Source: Clostridia bacterium (lineage in GTDB: Bacteria > Bacillota > Thermoanaerobacteria > Thermoanaerobacterales > Thermoanaerobacteraceae). Taken from it: a stretch of DNA of 45,889 nt. The notes beneath the pieces were generated by a model. The model saw only the letters and a list, made by a program, of their open reading frames with translations, was not told where the DNA came from and did no database searches. The position numbers and the translations under genes were made by a program. The stretch's first letter is position 1, and every line of letters begins with the position of its first letter. Shown here in pieces: positions 1-45,889 of this stretch. The stretch is taken from assembly GCA_012840485.1 (NCBI GenBank), contig DULG01000020.1, forward strand, positions 1 through 45,889, given 5' to 3'.

Positions 1-1121
1 ACATTCTTTACAGCAGAATAGGGCTCTACATAGAGCACACCTTTGTTCTGATACCTGTTTACAACATGTACTGCTCTAATGTTAGCTACTTTTTTATTAA
101 GCGCATAAGAAATATTAAGAGTCATGTCACAGACAGAGCCGTCGGGGAGGGTGTGTTTATTTGTGAAAACATACTGCGGTGTTTTAGAAACAGAGATGGT
201 GCCGTGCACTTCATCCCAGTACCCGCTTTTGACCCACTCTTTGTATGTTTCCCAGTGAGATGTGTCTACCCACACCTGCCTAGTTTCGTAGTGGCCGGGG
301 ACATCAACAACCCATCTCTGAGCCCAGTATCCGTCTTGAACCCATACTCTTTGTGTCTCCCAGTGTGAAGTGTTAACCCACACCTTTCCAGTCGTCCAAT
401 ATCCGCTCTGCACCCAGACTTTTTCTTCTTTCCAGTATCCGCTTTTAACCCAAACTTTTTCAGTTTTCCAGTAGCCGCTTTTGACCCAGACCTTCTCCGT
501 TTTCCAGTACCCACTCTGGACCCAGACCTCTTGAATTTCCCAATGGGAAGTGTCTACCCATACACGTTCCTTTACTGTTACCCAATAACCAGCTTTCCAG
601 TCAGTAAAACCCCATCCATTTTTGGGAGTATTAAAAGGTTTCCATATCATTTTCTCTATTGTCTTCCAATATCCACTTTCTACCCAAATTTTTCTGTATT
701 CCCAGTGTGAAGTATCGACCCATACTTTTCTGTACTCCCAGTGAGAAGTATCGACCCAGATTTTTCTTGTTTCATAGTGAGATGTGTCTACCCACACCTG
801 CCTAGTTTCGTAGTGTGAAGTATCAACCCACACCTGCCTTGTGTCCCAGTATCCGCTCTGCACCCACACCTGCCTTGTCTCCCAATGAGATGTGTCTACC
901 CAGTATCTTTCCCAGTGACCCTGCTCAGGCACCCAGACCTGCTGTGTTGTCCAGTACCCGCTTGTAACCCACTTCTGCTTTGTCTCCCAGTGAGATGTGT
1001 CTACCCACACCTTTGTGCCGTTTGAGTTGAGCTTTACCCACTCTCCTGCATAAGCAGGAATGGTGGCAGTAAAAACGAAAATTAAGGCAAATAAAAAAAG
1101 AGTTTTAAGTTTTTTATTCAT
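1..1121 (-). CDS. Secreted Trp-rich 12-residue repeat protein, partial
   Basis: An open frame of 373 codons starts at ATG 1121 behind AGGGAGGTG and leaves the window at the left edge. Residues 1-25 form a signal peptide (MNKKLKTLFLFALIF then a hydrophobic run ending AYA). Residues about 37-300 are about twenty tandem units of 12 residues, typified by VWVDTSHWETRQ and VWVQSGYWKTEK. One divergent unit near the middle contains FNTPKNGWGFTDW. After the repeats comes a new region (starting DEVHGTISVSKTPQYVF) that looks like the start of a folded domain. Repeat units differ at synonymous positions (GAC ACA TCT CAC against GAT ACT TCA CAC), so selection appears to act on the protein. I do not recognise the family. 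Secretion and surface exposure are inferred from the signal peptide. It follows a terminator, so it is probably transcribed separately from the operon to its right. Confidence 0.85.
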   Translation of the reverse strand, partial: MNKKLKTLFLFALIFVFTATIPAYAGEWVKLNSNGTKVWVDTSHWETKQKWVTSGYWTTQQVWVPEQGHWERYWVDTSHWETRQVWVQSGYWDTRQVWVDTSHYETRQVWVDTSHYETRKIWVDTSHWEYRKVWVDTSHWEYRKIWVESGYWKTIEKMIWKPFNTPKNGWGFTDWKAGYWVTVKERVWVDTSHWEIQEVWVQSGYWKTEKVWVKSGYWKTEKVWVKSGYWKEEKVWVQSGYWTTGKVWVNTSHWETQRVWVQDGYWAQRWVVDVPGHYETRQVWVDTSHWETYKEWVKSGYWDEVHGTISVSKTPQYVFTNKHTLPDGSVCDMTLNISYALNKKVANIRAVHVVNRYQNKGVLYVEPYSAVKN

Positions 1122-1154
1122 TTTTTAAAAACACCTCCCTGAATAATAGGCAAA

Positions 1155-1178
1155 ATAAAAAAGCAGGCTTAAACCTGC
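1155..1178 (-). terminator. Rho-independent terminator after the 1180-1971 gene
   Basis: On the minus strand GCAGG-TTTAAG-CCTGC is followed by TTTTTTATTTT, directly after the stop codon of the upstream gene. Confidence 0.7.
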
Positions 1179-1179
1179 C

Positions 1180-1971
1180 TTATAAATTCTTTTTAGCCCA
1201 TTCGACGTATTCTTTTACGTTGCTTTCACGCTTGATTTCGTAGAAAGTAAATCCATCTTTACTTTCAAAATATGAACTAATATAAACTGGTTTCCCATTA
1301 AACTTATTGTTTATTTTTATTGCAATCCTGCCACCATTTGTGTCACCTTCTGCAGTACCATCTATCAAAATTCTATCGTTCATCAAAAACTTCGTTTCTA
1401 ATGAGTCAAACTTTGTATACTTTGTAATCTCGTCGGCAATTATTATGTCTCTCACTATAGAATCTACAACACCTAATATAAAAGGTTTTCCCATCTTTTC
1501 TACATCTGAGCCCATAATTTTTCCTTCTTTTATAGTTACTTTTCCTAAGTAAACTTTGTTATCTGTAAAATTGAGGACTCTTGTGGGTAGTGTATGAGAT
1601 TCAAAAGAATCTATTGCAAATGTTCCTAAAAGAGCCAAATCGCCTTTTTTAGCAAAAATATCGTCACTTGTATATTCTATTGCTACTACGTTTTTTATCT
1701 TCCCACTAAGTTTTGTTCCATTCTCTAGAATAAACCTTATTTCTTTATCATAGTACTTCTTTACATATTCATCAACCATTGGCTGTAACTCTGTTTTTTC
1801 TTTCATTACATCTGGAGAATAAAATGATGTTCTAGAAGCACCTGTTCCTATACTATACAAAACTCCCCTTACCTTTTCCTCCAAAGCCATTCTTTTATTA
1901 TCATCCTTATAAATCTGATACCCTGTTACAGCAAGTGCTATGACTATGGCTAAAGCTAATATTTTCCTCAT
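1180..1971 (-). CDS. Membrane-anchored extracytoplasmic protein, unknown function
   Basis: A 263-residue protein. Residues about 4-20 (ILALAIVIALAVTGYQI) form one N-terminal membrane anchor or uncleaved signal, without a lipobox cysteine. The rest is hydrophilic and probably lies outside the cell. ATG at 1971 is preceded by GGAGGTGAGC. I do not recognise the family. One anchor plus an outside domain at the end of a transfer operon would fit a VirB8-like scaffold or a pilus accessory protein, but no motif supports either. A terminator follows the stop. Upstream lies the structured element 2012-2178, which would be in the leader of this transcript if the operon reads through. Confidence 0.75.
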   Translation of the reverse strand: MRKILALAIVIALAVTGYQIYKDDNKRMALEEKVRGVLYSIGTGASRTSFYSPDVMKEKTELQPMVDEYVKKYYDKEIRFILENGTKLSGKIKNVVAIEYTSDDIFAKKGDLALLGTFAIDSFESHTLPTRVLNFTDNKVYLGKVTIKEGKIMGSDVEKMGKPFILGVVDSIVRDIIIADEITKYTKFDSLETKFLMNDRILIDGTAEGDTNGGRIAIKINNKFNGKPVYISSYFESKDGFTFYEIKRESNVKEYVEWAKKNL

Positions 1972-2011
1972 GAAAGCTCACCTCCAGTTAAAATTTTTTC
2001 AAAAACCTGTT

Positions 2012-2178
2012 ACCGCCCTCCGGTCAGTTAAAACGGATAGGAATGCGGAGGGCGGGTCAAGGTGGAGTCGAAGGATAAATGGAGGGGACCCGCTTGCGGG
2101 GAGGAGGCCGTTTATGTTCGAAGGCACCTTGACCGCAAGCCCGACGCATTTATAAAATTTCTTGTGCCGGAGGGCGGT
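2012..2178. other. GC-rich structured element with terminal inverted repeats
   Basis: The ends are a perfect 12-bp inverted repeat: ACCGCCCTCCGG at 2012-2023 and CCGGAGGGCGGT at 2167-2178. Inside lies a long nested hairpin: AATGCG (2042-2047) with CGCATT (2145-2150), GGGC (2050-2053) with GCCC (2139-2142), GGTCAAGGTG (2055-2064) with CACCTTGACC (2125-2134), ATAAATGG (2075-2082) with CCGTTTAT (2108-2115, one GU pair), and CCCGC (2089-2093) with GCGGG (2096-2100). It is far richer in GC than its surroundings and sits 3 bp past the stop codon of the lipoprotein gene. It could be a small non-autonomous mobile repeat or a structured RNA. No clear target-site duplication is visible, and no known RNA class was recognised. 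Confidence 0.6.
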
Positions 2179-2181
2179 GAA

Positions 2182-2769
2182 TTAATTAACGATATTCATC
2201 ACTTCATTATTTTTATCGACCAATACCATTACCCAGTTTCCTTTTTTAACCTCATCTTTATTATACCTCATCACTTCATCAGAGTCAGAAAATTTCTGCA
2301 TAACGGTTTTATCTGAAACAGTGTACTTTTCTTCTTTTCCATTGACATCTACCACAATGTAATTATCATTCGCTTCTTTCAAAATGCCCAGTATGCTTAT
2401 GCTTCCATCTTCAAGAGCTTCTTTTCTGCCCTGTGTAATGACGTAAATATAATTTTCACCGTCTTTTCTTACGATTTTTACAAACACGCCTTCCTTAATG
2501 TCTTTGGGCATTCCTTCAACAAATACAGTTTTCTTAGCTGCAAAGTCATACTTAACTTTTTCTCCACCGCTTTCTAAAACTATTTCGCTGTTATTATAAC
2601 TTACCACTGTTCCTGCAGTGAGCTCTTTTTGAGGATTTACCTTCTCACTTTTAACAGCTTCATTTACAGTATTTTCGGTTTTGCCTGTATCTTTCTTTGC
2701 ATCACCACAGCCTGTTACTAAGATAATAGCAAAAAATAACACTAAAACAGAAACTAAAATTCTCTTCAT
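2182..2769 (-). CDS. Putative lipoprotein
   Basis: A 195-residue protein with a lipoprotein signal: MKRILVSVLVLFFAIIL followed by the lipobox VTGC, so lipid attachment at Cys21 is expected. A charged linker follows, then a domain with two similar beta-rich halves (LTAGTVVSYNNSEIVLE near residue 51 and SILGILKEANDNYIVVD near residue 125), suggesting an internal duplication of a small barrel-like unit. Start ATG 2769 follows AAGGAGGTAGGT. It lies at the distal end of the transfer/pilus operon. Function is unknown; a role in the outer part of the transfer machine is only a guess from position. Confidence 0.75.
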   Translation of the reverse strand: MKRILVSVLVLFFAIILVTGCGDAKKDTGKTENTVNEAVKSEKVNPQKELTAGTVVSYNNSEIVLESGGEKVKYDFAAKKTVFVEGMPKDIKEGVFVKIVRKDGENYIYVITQGRKEALEDGSISILGILKEANDNYIVVDVNGKEEKYTVSDKTVMQKFSDSDEVMRYNKDEVKKGNWVMVLVDKNNEVMNIVN

Positions 2770-2833
2770 TTTTTACCTACCTCCTTAAAATTTATTTTCC
2801 TTAACTAAAACTTTAGGGAATAAAAATGAAAAT

Positions 2834-3277
2834 TTACTTTTTAGCTTCTTTTAATGCTTTAGCAATTATTTCTTTTATTACCCAACCGCATTTTTGATAG
2901 GTGCTTTTATTTGCTCTTATCCATTCAGGAGAGAGCCGAACAGAATGAACTTCATCTGAATCTTTATAACACGTTACAGCACATTTTGTGTTTATTTTTT
3001 CGCTTATCAGAACACAGTGATAAACCCTATACCAACTTTCCGGCTCATAGACCTTTTCAATGTCAATCTTAAGATTTTTCAAAAGTTCCTCTGCTTTTTC
3101 CTTTACATCAGCTTCCTCAAATTTGTAATAAATAATTGAAACCACAATAAGCACTATAGGTAACCCAAATACAACGGCTCCTGCAGTAAGATAAGCTGTA
3201 TTCCATCCTTTCACAAAGCCTGCAATAATGTAGCTTGCTAGTGTCAAAAAGTACACCCAAACATGTAACTCTATCAT
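2834..3277 (-). CDS. Small membrane protein with two helices, unknown
   Basis: A 147-residue protein. Two hydrophobic segments (about residues 7-24, FLTLASYIIAGF, and 30-50, LTAGAVVFGLPIVLIVV) are followed by a cytoplasmic-looking domain of about 95 residues with four cysteines. ATG 3277 follows AAAGGAAGGG. I do not recognise the family. It lies about 90 bp downstream of the TadZ-like ATPase gene in the same orientation, so co-transcription with the pilus genes is likely but not shown. Confidence 0.65.
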   Translation of the reverse strand: MIELHVWVYFLTLASYIIAGFVKGWNTAYLTAGAVVFGLPIVLIVVSIIYYKFEEADVKEKAEELLKNLKIDIEKVYEPESWYRVYHCVLISEKINTKCAVTCYKDSDEVHSVRLSPEWIRANKSTYQKCGWVIKEIIAKALKEAKK

Positions 3278-3368
3278 ACAAGACCCTTCCTTTAAAAAAT
3301 AATTTGTATTAAAGTACAGAAACGCAAATTCTAAAATTGGGGTTCTACAACAAAATTAAAATTAATAA

Positions 3369-4190
3369 TCAAGAGAAAATAAAATCACATACCGTGTCAA
3401 TTTCTTTACTAAGACTGCTTACAACTTTATATTTCAAATTCAGCAGTTTCACATACTTCTTAAACCCTTTTTCTGGCCTAACAAATACCGTCAAAAACTC
3501 ATAAGGAAACTCCTTCATTCTTCCAAACTCTCCTTCTGTTCCTTTGGATAAGACAATTATCTTTGTGGCATTGTCAAGCGCAGCTACAACAATTTCATTA
3601 AACTCATCTGAGAGGTCAAAAATTATTATGTCAAACTTGCTTCTCGCAAACTTCACAATCGCATCAACATCGCTTTCTTTAATATCTCTTACGAGACTTA
3701 CTTTAGGAGGAGCCTGAAGTATAGACACATTTGAGCTGTACTCAATTAAATTTTCAAAAAAGCTCTCTTTCGTTCTCTCTTTAAGCCACATTCCAATGTG
3801 GGGAAGGACGGGAAGGTCCAGCATAAAGCTTAAGTCTGAACCTCCGTCCTGAAAGTTTAAATCCACCACAAGCACTTTTATATTTTTATCCAAACTTTCA
3901 AGGAGATTTTTTACAAGTGTGGTTTTCCCCACACCGCCCTTGAAGGAGTACACCGCAATAACTTCCTGCTTTAAAGGCAGTATTTTTTCTTTTCTTTTTT
4001 CTTCATCCAGCTCCTTTACTGCACATCCGTTAAAGCTGTCTTTCACTAAATCGCCCACAATAAAATCATACTTTTTCTTATTCGTCATAATTTCAGCACT
4101 TTCTACAGATAAAACCACATCGGCATTTTCATAAATTTCTTTTGCTTTTTTAACATACCCTCTATCATTTGAAACAATCAGCACCTTCAT
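3369..4190 (-). CDS. TadZ/CpaE-like MinD-family ATPase
   Basis: A 273-residue protein. Residues 1-80 (KVLIVSNDRGYVKKAKEIY) resemble the receiver-like domain at the front of TadZ/CpaE proteins. From residue about 83 comes a ParA/MinD ATPase with the deviant Walker A motif KGGVGKTT, followed by VLVVDLNFQDGGSDLSF and IIIFDLSDEF as later ATPase motifs. TadZ proteins place the Tad pilus machine at one cell site. ATG 4190 overlaps the TGA stop of the upstream pilin-like gene (TGATG), so the two are translationally coupled. It is the second ParA-like protein in this cluster; the other (8012-8731) lacks the receiver part. Confidence 0.8.
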   Translation of the reverse strand: MKVLIVSNDRGYVKKAKEIYENADVVLSVESAEIMTNKKKYDFIVGDLVKDSFNGCAVKELDEEKRKEKILPLKQEVIAVYSFKGGVGKTTLVKNLLESLDKNIKVLVVDLNFQDGGSDLSFMLDLPVLPHIGMWLKERTKESFFENLIEYSSNVSILQAPPKVSLVRDIKESDVDAIVKFARSKFDIIIFDLSDEFNEIVVAALDNATKIIVLSKGTEGEFGRMKEFPYEFLTVFVRPEKGFKKYVKLLNLKYKVVSSLSKEIDTVCDFIFS

Positions 4191-4597
4191 CACACATCCC
4201 TCGCTTTCGCCATCCCTGTAACAGTTATATCTCTTGAAGTGCCGTACATCTCTCCTGAAACTGAAGCAGTTACATAAATGTATCTGTTTTTGACAGTCAC
4301 ACTTACATTTTTAACTGGTATTCCTAAATCTTTAAATGTATTTAGAGCTAAAGAATAAGCCTTATTAGTGTCTATAATTAAATCGCCTGACTGGGCGTAC
4401 TGCATGTTTACAGCTGAAACTGCAATATTTAAAGCTATTTCATCGCATATCTTAACAAGCTCCTCCCTTGCGCCGACTCCTCTTGATATACTGTGAACAG
4501 CGTACATAAAAAGGATTGAGAATATTATCAGAAACAGCATAAAAAGGAGGACAGCGTCTCCTCTTTTATCCTTAAAAAAATTTTTTAGAACATTCAC
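4190..4597 (-). CDS. TadE-like minor pilin
   Basis: A 135-residue protein beginning MNVLKNFFKDKRGD, then a hydrophobic helix (AVLLFMLFLIIFSILFMY). This layout, a short basic leader ending in a small residue followed directly by a helix, is that of TadE/TadG pseudopilins in Tad systems. The segment KDKRGD matches KDRKGD and KDRRAA at the same place in the two upstream pilin-like genes, probably the prepilin-peptidase site. It starts at GTG 4597, overlapping the TGA of the upstream gene. TadE versus TadF is not resolved. Confidence 0.75.
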   Translation of the reverse strand: MNVLKNFFKDKRGDAVLLFMLFLIIFSILFMYAVHSISRGVGAREELVKICDEIALNIAVSAVNMQYAQSGDLIIDTNKAYSLALNTFKDLGIPVKNVSVTVKNRYIYVTASVSGEMYGTSRDITVTGMAKARDV

Positions 4598-4986
4598 GGC
4601 GTATCACCCAGCCTTAGGGAGCTTTTACCCACAAGAGTCTTCTGCTGTCCTCCTAAAAGAGTGAAGGTATACCTGACCTCCACAGTAAGTATGCCGCTGT
4701 TTACTGCAGTATTTACAGAAAGCCTGTCTCCTATTTTCCAGCCTGATATTCCATTTCCAAAGTTTACTACAGCCATCTGAGCCGTCTGCTCTGGAGTGTC
4801 TGACTTTATTCCTATCCTCGCTCCTTCAAAGGCTGCCTCATTTACAAGTGTCTGCATGTTGCTTACCACAGCAATATTGACTGTAGAAGCTAAAATAAAA
4901 AGAAGAATAGGGATGAGGGCAGCTGAAGAGATAAGCTGAGAAGCTGCCCTTCTGTCCTTTAAAAATTTCCTCATCATCTTAATCAC
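4594..4986 (-). CDS. TadE-like minor pilin
   Basis: A 130-residue protein with the leader MIKMMRKFLKDRRAAS followed by a hydrophobic helix (LISSAALIPILLFILAS) and a segment with ANMQTLVNEAAFEGAR-like character (VNEAAFEGARIG), which is typical of TadE-family proteins. Minor pilins of this kind prime or cap Tad pili. The GTG at 4986 overlaps the TGA stop of the Flp-like gene; ATG codons at 4977 and 4974 are alternative starts, and no strong ribosome binding site decides between them. Confidence 0.78.
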   Translation of the reverse strand: MIKMMRKFLKDRRAASQLISSAALIPILLFILASTVNIAVVSNMQTLVNEAAFEGARIGIKSDTPEQTAQMAVVNFGNGISGWKIGDRLSVNTAVNSGILTVEVRYTFTLLGGQQKTLVGKSSLRLGDTP

Positions 4987-5204
4987 TTGCCCTGAACGGC
5001 ATTGTTAAAGAAGCTGGAAGCAGAAGAAAGAGCATTGTTTATCATATTCATGATCTGCTCCCTTAGTGTCGGAGATGCCACAACCAGTATTCCGACCACA
5101 ATTGCGATTAAGCCTACTGTTGATAAAAGGTTGTGGTCTCCTTTTCTGTCTTTAAAAAATCTTCCCACCACTTCCTTAACTTTTGCCAGTAAAGCCTTCA
5201 TCAT
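4983..5204 (-). CDS. Flp-like major pilin candidate
   Basis: A 73-residue protein, the usual size of Flp pilins. The leader MMKALLAKVKEVVGRFFKDR ends in KGD, then comes a hydrophobic helix (LLSTVGLIAIVVGILVV) and a short polar tail (SSASSFFNNAVQGK). A strong AAGGAGGT precedes ATG. It lies between the TadC-like and TadE-like genes, the expected place for a pilin. The classical Glu-Tyr pair after the Flp cleavage site is absent, so processing may differ. No prepilin peptidase gene was found in the window; a host enzyme would have to act. Confidence 0.7.
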   Translation of the reverse strand: MMKALLAKVKEVVGRFFKDRKGDHNLLSTVGLIAIVVGILVVASPTLREQIMNMINNALSSASSFFNNAVQGK

Positions 5205-5234
5205 AAAACATCTACCTCCTTAAAAAATTTTTAT

Positions 5235-5984
5235 TTAAAACAGATTAAAGAAGCTTCTCAAAGATATAACAAAAGGCAGTGCAAACATAATCAAAATTGG
5301 GACAAAGTATCCCAGAAAGATAGGGAAAAATAAGCTGTTGTCTAGTGTTCCAGCTCTTTCAATTTTTTGGTTGAAGTTTTTCTCCTCAACTTCTTCTAAA
5401 AGCTCTTCTAAGTTTTCCCTCATATCCTTTACTGACTCATGCTCTCCTGTTACAGCCTTTGCAAATCTTTTAAAGTGGTCGTTTAAGCTTTTATCTGCTG
5501 CAGACAAAAGTGCATCTTTTAAAGAGCTTCCTGTATCAAGCCTTACCTGTGCCTCATAGAGAAGGTCTCTCACCACCCCCTTTCTGGCCCTCACAATGTA
5601 GCTTATTATATTTTCTTTATTCATTCCCACCTCCAGTCCGCTTATAAATATCTCTAAAGCTGCAGGGAGCTCTTCTTCCCTATAGAAGCTCTCCCTGTAG
5701 CTTTCGATTGGCTTTCTCCAGTACTGGTAAAACATAATAGCTGAGCCTACAAACACAGAAAAAAGAGCCAAAATATTTGCACCGTTTACTGCTCCTATTA
5801 CTGTAAGAACAAGAAGACCTCCTAAAGCTAAAGTAGCGAAAGAAAAAAGCTCAAGCACATCCTGAGCTTTAAAGAAAAGTATCTTAACTCCTCCTACTGC
5901 CTTAATCTCTTTATCCCACTTTTCTATCATGTCCTGCTTTATCCCAAGCCTTTGAAGGTATTTTTCTGAGACAATCCTCCTCAT
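5235..5984 (-). CDS. tadC: TadC-like inner membrane platform protein
   Basis: A 249-residue protein with a type II secretion F-type domain. There is a pair of membrane helices near residues 50-90 (FATLALGGLLVLTVIGAV, ILALFSVFVGSAIMFYQYW), a central cytoplasmic helical domain (LPAALEIFISGLEVGM) and a final helix near residue 220 (PIFLGYFVPILIMFALPF). TadB and TadC together form the membrane base of the Tad pilus and are driven by TadA. It overlaps the TadB gene by 4 bp, showing a tight operon. Confidence 0.8.
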   Translation of the reverse strand: MRRIVSEKYLQRLGIKQDMIEKWDKEIKAVGGVKILFFKAQDVLELFSFATLALGGLLVLTVIGAVNGANILALFSVFVGSAIMFYQYWRKPIESYRESFYREEELPAALEIFISGLEVGMNKENIISYIVRARKGVVRDLLYEAQVRLDTGSSLKDALLSAADKSLNDHFKRFAKAVTGEHESVKDMRENLEELLEEVEEKNFNQKIERAGTLDNSLFFPIFLGYFVPILIMFALPFVISLRSFFNLF

Positions 5985-6886
5985 AGCTCCATCTCCTTAT
6001 CTATTTTCTTAAGCACATAAAATGTTGAAACAAAGTAGCTTAAAACTGCATAAGCAATAACAGCTTTTCCTATAGGTGTTGAGTAAGTTTTTACAAAATC
6101 AGGGCTTGACATCATTGTTGCTGCCATCATGAAGACCATTACTCCTGCAAGAGAGACCATGAGTGACTTTGCCTGCACTGTCATGGCAGCAATTTTGTTT
6201 GACATCTTTATCCTCTCATAAAGCTTTTTAGCTGTTCTCTCACACACTCTTGATAAATCAGACTTCATTCTTACCGCAAAAGTTATGCTGTCAGCCCACG
6301 CCTTTATATAAATGCTCTCCACATTCTTAAGCTCTTTTAATGCCTCTTCTAGATCTTCTCCAAGCTCAAACTTTCTTACGACCCTATCTGTGTATTCTTT
6401 TAAGGGGTTTTCAGCTTCCTCCGCTGCCTTTATAAAAGCTCCTGCAAAACTCGGCACCATTTTAAGATATGCGCCGAGCATTTTAACAAAATCTCTAAAC
6501 TGCTCTTCAGTCTTTCTTATTCTCCTTCTTCCTAAGTAGTCAAGAACATAATCTCCAAGGTAGTAAAGCATAAAAGGAAGTGATAGACCGAGCAGAGTAA
6601 AGCCTTTAAAGGTTAGAAATAAAGCTGATACAATAGAAAAAAGAGCAAACCATAAAAACACTTCTTCTGCTTCCGATTTAATGCCGCTCTTTTTAAGCTT
6701 TTTATCCAAAGCTTTAATAAATTTCTCTAAGCCAAACAAATCTGTTATGCTGAACTCATTCTTCTGCGGTGTTACCAAATGCCTCTCCAGCCTTCTTTTG
6801 AGTTTAAGACTTTTATTTTCTCTAATGCTGTACAAAAGAATTACAATCATAAAAACAGCTGCTCCAAATAAAAAAGAGACTGCCAT
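5981..6886 (-). CDS. tadB: TadB-like inner membrane platform protein
   Basis: A 301-residue protein with a T2SF domain. Its first helix (VSFLFGAAVFMIVILLYSI), a helix pair at about residues 80-120, a cytoplasmic helical domain (FRDFVKMLGAYLKMVPSFAGAF) and two C-terminal helices (SLMVSLAGVMVFMMAATMM, AVIAYAVLSYFVSTFYVL) match TadB. It sits directly after the CpaF/TadA ATPase gene (2-bp gap) and overlaps tadC, the standard tadA-tadB-tadC order. Confidence 0.82.
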   Translation of the reverse strand: MAVSFLFGAAVFMIVILLYSIRENKSLKLKRRLERHLVTPQKNEFSITDLFGLEKFIKALDKKLKKSGIKSEAEEVFLWFALFSIVSALFLTFKGFTLLGLSLPFMLYYLGDYVLDYLGRRRIRKTEEQFRDFVKMLGAYLKMVPSFAGAFIKAAEEAENPLKEYTDRVVRKFELGEDLEEALKELKNVESIYIKAWADSITFAVRMKSDLSRVCERTAKKLYERIKMSNKIAAMTVQAKSLMVSLAGVMVFMMAATMMSSPDFVKTYSTPIGKAVIAYAVLSYFVSTFYVLKKIDKEMEL

Positions 6887-6888
6887 TT

Positions 6889-8046
6889 TCAGTCACCCAC
6901 CACATATTTCAAAATGTATTCTCCATTATCATCTATTCCTTCAATTTCAACCACCTCAGCAAGCTCTCTTCCTCTTAAGTTCCCCTTTTCATCCTCAGCA
7001 AGCCTTAAGAACACGACAATGTCAACTGCTCTTGATATAAGCTTTCGTATAATCCTGTAATCCAAATTCTTAAACTCCTGTATAAGCATCTCAAGCCTTA
7101 AGAGAGCATCAAGGCATGAATTTGCATGTATTGTTGTCATAGACCCTCTGTGGCCTGAATTTAAAACGTGTATGAGCTCATAGGCGCTTTCAGGTGTACG
7201 TATCTCTGTTAAAATTATTCTATCGGGGTCTGCTCTTAGGCAGTCTTTTAAAATGTCAGAGTAGCTCACATCTCTTGCCTCAGCCGTTCCCTTTCTTGTT
7301 TTGAAGTAGTAAACATAAGGTATGTGAAGCTTAATCTCTCTTGTATCCTCCAGTACTACCACAACATGCTTTTCCTGAATCTCAAAGCCTAAAGAGTTAA
7401 TAAAAGTCGTCTTACCTGCACCTGTTTCTCCTGCAACCATGATGTTTTTTCTCTCTTTCACTGCTTTTTTGAAATACTCCTGCATCTTTTCATTAAGCCC
7501 TATTGTTGTCTTTGCCAATTCCTCTAAAGGCACATTTAATAGATTGTGCTTTCTGATAATTATGACCGGTTTATCAGACTCTGGAGGTATAACAAGAAGG
7601 GCTCTGGAGCCGTCGTATAGTTCTGCGTCCTGTGAGGGATTGGCTATGTTGATTGATTTATTGAGTGGTGCAAGGATTCTGTCCTGTATGACCCTCACAG
7701 CCTGCTCATTAGGAAATTCTTCTTCTGCGTCTAATTTTACTCCTGCCTTCTTGTACATTATCTTTGTGCCGTTCACATGTATGTCTGTAACTTCGGGGTC
7801 TTTAAGGTATTTTTCTATTATACCCAATCCGTAAAGGGAAGAATAAAGCATTTCTGTGTACTCTAAGAGTCTATCCAGTGCAAAAGGATACTTCTTTCTG
7901 AGATATTCCTTCACTTCTTCTCTCAGTATCTCCTTTATATTTGGCTTTCCGTGGTGCTTCATCATGACTTCCCTTATCTCATCTGTCATCCTCTCAACAT
8001 CCACAGCTCCATCATTTATCTTTCTGCTTAACTCTCTTAAAGCCAT
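6889..8046 (-). CDS. tadA: CpaF/TadA-family secretion ATPase
   Basis: A 385-residue ATPase of the type II/IV secretion superfamily. It has the Walker A motif GETGAGKTT (about residue 207), an Asp-box region around VVVLEDTREIKL, Walker-B-like DRIILTEIRTPESAYEL, and the His box GSMTTIHANSCLDALLRLE, as in CpaF/TadA. The N-terminal region is helical, followed by EVTDIHVNG, typical for this family. It would power Tad pilus assembly; as a VirB11 relative it could also energise the transfer machine, since no other VirB11 is seen. ATG 8046 follows AAGGAGG. The ParA gene upstream overlaps its start by 35 bp. Confidence 0.9.
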   Translation of the reverse strand: MALRELSRKINDGAVDVERMTDEIREVMMKHHGKPNIKEILREEVKEYLRKKYPFALDRLLEYTEMLYSSLYGLGIIEKYLKDPEVTDIHVNGTKIMYKKAGVKLDAEEEFPNEQAVRVIQDRILAPLNKSINIANPSQDAELYDGSRALLVIPPESDKPVIIIRKHNLLNVPLEELAKTTIGLNEKMQEYFKKAVKERKNIMVAGETGAGKTTFINSLGFEIQEKHVVVVLEDTREIKLHIPYVYYFKTRKGTAEARDVSYSDILKDCLRADPDRIILTEIRTPESAYELIHVLNSGHRGSMTTIHANSCLDALLRLEMLIQEFKNLDYRIIRKLISRAVDIVVFLRLAEDEKGNLRGRELAEVVEIEGIDDNGEYILKYVVGD

Positions 8047-8731
8047 TTAAAAGCCTCCTTAACAGGGATTTTTCTTTCTTTACCTCAAAGAAAGCATCTT
8101 TCAAATTTTTGGCGTGCCTTATCATTTTCTTATCCTTGTACTCACTAAGCCTTCGCAGATAAGGAATAGAATAAACGACCGGTATGCCTAAATCTACAGC
8201 AGTGATGTACTTCTTTTTTCCTTTGACTTTATTAACTACTGCGCAGGCCTTACTTACATCTAAAAAGCCGTGAAGCTTTAAGTACTCTATTATTCCAACT
8301 GTTCTTGAAACTGCTGATATGTCATCTTCTAAGACAAACAAAACTCTGTCAGCTTTTAAAAGGGCAGCAACAGCAGGCTCAGAAATTTGCGGCTGCAGGT
8401 CTATAAGAACATAGTCATACTCGCCTGAAATGTCATTAAGAAGCTTTTCTACATCAGCATATTTTAGGTTTTCCTGCATGTGTGGAAAGCCGCCGACTAT
8501 GACGTCAAACTTTTCACCTGCCGGCCTTTGAAGGCAGGCTCTGTAGTCTCCCAAACATGCATTGACAATATTTTTTTCTTTGTCTAAATCAAGCAAAGAC
8601 ACAAAATCTCCGGGAGAAAAGTCTGCTTCCACTGCACACACTTTTTTATCTTCTGACAGCACTCTTGCAAGAGCCAGTGTAAGTGTAGTTTTTCCAACAC
8701 CGCCTTTTGGGCTGAAAACTGTAATAACCAT
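8012..8731 (-). CDS. ParA/MinD-family ATPase, CpaE-like
   Basis: A 239-residue protein with Walker A SPKGGVGKTTLTLALARVL near the N terminus, the EADFSPGDFVSLLDLD motif and YDYVLIDLQPQISEPAVAAL as Walker B. It consists of the ATPase domain alone and lacks a receiver-like front domain. Its place between the CpaB-like and TadA-like genes fits the CpaE/TadZ role in pilus positioning. ATG 8731 is preferred because GGTG sits at good distance; an earlier ATG at 8737 overlaps the cpaB stop. The basic C-terminal tail (LLRRLLNGFKRVKQKDK) could bind membrane. It overlaps tadA by 35 bp. Confidence 0.85.
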   Translation of the reverse strand: MVITVFSPKGGVGKTTLTLALARVLSEDKKVCAVEADFSPGDFVSLLDLDKEKNIVNACLGDYRACLQRPAGEKFDVIVGGFPHMQENLKYADVEKLLNDISGEYDYVLIDLQPQISEPAVAALLKADRVLFVLEDDISAVSRTVGIIEYLKLHGFLDVSKACAVVNKVKGKKKYITAVDLGIPVVYSIPYLRRLSEYKDKKMIRHAKNLKDAFFEVKKEKSLLRRLLNGFKRVKQKDK

Positions 8732-8736
8732 TTTCA

Positions 8737-9282
8737 TCACCTTCTTATTACTTTGAATGAGTTAAGCTTCAAGTACGGCACAAGCTGTGCTGCAGAGTTT
8801 AAATCTGCATTAAGAATTAAGCTTGCTTTGTCAGAATCTTCTTTTACGACTGAGATTACCTTAAAGCCGTCAAGAACTTTAGAGCCTGTCTGGTCAAAAA
8901 CTATAAAGCTTACTGTATCTCCTGACTGAAGTGTTTTTGCTTCTACAGAAGTTATAGGAACTGTCATTACAGCATGGTCAGGACCTAAGGGCTGAGAATC
9001 TTTTGAAGTTAAAATTTCAACTGGAATGAAATCTCCTCTTACTCTTCCTTCCTTCACAACTTTTCCCACAACATCAGCTGGGCTTCTGGCATAGTTAGGT
9101 TTAACTACTGAAGCAGGCACATCAATTGTTTTTACTGCATCCTCTGAAATGACAGTGCCTGCCGGTATATCTTTTTCTACCACAATCACTTTTTCTGTCT
9201 TCTGAATATTCTGCATGAATACAAGCATAAAAGCTGCAGAAACAGCAGCTGTTATTAAAGCAATTTTAATAATCCTGCTCAT
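8737..9282 (-). CDS. cpaB: CpaB/RcpC-like SAF-domain pilus protein
   Basis: A 181-residue protein: an N-terminal membrane anchor (IIKIALITAAVSAAFMLVF), then KVIVVEKDIPAGTVISEDAV, which is the SAF-domain signature, and an RcpC-type C-terminal domain with MTVPITSVEAKTLQSGDTVSFI. CpaB/RcpC proteins stabilise the outer part of Tad pili. It has the expected size for a Gram-positive short form. ATG 9282 follows GGAGGTTCTTT, with a short overlap with the upstream gene. Confidence 0.85.
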   Translation of the reverse strand: MSRIIKIALITAAVSAAFMLVFMQNIQKTEKVIVVEKDIPAGTVISEDAVKTIDVPASVVKPNYARSPADVVGKVVKEGRVRGDFIPVEILTSKDSQPLGPDHAVMTVPITSVEAKTLQSGDTVSFIVFDQTGSKVLDGFKVISVVKEDSDKASLILNADLNSAAQLVPYLKLNSFKVIRR

Positions 9283-9874
9283 AAAGAACCTCCTTTACTA
9301 AAAGCTGTTCAATTTTTAATAAGCCTTCGTTTAGGTCAGTGCATCTGTAGCTTTCACCTAAAAATTTAACTATGCCCTCAATCTGCTTTTTTGCTCTCTC
9401 AACCTCCTTTGAAGGCTCTTTTCTCTTTTCTTCGGCTTGAAGTGAAATATCCAGCACTCCTGTATGCCATCTTGCAGCTTGAGTGTAGACTGCAGGAGGA
9501 GATAGAAGGACTTTTTTCACTGCTTCACCCCAATCTGTGTCTTCATCACTTGCTGTTATGTCGTATATACCGAGGCTTACTATAGAAGAAATTAATATAT
9601 CTCCCGGCTTTCTGTCGTGGACAATAACAGCTACTCTTGTATTTGGTCTTGCTATTCTAAAGCTTTGAAGAGCAGAAACAGCTTCTTTTTCATCTAAAGC
9701 TTTTAAGTCTACAACCAAAACATCAGAAGGGACTCTTGAAGCAGAGTAGAATACATCCTTGATTTTCTCACCGTCTAATTTTCCAATATACTCAAAAACC
9801 AGCTCACCTATCTGCTTTATGGACTCTTTTATTTTCTCCGCTGTTTCTCCTGTGGCAATAATCGAAACAAGCAA
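9266..9874 (-). CDS. TadZ/CpaE receiver-like domain protein
   Basis: A 202-residue protein if read from TTG 9874, which has GGAGG seven bases upstream; an earlier start would run back into the peptidase gene. It shows an alternating strand/helix layout (LLVSIIATGETAEKIKESI, VLVVDLKALDEKEAVSAL, TRVAVIVHDRKPGDILISS, LGIYDITASDEDTDWGEAV) like the atypical receiver domain of TadZ/CpaE. No ATPase motifs follow. A helical tail of about 60 residues replaces them. With the separate ATPase two genes downstream this looks like a CpaE divided into two proteins. The assignment rests on fold pattern and context only. Confidence 0.55.
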   Translation of the reverse strand: MLVSIIATGETAEKIKESIKQIGELVFEYIGKLDGEKIKDVFYSASRVPSDVLVVDLKALDEKEAVSALQSFRIARPNTRVAVIVHDRKPGDILISSIVSLGIYDITASDEDTDWGEAVKKVLLSPPAVYTQAARWHTGVLDISLQAEEKRKEPSKEVERAKKQIEGIVKFLGESYRCTDLNEGLLKIEQLLVKEVLYEQDY

Positions 9875-9890
9875 GCCTGAACCTCCTTCC

Positions 9891-10847
9891 TTACTTAAAA
9901 AAGTCAAGTGGATTTACAGCTCTTCCCCCAATTCTTACCTCAAAGTGAAGGTGAGAACCTGTGCTCTTCCCTGTGGAGCCTACATATCCGATGACATCAC
10001 CGGATTTTACAATTTGTCTCTGCTTAACTGCAATTGATGATAAATGAGCATATCTTGTTTCATACCCTCCATTGTGTGTTATATAAATCACATTACCATA
10101 GCCTCCATTCCAACCTGCATAACCTACTTCTCCATCAGCTGCAGCTATAACAATTGTCCCTGTAGGTGCTGCAATATCTATTCCACTATGAAAGCCCATT
10201 GTCTCATATACTGGATCAACTCTCGGACCAAAACCTGAAGTAATTCTATATACTCCTGGTACTGGCCACTTAAAATTTTTCTCTACTGCTATCCAATTGT
10301 CCGGCAAATTTGCTGCTGAATTTAATAAAAGCGAAAAATCAAACTCAATAAATTCTTTAACTTTTTCTTTCTCTGAGGCAGAAAAGTTTAAAAGATTTAA
10401 AACTTCATCTAAACTTCTAAGTTTATAAATCGGATATACTTCTACTATTTCATTTGGTGGTTCACCTGACCGCTCTTCCACTTCATCAACCTTTTCAATA
10501 AACATTTTTGCAAGTTCTTCTATTTCATAAGAATTTGCTTTGCTAAAATCCTGTTGAAATCTCACAGCATCTATAGCAACAAGCTGCCTCCAGTTAATCT
10601 GTACTCTTTCGCTATACTTGCTTCCGGTGCTTTCGCTGACTTTATTTGCCACATCAATATACATTTTTATCTGTTCTGTATTAATTAAAGGCAGCTTCTC
10701 TGCTCCAGTAATAGGACCTGCAAAAAGAAGAGCTATCAATAAAAAAGGAATTAACACTGCAAAGATTAAAAATTTAATAATATCTTTTATATCAAATTCA
10801 AAAAAAGATAATAAAACTTTAGACAGGGTTTTAGCAAGTGCGGACAT
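9891..10847 (-). CDS. M23-family cell wall peptidase, membrane anchored
   Basis: A 318-residue protein. One membrane helix (ILIFAVLIPFLLIALLF-like, about residues 22-42) anchors it, a helical stalk follows, and the C-terminal 130 residues form an M23 (LytM) metallopeptidase: ITSGFGPRVDPVYETMGFHSGIDIAAPTG gives the H-x3-D zinc motif and SHLHFEVR the second zinc motif. In transfer operons such an enzyme opens peptidoglycan for the machine, as VirB1 does. It lies between VirB4 and the Tad genes and overlaps VirB4 by one base. The ribosome binding site is GGAGGTGG. Confidence 0.88.
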   Translation of the reverse strand: MSALAKTLSKVLLSFFEFDIKDIIKFLIFAVLIPFLLIALLFAGPITGAEKLPLINTEQIKMYIDVANKVSESTGSKYSERVQINWRQLVAIDAVRFQQDFSKANSYEIEELAKMFIEKVDEVEERSGEPPNEIVEVYPIYKLRSLDEVLNLLNFSASEKEKVKEFIEFDFSLLLNSAANLPDNWIAVEKNFKWPVPGVYRITSGFGPRVDPVYETMGFHSGIDIAAPTGTIVIAAADGEVGYAGWNGGYGNVIYITHNGGYETRYAHLSSIAVKQRQIVKSGDVIGYVGSTGKSTGSHLHFEVRIGGRAVNPLDFFK

Positions 10848-12628
10848 TAATTACCACCTCCTGTCAAATACTGCATTTCATAAGGTGCTGCTTCAATCTT
10901 TATGTGAATTCTCTGTGTACCTGCAACAAAAAGCCCTTCTCCTCTTTTTGCACTTACTAAAAGGTCATGCTCTGCTTCAGAAAGGTTCATAAGAGCTGTT
11001 ATTGCTTCTAAGTCTTTTTCTCCTTGAGCAAGAAGAAGTTTGTAAGTAGGATTATCCAGCAGTGCTTGGCCGTACCTCTGCACTTCAGGTGCTAAAAAGT
11101 CTATAACGTTCTGGCTTATGACAATTAAGCTTCCATTGTACTTCCTTATTCTCTTTGATGTATCCCTCAGAAACGCTATTGCCTGAGGCGTCTGAGGGTC
11201 AACAAGCATCCATGCTTCATCCACAACTAAAACAGTTCTTTCTCTTCTATCTCTCTCTAAAATGTTCCATGCAAAAGAAAGAACGTTGAAGTACTGCGCT
11301 CTCTTAACTTGGTCTTCAGCATTCTGCAAATCATGAACATCAAAAACAATAAAATCGGAGTCAGCCTCCACAGCAGTTGGGCCTGCCCATAAATATGAGT
11401 CTGCTCCTTCTGCTGCTCTTTTTAAAAGTACTGCCAATCTTGTGTATGTCTCAGGATTTTCTTCCGCCTTTTTCACACAGTATTCATAAAGCTCTTTCAC
11501 AGTAGGCCATTTATCATTAGGAACATCTCTTGGGTCTGTATCCCATGTTATTCCTGCTGCCTTATACACTTCCACTAGTGCATCTTCTAAAGCTGCTTTT
11601 TCTGTGTCCGTAAGGTCTCTGAGGTATAAGCTGAAGAAGGTTCTTAAAGTCTGTATGTGTAAAGCTAAAGGGCTTTGTAATCTACTATTTTCTTCCTCTT
11701 CTTCCTCAACAGGCCTCAATCTTACCTGCAGTGGATTTATCTTTCCTTCTCCACCCGTGCAGTTAATCCAGACTCCTCCGAGCCTATGACACATATCTTT
11801 GTACTCTCGCTCGGGGTCTATAATTATGATTCTGCTTCCCTGCATGTACTCTCTTAAAAGAAGCATTTTAGCAGTAAAGCTCTTTCCTGCGCCGGGCTTT
11901 GCAAGAATAGTCCAGTTGGAGTTTGTCCTGTCTCCACCACGCTTCCATATGTCAACTAAAATCAATCCTCCATCTCTGTCTTTTCCCAAAACAACACCGC
12001 TTCCATCGTTTATGCCTGAAGCAGTGAAGGGAAAGGAGGCAGCAACAGTTTCAGCAGGCATATTTCTTGCCCCTGCTTCTTTCACCTCATCCGGCAGTGT
12101 GCAGAAGGGTCCTGCTGCTTTAAGTCCCTCTTCTTGGCGGAATATAAGTACTCTGCCCCTCATACCTGAAGCTGCTAAAGAAGCCTCAACCTGACGTGTT
12201 CTTCTATCAAGCTCCTGCTGATTAGAGGCAAGGACCATAATGATGACAGTAACGTAAAATACCTGCTGCTGTTCCTGGTCTATTTTTCTCATTAATTCTT
12301 CTGCATCTTTTAAAGCCTGCTCTGTTCTTTGCATTGTGAGGGCATTTCCTCCTATTTCAAGCCTGCCTATATATTCACCAATAGCCTTATTTAAGCTATT
12401 TATTAAATCTGTAGGATCAGTAGGCTCAATGTGGACAGAACACACTACACCCTGCATTCCTGCAATTCTTGAAAGCCATGCAGCATTTACTTTTGGAGGA
12501 TAGCCTGCAATGACTAGGATTCTTGCAAGCTGGTCATTAAATACTACCTGCCTTGCATTAAATTCAAGAGCTTGCGGTGAAATCATATCAATTAATCCTG
12601 TAAGCACATTTACTTCTTTTTTCTTCAC
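10847..12628 (-). CDS. virB4: VirB4-family conjugation ATPase
   Basis: A 593-residue protein from GTG 12628 (GAGGTG at eight bases); an alternative GTG lies at 12637. The first 200 residues form the VirB4 front domain (QQVFYVTVIIMVLASNQQEL). The ATPase domain follows with Walker A LAKPGAGKSFTAKMLLL, then RIIIIDPEREYKDM, Walker B RTVLVVDEAWMLVDPQ and a later SLIVISQNVIDF. VirB4 powers substrate transfer and machine assembly. It is preceded by a TraC-like gene that resembles the front part of longer VirB4 proteins. Confidence 0.92.
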   Translation of the reverse strand: MKKKEVNVLTGLIDMISPQALEFNARQVVFNDQLARILVIAGYPPKVNAAWLSRIAGMQGVVCSVHIEPTDPTDLINSLNKAIGEYIGRLEIGGNALTMQRTEQALKDAEELMRKIDQEQQQVFYVTVIIMVLASNQQELDRRTRQVEASLAASGMRGRVLIFRQEEGLKAAGPFCTLPDEVKEAGARNMPAETVAASFPFTASGINDGSGVVLGKDRDGGLILVDIWKRGGDRTNSNWTILAKPGAGKSFTAKMLLLREYMQGSRIIIIDPEREYKDMCHRLGGVWINCTGGEGKINPLQVRLRPVEEEEEENSRLQSPLALHIQTLRTFFSLYLRDLTDTEKAALEDALVEVYKAAGITWDTDPRDVPNDKWPTVKELYEYCVKKAEENPETYTRLAVLLKRAAEGADSYLWAGPTAVEADSDFIVFDVHDLQNAEDQVKRAQYFNVLSFAWNILERDRRERTVLVVDEAWMLVDPQTPQAIAFLRDTSKRIRKYNGSLIVISQNVIDFLAPEVQRYGQALLDNPTYKLLLAQGEKDLEAITALMNLSEAEHDLLVSAKRGEGLFVAGTQRIHIKIEAAPYEMQYLTGGGN

Positions 12629-12633
12629 ATGAA

Positions 12634-13266
12634 TCACCTCGCATTAAAAATGGGTGGTAAGTATAGTCCATTAAAAGCTGGTGCTCTTTCAAATGCTGCC
12701 TGTGATGGGTGGCTGAAGCTGAAAAGAAGGTCTATTATGTCTTGGTCCTGCGCTAATTCTACTTTTAGACCAGACTTTTCAAGGTTGTTGGCAAGCTCAT
12801 GGGCTTTTGCTTTTAATTCGTCTTTTTCTTTACTTGAGAGCATAATAAAAAAGCGCCTTTCTATTGCTTCACCGCTTGTAACAATAGAAGCAACGTATTT
12901 TAAGTACTCCTGAAGAAGTCTCTTTTTAATTACGCTTGTTTCCTCCCTTGATTTTGTCTGAAGAAAATTAATATAAGGGTCAAGGTCTACTGGTCTTCCC
13001 ATAGAAAATATCTGCATGGACTCTTTAAAGCCGTTTAAAGCTTCATATACTGTCTGTATTATTCTCTTCTTTTCATTTTCGCTTTTTAAGCCGATGTTCA
13101 ATGGCATAACCTTTAAAACACATACATATCTTCCGTCTTTGAGTAAAATCATATCTTCTGTAACATCTTTCACAGGAAGCCACTCTTGCACAGCCTTTCT
13201 TTTCTGCTCTTCTATTTTTGCCTTATCTTTTTTTACAGCCTTTTCTTTTTTAAAAATTCCAATCAA
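12634..13266 (-). CDS. TraC-like protein associated with VirB4
   Basis: A 210-residue protein from TTG 13266, whose TTGA overlaps the PrgI stop; GGGAGG lies nine bases upstream. The body (VKDVTEDMILLKDGRYVCVL, ESMQIFSMGRPVDLDPYINF) is the pattern found at the front of many Gram-positive VirB4/TraC proteins or as a separate TraC-like protein between PrgI and VirB4. Because VirB4 has its own front domain and good start signal, this looks like a natural two-gene arrangement and not a frameshift. It probably sits on the cytoplasmic side of the channel. Confidence 0.7.
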   Translation of the reverse strand: MIGIFKKEKAVKKDKAKIEEQKRKAVQEWLPVKDVTEDMILLKDGRYVCVLKVMPLNIGLKSENEKKRIIQTVYEALNGFKESMQIFSMGRPVDLDPYINFLQTKSREETSVIKKRLLQEYLKYVASIVTSGEAIERRFFIMLSSKEKDELKAKAHELANNLEKSGLKVELAQDQDIIDLLFSFSHPSQAAFERAPAFNGLYLPPIFNAR

Positions 13267-13568
13267 TCTCTGCAACCTCCCTGCACATAAAGGTATCTTT
13301 TTTGCTTTTTAGTCCAATTTAGATAGGATTTGATTAAACTAAATACGCTGTTTCCATCTGGACCGGGAACAACTGCAAAGTAAGAAAGCCCTGTTAAAAT
13401 AAGTACTATCAAATACCTTATGATAGACTTCGTAAAAATTGATAATATTAAATAAACAAATAGACCTATTGAAAGTCCAATAAGTACAAAAAAGAGCTCT
13501 TTCCATCCAAAGCCCGGAAAAAACTCAAACTTTACAGAAATATTTTTGGGCACTTGATACAAAAACAT
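13263..13568 (-). CDS. prgI: PrgI-family conjugation membrane protein
   Basis: A 101-residue protein with YQVPKNISVKFEFFPGFGWK at the front, two adjacent membrane helices (LFFVLIGLSIGLFVYLILSI, YLIVLILTGLSYFAVV) and the ending IKSYLNWTKKQKRYLY typical of PrgI (a VirB3-like component). ATG 13568 overlaps the TGA of the VirB6-like gene; TTG 13562 is an alternative with better spacing from GAGAGGG. PrgI regularly precedes VirB4 in Gram-positive transfer operons, as here. Confidence 0.85.
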   Translation of the reverse strand: MFLYQVPKNISVKFEFFPGFGWKELFFVLIGLSIGLFVYLILSIFTKSIIRYLIVLILTGLSYFAVVPGPDGNSVFSLIKSYLNWTKKQKRYLYVQGGCRD

Positions 13569-14425
13569 CACCCTCTCATAATCATTTTTCTCATTAAATA
13601 CATGCTTCCTGCAGATTGTGCTGTCTGCCCAACTGCACTCCCAACGCCGGTATGATATGCAAACTGCCTCAAAACAGATGGGGTCTTAAAAGCTACCCAC
13701 AGCCAGCCTATAAGCATTAATTTACTCAAAATCTCACTCGTAAAATACATATTTGCAATTGTAGATAAAAATCCTCTAATCATAAATGTCTGTACCGCTT
13801 GAGATAGTGATAATACAACAAGCTCTCTCCACCATACAGACCACACACCTTCATCTGGCCGTGTAAGTCCCACTGCCATAATTGGACCTGAAACAGCTAT
13901 AAAAGCAATTTCAACAGCTCTTATTGCAGTTTGAATTAAAATTAAAATCCATATCACTATTACTGCTAAAAGAATTAGCAGTAAAGCAGTTGACATTTGC
14001 GAAATGCCTGAAACTATATTTGAAACAGGATTTTCAAGATTGACAGCAGGTAAAGCAGCTACTTCTTTTGCTAAATCTGCACCAAAAGTATATACCTTTG
14101 TAACTAACCACGGCGAAGTTGAAACCATTGCAGCAGCAAAAGCAGTTCTTTTGATAAGTTCTAAGGGCTGTGCTGAAGAATCTCCTGAGTTGTACAAAAT
14201 ATATGTCTTTAGTGCCTCAGCTGCAACCTTTAAAGCAAGTAATGTTCCTGCAATTATTTGAGCTAATTTAATCCCATTTGTGATATATGGAGTATTAAGT
14301 ATCTTAAGAGCAACTGCCATTTCGTCGCCAAAAAATGATGTAAACATGCTTATTAAACTTTCAAGCAAATTTTGAAAAAAATTTGTAACTGCATCTGAAA
14401 TCATGTTTGTGATAGCACTAAACAA
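13568..14425 (-). CDS. VirB6/TrbL-like transfer channel protein
   Basis: A 285-residue polytopic protein. An amphipathic N-terminal region (MISDAVTNFFQNLLESLISM) is followed by five or so hydrophobic helices, among them GIKLAQIIAGTLLALKVAAE, LLILLAVIVIWILILIQTAI and a tryptophan-rich one (KLMLIGWLWVAF). This is the pattern of TrbL/VirB6 proteins that form the inner-membrane channel. TTG 14425 is supported by GGAGG seven bases upstream. It follows the pilin gene with a hairpin in between. Confidence 0.8.
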   Translation of the reverse strand: MFSAITNMISDAVTNFFQNLLESLISMFTSFFGDEMAVALKILNTPYITNGIKLAQIIAGTLLALKVAAEALKTYILYNSGDSSAQPLELIKRTAFAAAMVSTSPWLVTKVYTFGADLAKEVAALPAVNLENPVSNIVSGISQMSTALLLILLAVIVIWILILIQTAIRAVEIAFIAVSGPIMAVGLTRPDEGVWSVWWRELVVLSLSQAVQTFMIRGFLSTIANMYFTSEILSKLMLIGWLWVAFKTPSVLRQFAYHTGVGSAVGQTAQSAGSMYLMRKMIMRG

Positions 14426-14443
14426 AAAATCACCTCCAAAGAA

Positions 14444-14470
14444 AAGGGGACGGATTTCAAACCGTCCTCT
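14444..14470 (-). terminator. Hairpin after the VirB2-like gene, probable attenuator
   Basis: On the minus strand AAG-A-GGACGG, loop TTTGAAAT, CCGTCC-C-CTTTTC forms directly at the stop codon of the VirB2-like gene. The T tract is broken by a C, so partial read-through into the VirB6 gene is plausible. That would give more pilin than channel mRNA. Confidence 0.6.
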
Positions 14471-14712
14471 TATTTAAAATAAGCTAAAACAACTTTAACA
14501 AGTGATGCTGCACTCATTCCTATTGCTCCAGCAATTAAAACATTTCTAATAGCTCTGTTATGAGCCGCTGTTACAGAAGGATCTCCATCTCCCATTTGTT
14601 TCATCAAAGCATGATATCCTATAGCTGCACCAGAAGCAGCAGGAATGAGATATAAAATCCATGTAAGAGCATCATTTAAAAGTTGAAAAGCGCCTGTAAC
14701 TAATGTTGGCAT
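14470..14712 (-). CDS. VirB2/TrbC-like pilin-type membrane protein
   Basis: An 80-residue protein with two hydrophobic helices (LTWILYLIPAASGAAIGYHAL and VLIAGAIGMSAASLVKVVLAY) around a polar loop with GDGDPSVTAAHNRAIRN. Size and layout match VirB2-like or Maff2-like proteins of Gram-positive conjugative elements. There is no clear cleavable signal. AAGGAGGAGA precedes ATG. It lies between the coupling protein and VirB6, and a terminator-like hairpin follows at once. Confidence 0.7.
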   Translation of the reverse strand: MPTLVTGAFQLLNDALTWILYLIPAASGAAIGYHALMKQMGDGDPSVTAAHNRAIRNVLIAGAIGMSAASLVKVVLAYFK

Positions 14713-14724
14713 AAAATCTCCTCC

Positions 14725-16560
14725 TTACCTTAATTTTGATAATAAATTCTCATTAGTTCTCTCTGTCTCTTTACTTCTACCTTCTTCTAAAAGACTAATA
14801 TCAGGTATCCATGTAGGTACTGACACCACCTCCTTTTTAAGTTCTTCTAAAGCAGAAGGAATTAAGTCTTTTGCTGCAGACCATTTAGAAAGGTCAGGTA
14901 AAGGAAGCCATGCAGGATTTTGTCTTGCCTGAAGTATAAGTGCTCTATCATGTGGCCATCTTAAGACTTCATCGGGAGTAAGTAGTGACCTTCCTATCAA
15001 ACCTTCTGATGTTCCATGACTGTAATCAGTATGTTTAACTTGGGAAGAGTAGCTTTCAGTCCTTATTGTGTACTGTCCAGTTTTACCGCTTATTATCTTT
15101 GCTGTTTCTAAATCTGTTGTTAGTATATATACCCATGTAGCACAGTTTCCTGTAATTATCTGAGCTAATTCTCTATATTTCGCTTTAATCATTGATATGT
15201 CCTGAACAGCCAGTAAAAACCTCATATTGCGCCCTGCTGCTACAGTAATTTTTTTATCAAAGTCAGGTATTGGAGGAAGATTACCAAACTCGTCCAGAAT
15301 AAAGTTTACTCGTTGCGCAAGTCTTCCTCCTCCTTTATTTGCAAGGTCAACTAAAGATTGATAGGCTTGTGAAATATACATTGTAGCCAGTACATTTCTT
15401 GTTGCCCTCTCATCAGGAATTACTATAAATACCGCTGTCTTTTCTTTCCCTGCAGCATCTAAATTGTGGTCCTGCTTAGATGTAAGCCAGATAACCGCAG
15501 GATCTGACCATAGCCTAAGCTGTGCTGCTGTTCCTGTGAATATGGAGCTTCTTAATCTATCTTCTGATAAGGCTGCAACTCCATAGGCTGAAGCAGCAAG
15601 ATGTGTATAGGGTAACGACTTAAAATACCTATCTAATAATTCTCCTCCATTTGCGCCTAAGCGGTGGAGCATTTCATAAGCACTGCCTAAATGCCTTGCC
15701 TCATTTGGTGCAGAAGAAGCAACGGCAAGTATCAAAGCAGCCGTTAAACTTTCCTGTGATTGAGGCCATATAGGGTCTACTCCTATTTGTGGCTGTTGAT
15801 TTGTTATTATGTTCGCTATGTCCCATGCACTCTGACTTGCACCAGAATAATCACCAGCTTCAAAATAAGATACCACTTCTAAAACAGGATTCCACTGATT
15901 CCCTTGATATGGATTTCTTAAGTCAATTAGAACAACTTTATATCCAAGCTTTTTTAGGTATTCTGATGTATAGCTGTACAGTTCTCCTTTGGGGTCAGAT
16001 ACAATCATACTTTCTCCTGTTTTTGCAATAGCCCATATCGTTGGTAGCATTATTCTTCTTGATTTACCACTTCTTGTTGAGCCAATAACTAAGCAGTGAG
16101 TATCTCCTGTATCAATCCATGCCTTCCCTGCAGCAGAATTAAACCCGACAATAAAGCCCCCTTTCGGGGGGTTGTTGTTGCTCAAATTCCACACAGTAAA
16201 AGTTTTTGATATTTCTTTTTCTGTTCTCCACCTTGCGGTTCCATATTCTCCTCTTCCTGCTGCTTCAGGAAGACCCAACTCATCAGTTTTTCTTTTTCTC
16301 CTTCCATAGATAGGAAAAAGTACAGAAATTAAAGCTGCAAAAACAGCGGGCTGTAACCACAGCCATGAGGTCTTCACATCTTCTTTTTTGAGCAGTAAAG
16401 ATATTCCCGATAAAGGTTTCTCTTTTATATATGCCTCCCATTTAGGAAGGCCTTCTTTAAAGCCGTAATCTTTAGCGTAAATCGGGAAAAGCAGCAAAAA
16501 AGGTGCAAATAAAAAATCAAGCATGAGAATTAAAGTGGCTATTATAGCTCTAAATCTCAC
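14725..16560 (-). CDS. virD4: VirD4/TraG-type coupling protein
   Basis: A 611-residue protein from GTG 16560, whose AAGGGGTG lies at good distance; it overlaps the relaxase end by 11 bp. Two N-terminal helices (IIATLILMLDFLFAPFLLLF and WLWLQPAVFAALISVLFPIY) anchor it. Walker A is VIGSTRSGKSRRIMLPT, a conserved SMIVSDPKGELYSYTSEYL follows, and Walker B is NFILDEFGNLPPIPDF. It links the relaxase-DNA complex to the channel. A hairpin-forming GC tract at 16156-16171 encodes NNNPPKGG inside the gene. Confidence 0.93.
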   Translation of the reverse strand: MRFRAIIATLILMLDFLFAPFLLLFPIYAKDYGFKEGLPKWEAYIKEKPLSGISLLLKKEDVKTSWLWLQPAVFAALISVLFPIYGRRKRKTDELGLPEAAGRGEYGTARWRTEKEISKTFTVWNLSNNNPPKGGFIVGFNSAAGKAWIDTGDTHCLVIGSTRSGKSRRIMLPTIWAIAKTGESMIVSDPKGELYSYTSEYLKKLGYKVVLIDLRNPYQGNQWNPVLEVVSYFEAGDYSGASQSAWDIANIITNQQPQIGVDPIWPQSQESLTAALILAVASSAPNEARHLGSAYEMLHRLGANGGELLDRYFKSLPYTHLAASAYGVAALSEDRLRSSIFTGTAAQLRLWSDPAVIWLTSKQDHNLDAAGKEKTAVFIVIPDERATRNVLATMYISQAYQSLVDLANKGGGRLAQRVNFILDEFGNLPPIPDFDKKITVAAGRNMRFLLAVQDISMIKAKYRELAQIITGNCATWVYILTTDLETAKIISGKTGQYTIRTESYSSQVKHTDYSHGTSEGLIGRSLLTPDEVLRWPHDRALILQARQNPAWLPLPDLSKWSAAKDLIPSALEELKKEVVSVPTWIPDISLLEEGRSKETERTNENLLSKLR

Positions 16561-17734
16561 GGCTTTCACCCCTTCTTTCTGCCATTCTTCTTTTTTTCTC
16601 CATTTCTCTTTGAGCTGCAATACTTGCCTCTGCTTCTGCTCTTAATCTTTCTCTTTCTAAAGCTCTCCATGCTGAGCGCCATACTGTATTTATAACTTTT
16701 GACGGGTCTTTCTGAAGTGCTGCTGCGCCCTTCAGCACAATCTGAGCTACTCTTTTCTGTATGTCTTCATATGCCTTTTCTGCTGCTTTTTCTAAAACTT
16801 CTTGATTGGATGTATAGTGGCTGGCCAGCTCTTTAGCAAGGTCCTTATATCTTTCAACAGATTGAGAGAATCCAGGCTGCTTTAAAAGCCAGTCAGCAAT
16901 TTCTTTTGCTTTTTCTTTTACTTCAGAAGGCATGTAAGCAAAAGCGATGCGCCCTTTTTGAGGCATAATCTTTGAAAGCTCTTTTAGTTTTTCCAAAAGC
17001 TCTTCTCTTGTCTGCTGGTCAAGGGTAGGGGGGAGACCGGGCTTTTCTCCATTTAGTGCTCTTATTTCTATTCTTGCTTTTTTGACTTCCTTCAGCACTT
17101 CTGAAATATCTCTTTTAGCTGTATCTCTTATTAAGTCCCTTACTGCTGATTTTTCTGCCGTAAGTGCTAGCCTTTCTTTTGCATATATTTCACGAATAAA
17201 TATTTTTCTTATGTCTTTTCTTTCGCCATGTGAGAGCACTCCTCTAGTGCGCTTGGGTTCTTTCTCCCATAGTATTACATGCACATGAGGATGACCTTTT
17301 GTCTGATGAAAAGCAGCTGCCCATCTTAGGTTTGATTCTGGAATACCCATTTTTGCTGCAGCTTCAGAAAGTGTCGCTCTTAATACTTTTTCCCATGACT
17401 CTCTTGTTGTGTAGCCCAATCTTACAGCATCATCTTCTTTCAAAGATAAAACCATTCTCCAGACAATGCCTTTGTGATTTTTAAGCTCCTTTTGAACTTC
17501 TCCCAAGTCAGGCATTTCCTCCTCAGCAGTGAAAAGTCCGTGGCTTCCAGGCCTTTCGTGCATGTACTTTGTGTGCCACTCAGGAGTGTCTGGCTCCAAT
17601 TCATCTTCTATGCTGAGCTCTCCTCTGTCTGCTCCCGGCCTTGTTGCAATGTACTGAACGTGGGCACTGTTCCTTGCTTGGTTTTTAGCTGTTGGAGGAT
17701 AAAAAGCTATCTTCATTACAAAAGGAGAGCTCAT
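16550..17734 (-). CDS. MOBL-type relaxase
   Basis: A 394-residue protein. The early segment AHVQYIATRPGA and the metal-binding histidine motif FHQTKGHPHVHVILWEK are those of relaxases of the MOBL/MobP3 group first described for pLS20. The C-terminal half is helical and basic, likely for DNA and partner contacts. It would nick the ICE at oriT and lead the strand into the recipient. ATG 17734 overlaps the TGA of the RHH gene, so the two are co-translated. The family assignment is from motif memory; MOBP is the other possibility. Confidence 0.85.
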   Translation of the reverse strand: MSSPFVMKIAFYPPTAKNQARNSAHVQYIATRPGADRGELSIEDELEPDTPEWHTKYMHERPGSHGLFTAEEEMPDLGEVQKELKNHKGIVWRMVLSLKEDDAVRLGYTTRESWEKVLRATLSEAAAKMGIPESNLRWAAAFHQTKGHPHVHVILWEKEPKRTRGVLSHGERKDIRKIFIREIYAKERLALTAEKSAVRDLIRDTAKRDISEVLKEVKKARIEIRALNGEKPGLPPTLDQQTREELLEKLKELSKIMPQKGRIAFAYMPSEVKEKAKEIADWLLKQPGFSQSVERYKDLAKELASHYTSNQEVLEKAAEKAYEDIQKRVAQIVLKGAAALQKDPSKVINTVWRSAWRALERERLRAEAEASIAAQREMEKKRRMAERRGESREI

Positions 17735-18099
17735 TCATTATCATCTCTTTCTTTGAGATAAGCGGCTGCTTTAACCCTTGCTTCATTGTAAATTTCAACA
17801 GCATTGTGTTTGCCTAAATCTGCTATAGTTTGCACATTCATGTACATTGCTGTGGCTGCTGCAACAGCTGCTTTAGCCATGAGCTTGGCCAGCCGGTCCT
17901 CTGTCGGTCTTAGTACATCCCGCATGGCTTTGCGGACTGCTTCGGTGACTTTATCAATCCCATCATTTGCAGCTTCATTAGTAATTGAATCTATAAGCAT
18001 TTTTCTTGCAACAGCCGAGATAGCCTCATCTCTTCTAGAAGCTAAATTAACTAAAGCATTATAAATATCTTCTGGCAGCCAGACATATATTTTTTTCAG
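17731..18099 (-). CDS. Ribbon-helix-helix relaxosome accessory protein, CTG start
   Basis: Read from ATG 18000 only 89 residues result. The frame is open upstream to CTG 18099, which has GGGAGGG seven bases before it. The added 33 residues (KKIYVWLPEDIYNALVNLAS, then RRDEAISAVARK) form the strand-helix-helix pattern of an RHH DNA-binding domain, so the 122-residue form is very likely the true one. The rest is an alanine-rich helix. Its place directly before the relaxase suggests it binds oriT and loads the relaxase, as MobC- and TraM-like proteins do. Confidence 0.75.
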   Translation of the reverse strand: MKKIYVWLPEDIYNALVNLASRRDEAISAVARKMLIDSITNEAANDGIDKVTEAVRKAMRDVLRPTEDRLAKLMAKAAVAAATAMYMNVQTIADLGKHNAVEIYNEARVKAAAYLKERDDNE

Positions 18100-18123
18100 A
18101 ATTATCCCTCCCTTAAAATTTTG

Positions 18124-18158
18124 TAAAAAAAATGAAACGGGATTGTTACCCGTTTCAT
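18124..18158 (-). terminator. Strong hairpin terminator between cargo and transfer operon
   Basis: ATGAAACGGG (18132-18141) and CCCGTTTCAT (18149-18158) form a perfect 10-bp stem with a 7-base loop. On the minus strand it is followed by TTTTTTTT, so it ends the radical-SAM transcript. Its position just upstream of the relaxosome genes also allows a role at oriT. Confidence 0.8.
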
Positions 18159-18180
18159 AGAAAACCTTAATAACTGAGTT

Positions 18181-19029
18181 TTATTTTATAGCTACTTTTT
18201 TATTAGTGTAAAATAATTTTTGTGTGTCTTTTTTATAACCTTCAAGTATATAAGGAACATCTTCTGTAATAGTACCCTCTTTTATATGATACTCTATATT
18301 GTGTTGTTCACAGAATTTTATTACTACATCACTGCAGTAATTATAAAACTCTTTATACCACAAATATTCACTGACCTTTTTATTGTAGTTAAGTCTGCCA
18401 AACACGATTTTATCAACAAACGATATTTCATTTAAAATATCTCTTAAGTCTTGATTAACGATATTTGGAGTTGGATAAGGCTCAATACTTACCCATGTTT
18501 TAAGTCCTGCATTGTGAAGTTTTTTTAGGCTTTCTATTCTATCTCTATAATTTGAGGAATATGGTTCATAAATCCTTTTAAAATTTTCATCCAGCGAAAC
18601 AAGGGTAATTCCATATTCATTATTAGTATCATAATTTGTTTTGTCTAGTAACTCGTCAGGATATAAACCCTTAGTCAATGTGGTCACCTTTATCCCATTT
18701 TTATTTAACTTCTTTATTATCTCTAAAGATAATTTAACAACTTCTGGATACCCCATCATAAACGGATCTGTCATAAAACTTAGGTGTACAAAGTGAATTT
18801 TATCTTTTAATTTTGGTAGCTCTTTATCCAAAAGTTCTAAAGCATTAGAAACTATCTTAGGTTTAATCCATTCTTCATAAGACTTTACTCTTCCAAATCG
18901 TTTGGATAACATAAATGCATAGCAAGGAAAATTACAGCCATGTGAACATCCAATAACATGATTTATTGTATAATCACCATATTCGACCCCAGATTTATAG
19001 AGTAAACTTTTCCTAATAATTTTATCCAT
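18181..19029 (-). CDS. SPL-like radical-SAM-type protein, TcmP partner
   Basis: A 282-residue protein from ATG 19029 (AAGGAGTG at eight bases); a longer reading from 19086 would overlap the upstream gene. Residues 25-36 contain GCSHGCNFPCYAF: three cysteines spaced CX3CX3C, one residue wider than the canonical radical-SAM CX3CX2C. Then VHLSFMTDPFMMGYPE and VTTLTKGLYPDELLD follow, as in proteins related to spore photoproduct lyase. The gene upstream encodes TcmP, the protein family named for occurring beside such three-Cys proteins. Substrate is unknown. A terminator follows. The pair is more AT-rich than the transfer genes, as expected of cargo. Confidence 0.8.
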   Translation of the reverse strand: MDKIIRKSLLYKSGVEYGDYTINHVIGCSHGCNFPCYAFMLSKRFGRVKSYEEWIKPKIVSNALELLDKELPKLKDKIHFVHLSFMTDPFMMGYPEVVKLSLEIIKKLNKNGIKVTTLTKGLYPDELLDKTNYDTNNEYGITLVSLDENFKRIYEPYSSNYRDRIESLKKLHNAGLKTWVSIEPYPTPNIVNQDLRDILNEISFVDKIVFGRLNYNKKVSEYLWYKEFYNYCSDVVIKFCEQHNIEYHIKEGTITEDVPYILEGYKKDTQKLFYTNKKVAIK

Positions 19030-19036
19030 TTTGTTT

Positions 19037-20143
19037 TCACTCCTTAAAAACAATAATATCATTCTCTTTAATACCTTTCCTTTCATGACCTTGTGAAGTA
19101 TATTGTGGTCTACGAATTATTTGAATTTTACCATCCTCTTCTAATTTCGATAATGCTTTTCTTACAAAGGTCTCGGCATATCCATTTTTTATACATTCAA
19201 TAACTAGGGTTAAAAAACTTACTTCCCTATTTTTATATTTTCTAAATAAAAAACTACTTATTTCATCTATTTTAAATTCTTCCATGTCTAAGAGCGACCG
19301 CTGATTTTGCTTAGGCCCTCTATACTCTAAATTTCCATTGTTATACTTTGCAAAAGAAGAACTCATTATTCTAAGTCCTAATTGATGATTAGTTCCATGA
19401 ATTAAATAGTAATATGTCCTATCTTTATCAGGAAAACTTATTCTATATTCTTTGACATGTGAAAATATTTCTTCTAGTTTTTTAACAAATAAACCTACAG
19501 CAGCTTTTTCACGTTCACGCCCTTTTAAATTTTTTATTTTTTCCCACTCATCTGTTCCGTATAGATTATTTATTGTTTGTCTTACTTTTTCTATAGAAAT
19601 TCCTCTATTCAATGCATTAAACATAAAGTTTACTATTATTTCTGACCTTCTATCATTGCATGTTGCTTTAAAAAACTTATAATCTAAAGAATATCCAAAA
19701 GGATCTATTAGGTAAAAAGTGGGAGTACGTGGATAACTCTGTAAAACTTTTTCTGTACCTTCTTTATAGTTATCATTAATTAATTCTATCGGTATTTTTA
19801 TATCTTTGAATTTGATGAATTCAATTATTTTTTGAAGGTTTTCCAAATTTTCTTTATCTGTATCTATAACAAAAATTCTAATCTTACGATTTAATTTTTC
19901 TATATTTTCTTTTGCCATAATCGCTGCTAAAATAGGAGAGCCAAAATAAATATCCTGATTTTCGTCAATATATGCTCCACACCCCCCAAAGCAATCAATA
20001 TAATTGATATTATGATGTTTTCCAACTATCTTCACATATTTATCAAAATAGTCAGCAAAAACTCTATGTTTAACTTTGGTATGGTCTTTAATTTCCCAAA
20101 AATAGAATGGATATCCTTTGATATATACTTTTTTATTTGCCAT
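19037..20143 (-). CDS. tcmP: Three-Cys-motif partner protein TcmP
   Basis: A 368-residue protein from ATG 20143 (GAGGAG at good spacing); an earlier ATG at 20158 has a poorer site. The front domain has a methyltransferase-like layout: INYIDCFGGCGAYIDE, IFVIDTDKENLENLQ and FYLIDPFGYSLDYKFF. These are the marks of the TcmP family. The C-terminal 80 residues resemble a winged helix (VIECIKNGYAETFVRKALSK). TcmP and its three-Cys partner are found in mobile elements and are suspected of roles in phage or plasmid conflict; no reaction is established that I can cite. Confidence 0.82.
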   Translation of the reverse strand: MANKKVYIKGYPFYFWEIKDHTKVKHRVFADYFDKYVKIVGKHHNINYIDCFGGCGAYIDENQDIYFGSPILAAIMAKENIEKLNRKIRIFVIDTDKENLENLQKIIEFIKFKDIKIPIELINDNYKEGTEKVLQSYPRTPTFYLIDPFGYSLDYKFFKATCNDRRSEIIVNFMFNALNRGISIEKVRQTINNLYGTDEWEKIKNLKGREREKAAVGLFVKKLEEIFSHVKEYRISFPDKDRTYYYLIHGTNHQLGLRIMSSSFAKYNNGNLEYRGPKQNQRSLLDMEEFKIDEISSFLFRKYKNREVSFLTLVIECIKNGYAETFVRKALSKLEEDGKIQIIRRPQYTSQGHERKGIKENDIIVFKE

Positions 20144-20176
20144 AAGCCTACTCCTCATCCACTTTTAGTTACATAT

Positions 20177-20251
20177 TTAAATTCGACATTTTCTCTTAAT
20201 TTCCTCCTTTCTTTTGAAACTTTTAGATGAAAATATTTCTTTGTCTAACAT
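20177..20251 (-). CDS. Possible 24-residue leader ORF upstream of tcmP
   Basis: ATG 20251 lies four bases after AGGAG and opens a 24-codon frame (MLDKEIFSSKSFKRKEEIKR and four more residues). It ends 34 bp before the tcmP start. It may be a leader peptide, a gene remnant or chance; a second AGGAGG inside it precedes an even shorter frame. The stretch around it (20144-20375) is otherwise empty, with an AT-rich presumed promoter and two copies of GAGGTACTT on the minus strand 89 bp apart. Confidence 0.25.
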   Translation of the reverse strand: MLDKEIFSSKSFKRKEEIKRKCRI

Positions 20252-20375
20252 TTGTCTCCTAACAAGTACCTCAAAAAGATATAGAATTTAAAATATTTTG
20301 TATATGTTTAAGGTGTTTAATACATCCTCAATTTTTAAAAAGCTCCTTGAAAAGTACCTCTTATAAATTTAGTTC

Positions 20376-20413
20376 CGTCGGGCACTGCCCGACGTGTGTG
20401 CAGCGCAAAGCGC
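20376..20413. other. GC-rich palindromes in intergenic region
   Basis: CGTCGGGCA at 20376-20384 and TGCCCGACG at 20386-20394 form a perfect dyad around one central base. A second small hairpin GCGC-AAA-GCGC follows at once (20403-20413). They lie in a 300-bp gene-free region and stand out from the AT-rich surroundings. They might be part of oriT, an operator or a small RNA end. There is no T tract beside them, so a simple terminator is less likely. Confidence 0.45.
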
Positions 20414-20475
20414 ACCTTCTCTTATCCTGCATTATAAAAACAAAGCATAAAAGCTCAGCAGGTTTTGAAAGATAG

Positions 20476-20508
20476 AAAACCACCCTTGCACATTGCAAAG
20501 GTGGTTTT
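20476..20508 (-). terminator. Hairpin terminator after the 20507-21205 gene
   Basis: AAAACCACC (20476-20484) pairs with GGTGGTTTT (20500-20508), and TTGCA with TGCAA inside. It overlaps the stop codon of the gene it ends. On the minus strand the stem is followed by CTATCTTT. Confidence 0.6.
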
Positions 20509-21205
20509 AGGTAGCATCTTTCTCAATATGATGCTTTATTTTTGAGATTTCATATATAATTCCTATGCGAAAGTCTAGTAAATCATCTTCTAACTTCTGG
20601 TTATTGTGTCTGTTGTACCAGTATAACCCATCCGTATATACCTGTTCAAAAAGCTTGGTCACATCATATTCAGCAGCTTCAATATATCCTTTTTTAAAAC
20701 CAATACCTGCACCTATGGAGTGGTTTCCGTTGTATACAAAACAGATGTTTACAGGAGAAAAATAAAAGGCTTTATGATTTGTCCTTTGAAACACAAACTC
20801 ATTTTTACCTATGTTTTTGATGCTTTCCCTCATTTTTTCTCTATGCCAAGGAAAAACCAAAACACATTCTTTTGCTAAATCAACTTTTTTTGGTTTGAAA
20901 TCAGCTTCATATATTGAAAATTTAATCCCTTCTTTATTGTAGTAGTAGTAAGGGAAAGGAAGTGGCAGTCTTAATCCTTTGTCAAACCATTTTTCTTTAT
21001 AAAAAATATTTGTTAATACATCATACTTTAAATCCTCTCTAATAACGCTAAGCATATAATCTAATATTAAAATCTGGTCTTCTTTTGTTTTTTCTTCTTC
21101 ACAAACTTGTTGAGCAAATTCAAGAGCATACTTAAACTCATAAGCCGGATCTAATCTCTCTAAAAAACTTCTTTTTCTCTTTCTAAAAAAATTTTTAAGT
21201 AGAAT
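20507..21205 (-). CDS. DUF6710-like protein, probable ATT start
   Basis: From ATG 21055 the product is 182 residues, but the frame stays open 50 codons further to ATT 21205, which has GAGGTG seven bases upstream. The added part (FFRKRKRSFLERLDPAYEF, ALEFAQQVCEEEKTKEDQIL) reads like real protein and continues smoothly, so the 232-residue form is preferred. I recall similar proteins as DUF6710; function is unknown. Later features are FPYYYYNKEGIKFSIYEAD and ECVLVFPWHREKMRESI. The proposed start overlaps the upstream gene by 11 bp, which suggests translational coupling. Confidence 0.6.
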   Translation of the reverse strand: MLLKNFFRKRKRSFLERLDPAYEFKYALEFAQQVCEEEKTKEDQILILDYMLSVIREDLKYDVLTNIFYKEKWFDKGLRLPLPFPYYYYNKEGIKFSIYEADFKPKKVDLAKECVLVFPWHREKMRESIKNIGKNEFVFQRTNHKAFYFSPVNICFVYNGNHSIGAGIGFKKGYIEAAEYDVTKLFEQVYTDGLYWYNRHNNQKLEDDLLDFRIGIIYEISKIKHHIEKDAT

Positions 21206-21527
21206 CTTGTATCACCTCGTCTTCTAACAATTTAAGGACGTTATAATAAATTCTTCCCTGCAGAAAAGGTTCGTAATGCATTAGTGAAATTAGCTCATTA
21301 CATGCTCTCATATATTTTCTTTCGTCAAGAGCCTTTTTTATTTTAACAAGGTGAAAAATATATGACATATGAAGTATATCTCTTCTTTCATATTTCTTAG
21401 AAGGTTTTAATTTCTTAAATTCTGCGTAAAACTCCTGCAAAGCCTTTCGTGCCTCTAAATTTTTCTCTTCTCCCTCATCATTCCACCAGCTGTCATAAGG
21501 TTTCAAAATAGAATAAAGCTTCTTCAT
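21195..21527 (-). CDS. Hypothetical helical protein
   Basis: A 110-residue, mostly helical, basic protein (FYAEFKKLKPSKKYERRDIL, MRACNELISLMHYEPFLQG) without membrane segments. It follows the small RHH-like gene and overlaps the downstream DUF6710-like gene, so the three appear to form one operon after the repeat region at 21.9-22.1 kb. I do not recognise the family. Confidence 0.6.
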   Translation of the reverse strand: MKKLYSILKPYDSWWNDEGEEKNLEARKALQEFYAEFKKLKPSKKYERRDILHMSYIFHLVKIKKALDERKYMRACNELISLMHYEPFLQGRIYYNVLKLLEDEVIQDST

Positions 21528-21550
21528 TTTTACACCTCCAGTAAGTCTAC

Positions 21551-21838
21551 CTAAAGGGACAAAATATCTTCTAGGCTTTCAAGGAGAACTTTTTCATCAT
21601 TAGGGGTTTCACTCTCAGCAACCGGTTCAGGTTCTGGGGACTGTGGTGGCTTTTGTACTTGTATCCCTGTCTGTTCCAATTTCTCTAATATGGCTTCAAT
21701 TTTTTCTATTTTAACTCCAAAGTCTCTGTAAAAGCGCAGGGCATTTTTTATGTATTGACTTTTGTCTCCTTTTAATGATTCAAGAAGATCCTCAATATCC
21801 TTATCTTCTTTATTTGTGCGGAAGCTGTAGACTTTCAA
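21551..21838 (-). CDS. Small ParR-like/RHH-like protein
   Basis: A 95-residue protein. Its front, VYSFRTNKEDKDIEDLLESL then KSQYIKNALRFYRDF, has the strand-helix-helix spacing of a ribbon-helix-helix domain, followed by a coiled stretch and an acidic, proline-rich tail (QKPPQSPEPEPVAESETP). ParR proteins that pair with ParM-like actins look like this: a DNA-binding front and a flexible acidic tail. It lies next to the 81-bp repeats and downstream of a ParM-like gene, which supports a partition role. Confidence 0.55.
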   Translation of the reverse strand: MKVYSFRTNKEDKDIEDLLESLKGDKSQYIKNALRFYRDFGVKIEKIEAILEKLEQTGIQVQKPPQSPEPEPVAESETPNDEKVLLESLEDILSL

Positions 21839-21912
21839 TTTGCTTCACTCCCATTTATGTTTATACCTTCAAAAACAGAAGTAATAAGCATTGGTAGGCA
21901 TTAAAATTAGAT

Positions 21913-22120
21913 TTTGTATTACAACCTTAAATTTTTAGCTATGAAAAATGTAATACAAAATTCAAAATAAGTCTTTATAAAAGCAGTTGTTTTAAGGGTT
22001 TAGTGGTGTAAACACATATTTAATCAAGAATGTAATACAAAAATAAAAATAAGCCTTCGTTCTGTTTAAAATATAAGGCTTAAAAGGTGTAAACATTGTT
22101 TTATTATACATGTAATACAT
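21913..22120. repeat. 81-bp spaced direct repeats, candidate centromere
   Basis: ATGTAATACA occurs at 21948, 22030 and 22110, with one inverted copy near 21915. GGTGTAAACA occurs at 22005 and 22086, and AAATAAG.CTT follows the first two copies. The unit therefore repeats every 80-82 bp, about two and a half times, in a 300-bp gene-free region upstream of the ParR-like gene. This is the layout of a partition site (parC-like) that doubles as an operator. Confidence 0.6.
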
Positions 22121-22138
22121 TTTTAAAAAATAAAGAGC

Positions 22139-22408
22139 TTAAATGTCTATATCTTCTAAATTATCATCTGTAAACATATCATTTTTAGTTTTGTTATCAT
22201 AAATAGATTTAACTTCTTCAACTACAGTTTCTTTCGGAAGTTTGTTTTTAAGAATCTCTACAGAAATTTCTTTTTCTGGTTCAAATAAAGCAACATAGCT
22301 TTCATCTTTATGTTCTATAAGCATGTGGCCAGTAAGCTTTAACTCATCCCACATTTTATAGACTTTTTCTTTCATGCCTTTCTTTTTAGGAAGAGTTATT
22401 TTTATCAT
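22139..22408 (-). CDS. Small hypothetical protein
   Basis: An 89-residue protein beginning MIKITLPKKKGMKEKVYKMW and ending in an acidic tail (MFTDDNLEDIDI). GGAGGAAC precedes ATG. It lies two bases after the 60-residue gene, in the ParM-like operon. No family recognised; the acidic tail could be a protein-binding segment. Confidence 0.5.
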   Translation of the reverse strand: MIKITLPKKKGMKEKVYKMWDELKLTGHMLIEHKDESYVALFEPEKEISVEILKNKLPKETVVEEVKSIYDNKTKNDMFTDDNLEDIDI

Positions 22409-22410
22409 CG

Positions 22411-22593
22411 TTATGTTCCTCCTCTAGGTTCATCTATAATTTTTATTACTTCTTCATCTTTTCTCTCACACACTCGTATAATGTAATTTAGTTCTCTTTT
22501 TGTGAGATACTTTTTTTCTCCTGCATAGTAATTAACCATCTGCTTCATTAATTCCCATGCGCCCTTGTAATCCAGATCCCTTTCTTTTGTCAT
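22411..22593 (-). CDS. Small hypothetical protein
   Basis: A 60-residue helical, charged protein (YKGAWELMKQMVNYYAGEKK, YIIRVCERKDEEVIKIID). It overlaps the end of the ParM-like gene by 4 bp and is translated with it. No family recognised. Confidence 0.5.
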   Translation of the reverse strand: MTKERDLDYKGAWELMKQMVNYYAGEKKYLTKRELNYIIRVCERKDEEVIKIIDEPRGGT

Positions 22594-23627
22594 TCCCTAT
22601 CCCTCTCTTTTTTCTCTTCCAGCTCTGCTACTTTTAGAAATCCTTTTGCGTTGGCAAATTGAGAATTCTTAACCAGCACTGTGTTTTCGTATAGGTTCTT
22701 CAAGCTGTCAAATAGGCTTACTGCTCCACCTCCCACTAAGAAAATTGTGTTGAAGAAGTCCAATTTACTTCCCCATACTGCCTTTATTCTGTCCTGTATT
22801 ACACGTGATATCTCAAGCTTTACCTCATTCAGCTCTTTTTCAAAGTTTAAAATTTTCCCTCTGTAGAACATGCTTCCTTCATTCACAAGCTGTATGAGCT
22901 CGGGTATATCAAGCTTAGATCCGGTCTTTTGAGTAAACAGTTTATCAGCAGCATTGCTTAACTGAGACATGCCTATGTCTAAAGTACCCGAAAGGTCTTC
23001 CCTCAGTGACAGCTTCCCATCAACAACAAAAACTATATAGTCTGTCGTTCTATAGCCTATGTCAATAAGCCCTATGTAGCTTCCCTTTATTAGGTACTTC
23101 TGCAGGTCATCCATTATAGCATAGTATACTGCTCCTGCAGCCTGAGGGAAAACTGTTACTCTGTCAAACTTCACTATTTTTAAGATATTGTAGCCTTTAA
23201 ACTCTACAATTGCTTTAAAGTTTTTAAGCATTTCTTTAAGCTCGTCTTTTTGATGAATATACTGCTCCAAAGGAAGGCCTGAGACAATGTGTACAGGTTC
23301 GTCATTTGATGGAAATAAAAGTGCTGAAGCACTTGCAAGCACTGCTTTTGTGTTGGGATGATTTATTTTATTCTCATCAAAAGCATAACTTACATTTCGT
23401 CCTTCTCTTCTTGCTAAGTCGCCAATAAAATATTCTTCCTGCTCTTCTTTCCCGTTTCTTAAAACTACGTGCATGTTTTCAATGAGGTTATTTAGATTCT
23501 GACCGAACAGCCCTATTAGATTTCTCTGATACGCATTCCCAACAAGGGAAGGGAAAAGGACGGTTTTGCCTGCTTCATTTACCCCTTTCACATATCCATA
23601 TCCCAAATCAAGCCCTATTTTAAACAC
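22590..23627 (-). CDS. ParM/Alp-like actin for DNA segregation
   Basis: A 345-residue protein from GTG 23627, preceded by AAAGGAGGCGG; an earlier TTG at 23699 would overlap the PIN gene. Actin-fold motifs: KIGLDLGYGYVKGVN (phosphate 1), IGLIDIGYRTTDYIVF (phosphate 2) and TIFLVGGGAVSLFDSL (adenosine). This is the pattern of ParM, StbA and archaeal Ta0583-like proteins. Such filaments push plasmid copies apart. In an ICE it implies that the circular form replicates and needs segregation. Its partners are probably the ParR-like protein (21551) and the repeats at 21.9-22.1 kb. Confidence 0.85.
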   Translation of the reverse strand: MFKIGLDLGYGYVKGVNEAGKTVLFPSLVGNAYQRNLIGLFGQNLNNLIENMHVVLRNGKEEQEEYFIGDLARREGRNVSYAFDENKINHPNTKAVLASASALLFPSNDEPVHIVSGLPLEQYIHQKDELKEMLKNFKAIVEFKGYNILKIVKFDRVTVFPQAAGAVYYAIMDDLQKYLIKGSYIGLIDIGYRTTDYIVFVVDGKLSLREDLSGTLDIGMSQLSNAADKLFTQKTGSKLDIPELIQLVNEGSMFYRGKILNFEKELNEVKLEISRVIQDRIKAVWGSKLDFFNTIFLVGGGAVSLFDSLKNLYENTVLVKNSQFANAKGFLKVAELEEKKERDRE

Positions 23628-23683
23628 TTGAACTCCGCCTCCTTTAAATTTTTTTGCAAAAATAAAAAACGCTTTAATCGGCG

Positions 23684-24151
23684 CTATTTTTCTCCGCAAA
23701 TCTCTAAAACTTCACTGTATAATTTTCTGTCAATATAAAAGTTTTTTTCCAGCATTTTATCCAACAATGGCTTTACTTCTTTTAAAATCTTTTTTTCTTT
23801 CGCTTTTATCAGAACTCCTAATGTGCCTGTTACAGTTAATCCTAAATTTTTTGCGTGTTTTCTCGCAAGGTAATCATCTATTATGCATAGATCAGCATTA
23901 ATTTCCTTTGCTAAAATCATTACCTCTATTTCACCCTTGTGAAGACTTACAGGGAAAAATTGTTTAGCTTCTTTGTTTCTGATATTTACTACCTTTATAA
24001 AATCATAATTCTTAAAATCTCCAGCAAAGTTTACTTCTTCAAAAACACCAGAAGGCACATATATTATTCCATACAATTGCTCTAAAATGTTAATTTTGTT
24101 GATATTTGAAAGAATTATTAAAGGTGTCAAATTAGCAACAACTTTATGCAT
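23684..24151 (-). CDS. PIN-like toxin, DUF3368 family
   Basis: A 155-residue protein. VVANLTPLIILSNINKINIL at the front, then VSLHKGEIEVMILAKEINAD, CIIDDYLARKHAKNLG and VTGTLGVLIKAKEKKIL are the conserved blocks of DUF3368, a PIN-domain group of presumed RNases. The first acidic residue is Asn, which is common in this group. It overlaps its UPF0175 partner by 8 bp. The pair is a type II toxin-antitoxin module that could stabilise the element. Confidence 0.85.
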   Translation of the reverse strand: MHKVVANLTPLIILSNINKINILEQLYGIIYVPSGVFEEVNFAGDFKNYDFIKVVNIRNKEAKQFFPVSLHKGEIEVMILAKEINADLCIIDDYLARKHAKNLGLTVTGTLGVLIKAKEKKILKEVKPLLDKMLEKNFYIDRKLYSEVLEICGEK

Positions 24152-24401
24152 TTTTTATATCCTCCAGAAGCTCTTCCTTATTATCGAAAGAAAAGATACT
24201 TGCATCAAAGTTTGAAAGATATTTTATAAACTCTTCTTCGCTCATTTCAGCAAGGACAGCACATTGCCCTAAAGAAAGCTTTTTTTCTTTGTAGTACCTA
24301 ACTGCTGCTGTCCTTTTTAGTTCGGCTATAAATTCATCTTCGCTTTTTCTAAGGCTTAGAAGTATTTCTTCTGGGATTTCTATTTTCCCTGTTATCTTCA
24401 T
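24144..24401 (-). CDS. UPF0175-family antitoxin
   Basis: An 85-residue protein with KIEIPEEILLSLRKSEDEF at the front and LSLGQCAVLAEMSEEEFIKY, the helix-turn-helix-like core of UPF0175. These proteins are antitoxins of DUF3368 PIN toxins, and the toxin gene follows directly with an 8-bp overlap. Its start overlaps the HD-GYP gene by 4 bp. Confidence 0.85.
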   Translation of the reverse strand: MKITGKIEIPEEILLSLRKSEDEFIAELKRTAAVRYYKEKKLSLGQCAVLAEMSEEEFIKYLSNFDASIFSFDNKEELLEDIKNA

Positions 24402-25084
24402 ACAACCACCTTCTTTTCTTCTTTTACTTCATTATACCACATTTCAACAAAAGTAATTACTATTGCTTCATCGAACTGCCTGCCTGCTTCTTTTTTGAGC
24501 TCATTTAAAGCTTCATTTATACTTCTTTGTGGTTTATAATGTCTCCCACTTATCATCACCTCAAAAGCATCACATACAGCTAAAACTCTTGCTAAAAAAG
24601 GTATTTCATCACCTTTTAATCCATAAGGATAGCCTGAGCCGTCCACTCTTTCATGATGAGCCTCAATGATAGTTACAATTTCCTCAGGGAAGTCTCTTTC
24701 TCTGAGCCACTCCGCACCCTTGAGAGGGTGAAATTCCATTATTCGCCTTTCAAAGGGTAATAAGGGGCCGTTTTTTGAAAGAATGTTGAAAGGTATTAGC
24801 AATTTTCCTATGTCGTGCAACAGTACAGATTGAATTAAAATTCTTCTTTCGCCTTCATCAAGAGAAAGAGCTTCTGATACTTTTTTACATAACTCAGCAG
24901 TTCTTGTTTGGTGATCTAAAATATACTTTTGATAAAACTCTGCATTTTTTTCTCTAATGAGCGTAATAATGTTTCTGTTGTTTATACATTTTCTGCACAC
25001 ACCGCATTTCCCGTCACAGTAGCCGCCTGCAATTTCAAGCTTGTAATAGCTGTCATAATCTAGTATGAGAAGTGCAAATTCCAC
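24398..25084 (-). CDS. HD-GYP domain protein with N-terminal cysteine cluster
   Basis: A 228-residue protein from GTG 25084 (GGAGGTG upstream). Residues 22-33 hold YCDGKCGVCRKC, four cysteines that could bind a metal. The rest is an HD-GYP domain: ILDHQTRTAELCKKVSEAL, LLHDIGKLLIPFNIL, EAHHERVDGSGYPYGLKGDE and RVLAVCDAFEVMISGRHYKP. HD-GYP proteins cleave cyclic dinucleotides such as c-di-GMP; here there is no receiver or other known sensor domain. Its place between the replication gene and the toxin-antitoxin pair is unusual. Confidence 0.85.
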   Translation of the reverse strand: MEFALLILDYDSYYKLEIAGGYCDGKCGVCRKCINNRNIITLIREKNAEFYQKYILDHQTRTAELCKKVSEALSLDEGERRILIQSVLLHDIGKLLIPFNILSKNGPLLPFERRIMEFHPLKGAEWLRERDFPEEIVTIIEAHHERVDGSGYPYGLKGDEIPFLARVLAVCDAFEVMISGRHYKPQRSINEALNELKKEAGRQFDEAIVITFVEMWYNEVKEEKKVVV

Positions 25085-25102
25085 AAAAACACCTCCGGTA
25101 TA

Positions 25103-25384
25103 CTAAAGTTTATGTTCTAACTGCCTTACAAAAGTTTTGTAATCGTCATATTCAAACAGCAACAGCAGTGACAAAGCCGCAACGTACATTCCTTTTTGGA
25201 ATACAACATCTTTCCCTAAGTATTCTTCTAAAGCTTTTGCAATTTTAAGTGCAAATTCTACTACTTCTTCAACTTCATTTTTTTCTGCAGTAACTTTGAA
25301 TATTGTTCTTATGAATTTTGTAAACTCTTTATCTTCTTTTCCATTTAAAAACCTTTTAAAGGTTCTATGTCTAATTTTTCTCAT
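25103..25384 (-). CDS. Hypothetical protein
   Basis: A 93-residue protein, basic at the front (MRKIRHRTFKRFLNGKED) and helical, with one hydrophobic patch (VAALSLLLLFEYDDY). GAAGGTGAT precedes ATG. It directly follows a fragment of the Trp-rich repeat gene, whose frame ends across this start codon. No family recognised. Confidence 0.5.
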   Translation of the reverse strand: MRKIRHRTFKRFLNGKEDKEFTKFIRTIFKVTAEKNEVEEVVEFALKIAKALEEYLGKDVVFQKGMYVAALSLLLLFEYDDYKTFVRQLEHKL

Positions 25385-25395
25385 AAAGCATCACC

Positions 25396-25485
25396 TTCTT
25401 TAACCCATTCTTTATATGTCTCCCACTATGAAGTATCCACCCACACCTGCCTTGTCTCATAATGGGCAGGAACATCAACCTTTTT
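25396..25485 (-). pseudogene. Fragment of a Trp-rich repeat gene
   Basis: The minus strand reads VDVPAHYETRQVWVDTS, a TAG stop, then WETYKEWVKEG. The gene at 1-1121 contains VDVPGHYETRQVWVDTS, H, WETYKEWVKSG. Homology therefore covers about 27 codons, with the stop in place of the histidine. No start codon precedes it in frame. It is a decayed piece of a related gene left between the replication gene and the 93-residue gene. Confidence 0.85.
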
Positions 25486-25515
25486 AAAAGGATTTTTAGT
25501 TAATCTTTGTTAACG

Positions 25516-26526
25516 TCACGAATCGTCAAACAGTATTTTTTCAACTCCTTCTGGTAAGTTTTTATTATTAGATAAAGATTCTCTCATACTGTGTTCAAGA
25601 AGTCTTCTTTCAAGCTCTTCCACGTCATAACTTCTCTGGGTATAGCTGTTGAAGTAGTTTCTAGGAGGAGTAAACTCTTTCTTTACTTTTTGTTCCTGCT
25701 CAAAGGGCTGTGTATCCCAGTTTTCTCTGAGGGCCGAAATGACAAAACCCTCTGGATTGTCAATTCTGCTTCTTGACATAGCTTTTTCTAAATAAGCTAC
25801 AGCGTTCATTACTTTTTCAGCGGGATACTCTTCTAGAAGGGCAGCAAAAAAGGAGAGTTTATCTCTCCCTGTGATTTTTTTGTATTGTTCATTTATTTCA
25901 ACAACAACCCCAGCCGAAGGCTGGGAATTTGTTCCGCCGTTAGGCGGGTTGTTGTTGTTTATATATTTTTCTGTTTTATATTCTTCTGTTTTATTATTAT
26001 TCTGTTTCGTCTGAAATTTTTTCAGTGGGGTCTCTGTTATTTTTTCAGAGGGGCACTGAAAATTTTTCAGTGGGGCACTGAAATTTTTGCAGAGGGGGTC
26101 TGAAATTTTTTCAGTTGCCTCATCTTGAATTTCTTCTTCAACAGCATCCTCAAATGGGTTTGTCTCTTGCTCTTTCACTTCAAGAAGTGATATAATTTTT
26201 TCAAAAAGGCCTGTGAAGTCATAATAGTTTGCTATTTGTCCGCCGCGTTCATTGGTACGACTGATGACACGAAGATAGCCTTTTCCTATGAGAGAGTTTT
26301 TGTAATTATGCAGAGTACGCTCGGAAACTCCGGTGTACTCTGCCATTTTTCTTAGTGAAGGCCTTGGCAGTTCTGTTGTCCACTTAAAGCGCAGTATCTG
26401 AGCTACAAACCAGCATTCCCCAACAGACAGCCCTAGTTCTTTTTGAAAAGAAAAAACAGCATCCGGGATGCTGGCAATTCCGCTTCTTACAATAACCTCA
26501 CCAAATCTGGCAGTAAAGTTTGACAT
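25516..26526 (-). CDS. Replication initiator-like protein with winged helix
   Basis: A 336-residue protein. Residues 1-115 form a helix-turn-helix domain (LRKMAEYTGVSERTLHNYKN, LIGKGYLRVISRTNERG) like HTH_36 replication proteins. A linker rich in repeated PLKNFQ/PLKKFQ-type segments (about residues 140-175) and Asn/Pro follows. The end (FFAALLEEYPAEKVMNAVAY, NPEGFVISALRENWD) resembles DnaD-like or helicase-loading domains. It probably opens the ICE origin. The DNA for the linker contains iteron-like repeats and a cruciform, so the origin may lie inside the gene. Confidence 0.7.
   Translation of the reverse strand: MSNFTARFGEVIVRSGIASIPDAVFSFQKELGLSVGECWFVAQILRFKWTTELPRPSLRKMAEYTGVSERTLHNYKNSLIGKGYLRVISRTNERGGQIANYYDFTGLFEKIISLLEVKEQETNPFEDAVEEEIQDEATEKISDPLCKNFSAPLKNFQCPSEKITETPLKKFQTKQNNNKTEEYKTEKYINNNNPPNGGTNSQPSAGVVVEINEQYKKITGRDKLSFFAALLEEYPAEKVMNAVAYLEKAMSRSRIDNPEGFVISALRENWDTQPFEQEQKVKKEFTPPRNYFNSYTQRSYDVEELERRLLEHSMRESLSNNKNLPEGVEKILFDDS
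25899..26114. repeat. Iterons and cruciform inside the rep gene, candidate origin
   Basis: Five imperfect units of about 22 bp lie at 26010-26114, each like CACTGAAAATTTTTCAGTGG; each is itself close to a palindrome. Nearby, CAACAACAACCC (25899-25910) and GGGTTGTTGTTG (25946-25957) form a perfect 12-bp inverted repeat that encloses two smaller hairpins (CCCAGCC-GAA-GGCTGGG and CCGCC-GTTA-GGCGG). Repeats for the initiator inside its own gene are known from several plasmid types. Confidence 0.6.
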
Positions 26527-26545
26527 GAAGACAGCCTCCTTTTAT

Positions 26546-26653
26546 TCACCTTCTACTTTCTCTTGAAGTTATTGAAATAAAACCTATTATTAGCCCCAAA
26601 ACTATGCCAAAGAAAATACCGGCAGCTAGGCCGGCAGTATAAAGTATATTCAA
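26546..26653 (-). CDS. Small single-helix membrane protein, 35 residues
   Basis: TTG 26653 lies behind GGGGATG and opens a 35-codon frame: NILYTAGLAAGIFFGIVLGL, IIGFIS, then a basic tail RESRR. This is one membrane helix with a positive end. It stops 20 bp before the rep gene and shares its transcript. Small, but the composition and ribosome site look genuine. Confidence 0.5.
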   Translation of the reverse strand: MNILYTAGLAAGIFFGIVLGLIIGFISITSRESRR

Positions 26654-26704
26654 GTTTTCATCCCCTTTCTTTCTCAACTCATGGATTTTATTTTACCAAT
26701 AGAG

Positions 26705-26733
26705 TTGAAATTTTTTTCTTTATATTGTAATAT
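26705..26733 (+). promoter_or_regulatory. Sigma-A promoter for the Beta-family gene
   Basis: TTGAAA (26705-26710), 17-bp spacer, TAATAT (26728-26733), followed by GAGGG and ATG at 26773. Confidence 0.7.
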
Positions 26734-26772
26734 TGCTATAGAAAGTAAAACTTAGAATTAGAGGGAATTTTT

Positions 26773-27816
26773 ATGAATAAGATTTTATATGTACCAGTTT
26801 TAAAATGGAAAAAAGGAGAGCAAGAAGCTCTGAAAAACCTATTTCCAGAACAAAAAAGTAAAATTATTCCTTTAATAGAAATCATAGAAGATGAAGAGCC
26901 TAAAACAATTCTAGATTCATTAAAAAATTGTTATCAGAACCCTATATTTATTGATACTATTCAAGTAGAAGAAAACGACAGGGCTTTTTTATTGACTATG
27001 TTAAACATTTCAAGACAAACTAACCAGCAACTATATCCTATTTTTTATTTTAATGACTTAAATTTAGAAACCATTTCTCAACTACTTTCTCTAACAAACC
27101 GCATTGCAATAAAAATACCTGTTCCAGAAGATATCGAAGGCCCAACATATGAGGAACTTTTTAATACGATCAAAATGTTTAAAGAGAATTATACGAATAC
27201 AATTATTGATTTAATCCTAGATGCAGGTATAATTACAGAGAAAAAAGATGCCAATATACTTCTAAGCGTAATAAAAGATATTTTAAATCATCATTTACTA
27301 AACAAAACTTTCTACAATTCAATTATTATATCCTCTACCTCTCTACCGGAAAATCTTTCCTCGATCCTAGAAGCTGGTGATATAAAATATTTTCCAAGAT
27401 ATGATATAAAATTATTTCTCAACTTAATTCGAGATAAAAATTTTATATCTATTGTAGATAGATTTGTTTATTCAGATTACGGCGTAACCAAATTTACAGA
27501 GACTGATATAGACTTTTCACGTCTTAAATATCCCATACTTCCCAAAGTAAGATATACAACTTACGATGAATACATTGTTTTAAAAGGGAGACGCGATCAT
27601 ACATTAGGAAAAAACATTAAAGATTATGCGGATTTAGCATCAGAGATATTAAATTCCAACTACTATTTTGGTGAAAATTTTTCCTTTGGTGATTCAGAAA
27701 TAAAAGAGCGTGCCACAGGTAAAAAAGGTCCTGGTAATCATACACAATGGGTTACTATAAGTGCAAATCATCATATAGCTGTCGTAGTTTCACAGCTTTC
27801 CAATTTCTCGATTTAA
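26773..27816 (+). CDS. Beta-family protein (sce7725-like)
   Basis: A 347-residue protein. The start YVPVLKWKKGEQEALKNL then KIIPLIEIIEDEEPKTI is the signature of the Beta_protein family (Pfam), and GRRDHTLGKNIKDYADLA and GPGNHTQWVTISANHHI near the end are also typical. The molecular role is unknown to me. It has its own promoter and is the only rightward gene in this part of the ICE. Its last 62 bp overlap the end of the sce7726-like gene on the other strand. Families sce7725 and sce7726 are known as neighbours, usually without known function. The pair is AT-rich, like cargo. Confidence 0.78.
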   Translation: MNKILYVPVLKWKKGEQEALKNLFPEQKSKIIPLIEIIEDEEPKTILDSLKNCYQNPIFIDTIQVEENDRAFLLTMLNISRQTNQQLYPIFYFNDLNLETISQLLSLTNRIAIKIPVPEDIEGPTYEELFNTIKMFKENYTNTIIDLILDAGIITEKKDANILLSVIKDILNHHLLNKTFYNSIIISSTSLPENLSSILEAGDIKYFPRYDIKLFLNLIRDKNFISIVDRFVYSDYGVTKFTETDIDFSRLKYPILPKVRYTTYDEYIVLKGRRDHTLGKNIKDYADLASEILNSNYYFGENFSFGDSEIKERATGKKGPGNHTQWVTISANHHIAVVVSQLSNFSI

Positions 27817-28363
27817 GTTTTTCCCTCACAAATTTCTTAACTTCTTCTTCATTGATGTTACCAGCAACCATTTCACAAAGAGCAAATCTACTTTTGCTCT
27901 TTGTTCCTTTTTTTATGCCAAATTTATGAAGCAATTCAAGTAACTCATTCTTCCATAAAAGTTGAGATAAATAAAAAGTACTTACCTCATTATTAATTTG
28001 CGGTAAACGTATTTTTTTTAATATTAATGAATCTTTCTCTTTTGACACACAATAAATTCCCCACCACTCTGGGATCATTTTAATCACATTTGAAACATGT
28101 TTTTCACTTACAACAACAGTAAGGGTATCAAATATTTTATTATATGCTTCAATTTGTGCTGGAAGCCTCTCAAGGTTATCTTGTTCACTTTTTATTTCGA
28201 ATCCATGCATTTTCCCGTTTATAACCGCTACATCAATTCTAGCTGTTCCAAAACATACGTCTAACTCATTTACAAGTATAGTGTCTGGATCAGAAATAAA
28301 ATCTTTATTATTTAAAAATTCGTCGTGTAATACCTGACGAATATTATATTCATATATAACCAT
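27755..28363 (-). CDS. sce7726-family protein, nuclease-like
   Basis: A 202-residue protein. ARIDVAVINGKMHGFEIKSE, followed by QDNLERLPAQIEAYNKIFD and TLTVVVSEKHV, is the layout of a PD-(D/E)XK nuclease core (Asp, then E-x-K) and matches the sce7726 family. The C-terminal part is helical and basic. It faces the Beta-family gene tail to tail with a 62-bp overlap, so both C termini are written in the same DNA. Together they are a candidate defence or conflict module; that role is inferred. Confidence 0.78.
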   Translation of the reverse strand: MVIYEYNIRQVLHDEFLNNKDFISDPDTILVNELDVCFGTARIDVAVINGKMHGFEIKSEQDNLERLPAQIEAYNKIFDTLTVVVSEKHVSNVIKMIPEWWGIYCVSKEKDSLILKKIRLPQINNEVSTFYLSQLLWKNELLELLHKFGIKKGTKSKSRFALCEMVAGNINEEEVKKFVREKLKSRNWKAVKLRQLYDDLHL

Positions 28364-28425
28364 CTATAACACCTTCTTATTTTAAATAATTAAGTTTAAA
28401 ATATTCTAGAACTTATTATAAACAA

Positions 28426-28863
28426 CTATCTAAACTGCTTCAATACATTTTTATGTACATACACTGACCTAGGAAGATCTGCAGGCCTCTTTCCGGCACT
28501 TTCGTTGAAGACAAGCCTTTCTTTTTCTTTGTTGTAGTCATAGTGAAGAATGCATAATTTTACAAGAACTTCATCGCTAAGTTTTCCTTTTCTTGAAAGC
28601 GCTGCTGTAGCTTCTCGATGGTCTTTTAGTACTAATTCATAATCTTCGTCGTACTGCTCTCTTTTCTGCTTCTTATACTCATTTCTCCACTCTTTTGCTC
28701 TTTTTTCGTTTTCTTTTTTGCGACGTTCTTTTTCCTGATGATATTCTGGGAATTGTTTTAGCATTTTAGTAACAGCCGGTTGTGAAACACCAAGCTGCTG
28801 TGCTATTTCTACTAACTTAAATCCTTCAAGATATAGTTCAAGAGCTTTGGTTTTTTTATCCAT
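28426..28863 (-). CDS. Helix-turn-helix protein
   Basis: A 145-residue protein from ATG 28863 (GAGGGGTGG upstream). The front, KALELYLEGFKLVEIAQQLG then VSQPAVTKMLKQF, is a resolvase- or sigma-type helix-turn-helix. A very charged helix follows (EKERRKKENEKRAKEWRNEY), then a C-terminal segment without known motifs. It probably regulates ICE genes or binds ICE DNA. About 60 bp of AT-rich sequence without features separate it from the sce7726 gene. Confidence 0.65.
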   Translation of the reverse strand: MDKKTKALELYLEGFKLVEIAQQLGVSQPAVTKMLKQFPEYHQEKERRKKENEKRAKEWRNEYKKQKREQYDEDYELVLKDHREATAALSRKGKLSDEVLVKLCILHYDYNKEKERLVFNESAGKRPADLPRSVYVHKNVLKQFR

Positions 28864-28922
28864 AATTCCACCCCTCAGGTTATATTTTTTGTTCCGCATT
28901 TTGGGCATACTACGGCTATATA

Positions 28923-29051
28923 CTATGTTTTTATCATCAATTTCCAGCCTTCATCGGCTTTTTCTATTCTTATAGGTACTACTTTCATAAGCTCTTCAGC
29001 TATTCTAATAAGTAGATCTTTATTTTTCATGGGTTTAAATTCAATCCACAT
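28923..29051 (-). CDS. Small hypothetical protein, 42 residues
   Basis: ATG 29051 overlaps the stop of the excisionase-like gene (TAATG) and has GGAGG nine bases upstream. The product, MWIEFKPMKNKDLLIRIAEE and 22 more residues, is soluble. The coupling and ribosome site argue that it is real. No family recognised. Confidence 0.5.
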   Translation of the reverse strand: MWIEFKPMKNKDLLIRIAEELMKVVPIRIEKADEGWKLMIKT

Positions 29052-29380
29052 TATCTTCTGCCTCCCATGGCAATTACTTTACTGCTGCCTTTCTCTTCTT
29101 CGAATTTCTTCTGCATCCACTCCTCTAAGCCTTTTTTAGGAATTATTATTTTCTTGCCGTGTACTTTTAGTGAGGGGAAGTCTTTATGCTTTGCAAGCTC
29201 ATACATATAGCTTCTGCTTACACCCAGCACTTTTGCTGCTTCATCTATTGTATAAGCATCAAGTAAGGATAAGGGTTTTTGCTCTTCTTTATCTTTTTCT
29301 ACAGTACTGAGCGCCTGAATGATTTGAGTTATAACGTCCGTAATGTCAACTTCAAATTTTATGGTTATTCTGTTATCCAT
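29051..29380 (-). CDS. xis: Excisionase-like DNA-binding protein
   Basis: A 109-residue protein. After a helical front, LLDAYTIDEAAKVLGVSRSY then MYELAKHKDFPSLKVHGKKI and PKKGLEEWMQKKFEE is the MerR-like winged helix of excisionase-family proteins (HTH_17). Such proteins direct the integrase towards excision or act as regulators. It is near the integrase but on the opposite strand. Confidence 0.75.
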   Translation of the reverse strand: MDNRITIKFEVDITDVITQIIQALSTVEKDKEEQKPLSLLDAYTIDEAAKVLGVSRSYMYELAKHKDFPSLKVHGKKIIIPKKGLEEWMQKKFEEEKGSSKVIAMGGRR

Positions 29381-29453
29381 GATTTTTTACCCTCCTTATG
29401 TAAAATTGGAAGAAATAAGGGTATAATAAAGGTATAAAATCAGTCTTGTTGTT

Positions 29454-29663
29454 CTAGTTATTAGAAAAAATTTCTTTAAGGTCTATATCTAGACCACTTT
29501 TTATAAGTCCAGTAATAAACTTAGCACCAGGATTTCTATTTCCTTTAAACACCCTATAAACTGTTGTATAATCTACACCAATTAGTTCTGCTAACTTGGA
29601 TTCGGAAATTTTGTTTTGTTCCATATATTTTTTTAAATAATCAAGATTAATTACTTTCTTCAT
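29454..29663 (-). CDS. Small XRE-family (Cro-like) regulator
   Basis: A 69-residue protein from ATG 29663 (GAGGTG upstream); the longer frame to 29738 would run through the promoter. The sequence YLKKYMEQNKISESKLAELI then GVDYTTVYRVFKGNRNPG is a plain helix-turn-helix. It faces a second XRE gene across a region with four operator-like sites, the layout of a phage-type switch. It probably acts as the Cro-like partner. Confidence 0.8.
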   Translation of the reverse strand: MKKVINLDYLKKYMEQNKISESKLAELIGVDYTTVYRVFKGNRNPGAKFITGLIKSGLDIDLKEIFSNN

Positions 29664-29677
29664 AGCTAACACCTCAA

Positions 29678-29796
29678 TTACCAGCGAGCAATATTGCCAT
29701 CTGGTAATAGTATAGCACAAGGTTTTGCCACTTGTCAATACTTTTTAAAAAAATTTTCTCCTCTTTATTGCCTTTAGGCAATATATATTGTAAAAT
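29678..29796. promoter_or_regulatory. Divergent promoters with four operator sites
   Basis: Four 14-bp dyads of the form TTGCC-N4-GGCAA occur: TTACC-AGCG-AGCAA (29678-29691), TTGCC-ATCT-GGTAA (29694-29707), TTGCC-ACTT-GTCAA (29725-29738) and TTGCC-TTTA-GGCAA (29768-29781, perfect). The leftward promoter is TTGACA (29738-29733), 18 bp, TATACT (29714-29709). The rightward promoter is TTGCCT (29768-29773), 17 bp, TAAAAT (29791-29796). Operators overlap both -35 boxes. Confidence 0.75.
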
Positions 29797-29815
29797 TCAA
29801 GTAGATGGGTGGTGA

Positions 29816-30307
29816 ATGGCTTTGACGATTGGAGAGTATATAAAGAAAATTCGAGAAGAGAAAAACCTTTCTTTAAACCAATTAGCACTATATTCTGGAG
29901 TAAGTGCAGCACATTTATCTAGGATAGAAAGAGGATTTAGGGAACCATCTCCTGAAGTACTAAGGAAAATTTCTACAGCTTTGAAAGTACCATATGAAGA
30001 ATTAATGAAAGTAGCTGGATATTTAGATGGAGAACCATCTGGTACTCTTATTACTAATTTAGAAACTGGGCAGTTAGGAAATAATGAATGGCAGCCACAG
30101 CTCACAGAGAAGGACAAAAAAGACATTGCTAAAACTCTGGAAGAGTGGATGAAGGACCTTACAAGTGCAGAAGGGCTGGCTTTCTTTAACGGTGAGCCAG
30201 TGGATGAGGAGACTAAGGAATATCTTAAAGATTCTTTTGAGATGATTTTAAAACATGCTAGATTAATGAATAAGAAAAAATATACTCCTAAAAAGTACAG
30301 AAAGTAA
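29816..30307 (+). CDS. XRE-family repressor of the ICE
   Basis: A 163-residue protein. The front IGEYIKKIREEKNLSLNQLA then SGVSAAHLSRIERGFREPSP is a CI-type helix-turn-helix. The C-terminal part (LTEKDKKDIAKTLEEWMKDL) is helical and may dimerise. It lies next to an ImmA-like protease gene. In ICEBs1-like elements such a protease cleaves the repressor and starts excision, so this is the likely master repressor. Confidence 0.85.
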   Translation: MALTIGEYIKKIREEKNLSLNQLALYSGVSAAHLSRIERGFREPSPEVLRKISTALKVPYEELMKVAGYLDGEPSGTLITNLETGQLGNNEWQPQLTEKDKKDIAKTLEEWMKDLTSAEGLAFFNGEPVDEETKEYLKDSFEMILKHARLMNKKKYTPKKYRK

Positions 30308-30330
30308 TCCCTGAAATGAAGGTGATACGA

Positions 30331-30762
30331 TTGTTAATGTACACCAAAGATGAAATACAAAAGATAACAAAAAAACTTATTAAAAAAACTAACTCTGCTA
30401 ACCCTTTCAAGATAGCAGAACACCTTAATGTTAATGTGATAGAGTGTGATTTAGGCAGTATCTTAGGATATTACAAATATCATAAGCGGAATAAGTACAT
30501 AGTAATTAATCAAAATCTTGATGAAGCAATGAAGCTAATTGTCTGCTCTCATGAGCTCGGACATGCAGTTTTACATACTCGGGTCAACACTCCATATCTG
30601 ACTAAATTTACACTTTTTTCTGAAAGCAGAATTGAAAGAAATGCTAATATATTTGCTATGTATGTTTTACAGCATTTAGGTAAGTGGAATTATTATGTAT
30701 TTATTAACATTCTAAAACTTCCTGAGACAATAATAGAATTGAACCGGGAGGCATTAGTATGA
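30331..30762 (+). CDS. immA: ImmA/IrrE-family metallopeptidase
   Basis: A 143-residue protein from TTG 30331, which has AAGGTG six bases upstream; ATG 30316 and ATG 30337 are other possible starts. The zinc motif HELGHAVLH (H-E-x2-H) and IERNANIFAMYVL are those of ImmA. It probably inactivates the neighbouring repressor on a DNA-damage or crowding signal. The integrase gene overlaps its end by 4 bp. Confidence 0.88.
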   Translation: MLMYTKDEIQKITKKLIKKTNSANPFKIAEHLNVNVIECDLGSILGYYKYHKRNKYIVINQNLDEAMKLIVCSHELGHAVLHTRVNTPYLTKFTLFSESRIERNANIFAMYVLQHLGKWNYYVFINILKLPETIIELNREALV

Positions 30763-31880
30763 GGGGACATATTACAAAGCGAGGTTCAAAATGGAGTATT
30801 GTTGTCGATGTAGGGCGTGATGAAAACGGTAAAAGGAAGCAAAAGCGTTTTTCGGGTTTTAAAACAAAAAAAGAAGCTGAAAAAGCCCTGCAGGAAATTC
30901 TTTATAAACTTGAAAGAGGAGAATTATTTCTATCTAAGATTACGCTCGGAGAATTTTTAGACGAATGGTATAAAGAGCACTGCGTACCCAGATTGGCTCC
31001 AAAAACATTGAAATCTTATGAAGAACTCATCAATTTATATTTTAAACCCTACTTAGGTAACATCGAATTAGCCAGTTTAAAACCTTTAGAAATTCAAAAA
31101 TATTACAACAAGCTCAAAGAATTAGGCTTATCCAATACCACTATTAATTATCACCACAGAGTTTTAAGATCAGCATTAAACCGAGCCGTTAAATGGCAGT
31201 ACATAAGCAAAAATCCGTGTGATCACGTAGAACCACCCTCGAGAGATAAAAAAGAAATGACTGTGTGGAGCACTGCTGATGCATATAAAGCTGAGGAAAT
31301 ATTTAAAGATTCTCCAATTTATATACACCTAATTCTTGGATTATATGAAGGACTGAGAGTAGGTGAAATCTGCGGATTAAAATGGGAAGACATCGATTTT
31401 GAAAAAGAGGAAATGATAGTAAGAAGACAAGCTCAAGTTGTAAAAGGAGAATTAATTTTTAGAGAACCCAAGACTGAAAAGAGTGTAAGAAAAATACCAC
31501 TAATAAAAAAAGTAATTGATGCACTAAAAGAAGAAAAAAGAAGACAAGAAGAAAATAAACTGCTGTTTGGAGATAGGTATGTAAAAGAGTATGACGGGTA
31601 CATAAGTGTATGGGAAGACGGAAGATTTAAAGAACCAGGTTATGTAAGTAAAAAATTTCATAAAATGCTTTTAAGACACCCGGAACTGCCTTTAATAAGA
31701 TTTCACGATTTAAGACATTCCTGTGCAAGTCTTTTAGTCCAAGCAGGTGTACCAATGAAGATTATTTCTAAAATACTGGGGCATTCCCAAATTGGTATAA
31801 CAATGGACTTTTATGCAAACATTACAATTGAAGCAGAGAAAGAAGCAATCAAAAAATTTGAAGACTTTTTAAAAGAATAA
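30759..31880 (+). CDS. int: Tyrosine integrase of the ICE
   Basis: A 373-residue tyrosine recombinase. It has an AP2-like arm-binding front (GRDENGKRKQKRFSGFKTKK), a SAM-like core-binding domain (TLGEFLDEWYKEHCVPRLAP) and a catalytic domain with Arg in GLYEGLRVGEICGLKW, H-x2-R in HDLRHSCASLLVQAG, LGHSQIGITMDFYAN with the His and the Tyr. It inserts the ICE at the neighbouring tRNA-Thr gene. It is transcribed with the repressor and ImmA genes. Confidence 0.95.
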   Translation: MRGHITKRGSKWSIVVDVGRDENGKRKQKRFSGFKTKKEAEKALQEILYKLERGELFLSKITLGEFLDEWYKEHCVPRLAPKTLKSYEELINLYFKPYLGNIELASLKPLEIQKYYNKLKELGLSNTTINYHHRVLRSALNRAVKWQYISKNPCDHVEPPSRDKKEMTVWSTADAYKAEEIFKDSPIYIHLILGLYEGLRVGEICGLKWEDIDFEKEEMIVRRQAQVVKGELIFREPKTEKSVRKIPLIKKVIDALKEEKRRQEENKLLFGDRYVKEYDGYISVWEDGRFKEPGYVSKKFHKMLLRHPELPLIRFHDLRHSCASLLVQAGVPMKIISKILGHSQIGITMDFYANITIEAEKEAIKKFEDFLKE

Positions 31881-31912
31881 GAAGAACACAAACGAGTTAT
31901 TGTGTCCTTCTT
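31879..31912 (+). terminator. Hairpin after the integrase gene
   Basis: AAGAAGAACACAA (31879-31891) pairs with TTGTGTCCTTCTT (31900-31912), 13 bp with one mismatch. It overlaps the integrase stop codon. No T tract follows, so it could also protect mRNA or take part in site recognition. Confidence 0.5.
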
Positions 31913-31917
31913 ACTTG

Positions 31918-31936
31918 TGTGACCATTTTGTGACCA
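31918..31936. other. Direct repeats, candidate integrase arm sites
   Basis: TGTGACCA occurs at 31918-31925 and again at 31929-31936, 11 bp apart (one helical turn), between the integrase gene and the tRNA 3' end. Arm-type integrase sites have this form and position. Confidence 0.5.
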
Positions 31937-31961
31937 AACTTGATTTTAAAGTTAAAAAAAA

Positions 31962-32037
31962 TGGAGCTGGCGAAAGGACTTGAACCTTCAACCTGCTGAT
32001 TACAAGTCAGCTGCTCTGCCTATTGAGCTACGCCAGC
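31962..32037 (-). tRNA. tRNA-Thr(TGT), ICE insertion site
   Basis: A 76-base tRNA with acceptor stem GCTGGCG/CGCCAGC, D stem GCTC/GAGC, anticodon stem GCTGA/TCAGC with loop CTTGTAA (anticodon TGT, Thr), T stem GAAGG/CCTTT with loop TTCAAGT, and encoded CCA. Its 3' end faces the integrase gene, so the attachment core should lie in the 3' half, with a copy at the other ICE end. Confidence 0.95.
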
Positions 32038-32123
32038 ATCTTAAACTTATTAAATTGTCCTGACAGTTATATATTATACTGAGAGGGGGAAGTTATGTCA
32101 AGCTTTTTAAAGAAAATTTTTCG

Positions 32124-33438
<1,315 letters not shown>

Positions 33439-34824
33439 CTATTTGACTCTCTCCAAGATCTCCCCCGCAACAACTACTCCAGAAACTGATGCCTGAACTA
33501 AACCCCTAGTAATTCCAGCCCCATCTCCAGCAGCAAAAAGATTCTGTATCTGTGTCTCCAGTTTATCTGTAAGTTTTACCCTTGAAGAATAAAACTTCAC
33601 TTCTACACCATACAAAAGTGTATGCTTAGAATAAACCCCTGGCGACACTTTATCCAAAGCTTGAAGCATTTCAATTATTGATTGCAAAAACCTGTAAGGC
33701 AATACTAGACTCAGGTCTCCTGGTGTTGCATCTTTTAAAGTTGGTTCCACCAGTCCCCTCTTAATCCTCTCTGGAGTTGATCGCCTTCCTGCCAGCAAAT
33801 CCCCTAACCTTTGAACTATTACTCCATCTCCTAACATATTAGCAAGTTCCGCAATATACCTACCATACTCTATCGGTCTATTAAAAGGCTGTGTGAATTC
33901 CTTACTCACCAGTATTGCAAAATTAGTGTTTTCTGTTTTTATCTCTTTGTAACTGTGCCCATTTACAGTTTTTATACCGTCGTGATTCTCGACAACCACT
34001 TTACCATAAGGATTCATGCAAAAGGTCCTTACCCTATCATCAAAAGACCTTGAATGATATATGAATTTTGATTCATAAACTACATCTGTAATATCTTCCA
34101 TGACAACTGCAGGAATCTCTACTCTCACACCTATATCTACAGCATTGTTTTTTGTCTCTAAGCCTAACCGATCAGCTTCTCTTTTAAACCATTCTGCCCC
34201 TTCTCGTCCCGGAGCGATCACTATATATTCCCCATAGTATTCTTCTCCCTTTTCTGTAGCGACTCCTTTAGCTATGCCATTTTCCACAATTATTTCTGTA
34301 ACCGTCGTTTCAGTCATTATTTCTATTTTTTTACCTAAATATTCTCTCATGTTTTTTATTATGTCAAAACTTTTATCTGTACCTAGGTGCTTTATAACAG
34401 CTGGAATTAATTTCAAATCTGCTGCTTGGGCCCTTTTTTCAATCTCTCTAATTTTTTCTCTATCTGTCCCATGAACCTCAGTTGTCCCCCCAAATTTTAC
34501 ATATATGTTATCCACATAATCTATAAGGTGGTTAAGCTGAGATTTAGACATATACTCATCTAAAATACCCCCAAATTCCGAAGTTAGGGTCAGCTTTCCA
34601 TCACTAAATGCCCCTGCGCCTCCTATACCAGAAGTAATAGCACAGGGCTTGCAATTGAGGCATTTCGAACCATAAGAATTCATAGGGCAAATTCTTTTTT
34701 GTATATCTTTCCCTTTTTCTATTAAAAGTATTTTTAAATTCCCACTTCTATCTACAAGTTCTAAAGCAGCAAAAAGTCCAGCAGGTCCCCCTCCTACAAT
34801 GATTACATCGTATATTCTTTCCAT
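33439..34824 (-). CDS. FAD-dependent dehydrogenase, COG2509-like
   Basis: A 461-residue protein from ATG 34824 (AAGGGG upstream). It has the FAD-binding motif DVIIVGGGPAGLFAALELVD, then RICPMNSYGSKCLNCKPC with four cysteines, ITSGIGGAGAFSDGKLTL, and NLFAAGDGAGITRGLVQA near the end. This is the pattern of the COG2509 group, whose substrates are not known. The cysteine cluster may hold a metal or serve redox chemistry. A promoter lies about 50 bp upstream; purA follows. Confidence 0.85.
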   Translation of the reverse strand: MERIYDVIIVGGGPAGLFAALELVDRSGNLKILLIEKGKDIQKRICPMNSYGSKCLNCKPCAITSGIGGAGAFSDGKLTLTSEFGGILDEYMSKSQLNHLIDYVDNIYVKFGGTTEVHGTDREKIREIEKRAQAADLKLIPAVIKHLGTDKSFDIIKNMREYLGKKIEIMTETTVTEIIVENGIAKGVATEKGEEYYGEYIVIAPGREGAEWFKREADRLGLETKNNAVDIGVRVEIPAVVMEDITDVVYESKFIYHSRSFDDRVRTFCMNPYGKVVVENHDGIKTVNGHSYKEIKTENTNFAILVSKEFTQPFNRPIEYGRYIAELANMLGDGVIVQRLGDLLAGRRSTPERIKRGLVEPTLKDATPGDLSLVLPYRFLQSIIEMLQALDKVSPGVYSKHTLLYGVEVKFYSSRVKLTDKLETQIQNLFAAGDGAGITRGLVQASVSGVVVAGEILERVK

Positions 34825-34873
34825 AGATATGACCCCTTCTTTCTGTAACGTGGTAAAATCAAGCCCGTAATTT

Positions 34874-34902
34874 ATATTATCAAAAAATAATCGACAAATC
34901 AA
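34874..34902 (-). promoter_or_regulatory. Promoter of the flavoprotein-purA operon
   Basis: On the minus strand TTGATT (34902-34897), 17-bp spacer, TAATAT (34879-34874). Confidence 0.6.
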
Positions 34903-35011
34903 CAAAAAAGCGAATTTTATTTAAATAATTTTATTAAATGTTCACTTTTCCTATTCAAAATTTCTGTTTTTCATATATTACCATAACACCTACTATATCA
35001 GAATAAAATAA

Positions 35012-35040
35012 AAAAGGCAGGCTTTTTCAAGCTCTACCTT
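35012..35040 (-). terminator. Terminator of the chemotaxis receptor gene
   Basis: On the minus strand AAGGTAG-A-GCTT, GAAA-containing loop, AAGC-C-TGCCTT, then TTTTTTATTTT. Confidence 0.65.
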
Positions 35041-35057
35041 AAAAATATTTCTATTAA

Positions 35058-36314
35058 TCAATTTGAAGATATTACTAATTTTGATAACAATTCTTCTAAT
35101 TTTGTAGTTGACTTTAGAAGATTTTCCGAACTTTCTTTTATTTCCTCAATGAACTTCATATGTTCCTCAGTGGAAGCTGCAACTTCTTCAGTTGAGGCAG
35201 CCGTCTCCTCTGAAACCGCTGTGATATTGGCTATGGAACCTATTATTTCATCCTTGTACCTTGACAATTCTAACATTGAGTCATTTAACTTATGTATATT
35301 TTCTGTAATATTGTTAATTGAATTTTTAATTTCATTAAAAGCCTTGTAGGTAGTATCCACTTGGTGAGCTTGGTCATCTGCTATATTCTTTACCATATTG
35401 ACTTTTTCAACTGTTTTGTCTGTCTTTTGTTCTATTTCGCTAATAATTTTAGCTATTTCACTGGCAGCTTCTCTAGATTGCTCTGCCAAATTTCTAACCT
35501 CTTCTGCCACAACTGCAAAACCACGCCCTGCTTCCCCTGCTCTTGCGGCTTCAATGGCAGCATTTAAAGCAAGTAAATTTGTTTGGTCTGCTATACCTGT
35601 TATAACTTCTATAATTTTTTCAATATGATGAGAATTTGCTTGTAACTCATTAATCTCCCTAACCACTTCATCAATCGATTCTTTTGTAACATCAGTTTTT
35701 TCTTTCAAAGAATTTACTGTTTGCATTCCATTCTGACTTAATTTATCTGCATTTATAGTTGAATCCTCCACCGCTTTAAAAAATTTAGCCGAATTGTCGA
35801 TACTATCGCCTATGTTTTGAACCATGTCAGCTGCATTAGAAGTATCTTTCGCCTGTTCAGAAGCTCCATTTGCGATTTCCTCAACCGCCTTTGAAATTTG
35901 TTCAAAGGTCATATTACCTTGTTCTATAGCTTTAAAGAGGTTATTTGCTGTATTTCTGGTATTTTGAGTAAAAGTAGAAACATCATCTAGAATTGAACGG
36001 AGATTTTCCATCGTAGCATTAAAAGTCGCTATTAATGTGCCAATTTCATCCTTTCTTTTTAAGTCAACTTTGGCTGTAAAATCTCCTCCCTGCACTTTCT
36101 TAAACTCTGCAGTCAGTTTTTTAATAGGCCGTGTAATATTAAGTGAAATAATCACTGATAAAAATATTGACAACAAAAGGCTGGCGCCTGCGACTGTAAT
36201 AAACAGATGCATTACTTTTTCATTAACTGTAAAATAATAAATAGCTCCAACAGGTATAGCTGCTACTATAAGAAAGGAAAAAACAAGCCGCCAAAATATA
36301 CTCTTCATGCGCAA
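35058..36314 (-). CDS. Methyl-accepting chemotaxis protein without outside sensor
   Basis: A 418-residue protein. Two membrane helices (about residues 8-28 and 36-58) are joined by only about seven residues, so there is no outside ligand domain. A HAMP segment follows ([20 protein letters not shown]), then the long MCP signalling coiled coil with the conserved tip [20 protein letters not shown] and [15 protein letters not shown], and [13 protein letters not shown], a likely adaptation site. It may sense membrane state or a cytoplasmic signal, or receive input from a partner. It has its own terminator. Confidence 0.92.
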
Positions 36315-36348
36315 ATCCCCCTTGGAAAATTGATTATAGTGATTATTT

Positions 36349-36519
36349 TTACTTACCCATTATTTTAATAATATACTCAAAAAATCTGCCTCCTAAGTAA
36401 ATACCTATAATACCGGCAATTCCCGGCAACACGTTTGGAGCAGGTAATGGCAATTTAAAAAAAGAAAAAATCACACCTACTATAATCCCCGTAACCAATG
36501 CCAAAAGAGTCTCTTTCAC
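36349..36519 (-). CDS. XapX-domain small membrane protein
   Basis: A 56-residue protein from GTG 36519 (GAGGTG upstream; the overlapping ATG is out of frame). The sequence [40 protein letters not shown] is the XapX (DUF1427) domain: two membrane helices around PxPAPxxLPG. Function is unknown. It lies 34 bp upstream of the chemotaxis receptor gene. Confidence 0.85.
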
Positions 36520-36605
36520 ATTAACACCTCACTTTAGTTTTATCGGTAGTTTTCCAATTTACTTTAGCTAGTTTTATATTATATCACAAATTTTTGTTAT
36601 TTGTC

Positions 36606-36647
36606 AGACGTCTAATAACTTTTTTAGTAAAAATAATATGCTATAAT
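36606..36647 (+). promoter_or_regulatory. Promoter with palindromic site for the GATase gene
   Basis: TATAAT at 36642-36647 with a weak -35 (CTTTTT at 36619-36624, 17-bp spacing). Just upstream AGACGTCT (36606-36613) lies in TTGTCAGACGTCTAATAA, a form seen in GntR-type operators. The regulator is not known. Confidence 0.4.
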
Positions 36648-36683
36648 AAGAGCATAAACATTTTCAAGCATAGGAGGTATCTT

Positions 36684-37415
36684 ATGAAAAAACCGATTAT
36701 AGGAATTATCGGAAGTATATCTTATGAAACTGAGGGCATTATGTTAGGACATGAAAAAATCCATCTAAATAAGGCCTATGTAGATTCTGTCGTAAAAGCA
36801 GGGGGTATACCTGTTATACTTCCAATTGTATCTGATGAAGATTTAATAAAACAACAAGTAGAAAGCGTAGAAGGAATTATAGTATCAGGAGGACAAGATA
36901 TAGATTCTCTTTTGTATAATGAAGAACCTATCGAAAAACAAGGTTATATTACTCCTGAAAGAGATATATACGACATAAGTGTTGTAAAATATGCTCATCA
37001 ATTAAAAAGACCTATTTTGGGAATATGCAGGGGAATTCAAGCATTAAATGTAGCTTTTGGCGGAACTTTGTATCAGGATATTTCGCAAATACCTGGGTCC
37101 TATATCAAACACAGCCAAAAGGCAAGGCCTGATTTTCCAACTCATACAATAGAGATAAAAAAAGAAACTATATTATTTGACATTTTGGGAAGTACTACAA
37201 CCGTAAATAGCTTCCATCATCAAGCTGTAAAAGATGTAGCTCCAGGTTTTAGAATCAGCGCTATTTCAAAAGACGGAGTCATTGAAGCAATTGAAATGGA
37301 AAAAGAAGACTTTATAGTAGGAGTTCAATGGCATCCTGAACTTATGGCTTCTAAAGGAAATGAAGATATGTTAAAAATATTCCAAAAATTACTTTATTAT
37401 GCTTCTAAATTGTAA
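36684..37415 (+). CDS. Gamma-glutamyl-GABA hydrolase family (peptidase C26)
   Basis: A 243-residue protein from ATG 36684 (AGGAGGTAT upstream). It is a class I glutamine amidotransferase-like hydrolase: nucleophile Cys in ILGICRGIQALNVAFGGTLY, His-Glu in VGVQWHPELMA, and VEGIIVSGGQDIDSLLY. PuuD-type enzymes split gamma-glutamyl amides in polyamine breakdown; no other polyamine genes are near, so the substrate is uncertain. Confidence 0.88.
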   Translation: MKKPIIGIIGSISYETEGIMLGHEKIHLNKAYVDSVVKAGGIPVILPIVSDEDLIKQQVESVEGIIVSGGQDIDSLLYNEEPIEKQGYITPERDIYDISVVKYAHQLKRPILGICRGIQALNVAFGGTLYQDISQIPGSYIKHSQKARPDFPTHTIEIKKETILFDILGSTTTVNSFHHQAVKDVAPGFRISAISKDGVIEAIEMEKEDFIVGVQWHPELMASKGNEDMLKIFQKLLYYASKL

Positions 37416-37448
37416 ATTTTTGTCATCCTTCCTCAGGGAGGACTTAGT

Positions 37449-37683
37449 ATGCCTGCCCTTTCAGATATAAGAAAACTATTGAAACTTGGTTTGGAGCTTA
37501 CGCAATCTTAGGTACCGTAGCCTCCGGTTTGATTCCTATTTATAGGCCAAGTAAGTGCCCCTTTGTGGGGTAAAATCGCAGATTTTTTAACTAACTTATA
37601 TTTCAATCGCAGGAGAAAGTATAATTCTTTTATTTATAGCCGTTTTAATAGGCATAAAGTTAATCAAGATAAATAAAGCTTAA
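37449..37683 (+). pseudogene. Remnant of a membrane protein gene, perhaps MFS
   Basis: After GGGAGGACTTAGT an ATG opens MPALSDIRK, then the frame shifts and continues as TIETWFGAYAILGTVASGLI and PIY. A final piece in the region reads ISIAGESIILLFIAVLIGIK and LIKINKA before TAA. These look like parts of one multi-helix transporter with an internal deletion and a frameshift. MFS is a guess from helix style. Confidence 0.5.
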
Positions 37684-37693
37684 AATAAGTCAC

Positions 37694-37725
37694 TGGAAGC
37701 ATCGCTTTAAGAGTTGATGCTTCCA
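37694..37725. terminator. Hairpin between convergent genes
   Basis: TGGAAGCATC (37694-37703) pairs with GATGCTTCCA (37716-37725), extendable outward with one mismatch. It lies between the rightward remnant and the leftward VanW gene and has no long T tract, so it may end transcription from either side weakly. Confidence 0.5.
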
Positions 37726-37752
37726 CTGGTTTCCTTATGAAAAGTTTGATCC

Positions 37753-38721
37753 TTAAAATCTTCTCTCTAAAAAATATCCATGTCCGAAAGCTGTTTGATA
37801 ATTCTCTTCTTTATAGGTGTAAATTTTTATGTAAAACATATCATCTATTATTTCGCCATTAATAGTAAATCCTAGTTCATCTAACAAAAATTTTATGGGG
37901 ATATAGACTTTCCTGTCACTTTTTAATATGTAAGGAACCACGTCCATTTCTTTAATTTTCCCATTAACTTTATATTTATAGCTATTTATTGTAAATTCTA
38001 TTAAATTTTTATTAAATTTCATTATAACTTTTTTATCGCGATAAGTTATATCTGATCCTATACTTCGTGCAATCGCCTCATAAGGTATATAAGTTCTTCC
38101 AAAAGCTATAAAAGGCTTTCCTGTTTTTTCATCAAACTTTATTTCCACATCATTAATAAAAAGTTTCACATTATAATTTTTAACTGCAGATTCTAAATCT
38201 TCTTTTTTTATAAATTCCACTTGAATTTTGTTATTATCATTGTGGGCTGTTATGACAATAGTATAAGGAAGAGTGTTTTTAAATTTATAATCCCACCTTG
38301 CATCCCAATCAACAGCTGCATCATCTCCATTAGGTGCATATAAAGCTCCATTGAGATGCCTATGCCTCTCAACAACCTGTAAACCAGCATTTACAACGGC
38401 TCTATGTATGGCAGTAGCTGCTTGGCAAACACCTCCTCCCACATCTTTATAGTAATCACCTTCAGAACCTGATAAACCCATATAAAATCCTCTACTGATC
38501 GTCCTCTTCCCTATCGTTTTGTTAAAGGAAAAAATTTCACCAGGCTTTATTTCTGTCCCTTCAAGGTACTCTAAAGCTTTAATCGCGTTCTTTATATTAT
38601 TTTCAAACTTTGGGTCGGTAGGTGAGTCTACAACACCTACAGAAATTCTCTCTACTGCATAAACCGGCGCAATAAATAATAAAATAAAGAGCCCCACAAA
38701 TCCCCAAAATACTTTCTTCAT
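37753..38721 (-). CDS. VanW-domain protein with copper-amine-oxidase-type domain
   Basis: A 322-residue secreted protein: signal peptide (KKVFWGFVGLFILLFIAPVY then AVE), a VanW domain with IKPGEIFSFNKTIGKRTISR and DVGGGVCQAATAIHRAVVNA, then a C-terminal copper-amine-oxidase N-type domain (GRTYIPYEAIARSIGSDITY, VYIPIKFLLDELGF). VanW occurs in glycopeptide-resistance clusters, but its reaction is unknown, and most copies are ordinary cell-wall proteins. GGGGAGGAG precedes ATG. Confidence 0.88.
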   Translation of the reverse strand: MKKVFWGFVGLFILLFIAPVYAVERISVGVVDSPTDPKFENNIKNAIKALEYLEGTEIKPGEIFSFNKTIGKRTISRGFYMGLSGSEGDYYKDVGGGVCQAATAIHRAVVNAGLQVVERHRHLNGALYAPNGDDAAVDWDARWDYKFKNTLPYTIVITAHNDNNKIQVEFIKKEDLESAVKNYNVKLFINDVEIKFDEKTGKPFIAFGRTYIPYEAIARSIGSDITYRDKKVIMKFNKNLIEFTINSYKYKVNGKIKEMDVVPYILKSDRKVYIPIKFLLDELGFTINGEIIDDMFYIKIYTYKEENYQTAFGHGYFLERRF

Positions 38722-38844
38722 TTTCTCCTCCCCTATACATCCGATATTTTCTGTAAATAAACATTAAGGTCCTGCTTACCCCTTATCTACTTTAGCTTAT
38801 GTTCTATGACAAATTATATCAAAAATGGACTGCTATTCAAAAAT

Positions 38845-39681
38845 TTAATGAATAGACCTCTTTTGAAATTGGCCTCCTAAAACATCATAGACATCGTGTA
38901 CAGTGACAAAAGCTCCTTCATCGTGTTCTTTCACAATCATTTTAAGTTTCGCAATCTCCAAGCGGCTGACTACTGCATATAAAATTCCCTTATTATCTTT
39001 TGTATATCCTCCTTTACCCTCCCAAAAAGTTACACTTCTCCCTAAACGGGCTATGATGGTTTCAACAATCTCATCAGGCTTGTGAGTAATTATCATAACA
39101 GCTTTTTCCTCATCCAAACCTTCTATAGCCAAATCAATTACCTTAAAGGCAATAAAATAAGTAATAAGTGAATACATCGCCCTGTCCCATGTAAAAACTA
39201 TTCCAGCACTTCCTAGAATAAAAATGTTAAAAAACAACACAATTTCTCCTACAGAAAAACCACTCAACTCTGAAAATACTACTGCTACAATCTCAGTACC
39301 ATCCATTGACCCTCCATGCTTTATCACAAGCCCTACACCAATACCTAACAAAATACCACCAAAAACAGAAGCCAGTAAAGTATCGTTTGTCAGGGGAGAA
39401 ACATCTTCTAAAACAGTAACTCCCAAAGATAAAACTGTAACAGCAAAAAAAGTTGAAATAACAAAGCCTTTCCCTATCTGCTTGTAACCAAAAACAAGAA
39501 ATGGAAGGTTTAACACAAAAATAAAGGCTCCGAGAGGCAATTTTGTCAAATAACTCAGCATAATAGAAATACCCGTTATTCCCCCGTCAATAATATTATT
39601 AGGTACCAAAAAAATCTCTAAAGCAACAGCTGCCAAAAATGCACCAGTCGTCAAAAAAATGTATTTCTCTATTGTCCTCAT
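38845..39681 (-). CDS. YitT-family membrane protein (DUF161/DUF2179)
   Basis: A 278-residue protein from ATG 39681 (GAGGAGGTG upstream). Five to six membrane helices (KYIFLTTGAFLAAVALEIFL, LGAFIFVLNLPFLVFGY and others) include the motif NNIIDGGITGISIML typical of the family. The C-terminal cytoplasmic DUF2179 domain (KAVMIITHKPDEIVETIIAR, GILYAVVSRLEIAKLKMIV) is complete. Transport substrate is unknown. Confidence 0.9.
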   Translation of the reverse strand: MRTIEKYIFLTTGAFLAAVALEIFLVPNNIIDGGITGISIMLSYLTKLPLGAFIFVLNLPFLVFGYKQIGKGFVISTFFAVTVLSLGVTVLEDVSPLTNDTLLASVFGGILLGIGVGLVIKHGGSMDGTEIVAVVFSELSGFSVGEIVLFFNIFILGSAGIVFTWDRAMYSLITYFIAFKVIDLAIEGLDEEKAVMIITHKPDEIVETIIARLGRSVTFWEGKGGYTKDNKGILYAVVSRLEIAKLKMIVKEHDEGAFVTVHDVYDVLGGQFQKRSIH

Positions 39682-39759
39682 ATTACACCTCCTCAATTAC
39701 ACCTTTCCTCTAAAAACAATTTTAACGCAAAAATTAAGCTAAAATAAATCCTTTATCAA

Positions 39760-39792
39760 AAAAGGTCTTACCACAATAGGGTAAGACCTTTT
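39760..39792 (-). terminator. Terminator of the CoA-disulfide-reductase-like gene
   Basis: AAAAGGTCTTACC (39760-39772) and GGTAAGACCTTTT (39780-39792) form a perfect 13-bp stem with a 7-base loop, followed on the minus strand by a T-rich tract. Confidence 0.85.
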
Positions 39793-39800
39793 AGTTAATT

Positions 39801-41153
39801 TCATCCTCTCTGAGCTACTGTTGATGCTTGTTGCAAGGGGTCCCACACTGAATTGTAAGGAGGCGCATAAGCAAGGTCCAAGGCCTGAAGGTCATCAATT
39901 GTCATACCATGGAAAAGCGCTGTAGCAAGAACATCAATTCGCTTGTCTACCCCAGCACCCCCTGCAATTTGTCCTCCTAAAAGCTTGCGATTGTCTTTAT
40001 TAAAGTGGAGACGAATAGTCAAAACTTCATCTTCCCAGGGATAATAATGACTTATAGGTCTTGCCTTAATAGAAACAGTCTGATATGGAAGGCCTAAAGC
40101 TTGGCATTCCCTTTCCCCTAAACCGCTTCTTGCAATCGTCCTATCAAAAACCTTTACAATCGCTGTACCGACAATACCTGCAAATTTTGCATCTCCGCCC
40201 GCCATGTTAATTCCAGCAATTCGCCCTTGTTTATTAGCCGTTGTCCCTAATGGCACATAATCCGGCGTATTTTTTATGCGATGAAAATGAGTAGCACAGT
40301 CCCCTGCGGCAAAAATATCTGGAATATTTGTTTGTAGGCGTTCATTTACAAGAATCGCATTTCGAGGGCCTAACTCTATACCAGCTTCTCTGGCAAGCTC
40401 ACTGACTGGACGAACCCCTATAGAAATAATGACTAAATCGGCTGGGAAAGAATCATTTTTTGTCACAACAGCCCGTACGCCTTTTTCATCTCCTTCTAAC
40501 CCCACAACTTCTTCATTTAAATGAATTTCTACCCCATGCCTTTTAAGAGCATCCTGTGCAATTTCAGCAATAACTGAATCAAAAGTTGGTATAAGTTGGG
40601 GTGCTAGATCTAAAACAGTTACTTTAAAACCTCTATTATGTAAGGCTTCTGCTGTTTCTAAACCAATATATCCCCCTCCAATTACCACGGCTTTATTAGG
40701 AATATGAGTTTCAAGCCAAGACAAGAGCTTTTCTGCATCTCCCATTGTCTTCAAAGTAAAAACTCCAGGCAAATTTCTACCTTCCCATGGCGGTACAATC
40801 GCTGCACTTCCTGTCCCAATTAAAAGCACATCATAAGGCACTGTAATTTCATCTTTTTCTTCCCGGCGATATACGCGAATCTGCTTCTTTTGAGGTATAA
40901 TCTGTGTAACCTCATGATAAAGCTTTACATCGATATTATAGCGAGTGTAAAACTCTTCAGCTGTTCGGGCAATAAGCTTTTTCTTCTCAGGTACTACTCC
41001 TCCCACCCAGTAGGGAAGGCCACATTGAGCATAAGAAATGACTCCCTCTTTTTCACAGACAAGAATTTCTCCTTCAGGGTCCTGTCTTCTAATTTGAGAG
41101 GCTGCACTCATTCCAGCAGCATCGCCGCCAACAATTACATAACGCTTGGCCAT
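39801..41153 (-). CDS. CoA-disulfide reductase/NADH oxidase family flavoprotein
   Basis: A 450-residue pyridine-nucleotide-disulfide oxidoreductase of the single-cysteine class. FAD motif YVIVGGDAAGMSAASQIRRQ, active-site Cys in SYAQCGLPYWVGG, NAD motif AVVIGGGYIGLETAEALHNR, second FAD motif NIPDIFAAGDCATHF, and the dimerisation domain at the end. It reduces CoA disulfide, polysulfide or oxygen with NAD(P)H; in an anaerobe a role against oxygen or in sulfur metabolism is likely. GGAGGAG precedes ATG. Confidence 0.9.
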   Translation of the reverse strand: MAKRYVIVGGDAAGMSAASQIRRQDPEGEILVCEKEGVISYAQCGLPYWVGGVVPEKKKLIARTAEEFYTRYNIDVKLYHEVTQIIPQKKQIRVYRREEKDEITVPYDVLLIGTGSAAIVPPWEGRNLPGVFTLKTMGDAEKLLSWLETHIPNKAVVIGGGYIGLETAEALHNRGFKVTVLDLAPQLIPTFDSVIAEIAQDALKRHGVEIHLNEEVVGLEGDEKGVRAVVTKNDSFPADLVIISIGVRPVSELAREAGIELGPRNAILVNERLQTNIPDIFAAGDCATHFHRIKNTPDYVPLGTTANKQGRIAGINMAGGDAKFAGIVGTAIVKVFDRTIARSGLGERECQALGLPYQTVSIKARPISHYYPWEDEVLTIRLHFNKDNRKLLGGQIAGGAGVDKRIDVLATALFHGMTIDDLQALDLAYAPPYNSVWDPLQQASTVAQRG

Positions 41154-41239
41154 TTTTTCTCCTCCTTTTTTGCACTTATGTCCATATTTCCATTATACTC
41201 TTACCTGCTTATTTTTTCAAACCAAAAGCTTCTTGAAGT

Positions 41240-42343
41240 TTAATTTACCCACTTTGACAACATTTCAATCTTTTTTAATACCCTCTCTTTTTCTTCCCCT
41301 TCTAAAATAACTGGCTTATAGTCATTCCTATCTTTTTGTAAAGAAATAGAAACAGGTATTATGTTCATCTCTACTTTTACTATTTCTCTTTTGTCATTAA
41401 AAATAAAAATTTGTTGTAAAATTATAGAATCCTTATCTTTTGGATTTCTATTACCTCCGAAAGAAAAATTCCCAAGAGAATATGCAATATACCTATCTTT
41501 ATACTTCTCTATTCCCTGTAACACATGGGGATGATGACCAATTACTAAGTCTGCCCCTTCATCTATCACAAAATGCCCTAAATCCCTTTGAATCTTATTT
41601 GGATAGTATCTATTTTCCTCTCCCCAGTGAAAACTGACAATCAAAATATCTACACTGGGCCTCAACTTCTCAATATCTTTTTTAATTTGATTCTTAGTCC
41701 ATTTGCTATTGTCAAAACCTGTATACCCTAATATTCCAATTTTTATCCCTTTTACAGTTGTAATATACTGATACCCATATCCAAAATACCCAATTCCTTC
41801 TTTCTTTAAGGCTTTTACAGTGTCTTCAAAGCCTTCTTTCAAATAATCAAAAGTGTGATTATTAGCCAAATTCACAACTTCAATGCTTCCTTCTTTTAAA
41901 ATCTTGGCATAGGAAGGGTCCCCTTTAAAAGCATACTCCTTTTCAGCCCGTTTAGTTGCAGTAGTAAAAGTTGTCTCCAAATTTGCAATTGTCAAATCGT
42001 CTTTCTCTAAGATGTTTTTGACGTTCTCAAAAAAATATCCATAGTCATAATTGTGCTTTTTCAACTCTTCATCAAAGGTACCAAATTTACCATAAGACTC
42101 ATCAGAGCCTAAAGCACAATCCCCTACTGCACTTATAACTATTTTTGTATAATTATCCTCTTTATGAACATCCTCTTGAGGAAGACTTTGTGGCTTTTCT
42201 TCCACAATAAATTCCTTTAAAAGAGTTTCTGAAATACCCAAATTTTCTGCCGTTAAGGGAATAGCAATTATGCCTACTATTAAAAAAACAAAAATTAAAA
42301 TTTTAGTCACAGTTTTCCCTTTCATATCCACAGTCCTCTCCAT
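41240..42343 (-). CDS. CapA/PgsA-family metallophosphatase-like protein
   Basis: A 367-residue protein with one membrane anchor near the front (KILIFVFLIVGIIAIPL). The CapA domain shows VISAVGDCALGSDESYGKFG, LTIANLETTFT, VVNLANNHTFDYLKEG, ILIVSFHWGEENRYYPN and LVIGHHPHVLQGIEKY, the metal-binding blocks. Relatives take part in poly-gamma-glutamate capsule formation, but no capB or capC is near, so the role here is open. ATG 42325 (MKGKTVTK) is an alternative start. Confidence 0.88.
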   Translation of the reverse strand: MERTVDMKGKTVTKILIFVFLIVGIIAIPLTAENLGISETLLKEFIVEEKPQSLPQEDVHKEDNYTKIVISAVGDCALGSDESYGKFGTFDEELKKHNYDYGYFFENVKNILEKDDLTIANLETTFTTATKRAEKEYAFKGDPSYAKILKEGSIEVVNLANNHTFDYLKEGFEDTVKALKKEGIGYFGYGYQYITTVKGIKIGILGYTGFDNSKWTKNQIKKDIEKLRPSVDILIVSFHWGEENRYYPNKIQRDLGHFVIDEGADLVIGHHPHVLQGIEKYKDRYIAYSLGNFSFGGNRNPKDKDSIILQQIFIFNDKREIVKVEMNIIPVSISLQKDRNDYKPVILEGEEKERVLKKIEMLSKWVN

Positions 42344-42396
42344 AACATCCTGTAATAATTTTACACATTCACATAAAATAAATCAATACAAAAAAA

Positions 42397-42417
42397 GAAA
42401 CCACTTATTGTGGTCTC
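42397..42417 (-). terminator. Terminator of the phosphoglucomutase gene
   Basis: GAAACCAC (42397-42404) pairs with GTGGTCTC (42410-42417), with a 5-base loop and one GU-type position. On the minus strand TTTTTTT follows. Confidence 0.8.
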
Positions 42418-42426
42418 CTCAAAATA

Positions 42427-44100
42427 TTAATCTTCCAAACCCAAAGTCTTTGCAAACTCCTCTTTCGCCTTTTCTAATAGAGATTTAGCTTCTTCAAAAG
42501 TTTCCATATTCATAACCATAAAGTAAAACTTCACTTTCGGCTCTGTCCCTGAAGGCCTTGCATAAACTAAAAGTCTATCCCCAAACTCCATCTTCAAAAC
42601 ATCCGAAGGAGGAATTTGTCCATGTCCTTTTAAATAATCTATCATCCCTATCAGTTTATGTCCCGCAAGACTTTCAATAGGATTTTCTCTCAACTTTTTC
42701 ATTATTCTCTTTATCTTTTCTACTCCTGCTCCCCCTTCATACACAGGAGAAAGCTGCCCTTCAAGATAATACCCGTATTTTTTATAAATCTCTTCTAAAG
42801 CGTCCACCAAAGTCATGCCCTTTTGCTTGTAATAAGCTGCCATTTCACAAGTCACCATTATTGGAGTCCCAGAATCTTTATCGTAAACAAAATCACCTAT
42901 ATTGTATCCATAGCTTTCCTCATAAGCAAAAAACACTGTCTTGCCTTCTGCTCTCAATCTGTCAGCCTCATTGCAAATCCACTTAAATCCAGTCAACACT
43001 TCAGAAACCTCAACCCCATGAGCCTTTGCAATTTTAGCAAACAACTTTGAAGATACAATAGATTCTATAACGGCCGGATTTTTAGGCATTCCCTTTTTTG
43101 AATACATCTCAAGCAAGAAATTTAAAAGAAGTATCCCCATTTGATTGCCATCTATTCTCACATAATCTCTCTTATGCTTCACTAATACCCCCATCCTGTC
43201 TGCATCAGGGTCAGAAGCTACAACTATATCTGCATCAAGCCTTTTCGCATCATCTAAAGCTAACTTAAAGGCGTCATCAAATTCGGGATTAGGATAATTT
43301 ACTGTAGGAAAATTTCCATCAGGTACCTGCTGCTCTTTTTGAATGTAAATATCAAAACCCACTTTTTCAAGCAGTGGTGGCACTATCTTTATGCCTGTTC
43401 CGTGAAGCGGTGTATAGACAATATTTAAATCTTTTGAAGAAATTCCAAAAGAATAAGAAAATGCCTTTTCAAAATATGCCAAATCAACTTCCTGACCTAC
43501 CATTACAACAAGCCCTTTTTTCTTTGCTTCCTCAAAAGGTATCCTCTTTATTTCACCAAAAGATTTTATCTCCTCATATTCTTTTATAATCCTCTCATCA
43601 TGAGGCGGTATCACCTGTGCTCCATTTGACCAATATACCTTGTAACCATTGTATTCGGGAGGATTATGACTTGCAGTAATCATTATACCGGCTGTTGTCT
43701 TTAAATATCTAACAGCAAATGACAAAAGAGGAGTTGGTCTAAAGTCGTCAAACAAATACACCTTTATGCCATTTGCAGCAAGAATTTCTGCCGATTCAAT
43801 TGCAAAATCCTTAGAAAAATTCCTTGTATCATAAGAAATAGCAACACTTTTTTCTCCTTCGACTGCCTTATTTATGTAATTGGCAAAAGCCTGTGTTGCC
43901 TTACCTACAGTGTAGAAATTCATCCTATTTGCTCCAAGTCCCATAACGCCTCGCATACCTGCAGTGCCAAATTCCAAGTCTTTAAAAAAAGCATCCTGTA
44001 TTTCAGATTCATTCATTTCCCTTAAAAATTCTTTATCCTTCTCTGAAATTGAAGGGTCATTTAACCATGCCTGATACCTCTCCGCCGTTTCCTTCTCCAT
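42427..44100 (-). CDS. pgcA: Phosphoglucomutase/phosphomannomutase
   Basis: A 557-residue alpha-D-phosphohexomutase from ATG 44100; GTG 44109 is too close to the ribosome site. Catalytic serine loop GIMITASHNPPEYNGYKVYW, metal loop VVASDPDADRMGVLVKH, sugar-binding loop FAYEESYGYNIGDFVYDKDS and phosphate loop YARPSGTEPKVKFYF are all present, in normal length. It interconverts glucose 1- and 6-phosphate for cell-wall and storage sugars. The 44101-44294 stretch beyond it is AT-rich and shows no feature. Confidence 0.95.
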   Translation of the reverse strand: MEKETAERYQAWLNDPSISEKDKEFLREMNESEIQDAFFKDLEFGTAGMRGVMGLGANRMNFYTVGKATQAFANYINKAVEGEKSVAISYDTRNFSKDFAIESAEILAANGIKVYLFDDFRPTPLLSFAVRYLKTTAGIMITASHNPPEYNGYKVYWSNGAQVIPPHDERIIKEYEEIKSFGEIKRIPFEEAKKKGLVVMVGQEVDLAYFEKAFSYSFGISSKDLNIVYTPLHGTGIKIVPPLLEKVGFDIYIQKEQQVPDGNFPTVNYPNPEFDDAFKLALDDAKRLDADIVVASDPDADRMGVLVKHKRDYVRIDGNQMGILLLNFLLEMYSKKGMPKNPAVIESIVSSKLFAKIAKAHGVEVSEVLTGFKWICNEADRLRAEGKTVFFAYEESYGYNIGDFVYDKDSGTPIMVTCEMAAYYKQKGMTLVDALEEIYKKYGYYLEGQLSPVYEGGAGVEKIKRIMKKLRENPIESLAGHKLIGMIDYLKGHGQIPPSDVLKMEFGDRLLVYARPSGTEPKVKFYFMVMNMETFEEAKSLLEKAKEEFAKTLGLED

Positions 44101-44294
44101 CGCAACCACGCCTCTCTATAATGTTTTCTGTTTAAAAAAAATATAAATTTATTTTCTTATTGCAGATTTGTAGCTTTACTTTTATAGCCTAATTAGTACA
44201 ATAGTTCTTTAATATTTGTTAAGTGTTTCCTATACATTTTTATTTTAACTTATTTAATTTAAAGTGTCTATATTATTTATTCGCAATAAAACCA

Positions 44295-45859
44295 ATTTTA
44301 ATTCCAGTATGGTTGGATTAAATCTGTCTGAAACAGTTTGCGGAACAAGCAGAAGCACTAATTTCAATTCCACTATGGTTAGATTAAATCTGACGCTATA
44401 CGTGCTGCAAATATAGTACTAATGAGATTTCAATTCCACTATGGTTAGATTAAATCTGACTACTATGTGATAAAGCAAGAGCTGGAATTCAGATTTCAAT
44501 TCCACTATGGTTAGATTAAATCGAAACAAAAGAAAAGAAATTATCCCCTAAAACTATCGAATTTCAATTCCACTATGGTTAGATTAAATCGGATGATGAA
44601 AGATAAAAATGCTAATGCATTAGCTCTAATTTCAATTCCACTATGGTTAGATTAAATCTTGGTTTATCTGTAGTCTCCATGCTAACGAATCCGCTATTTC
44701 AATTCCACTATGGTTAGATTAAATCTACGTAAAGAAAGAAAAATATCCCAAGCAGAATTAGCAATTTCAATTCCACTATGGTTAGATTAAATCGAAAATA
44801 TATAAATGGAATAAAATGTATGGGATCACAATTTCAATTCCACTATGGTTAGATTAAATCAGGAAAATATATCATTACAGTATCATCGTATCATCAATTT
44901 CAATTCCACTATGGTTAGATTAAATCAGACAAGATAAACTGTCCATAATGCTCTTAGACTTTTTGAATTTCAATTCCACTATGGTTAGATTAAATCCTGC
45001 ATATTCTCCATCAGCTTGTCCCAATTCTGGTGAATTTCAATTCCACTATGGTTAGATTAAATCGCATTTAATCCCGCCAAATATTGAGAAGGTACATTAT
45101 AATTTCAATTCCACTATGGTTAGATTAAATCCACTAATTGGATATTTCCAACATAACTTGGAGACATATTTCAATTCCACTATGGTTAGATTAAATCTTG
45201 TTTGAAATATACAATATCCTCTAACTGAAACATCATTTCAATTCCACTATGGTTAGATTAAATCGCAAAAAGATTGAATTCAAGAAAAAGTGATATAGTT
45301 GAATTTCAATTCCACTATGGTTAGATTAAATCCCAAAATAATCAGTGGATATTAGTGGGTGTAATAAACATTTCAATTCCACTATGGTTAGATTAAATCC
45401 TACTTATCAGGGAGTCCCATATTCAGATTTAAATCAATTTCAATTCCACTATGGTTAGATTAAATCCCTCAAGGATATTTCGCATACATGGAGCTAATAA
45501 AATTTCAATTCCACTATGGTTAGATTAAATCTTTTTTCCTGCTTTTGTTTTTTTGCCTCGTTTATCATTTCAATTCCACTATGGTTAGATTAAATCGAAG
45601 AAGGAAGAAATAAACATTTGGAAGAAAATCATTTCAATTCCACTATGGTTAGATTAAATCAAATGGATGCAGAAAAAATTTTAGAAATTATTATAGATTT
45701 CAATTCCACTATGGTTAGATTAAATCTTAACATAATCTAAGGAGGGATTAAGATGAGCAATTAATTTCAATTCCACTATGGTTAGATTAAATCTAATGTT
45801 CCGCTTGTAGTTCTACCTAAAACTAAATTATTTCAATTCCACTATGGTTAGATTAAATC
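44295..45859 (-). CRISPR. CRISPR array, 24 repeats and 23 spacers
   Basis: A 30-bp repeat (plus strand begins ATTTCAATTCC and ends GGTTAGATTAAATC) occurs 24 times, with spacers of 34-40 bp. The first repeat (44295-44324) differs at three positions; the other 23 appear identical. On the minus strand the repeat ends in ATTGAAAT, the usual 5' handle of type I-B crRNAs, so transcription is leftward and the decayed repeat is the old end. The leader should then lie right of 45859; the last 30 bases are AT-rich and could begin it. No cas genes are in the window. Confidence 0.97.
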
Positions 45860-45889
45860 ACAATTATAGTAAAAAATAATTTATAAAAT

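Follow-up and report, generated by a model that had tools for sequence, protein, structure and literature searches.

Genomic setting and boundaries of the element

The window, i.e., the whole stretch of 45,889 nucleotides that was analysed, is one contig (C84) of a genome totalling 2.65 Mb. Together with contig C39 it holds a ~34.9-kb ICE inserted at tRNA-Thr, recognised from its genes and repeats. The window covers nearly the whole ICE, and the far end lies on C39. The left end of the window and C39 share an exact 127-bp overlap, from which we infer the C84-C39 join. The gene order across the join (W-rich repeat protein, prepilin peptidase) is also uninterrupted in two other genomes (G009 and G002). 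In a third (G001) a surface protein and a prepilin peptidase are contiguous too, but the surface protein is a different one. Contig C39 supplies the rest of the repeat protein, the prepilin peptidase that is absent from the window and the second copy of a 52-bp att repeat. The length of ~34.9 kb therefore follows from the overlap and the repeat pair. The features expected of an ICE are present: an integrase, a tRNA target and flanking direct repeats, as well as a relaxase, a coupling protein and T4SS genes. Those outside the transfer operon are:

31955..32006, no strand: att repeat, 52 bp, 3' part of tRNA-Thr; perfect direct repeat of C39:3060-3111
31962-32037: tRNA-Thr, adjoining the integrase gene
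30759..31880, plus strand: tyrosine integrase of the ICE (PF00589, 2.3e-23)
25516..26526, minus strand: DnaD-like replication protein
22590..23699, minus strand: ParM-like actin for element maintenance, also in L037

The transfer operon

A run of 19 genes on the minus strand extends from orf89 (18000) to a second tadZ gene (3369). Fourteen of its 18 junctions are overlaps, and the other four are gaps of 2-44 bp. This packing bears out the single unit from relaxase to pilins described in the initial annotation; in extent the unit is larger, reaching beyond 3369 as far as a prepilin peptidase gene on C39. The transfer (T4SS) part comprises:

17731..18000, minus strand: orf89, small protein; 4-bp overlap with the relaxase gene
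16550..17734, minus strand: MobP3-family relaxase (NCBIfam NF041499, 325 bits, cut-off 150; Pfam MobL, 1.5e-23)
14725..16620, minus strand: VirD4-type coupling protein, CD1115 family (NF045973, 385 bits, cut-off 250)
14470..14712, minus strand: T4SS_pilin-like small membrane protein (PF18895, 3e-5, just under cut-off)
13568..14425, minus strand: TrbL/VirB6-like channel protein, TrbL_4 (PF19597, 5.8e-74)
13263..13571, minus strand: PrgI/VirB3-like protein (PF12666, 7.9e-8)
12634..13275, minus strand: VirB4 N-terminal part as its own gene (TraC_F_IV, 0.0025)
10847..12637, minus strand: VirB4 ATPase part (P-loop_TraG, 9e-22)
9891..10847, minus strand: M23 peptidoglycan peptidase in the VirB1 role (PF01551, 1.3e-37)

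orf89 also lies upstream of the relaxase gene at other loci (L033, L037 and L039), and the split of VirB4 into two genes recurs in L033, L034, L037, L039 and L074. The VirB4 of the window is 45-46% identical to those of pEYLC1.2 and pY0017.

The Tad module

Pfam and profiles built from relatives confirmed that the tad genes named in the initial annotation are co-oriented on the minus strand at the place it gave. The gene set stands, but the first Tad-side ORF is the one at 9907-9266, which matches no family.

9266..9907, minus strand: orf213, no family match; kept in L037, L038, L039 and L040
8737..9282, minus strand: CpaB/RcpC-like protein, SAF domain (PF08666, 2.8e-8; TIGR03177, 1.5e-8, below cut-off)
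8012..8740, minus strand: TadZ, MinD/ParA-like (Pfam AAA_31/CbiA, 4e-15)
6889..8046, minus strand: TadA/CpaF ATPase (T2SSE, 1.2e-31); Walker A motif GETGAGKTT intact
5981..6886, minus strand: TadB platform protein (PF00482, T2SSF, 6.2e-13)
5235..5984, minus strand: TadC platform protein (PF00482, T2SSF, 5.2e-8)
4983..5204, minus strand: Flp-like pilin, 73 aa; site KDRKG|DHNLLSTVGLIAIV (Pfam Flp1_like weak, E 0.06)
4594..4986, minus strand: TadE-like minor pilin (PF07811, 4.8e-4, just under cut-off)
4190..4597, minus strand: second TadE/F-like minor pilin (PF13400 weak, E 0.18)
3369..4193, minus strand: second TadZ-like ATPase (PF13614, 6.4e-12)

orf213 is possibly the separated N-terminal domain of TadZ. 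A local orf213 profile was dropped as evidence, as it drew in whole TadZ proteins. The module has two copies of the TadZ/CpaE MinD-like ATPase. TadB and TadC are two adjacent one-domain platform proteins, as in Tad (type IVc) systems. The best solved relatives of TadA are CpaF structures (8rkd/9e24), and its match to TIGR03819 is below cut-off. The Flp-like and second TadE/F-like ORFs, weak by Pfam, were recognised with profiles made from related sequences.

Each of the three pilins contains a prepilin-like site (e.g., KDRKG|DHNLLSTVGL). Glu at mature position 5, which is typical of Tad pilins and not system-defining, is in none of the three pilins of the window. By approximate counts (sites were picked automatically), this residue is missing from 52 of 58 T4SS-linked pilin-like sequences, and 14 of the 25 chromosomal sequences have it. 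Its absence from the three pilins leaves some doubt that a pilus of normal architecture forms. The group to which the host belongs is taken as monoderm. The secretin RcpA/CpaC is diderm-specific (PMC6668835).

In comparisons of the window with G009 or G001, dN/dS is 0.045-0.39 across all tad genes (0.045-0.049 for TadA), broadly within the range of the T4SS genes. The Tad module is kept under purifying selection, as working protein-coding genes.

Prepilin peptidase and surface protein

Past position 3369, the unit continues to the prepilin peptidase gene on C39 through the following genes:

2834..3277, minus strand: orf147, membrane protein, conserved in G002
2182..2769, minus strand: orf195, putative lipoprotein, conserved in G002 and G009
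1180..1971, minus strand: orf263, conserved
1..1121 with its end on C39, minus strand: secreted W-rich repeat protein, 445 aa
C39 (L166:341-742): tadV prepilin peptidase, 133 aa (PF01478, 6.3e-13), the gene after the W-rich repeat protein

A small dedicated prepilin peptidase adjoins the module in the window's genome (G000) and in G001 (twice), G002, G007, G009, G013 and G015. The secreted protein encoded directly upstream of tadV has a constant C-terminal domain of ~120 aa. W-rich repeats precede this domain in G000, G009 and G002; the G001 protein has a part of ~970 aa before it, which includes a peptidoglycan-binding domain and CARDB-like repeats. The constant domain also occurs, behind other sequences, in proteins of G007 and G093. 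pCCELLA01 and pMU3262 likewise encode propeller/CARDB proteins within their tad clusters. For the G001 surface protein (1089 aa), AlphaFold gave a model too poor to use (mean pLDDT 38). A constant C-terminal domain with a variable remainder fits an exchangeable surface adhesin, although an adhesin function is a guess.

Recurrence of the pairing with virB4

The complete gene order of the window is repeated in G009 and G001, and partially in G002. Plasmids of Exiguobacterium and Mycoplasmatota also have this order. In Sulfobacillus and Carboxydocella plasmids tad and virB4 are both present, arranged differently.

We surveyed 299 genomes of the phylum and 27 relatives using a VirB4 alignment (A1), and the VirB4-positive genomes using a TadA alignment (A2). 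TadA was located within 40 kb of VirB4 (<=40 kb) at 52 of 103 loci, and at all 52 the nearest TadA was co-stranded with VirB4 (26 downstream, 26 upstream). In single-contig genomes, TadA was near VirB4 at 24 of 29 loci (~1.6 expected), comprising 15 of 19 with higher-scoring VirB4 (0.67 expected from genome size) and 9 of 10 with lower-scoring VirB4 (0.91 expected from genome size); because related genomes are not independent, the linkage counts are descriptive only. Many VirB4 loci without a nearby TadA are located at contig ends. Some related T4SS loci with complete flanks, a minority, have no TadA nearby (G082, G218, G032, G035 and others), and thus the module is not universally required. 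Similarly, no Tad module was identified in the examined stretch of pOM18, and the T4SS operons of some Firmicutes plasmids are without one. Wherever flanks were examined, no lone TadA was found beside VirB4; TadB, TadC and most other tad genes accompany it. A scan of contigs with the ICE-type TadA gave a sole close match, in Thermoanaerobacter thermocopriae, the others being remote. Far from being a one-off, the tad-T4SS pairing is found again in many other Gram-positive mobile elements.

Exchange of the module

The position of the module differs among relatives. In G008, G016, G018, G073 and G279 it is found 13.6-16.8 kb upstream of virB4; such upstream modules were recognised by TadA, with full gene content examined for a minority. 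The upstream TadA of G008, G016 and G018 represents a second lineage, ~30% identical to the TadA of the window (the TadA tree leaves out G073 and G279). This other tad module is located between the dnaD-like gene and parM in some relatives, and in G003 (contig C47) an upstream-type module is flanked by parM (99% identical to that of the window) and a dnaD-like gene (86% identical to that of the window). A class of sister ICEs without tad (G073, G279, G132, G289, G242 and others) was considered and rejected, as the module was found upstream. The initial annotation had proposed a survey of related ICEs for linked tad genes: most keep a module, of the window's type or a different one, and a general lack of tad among relatives was not seen.

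In the VirB4 tree, the window is nearest to four rows with downstream tad, then to the contig-limited G013:C7, then to two rows with upstream tad. From this placement and the upstream modules it follows that the T4SS lineage exchanges Tad modules while generally retaining one. In T4SSs close to that of the window, the module is replaced, not lost. G001 encodes two identical TadAs, one behind a window-type T4SS and the other behind a T4SS whose VirB4 is 28% identical. The VirB4 partners of Tad modules fall in several distant lineages. In the TadA tree, the protein of the window groups with support (95/83) in a set of 24 rows, a sample in which rows are T4SS-linked or of unknown context, the former label resting on distances of 40-57 kb for G025, G033, G030 and G031. 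None of the 16 chromosomal TadAs examined falls inside this set.

Comparison with known systems

The Sulfobacillus thermotolerans plasmids pY0017 and pL15 and the integrated region of strain Kr1 carry TadA/TadB/TadC-like genes, TraG, a relaxase, VirB4 (~45% identical to that of the window) and a lytic enzyme on one element, as in the window; unlike in the window, the tad genes are apart from virB4 (PMC6803676). In the available part of that source, the tad genes are termed a 'type II secretion' part of the conjugation system, and their mating function is not worked out (PMC6803676). The plasmid pEYLC1.2 of Exiguobacterium acetylicum shares with the window MobP3, VirD4 CD1115, pilin, TrbL, PrgI and a split VirB4, followed by CpaB, TadZ, TadA, TadB, TadC and pilins in the same order. 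It differs in being diverged (TadA ~32%) and in having an additional 2.8-kb gene between virB4 and cpaB. Our literature search found no publication on its tad/T4SS arrangement. On a tad plasmid of Cutibacterium acnes, also Gram-positive, the tad locus adjoins VirB4- and TcpC-like genes; this plasmid is, however, actinobacterial and linear, and also has an FtsK/TraB-like translocase (PMC5696575). Its authors regard the link between Flp pili and conjugation as unclear (PMC5696575). The cst locus of C. sordellii was rejected as tad-like, as the paper on cst does not mention Tad.

Like the window, TP114/R64 and PAPI-1 have genes for an element-borne type IV filament beside a T4SS (PMC9045228, PMC5297154). 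Their filaments are needed for mate contact; they are type IVb, not type IVc, and their hosts are Gram-negative. TP114 needs its type IV pili to transfer both in broth and in the gut, such element-borne pili initiate PAPI-1 transfer, and PilV variants determine recipient range (PMC9045228, PMC5297154).

Possible roles of the predicted filament

The T4SS operon runs into a complete Tad (type IVc) module contained in one locus, and this module probably builds a filament for mating contact, a function that we infer, as we do the making of the filament and the role of the surface protein. What favours this reading is that the transfer operon contains the entire Tad kit, peptidase included, and that such a kit is kept or replaced across VirB4 lineages; the type IVb pili of TP114 and PAPI-1 provide a precedent. 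The reading lends support to the earlier suggestion that the pilus brings mating cells together. TadV would cut the Flp-like and TadE/F-like prepilins, and TadA, positioned by the TadZ proteins, would drive a thin filament via TadB and TadC. CpaB and the M23 peptidase may help to maintain a gap in the wall for the filament. The filament, perhaps with the surface protein encoded beside tadV, would bind or draw in a recipient, to which the MobP3/VirD4/VirB4 channel would then pass DNA. More tentatively, a dedicated Tad lineage could be the true conjugative pilus of many Gram-positive elements, in which an exchangeable surface protein (constant C-terminal, variable N-terminal) picks recipients; we regard this as possible rather than probable.

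The initial annotation had also suggested that TadA replaces the missing VirB11, so that it would power the T4SS channel, with the remaining Tad set secondary. TadA and VirB11 are of one ATPase family, the NCBIfam scores of the window protein are close (178 TadA-type, 174 VirB11, both under cut-off), and with the T4SS-pilin gene the channel has its own subunit for a VirB11-like ATPase. Filing TadA as VirB11 is, however, unsupported by these scores and by the solved-structure matches. We consider the VirB11 role quite improbable because Gram-positive T4SSs are as a rule without VirB11 (PMC12857230), TadA is nearer to CpaF (best solved match, 140 bits vs 95 bits for VirB11) and TadA is never alone by VirB4 where flanks were examined; the full platform, pilin and peptidase set is retained, and the partner VirB4s span several distant lineages.

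It is also unlikely that the module is cargo, i.e., a host adhesion or biofilm ability that spreads by travelling on the ICE. Tad pili serve in adhesion and are often plasmid-borne, and the statement that they are normally chromosomal was too strong, Tad being the type IV filament class commonest on plasmids (PMC6668835). The host, moreover, is without any other Tad system (no second TadA was found in its genome, G000). Against cargo stand the interleaving of the module with the transfer operon through overlapping genes, the constant co-orientation of TadA with VirB4, and the replacement of the module by another Tad module, not by different cargo. A filament for DNA uptake, or a wall-spanning pseudopilus of the T4SS channel in place of an adhesive pilus, seems very improbable. 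One bacterium's tad locus is required for transformation and not for adhesion (Angelov 2015, as cited in PMC5696575), and a short Flp without Glu5 could make a short pseudopilus. However, the genes that the element does carry (relaxase, coupling protein) are for export, competence genes were not found in it, and the large secreted proteins beside the module suggest a role on the outside surface.

Implications

In the usual view, Gram-positive conjugation works without pili. Isolated cases of tad genes on conjugative elements are already published (Sulfobacillus, PMC6803676; Cutibacterium, PMC5696575). Within the open-licence literature, two points appear to be new, namely the systematic tad-T4SS pattern and an exchangeable surface protein whose gene adjoins that of the prepilin peptidase. 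Across a wide variety of Bacillota conjugation systems, a full Tad kit is either integrated or swapped for another, and if the filament serves mating, it would represent a means of cell contact that has been overlooked in gene transfer among Gram-positives.

In close relatives, as in the window's element, the prepilin peptidase gene adjoins a gene for a secreted protein. We identified members of this secreted family at six loci (L numbers denote stretches from relatives or plasmids); the C-terminal domain is constant and the N-terminal parts are widely divergent.

Secreted family members
window 1-1121 joined with L166:3-344, minus strand
L167:18307-19605
L038:5163-6476
L169:1213-4482
L041:5566-7377
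L110:18504-19802

The W-rich repeats (VWVDTSHWETRKVWVKSGYW) of this family are without match to any Pfam family.

Two further loci in the window are possible cargo, the first alternatively a defence gene.

26773-27816, plus strand: gene with a match to Pfam Beta_protein (8e-47), between the replication genes and integrase, on the opposite strand
18181-20158, minus strand: radical SAM/DUF5131-like and GMT-wHTH protein genes (low GC, 28%), directly upstream of the transfer operon

In the counterpart of this operon in genome G001, ~3.2 kb of inserted DNA splits prgI (L039:5520-8734).

A plasmid assigned to a Mycoplasmatota bacterium (CP074574.1, L183) has a VirB4 gene and, after it, genes for an SAF protein, an AAA ATPase, CpaF and proteins resembling type II secretion F, the same order as in the window. 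A second tad module, unlike the window's, adjoins a dnaD-like gene with 86-97% identity to the window's in L059 (G003:C47), L057 and L058, and in L059 also parM, 99% identical to the window's. Different tad modules beside such similar dnaD-like genes or parM show that elements have recently exchanged these modules.
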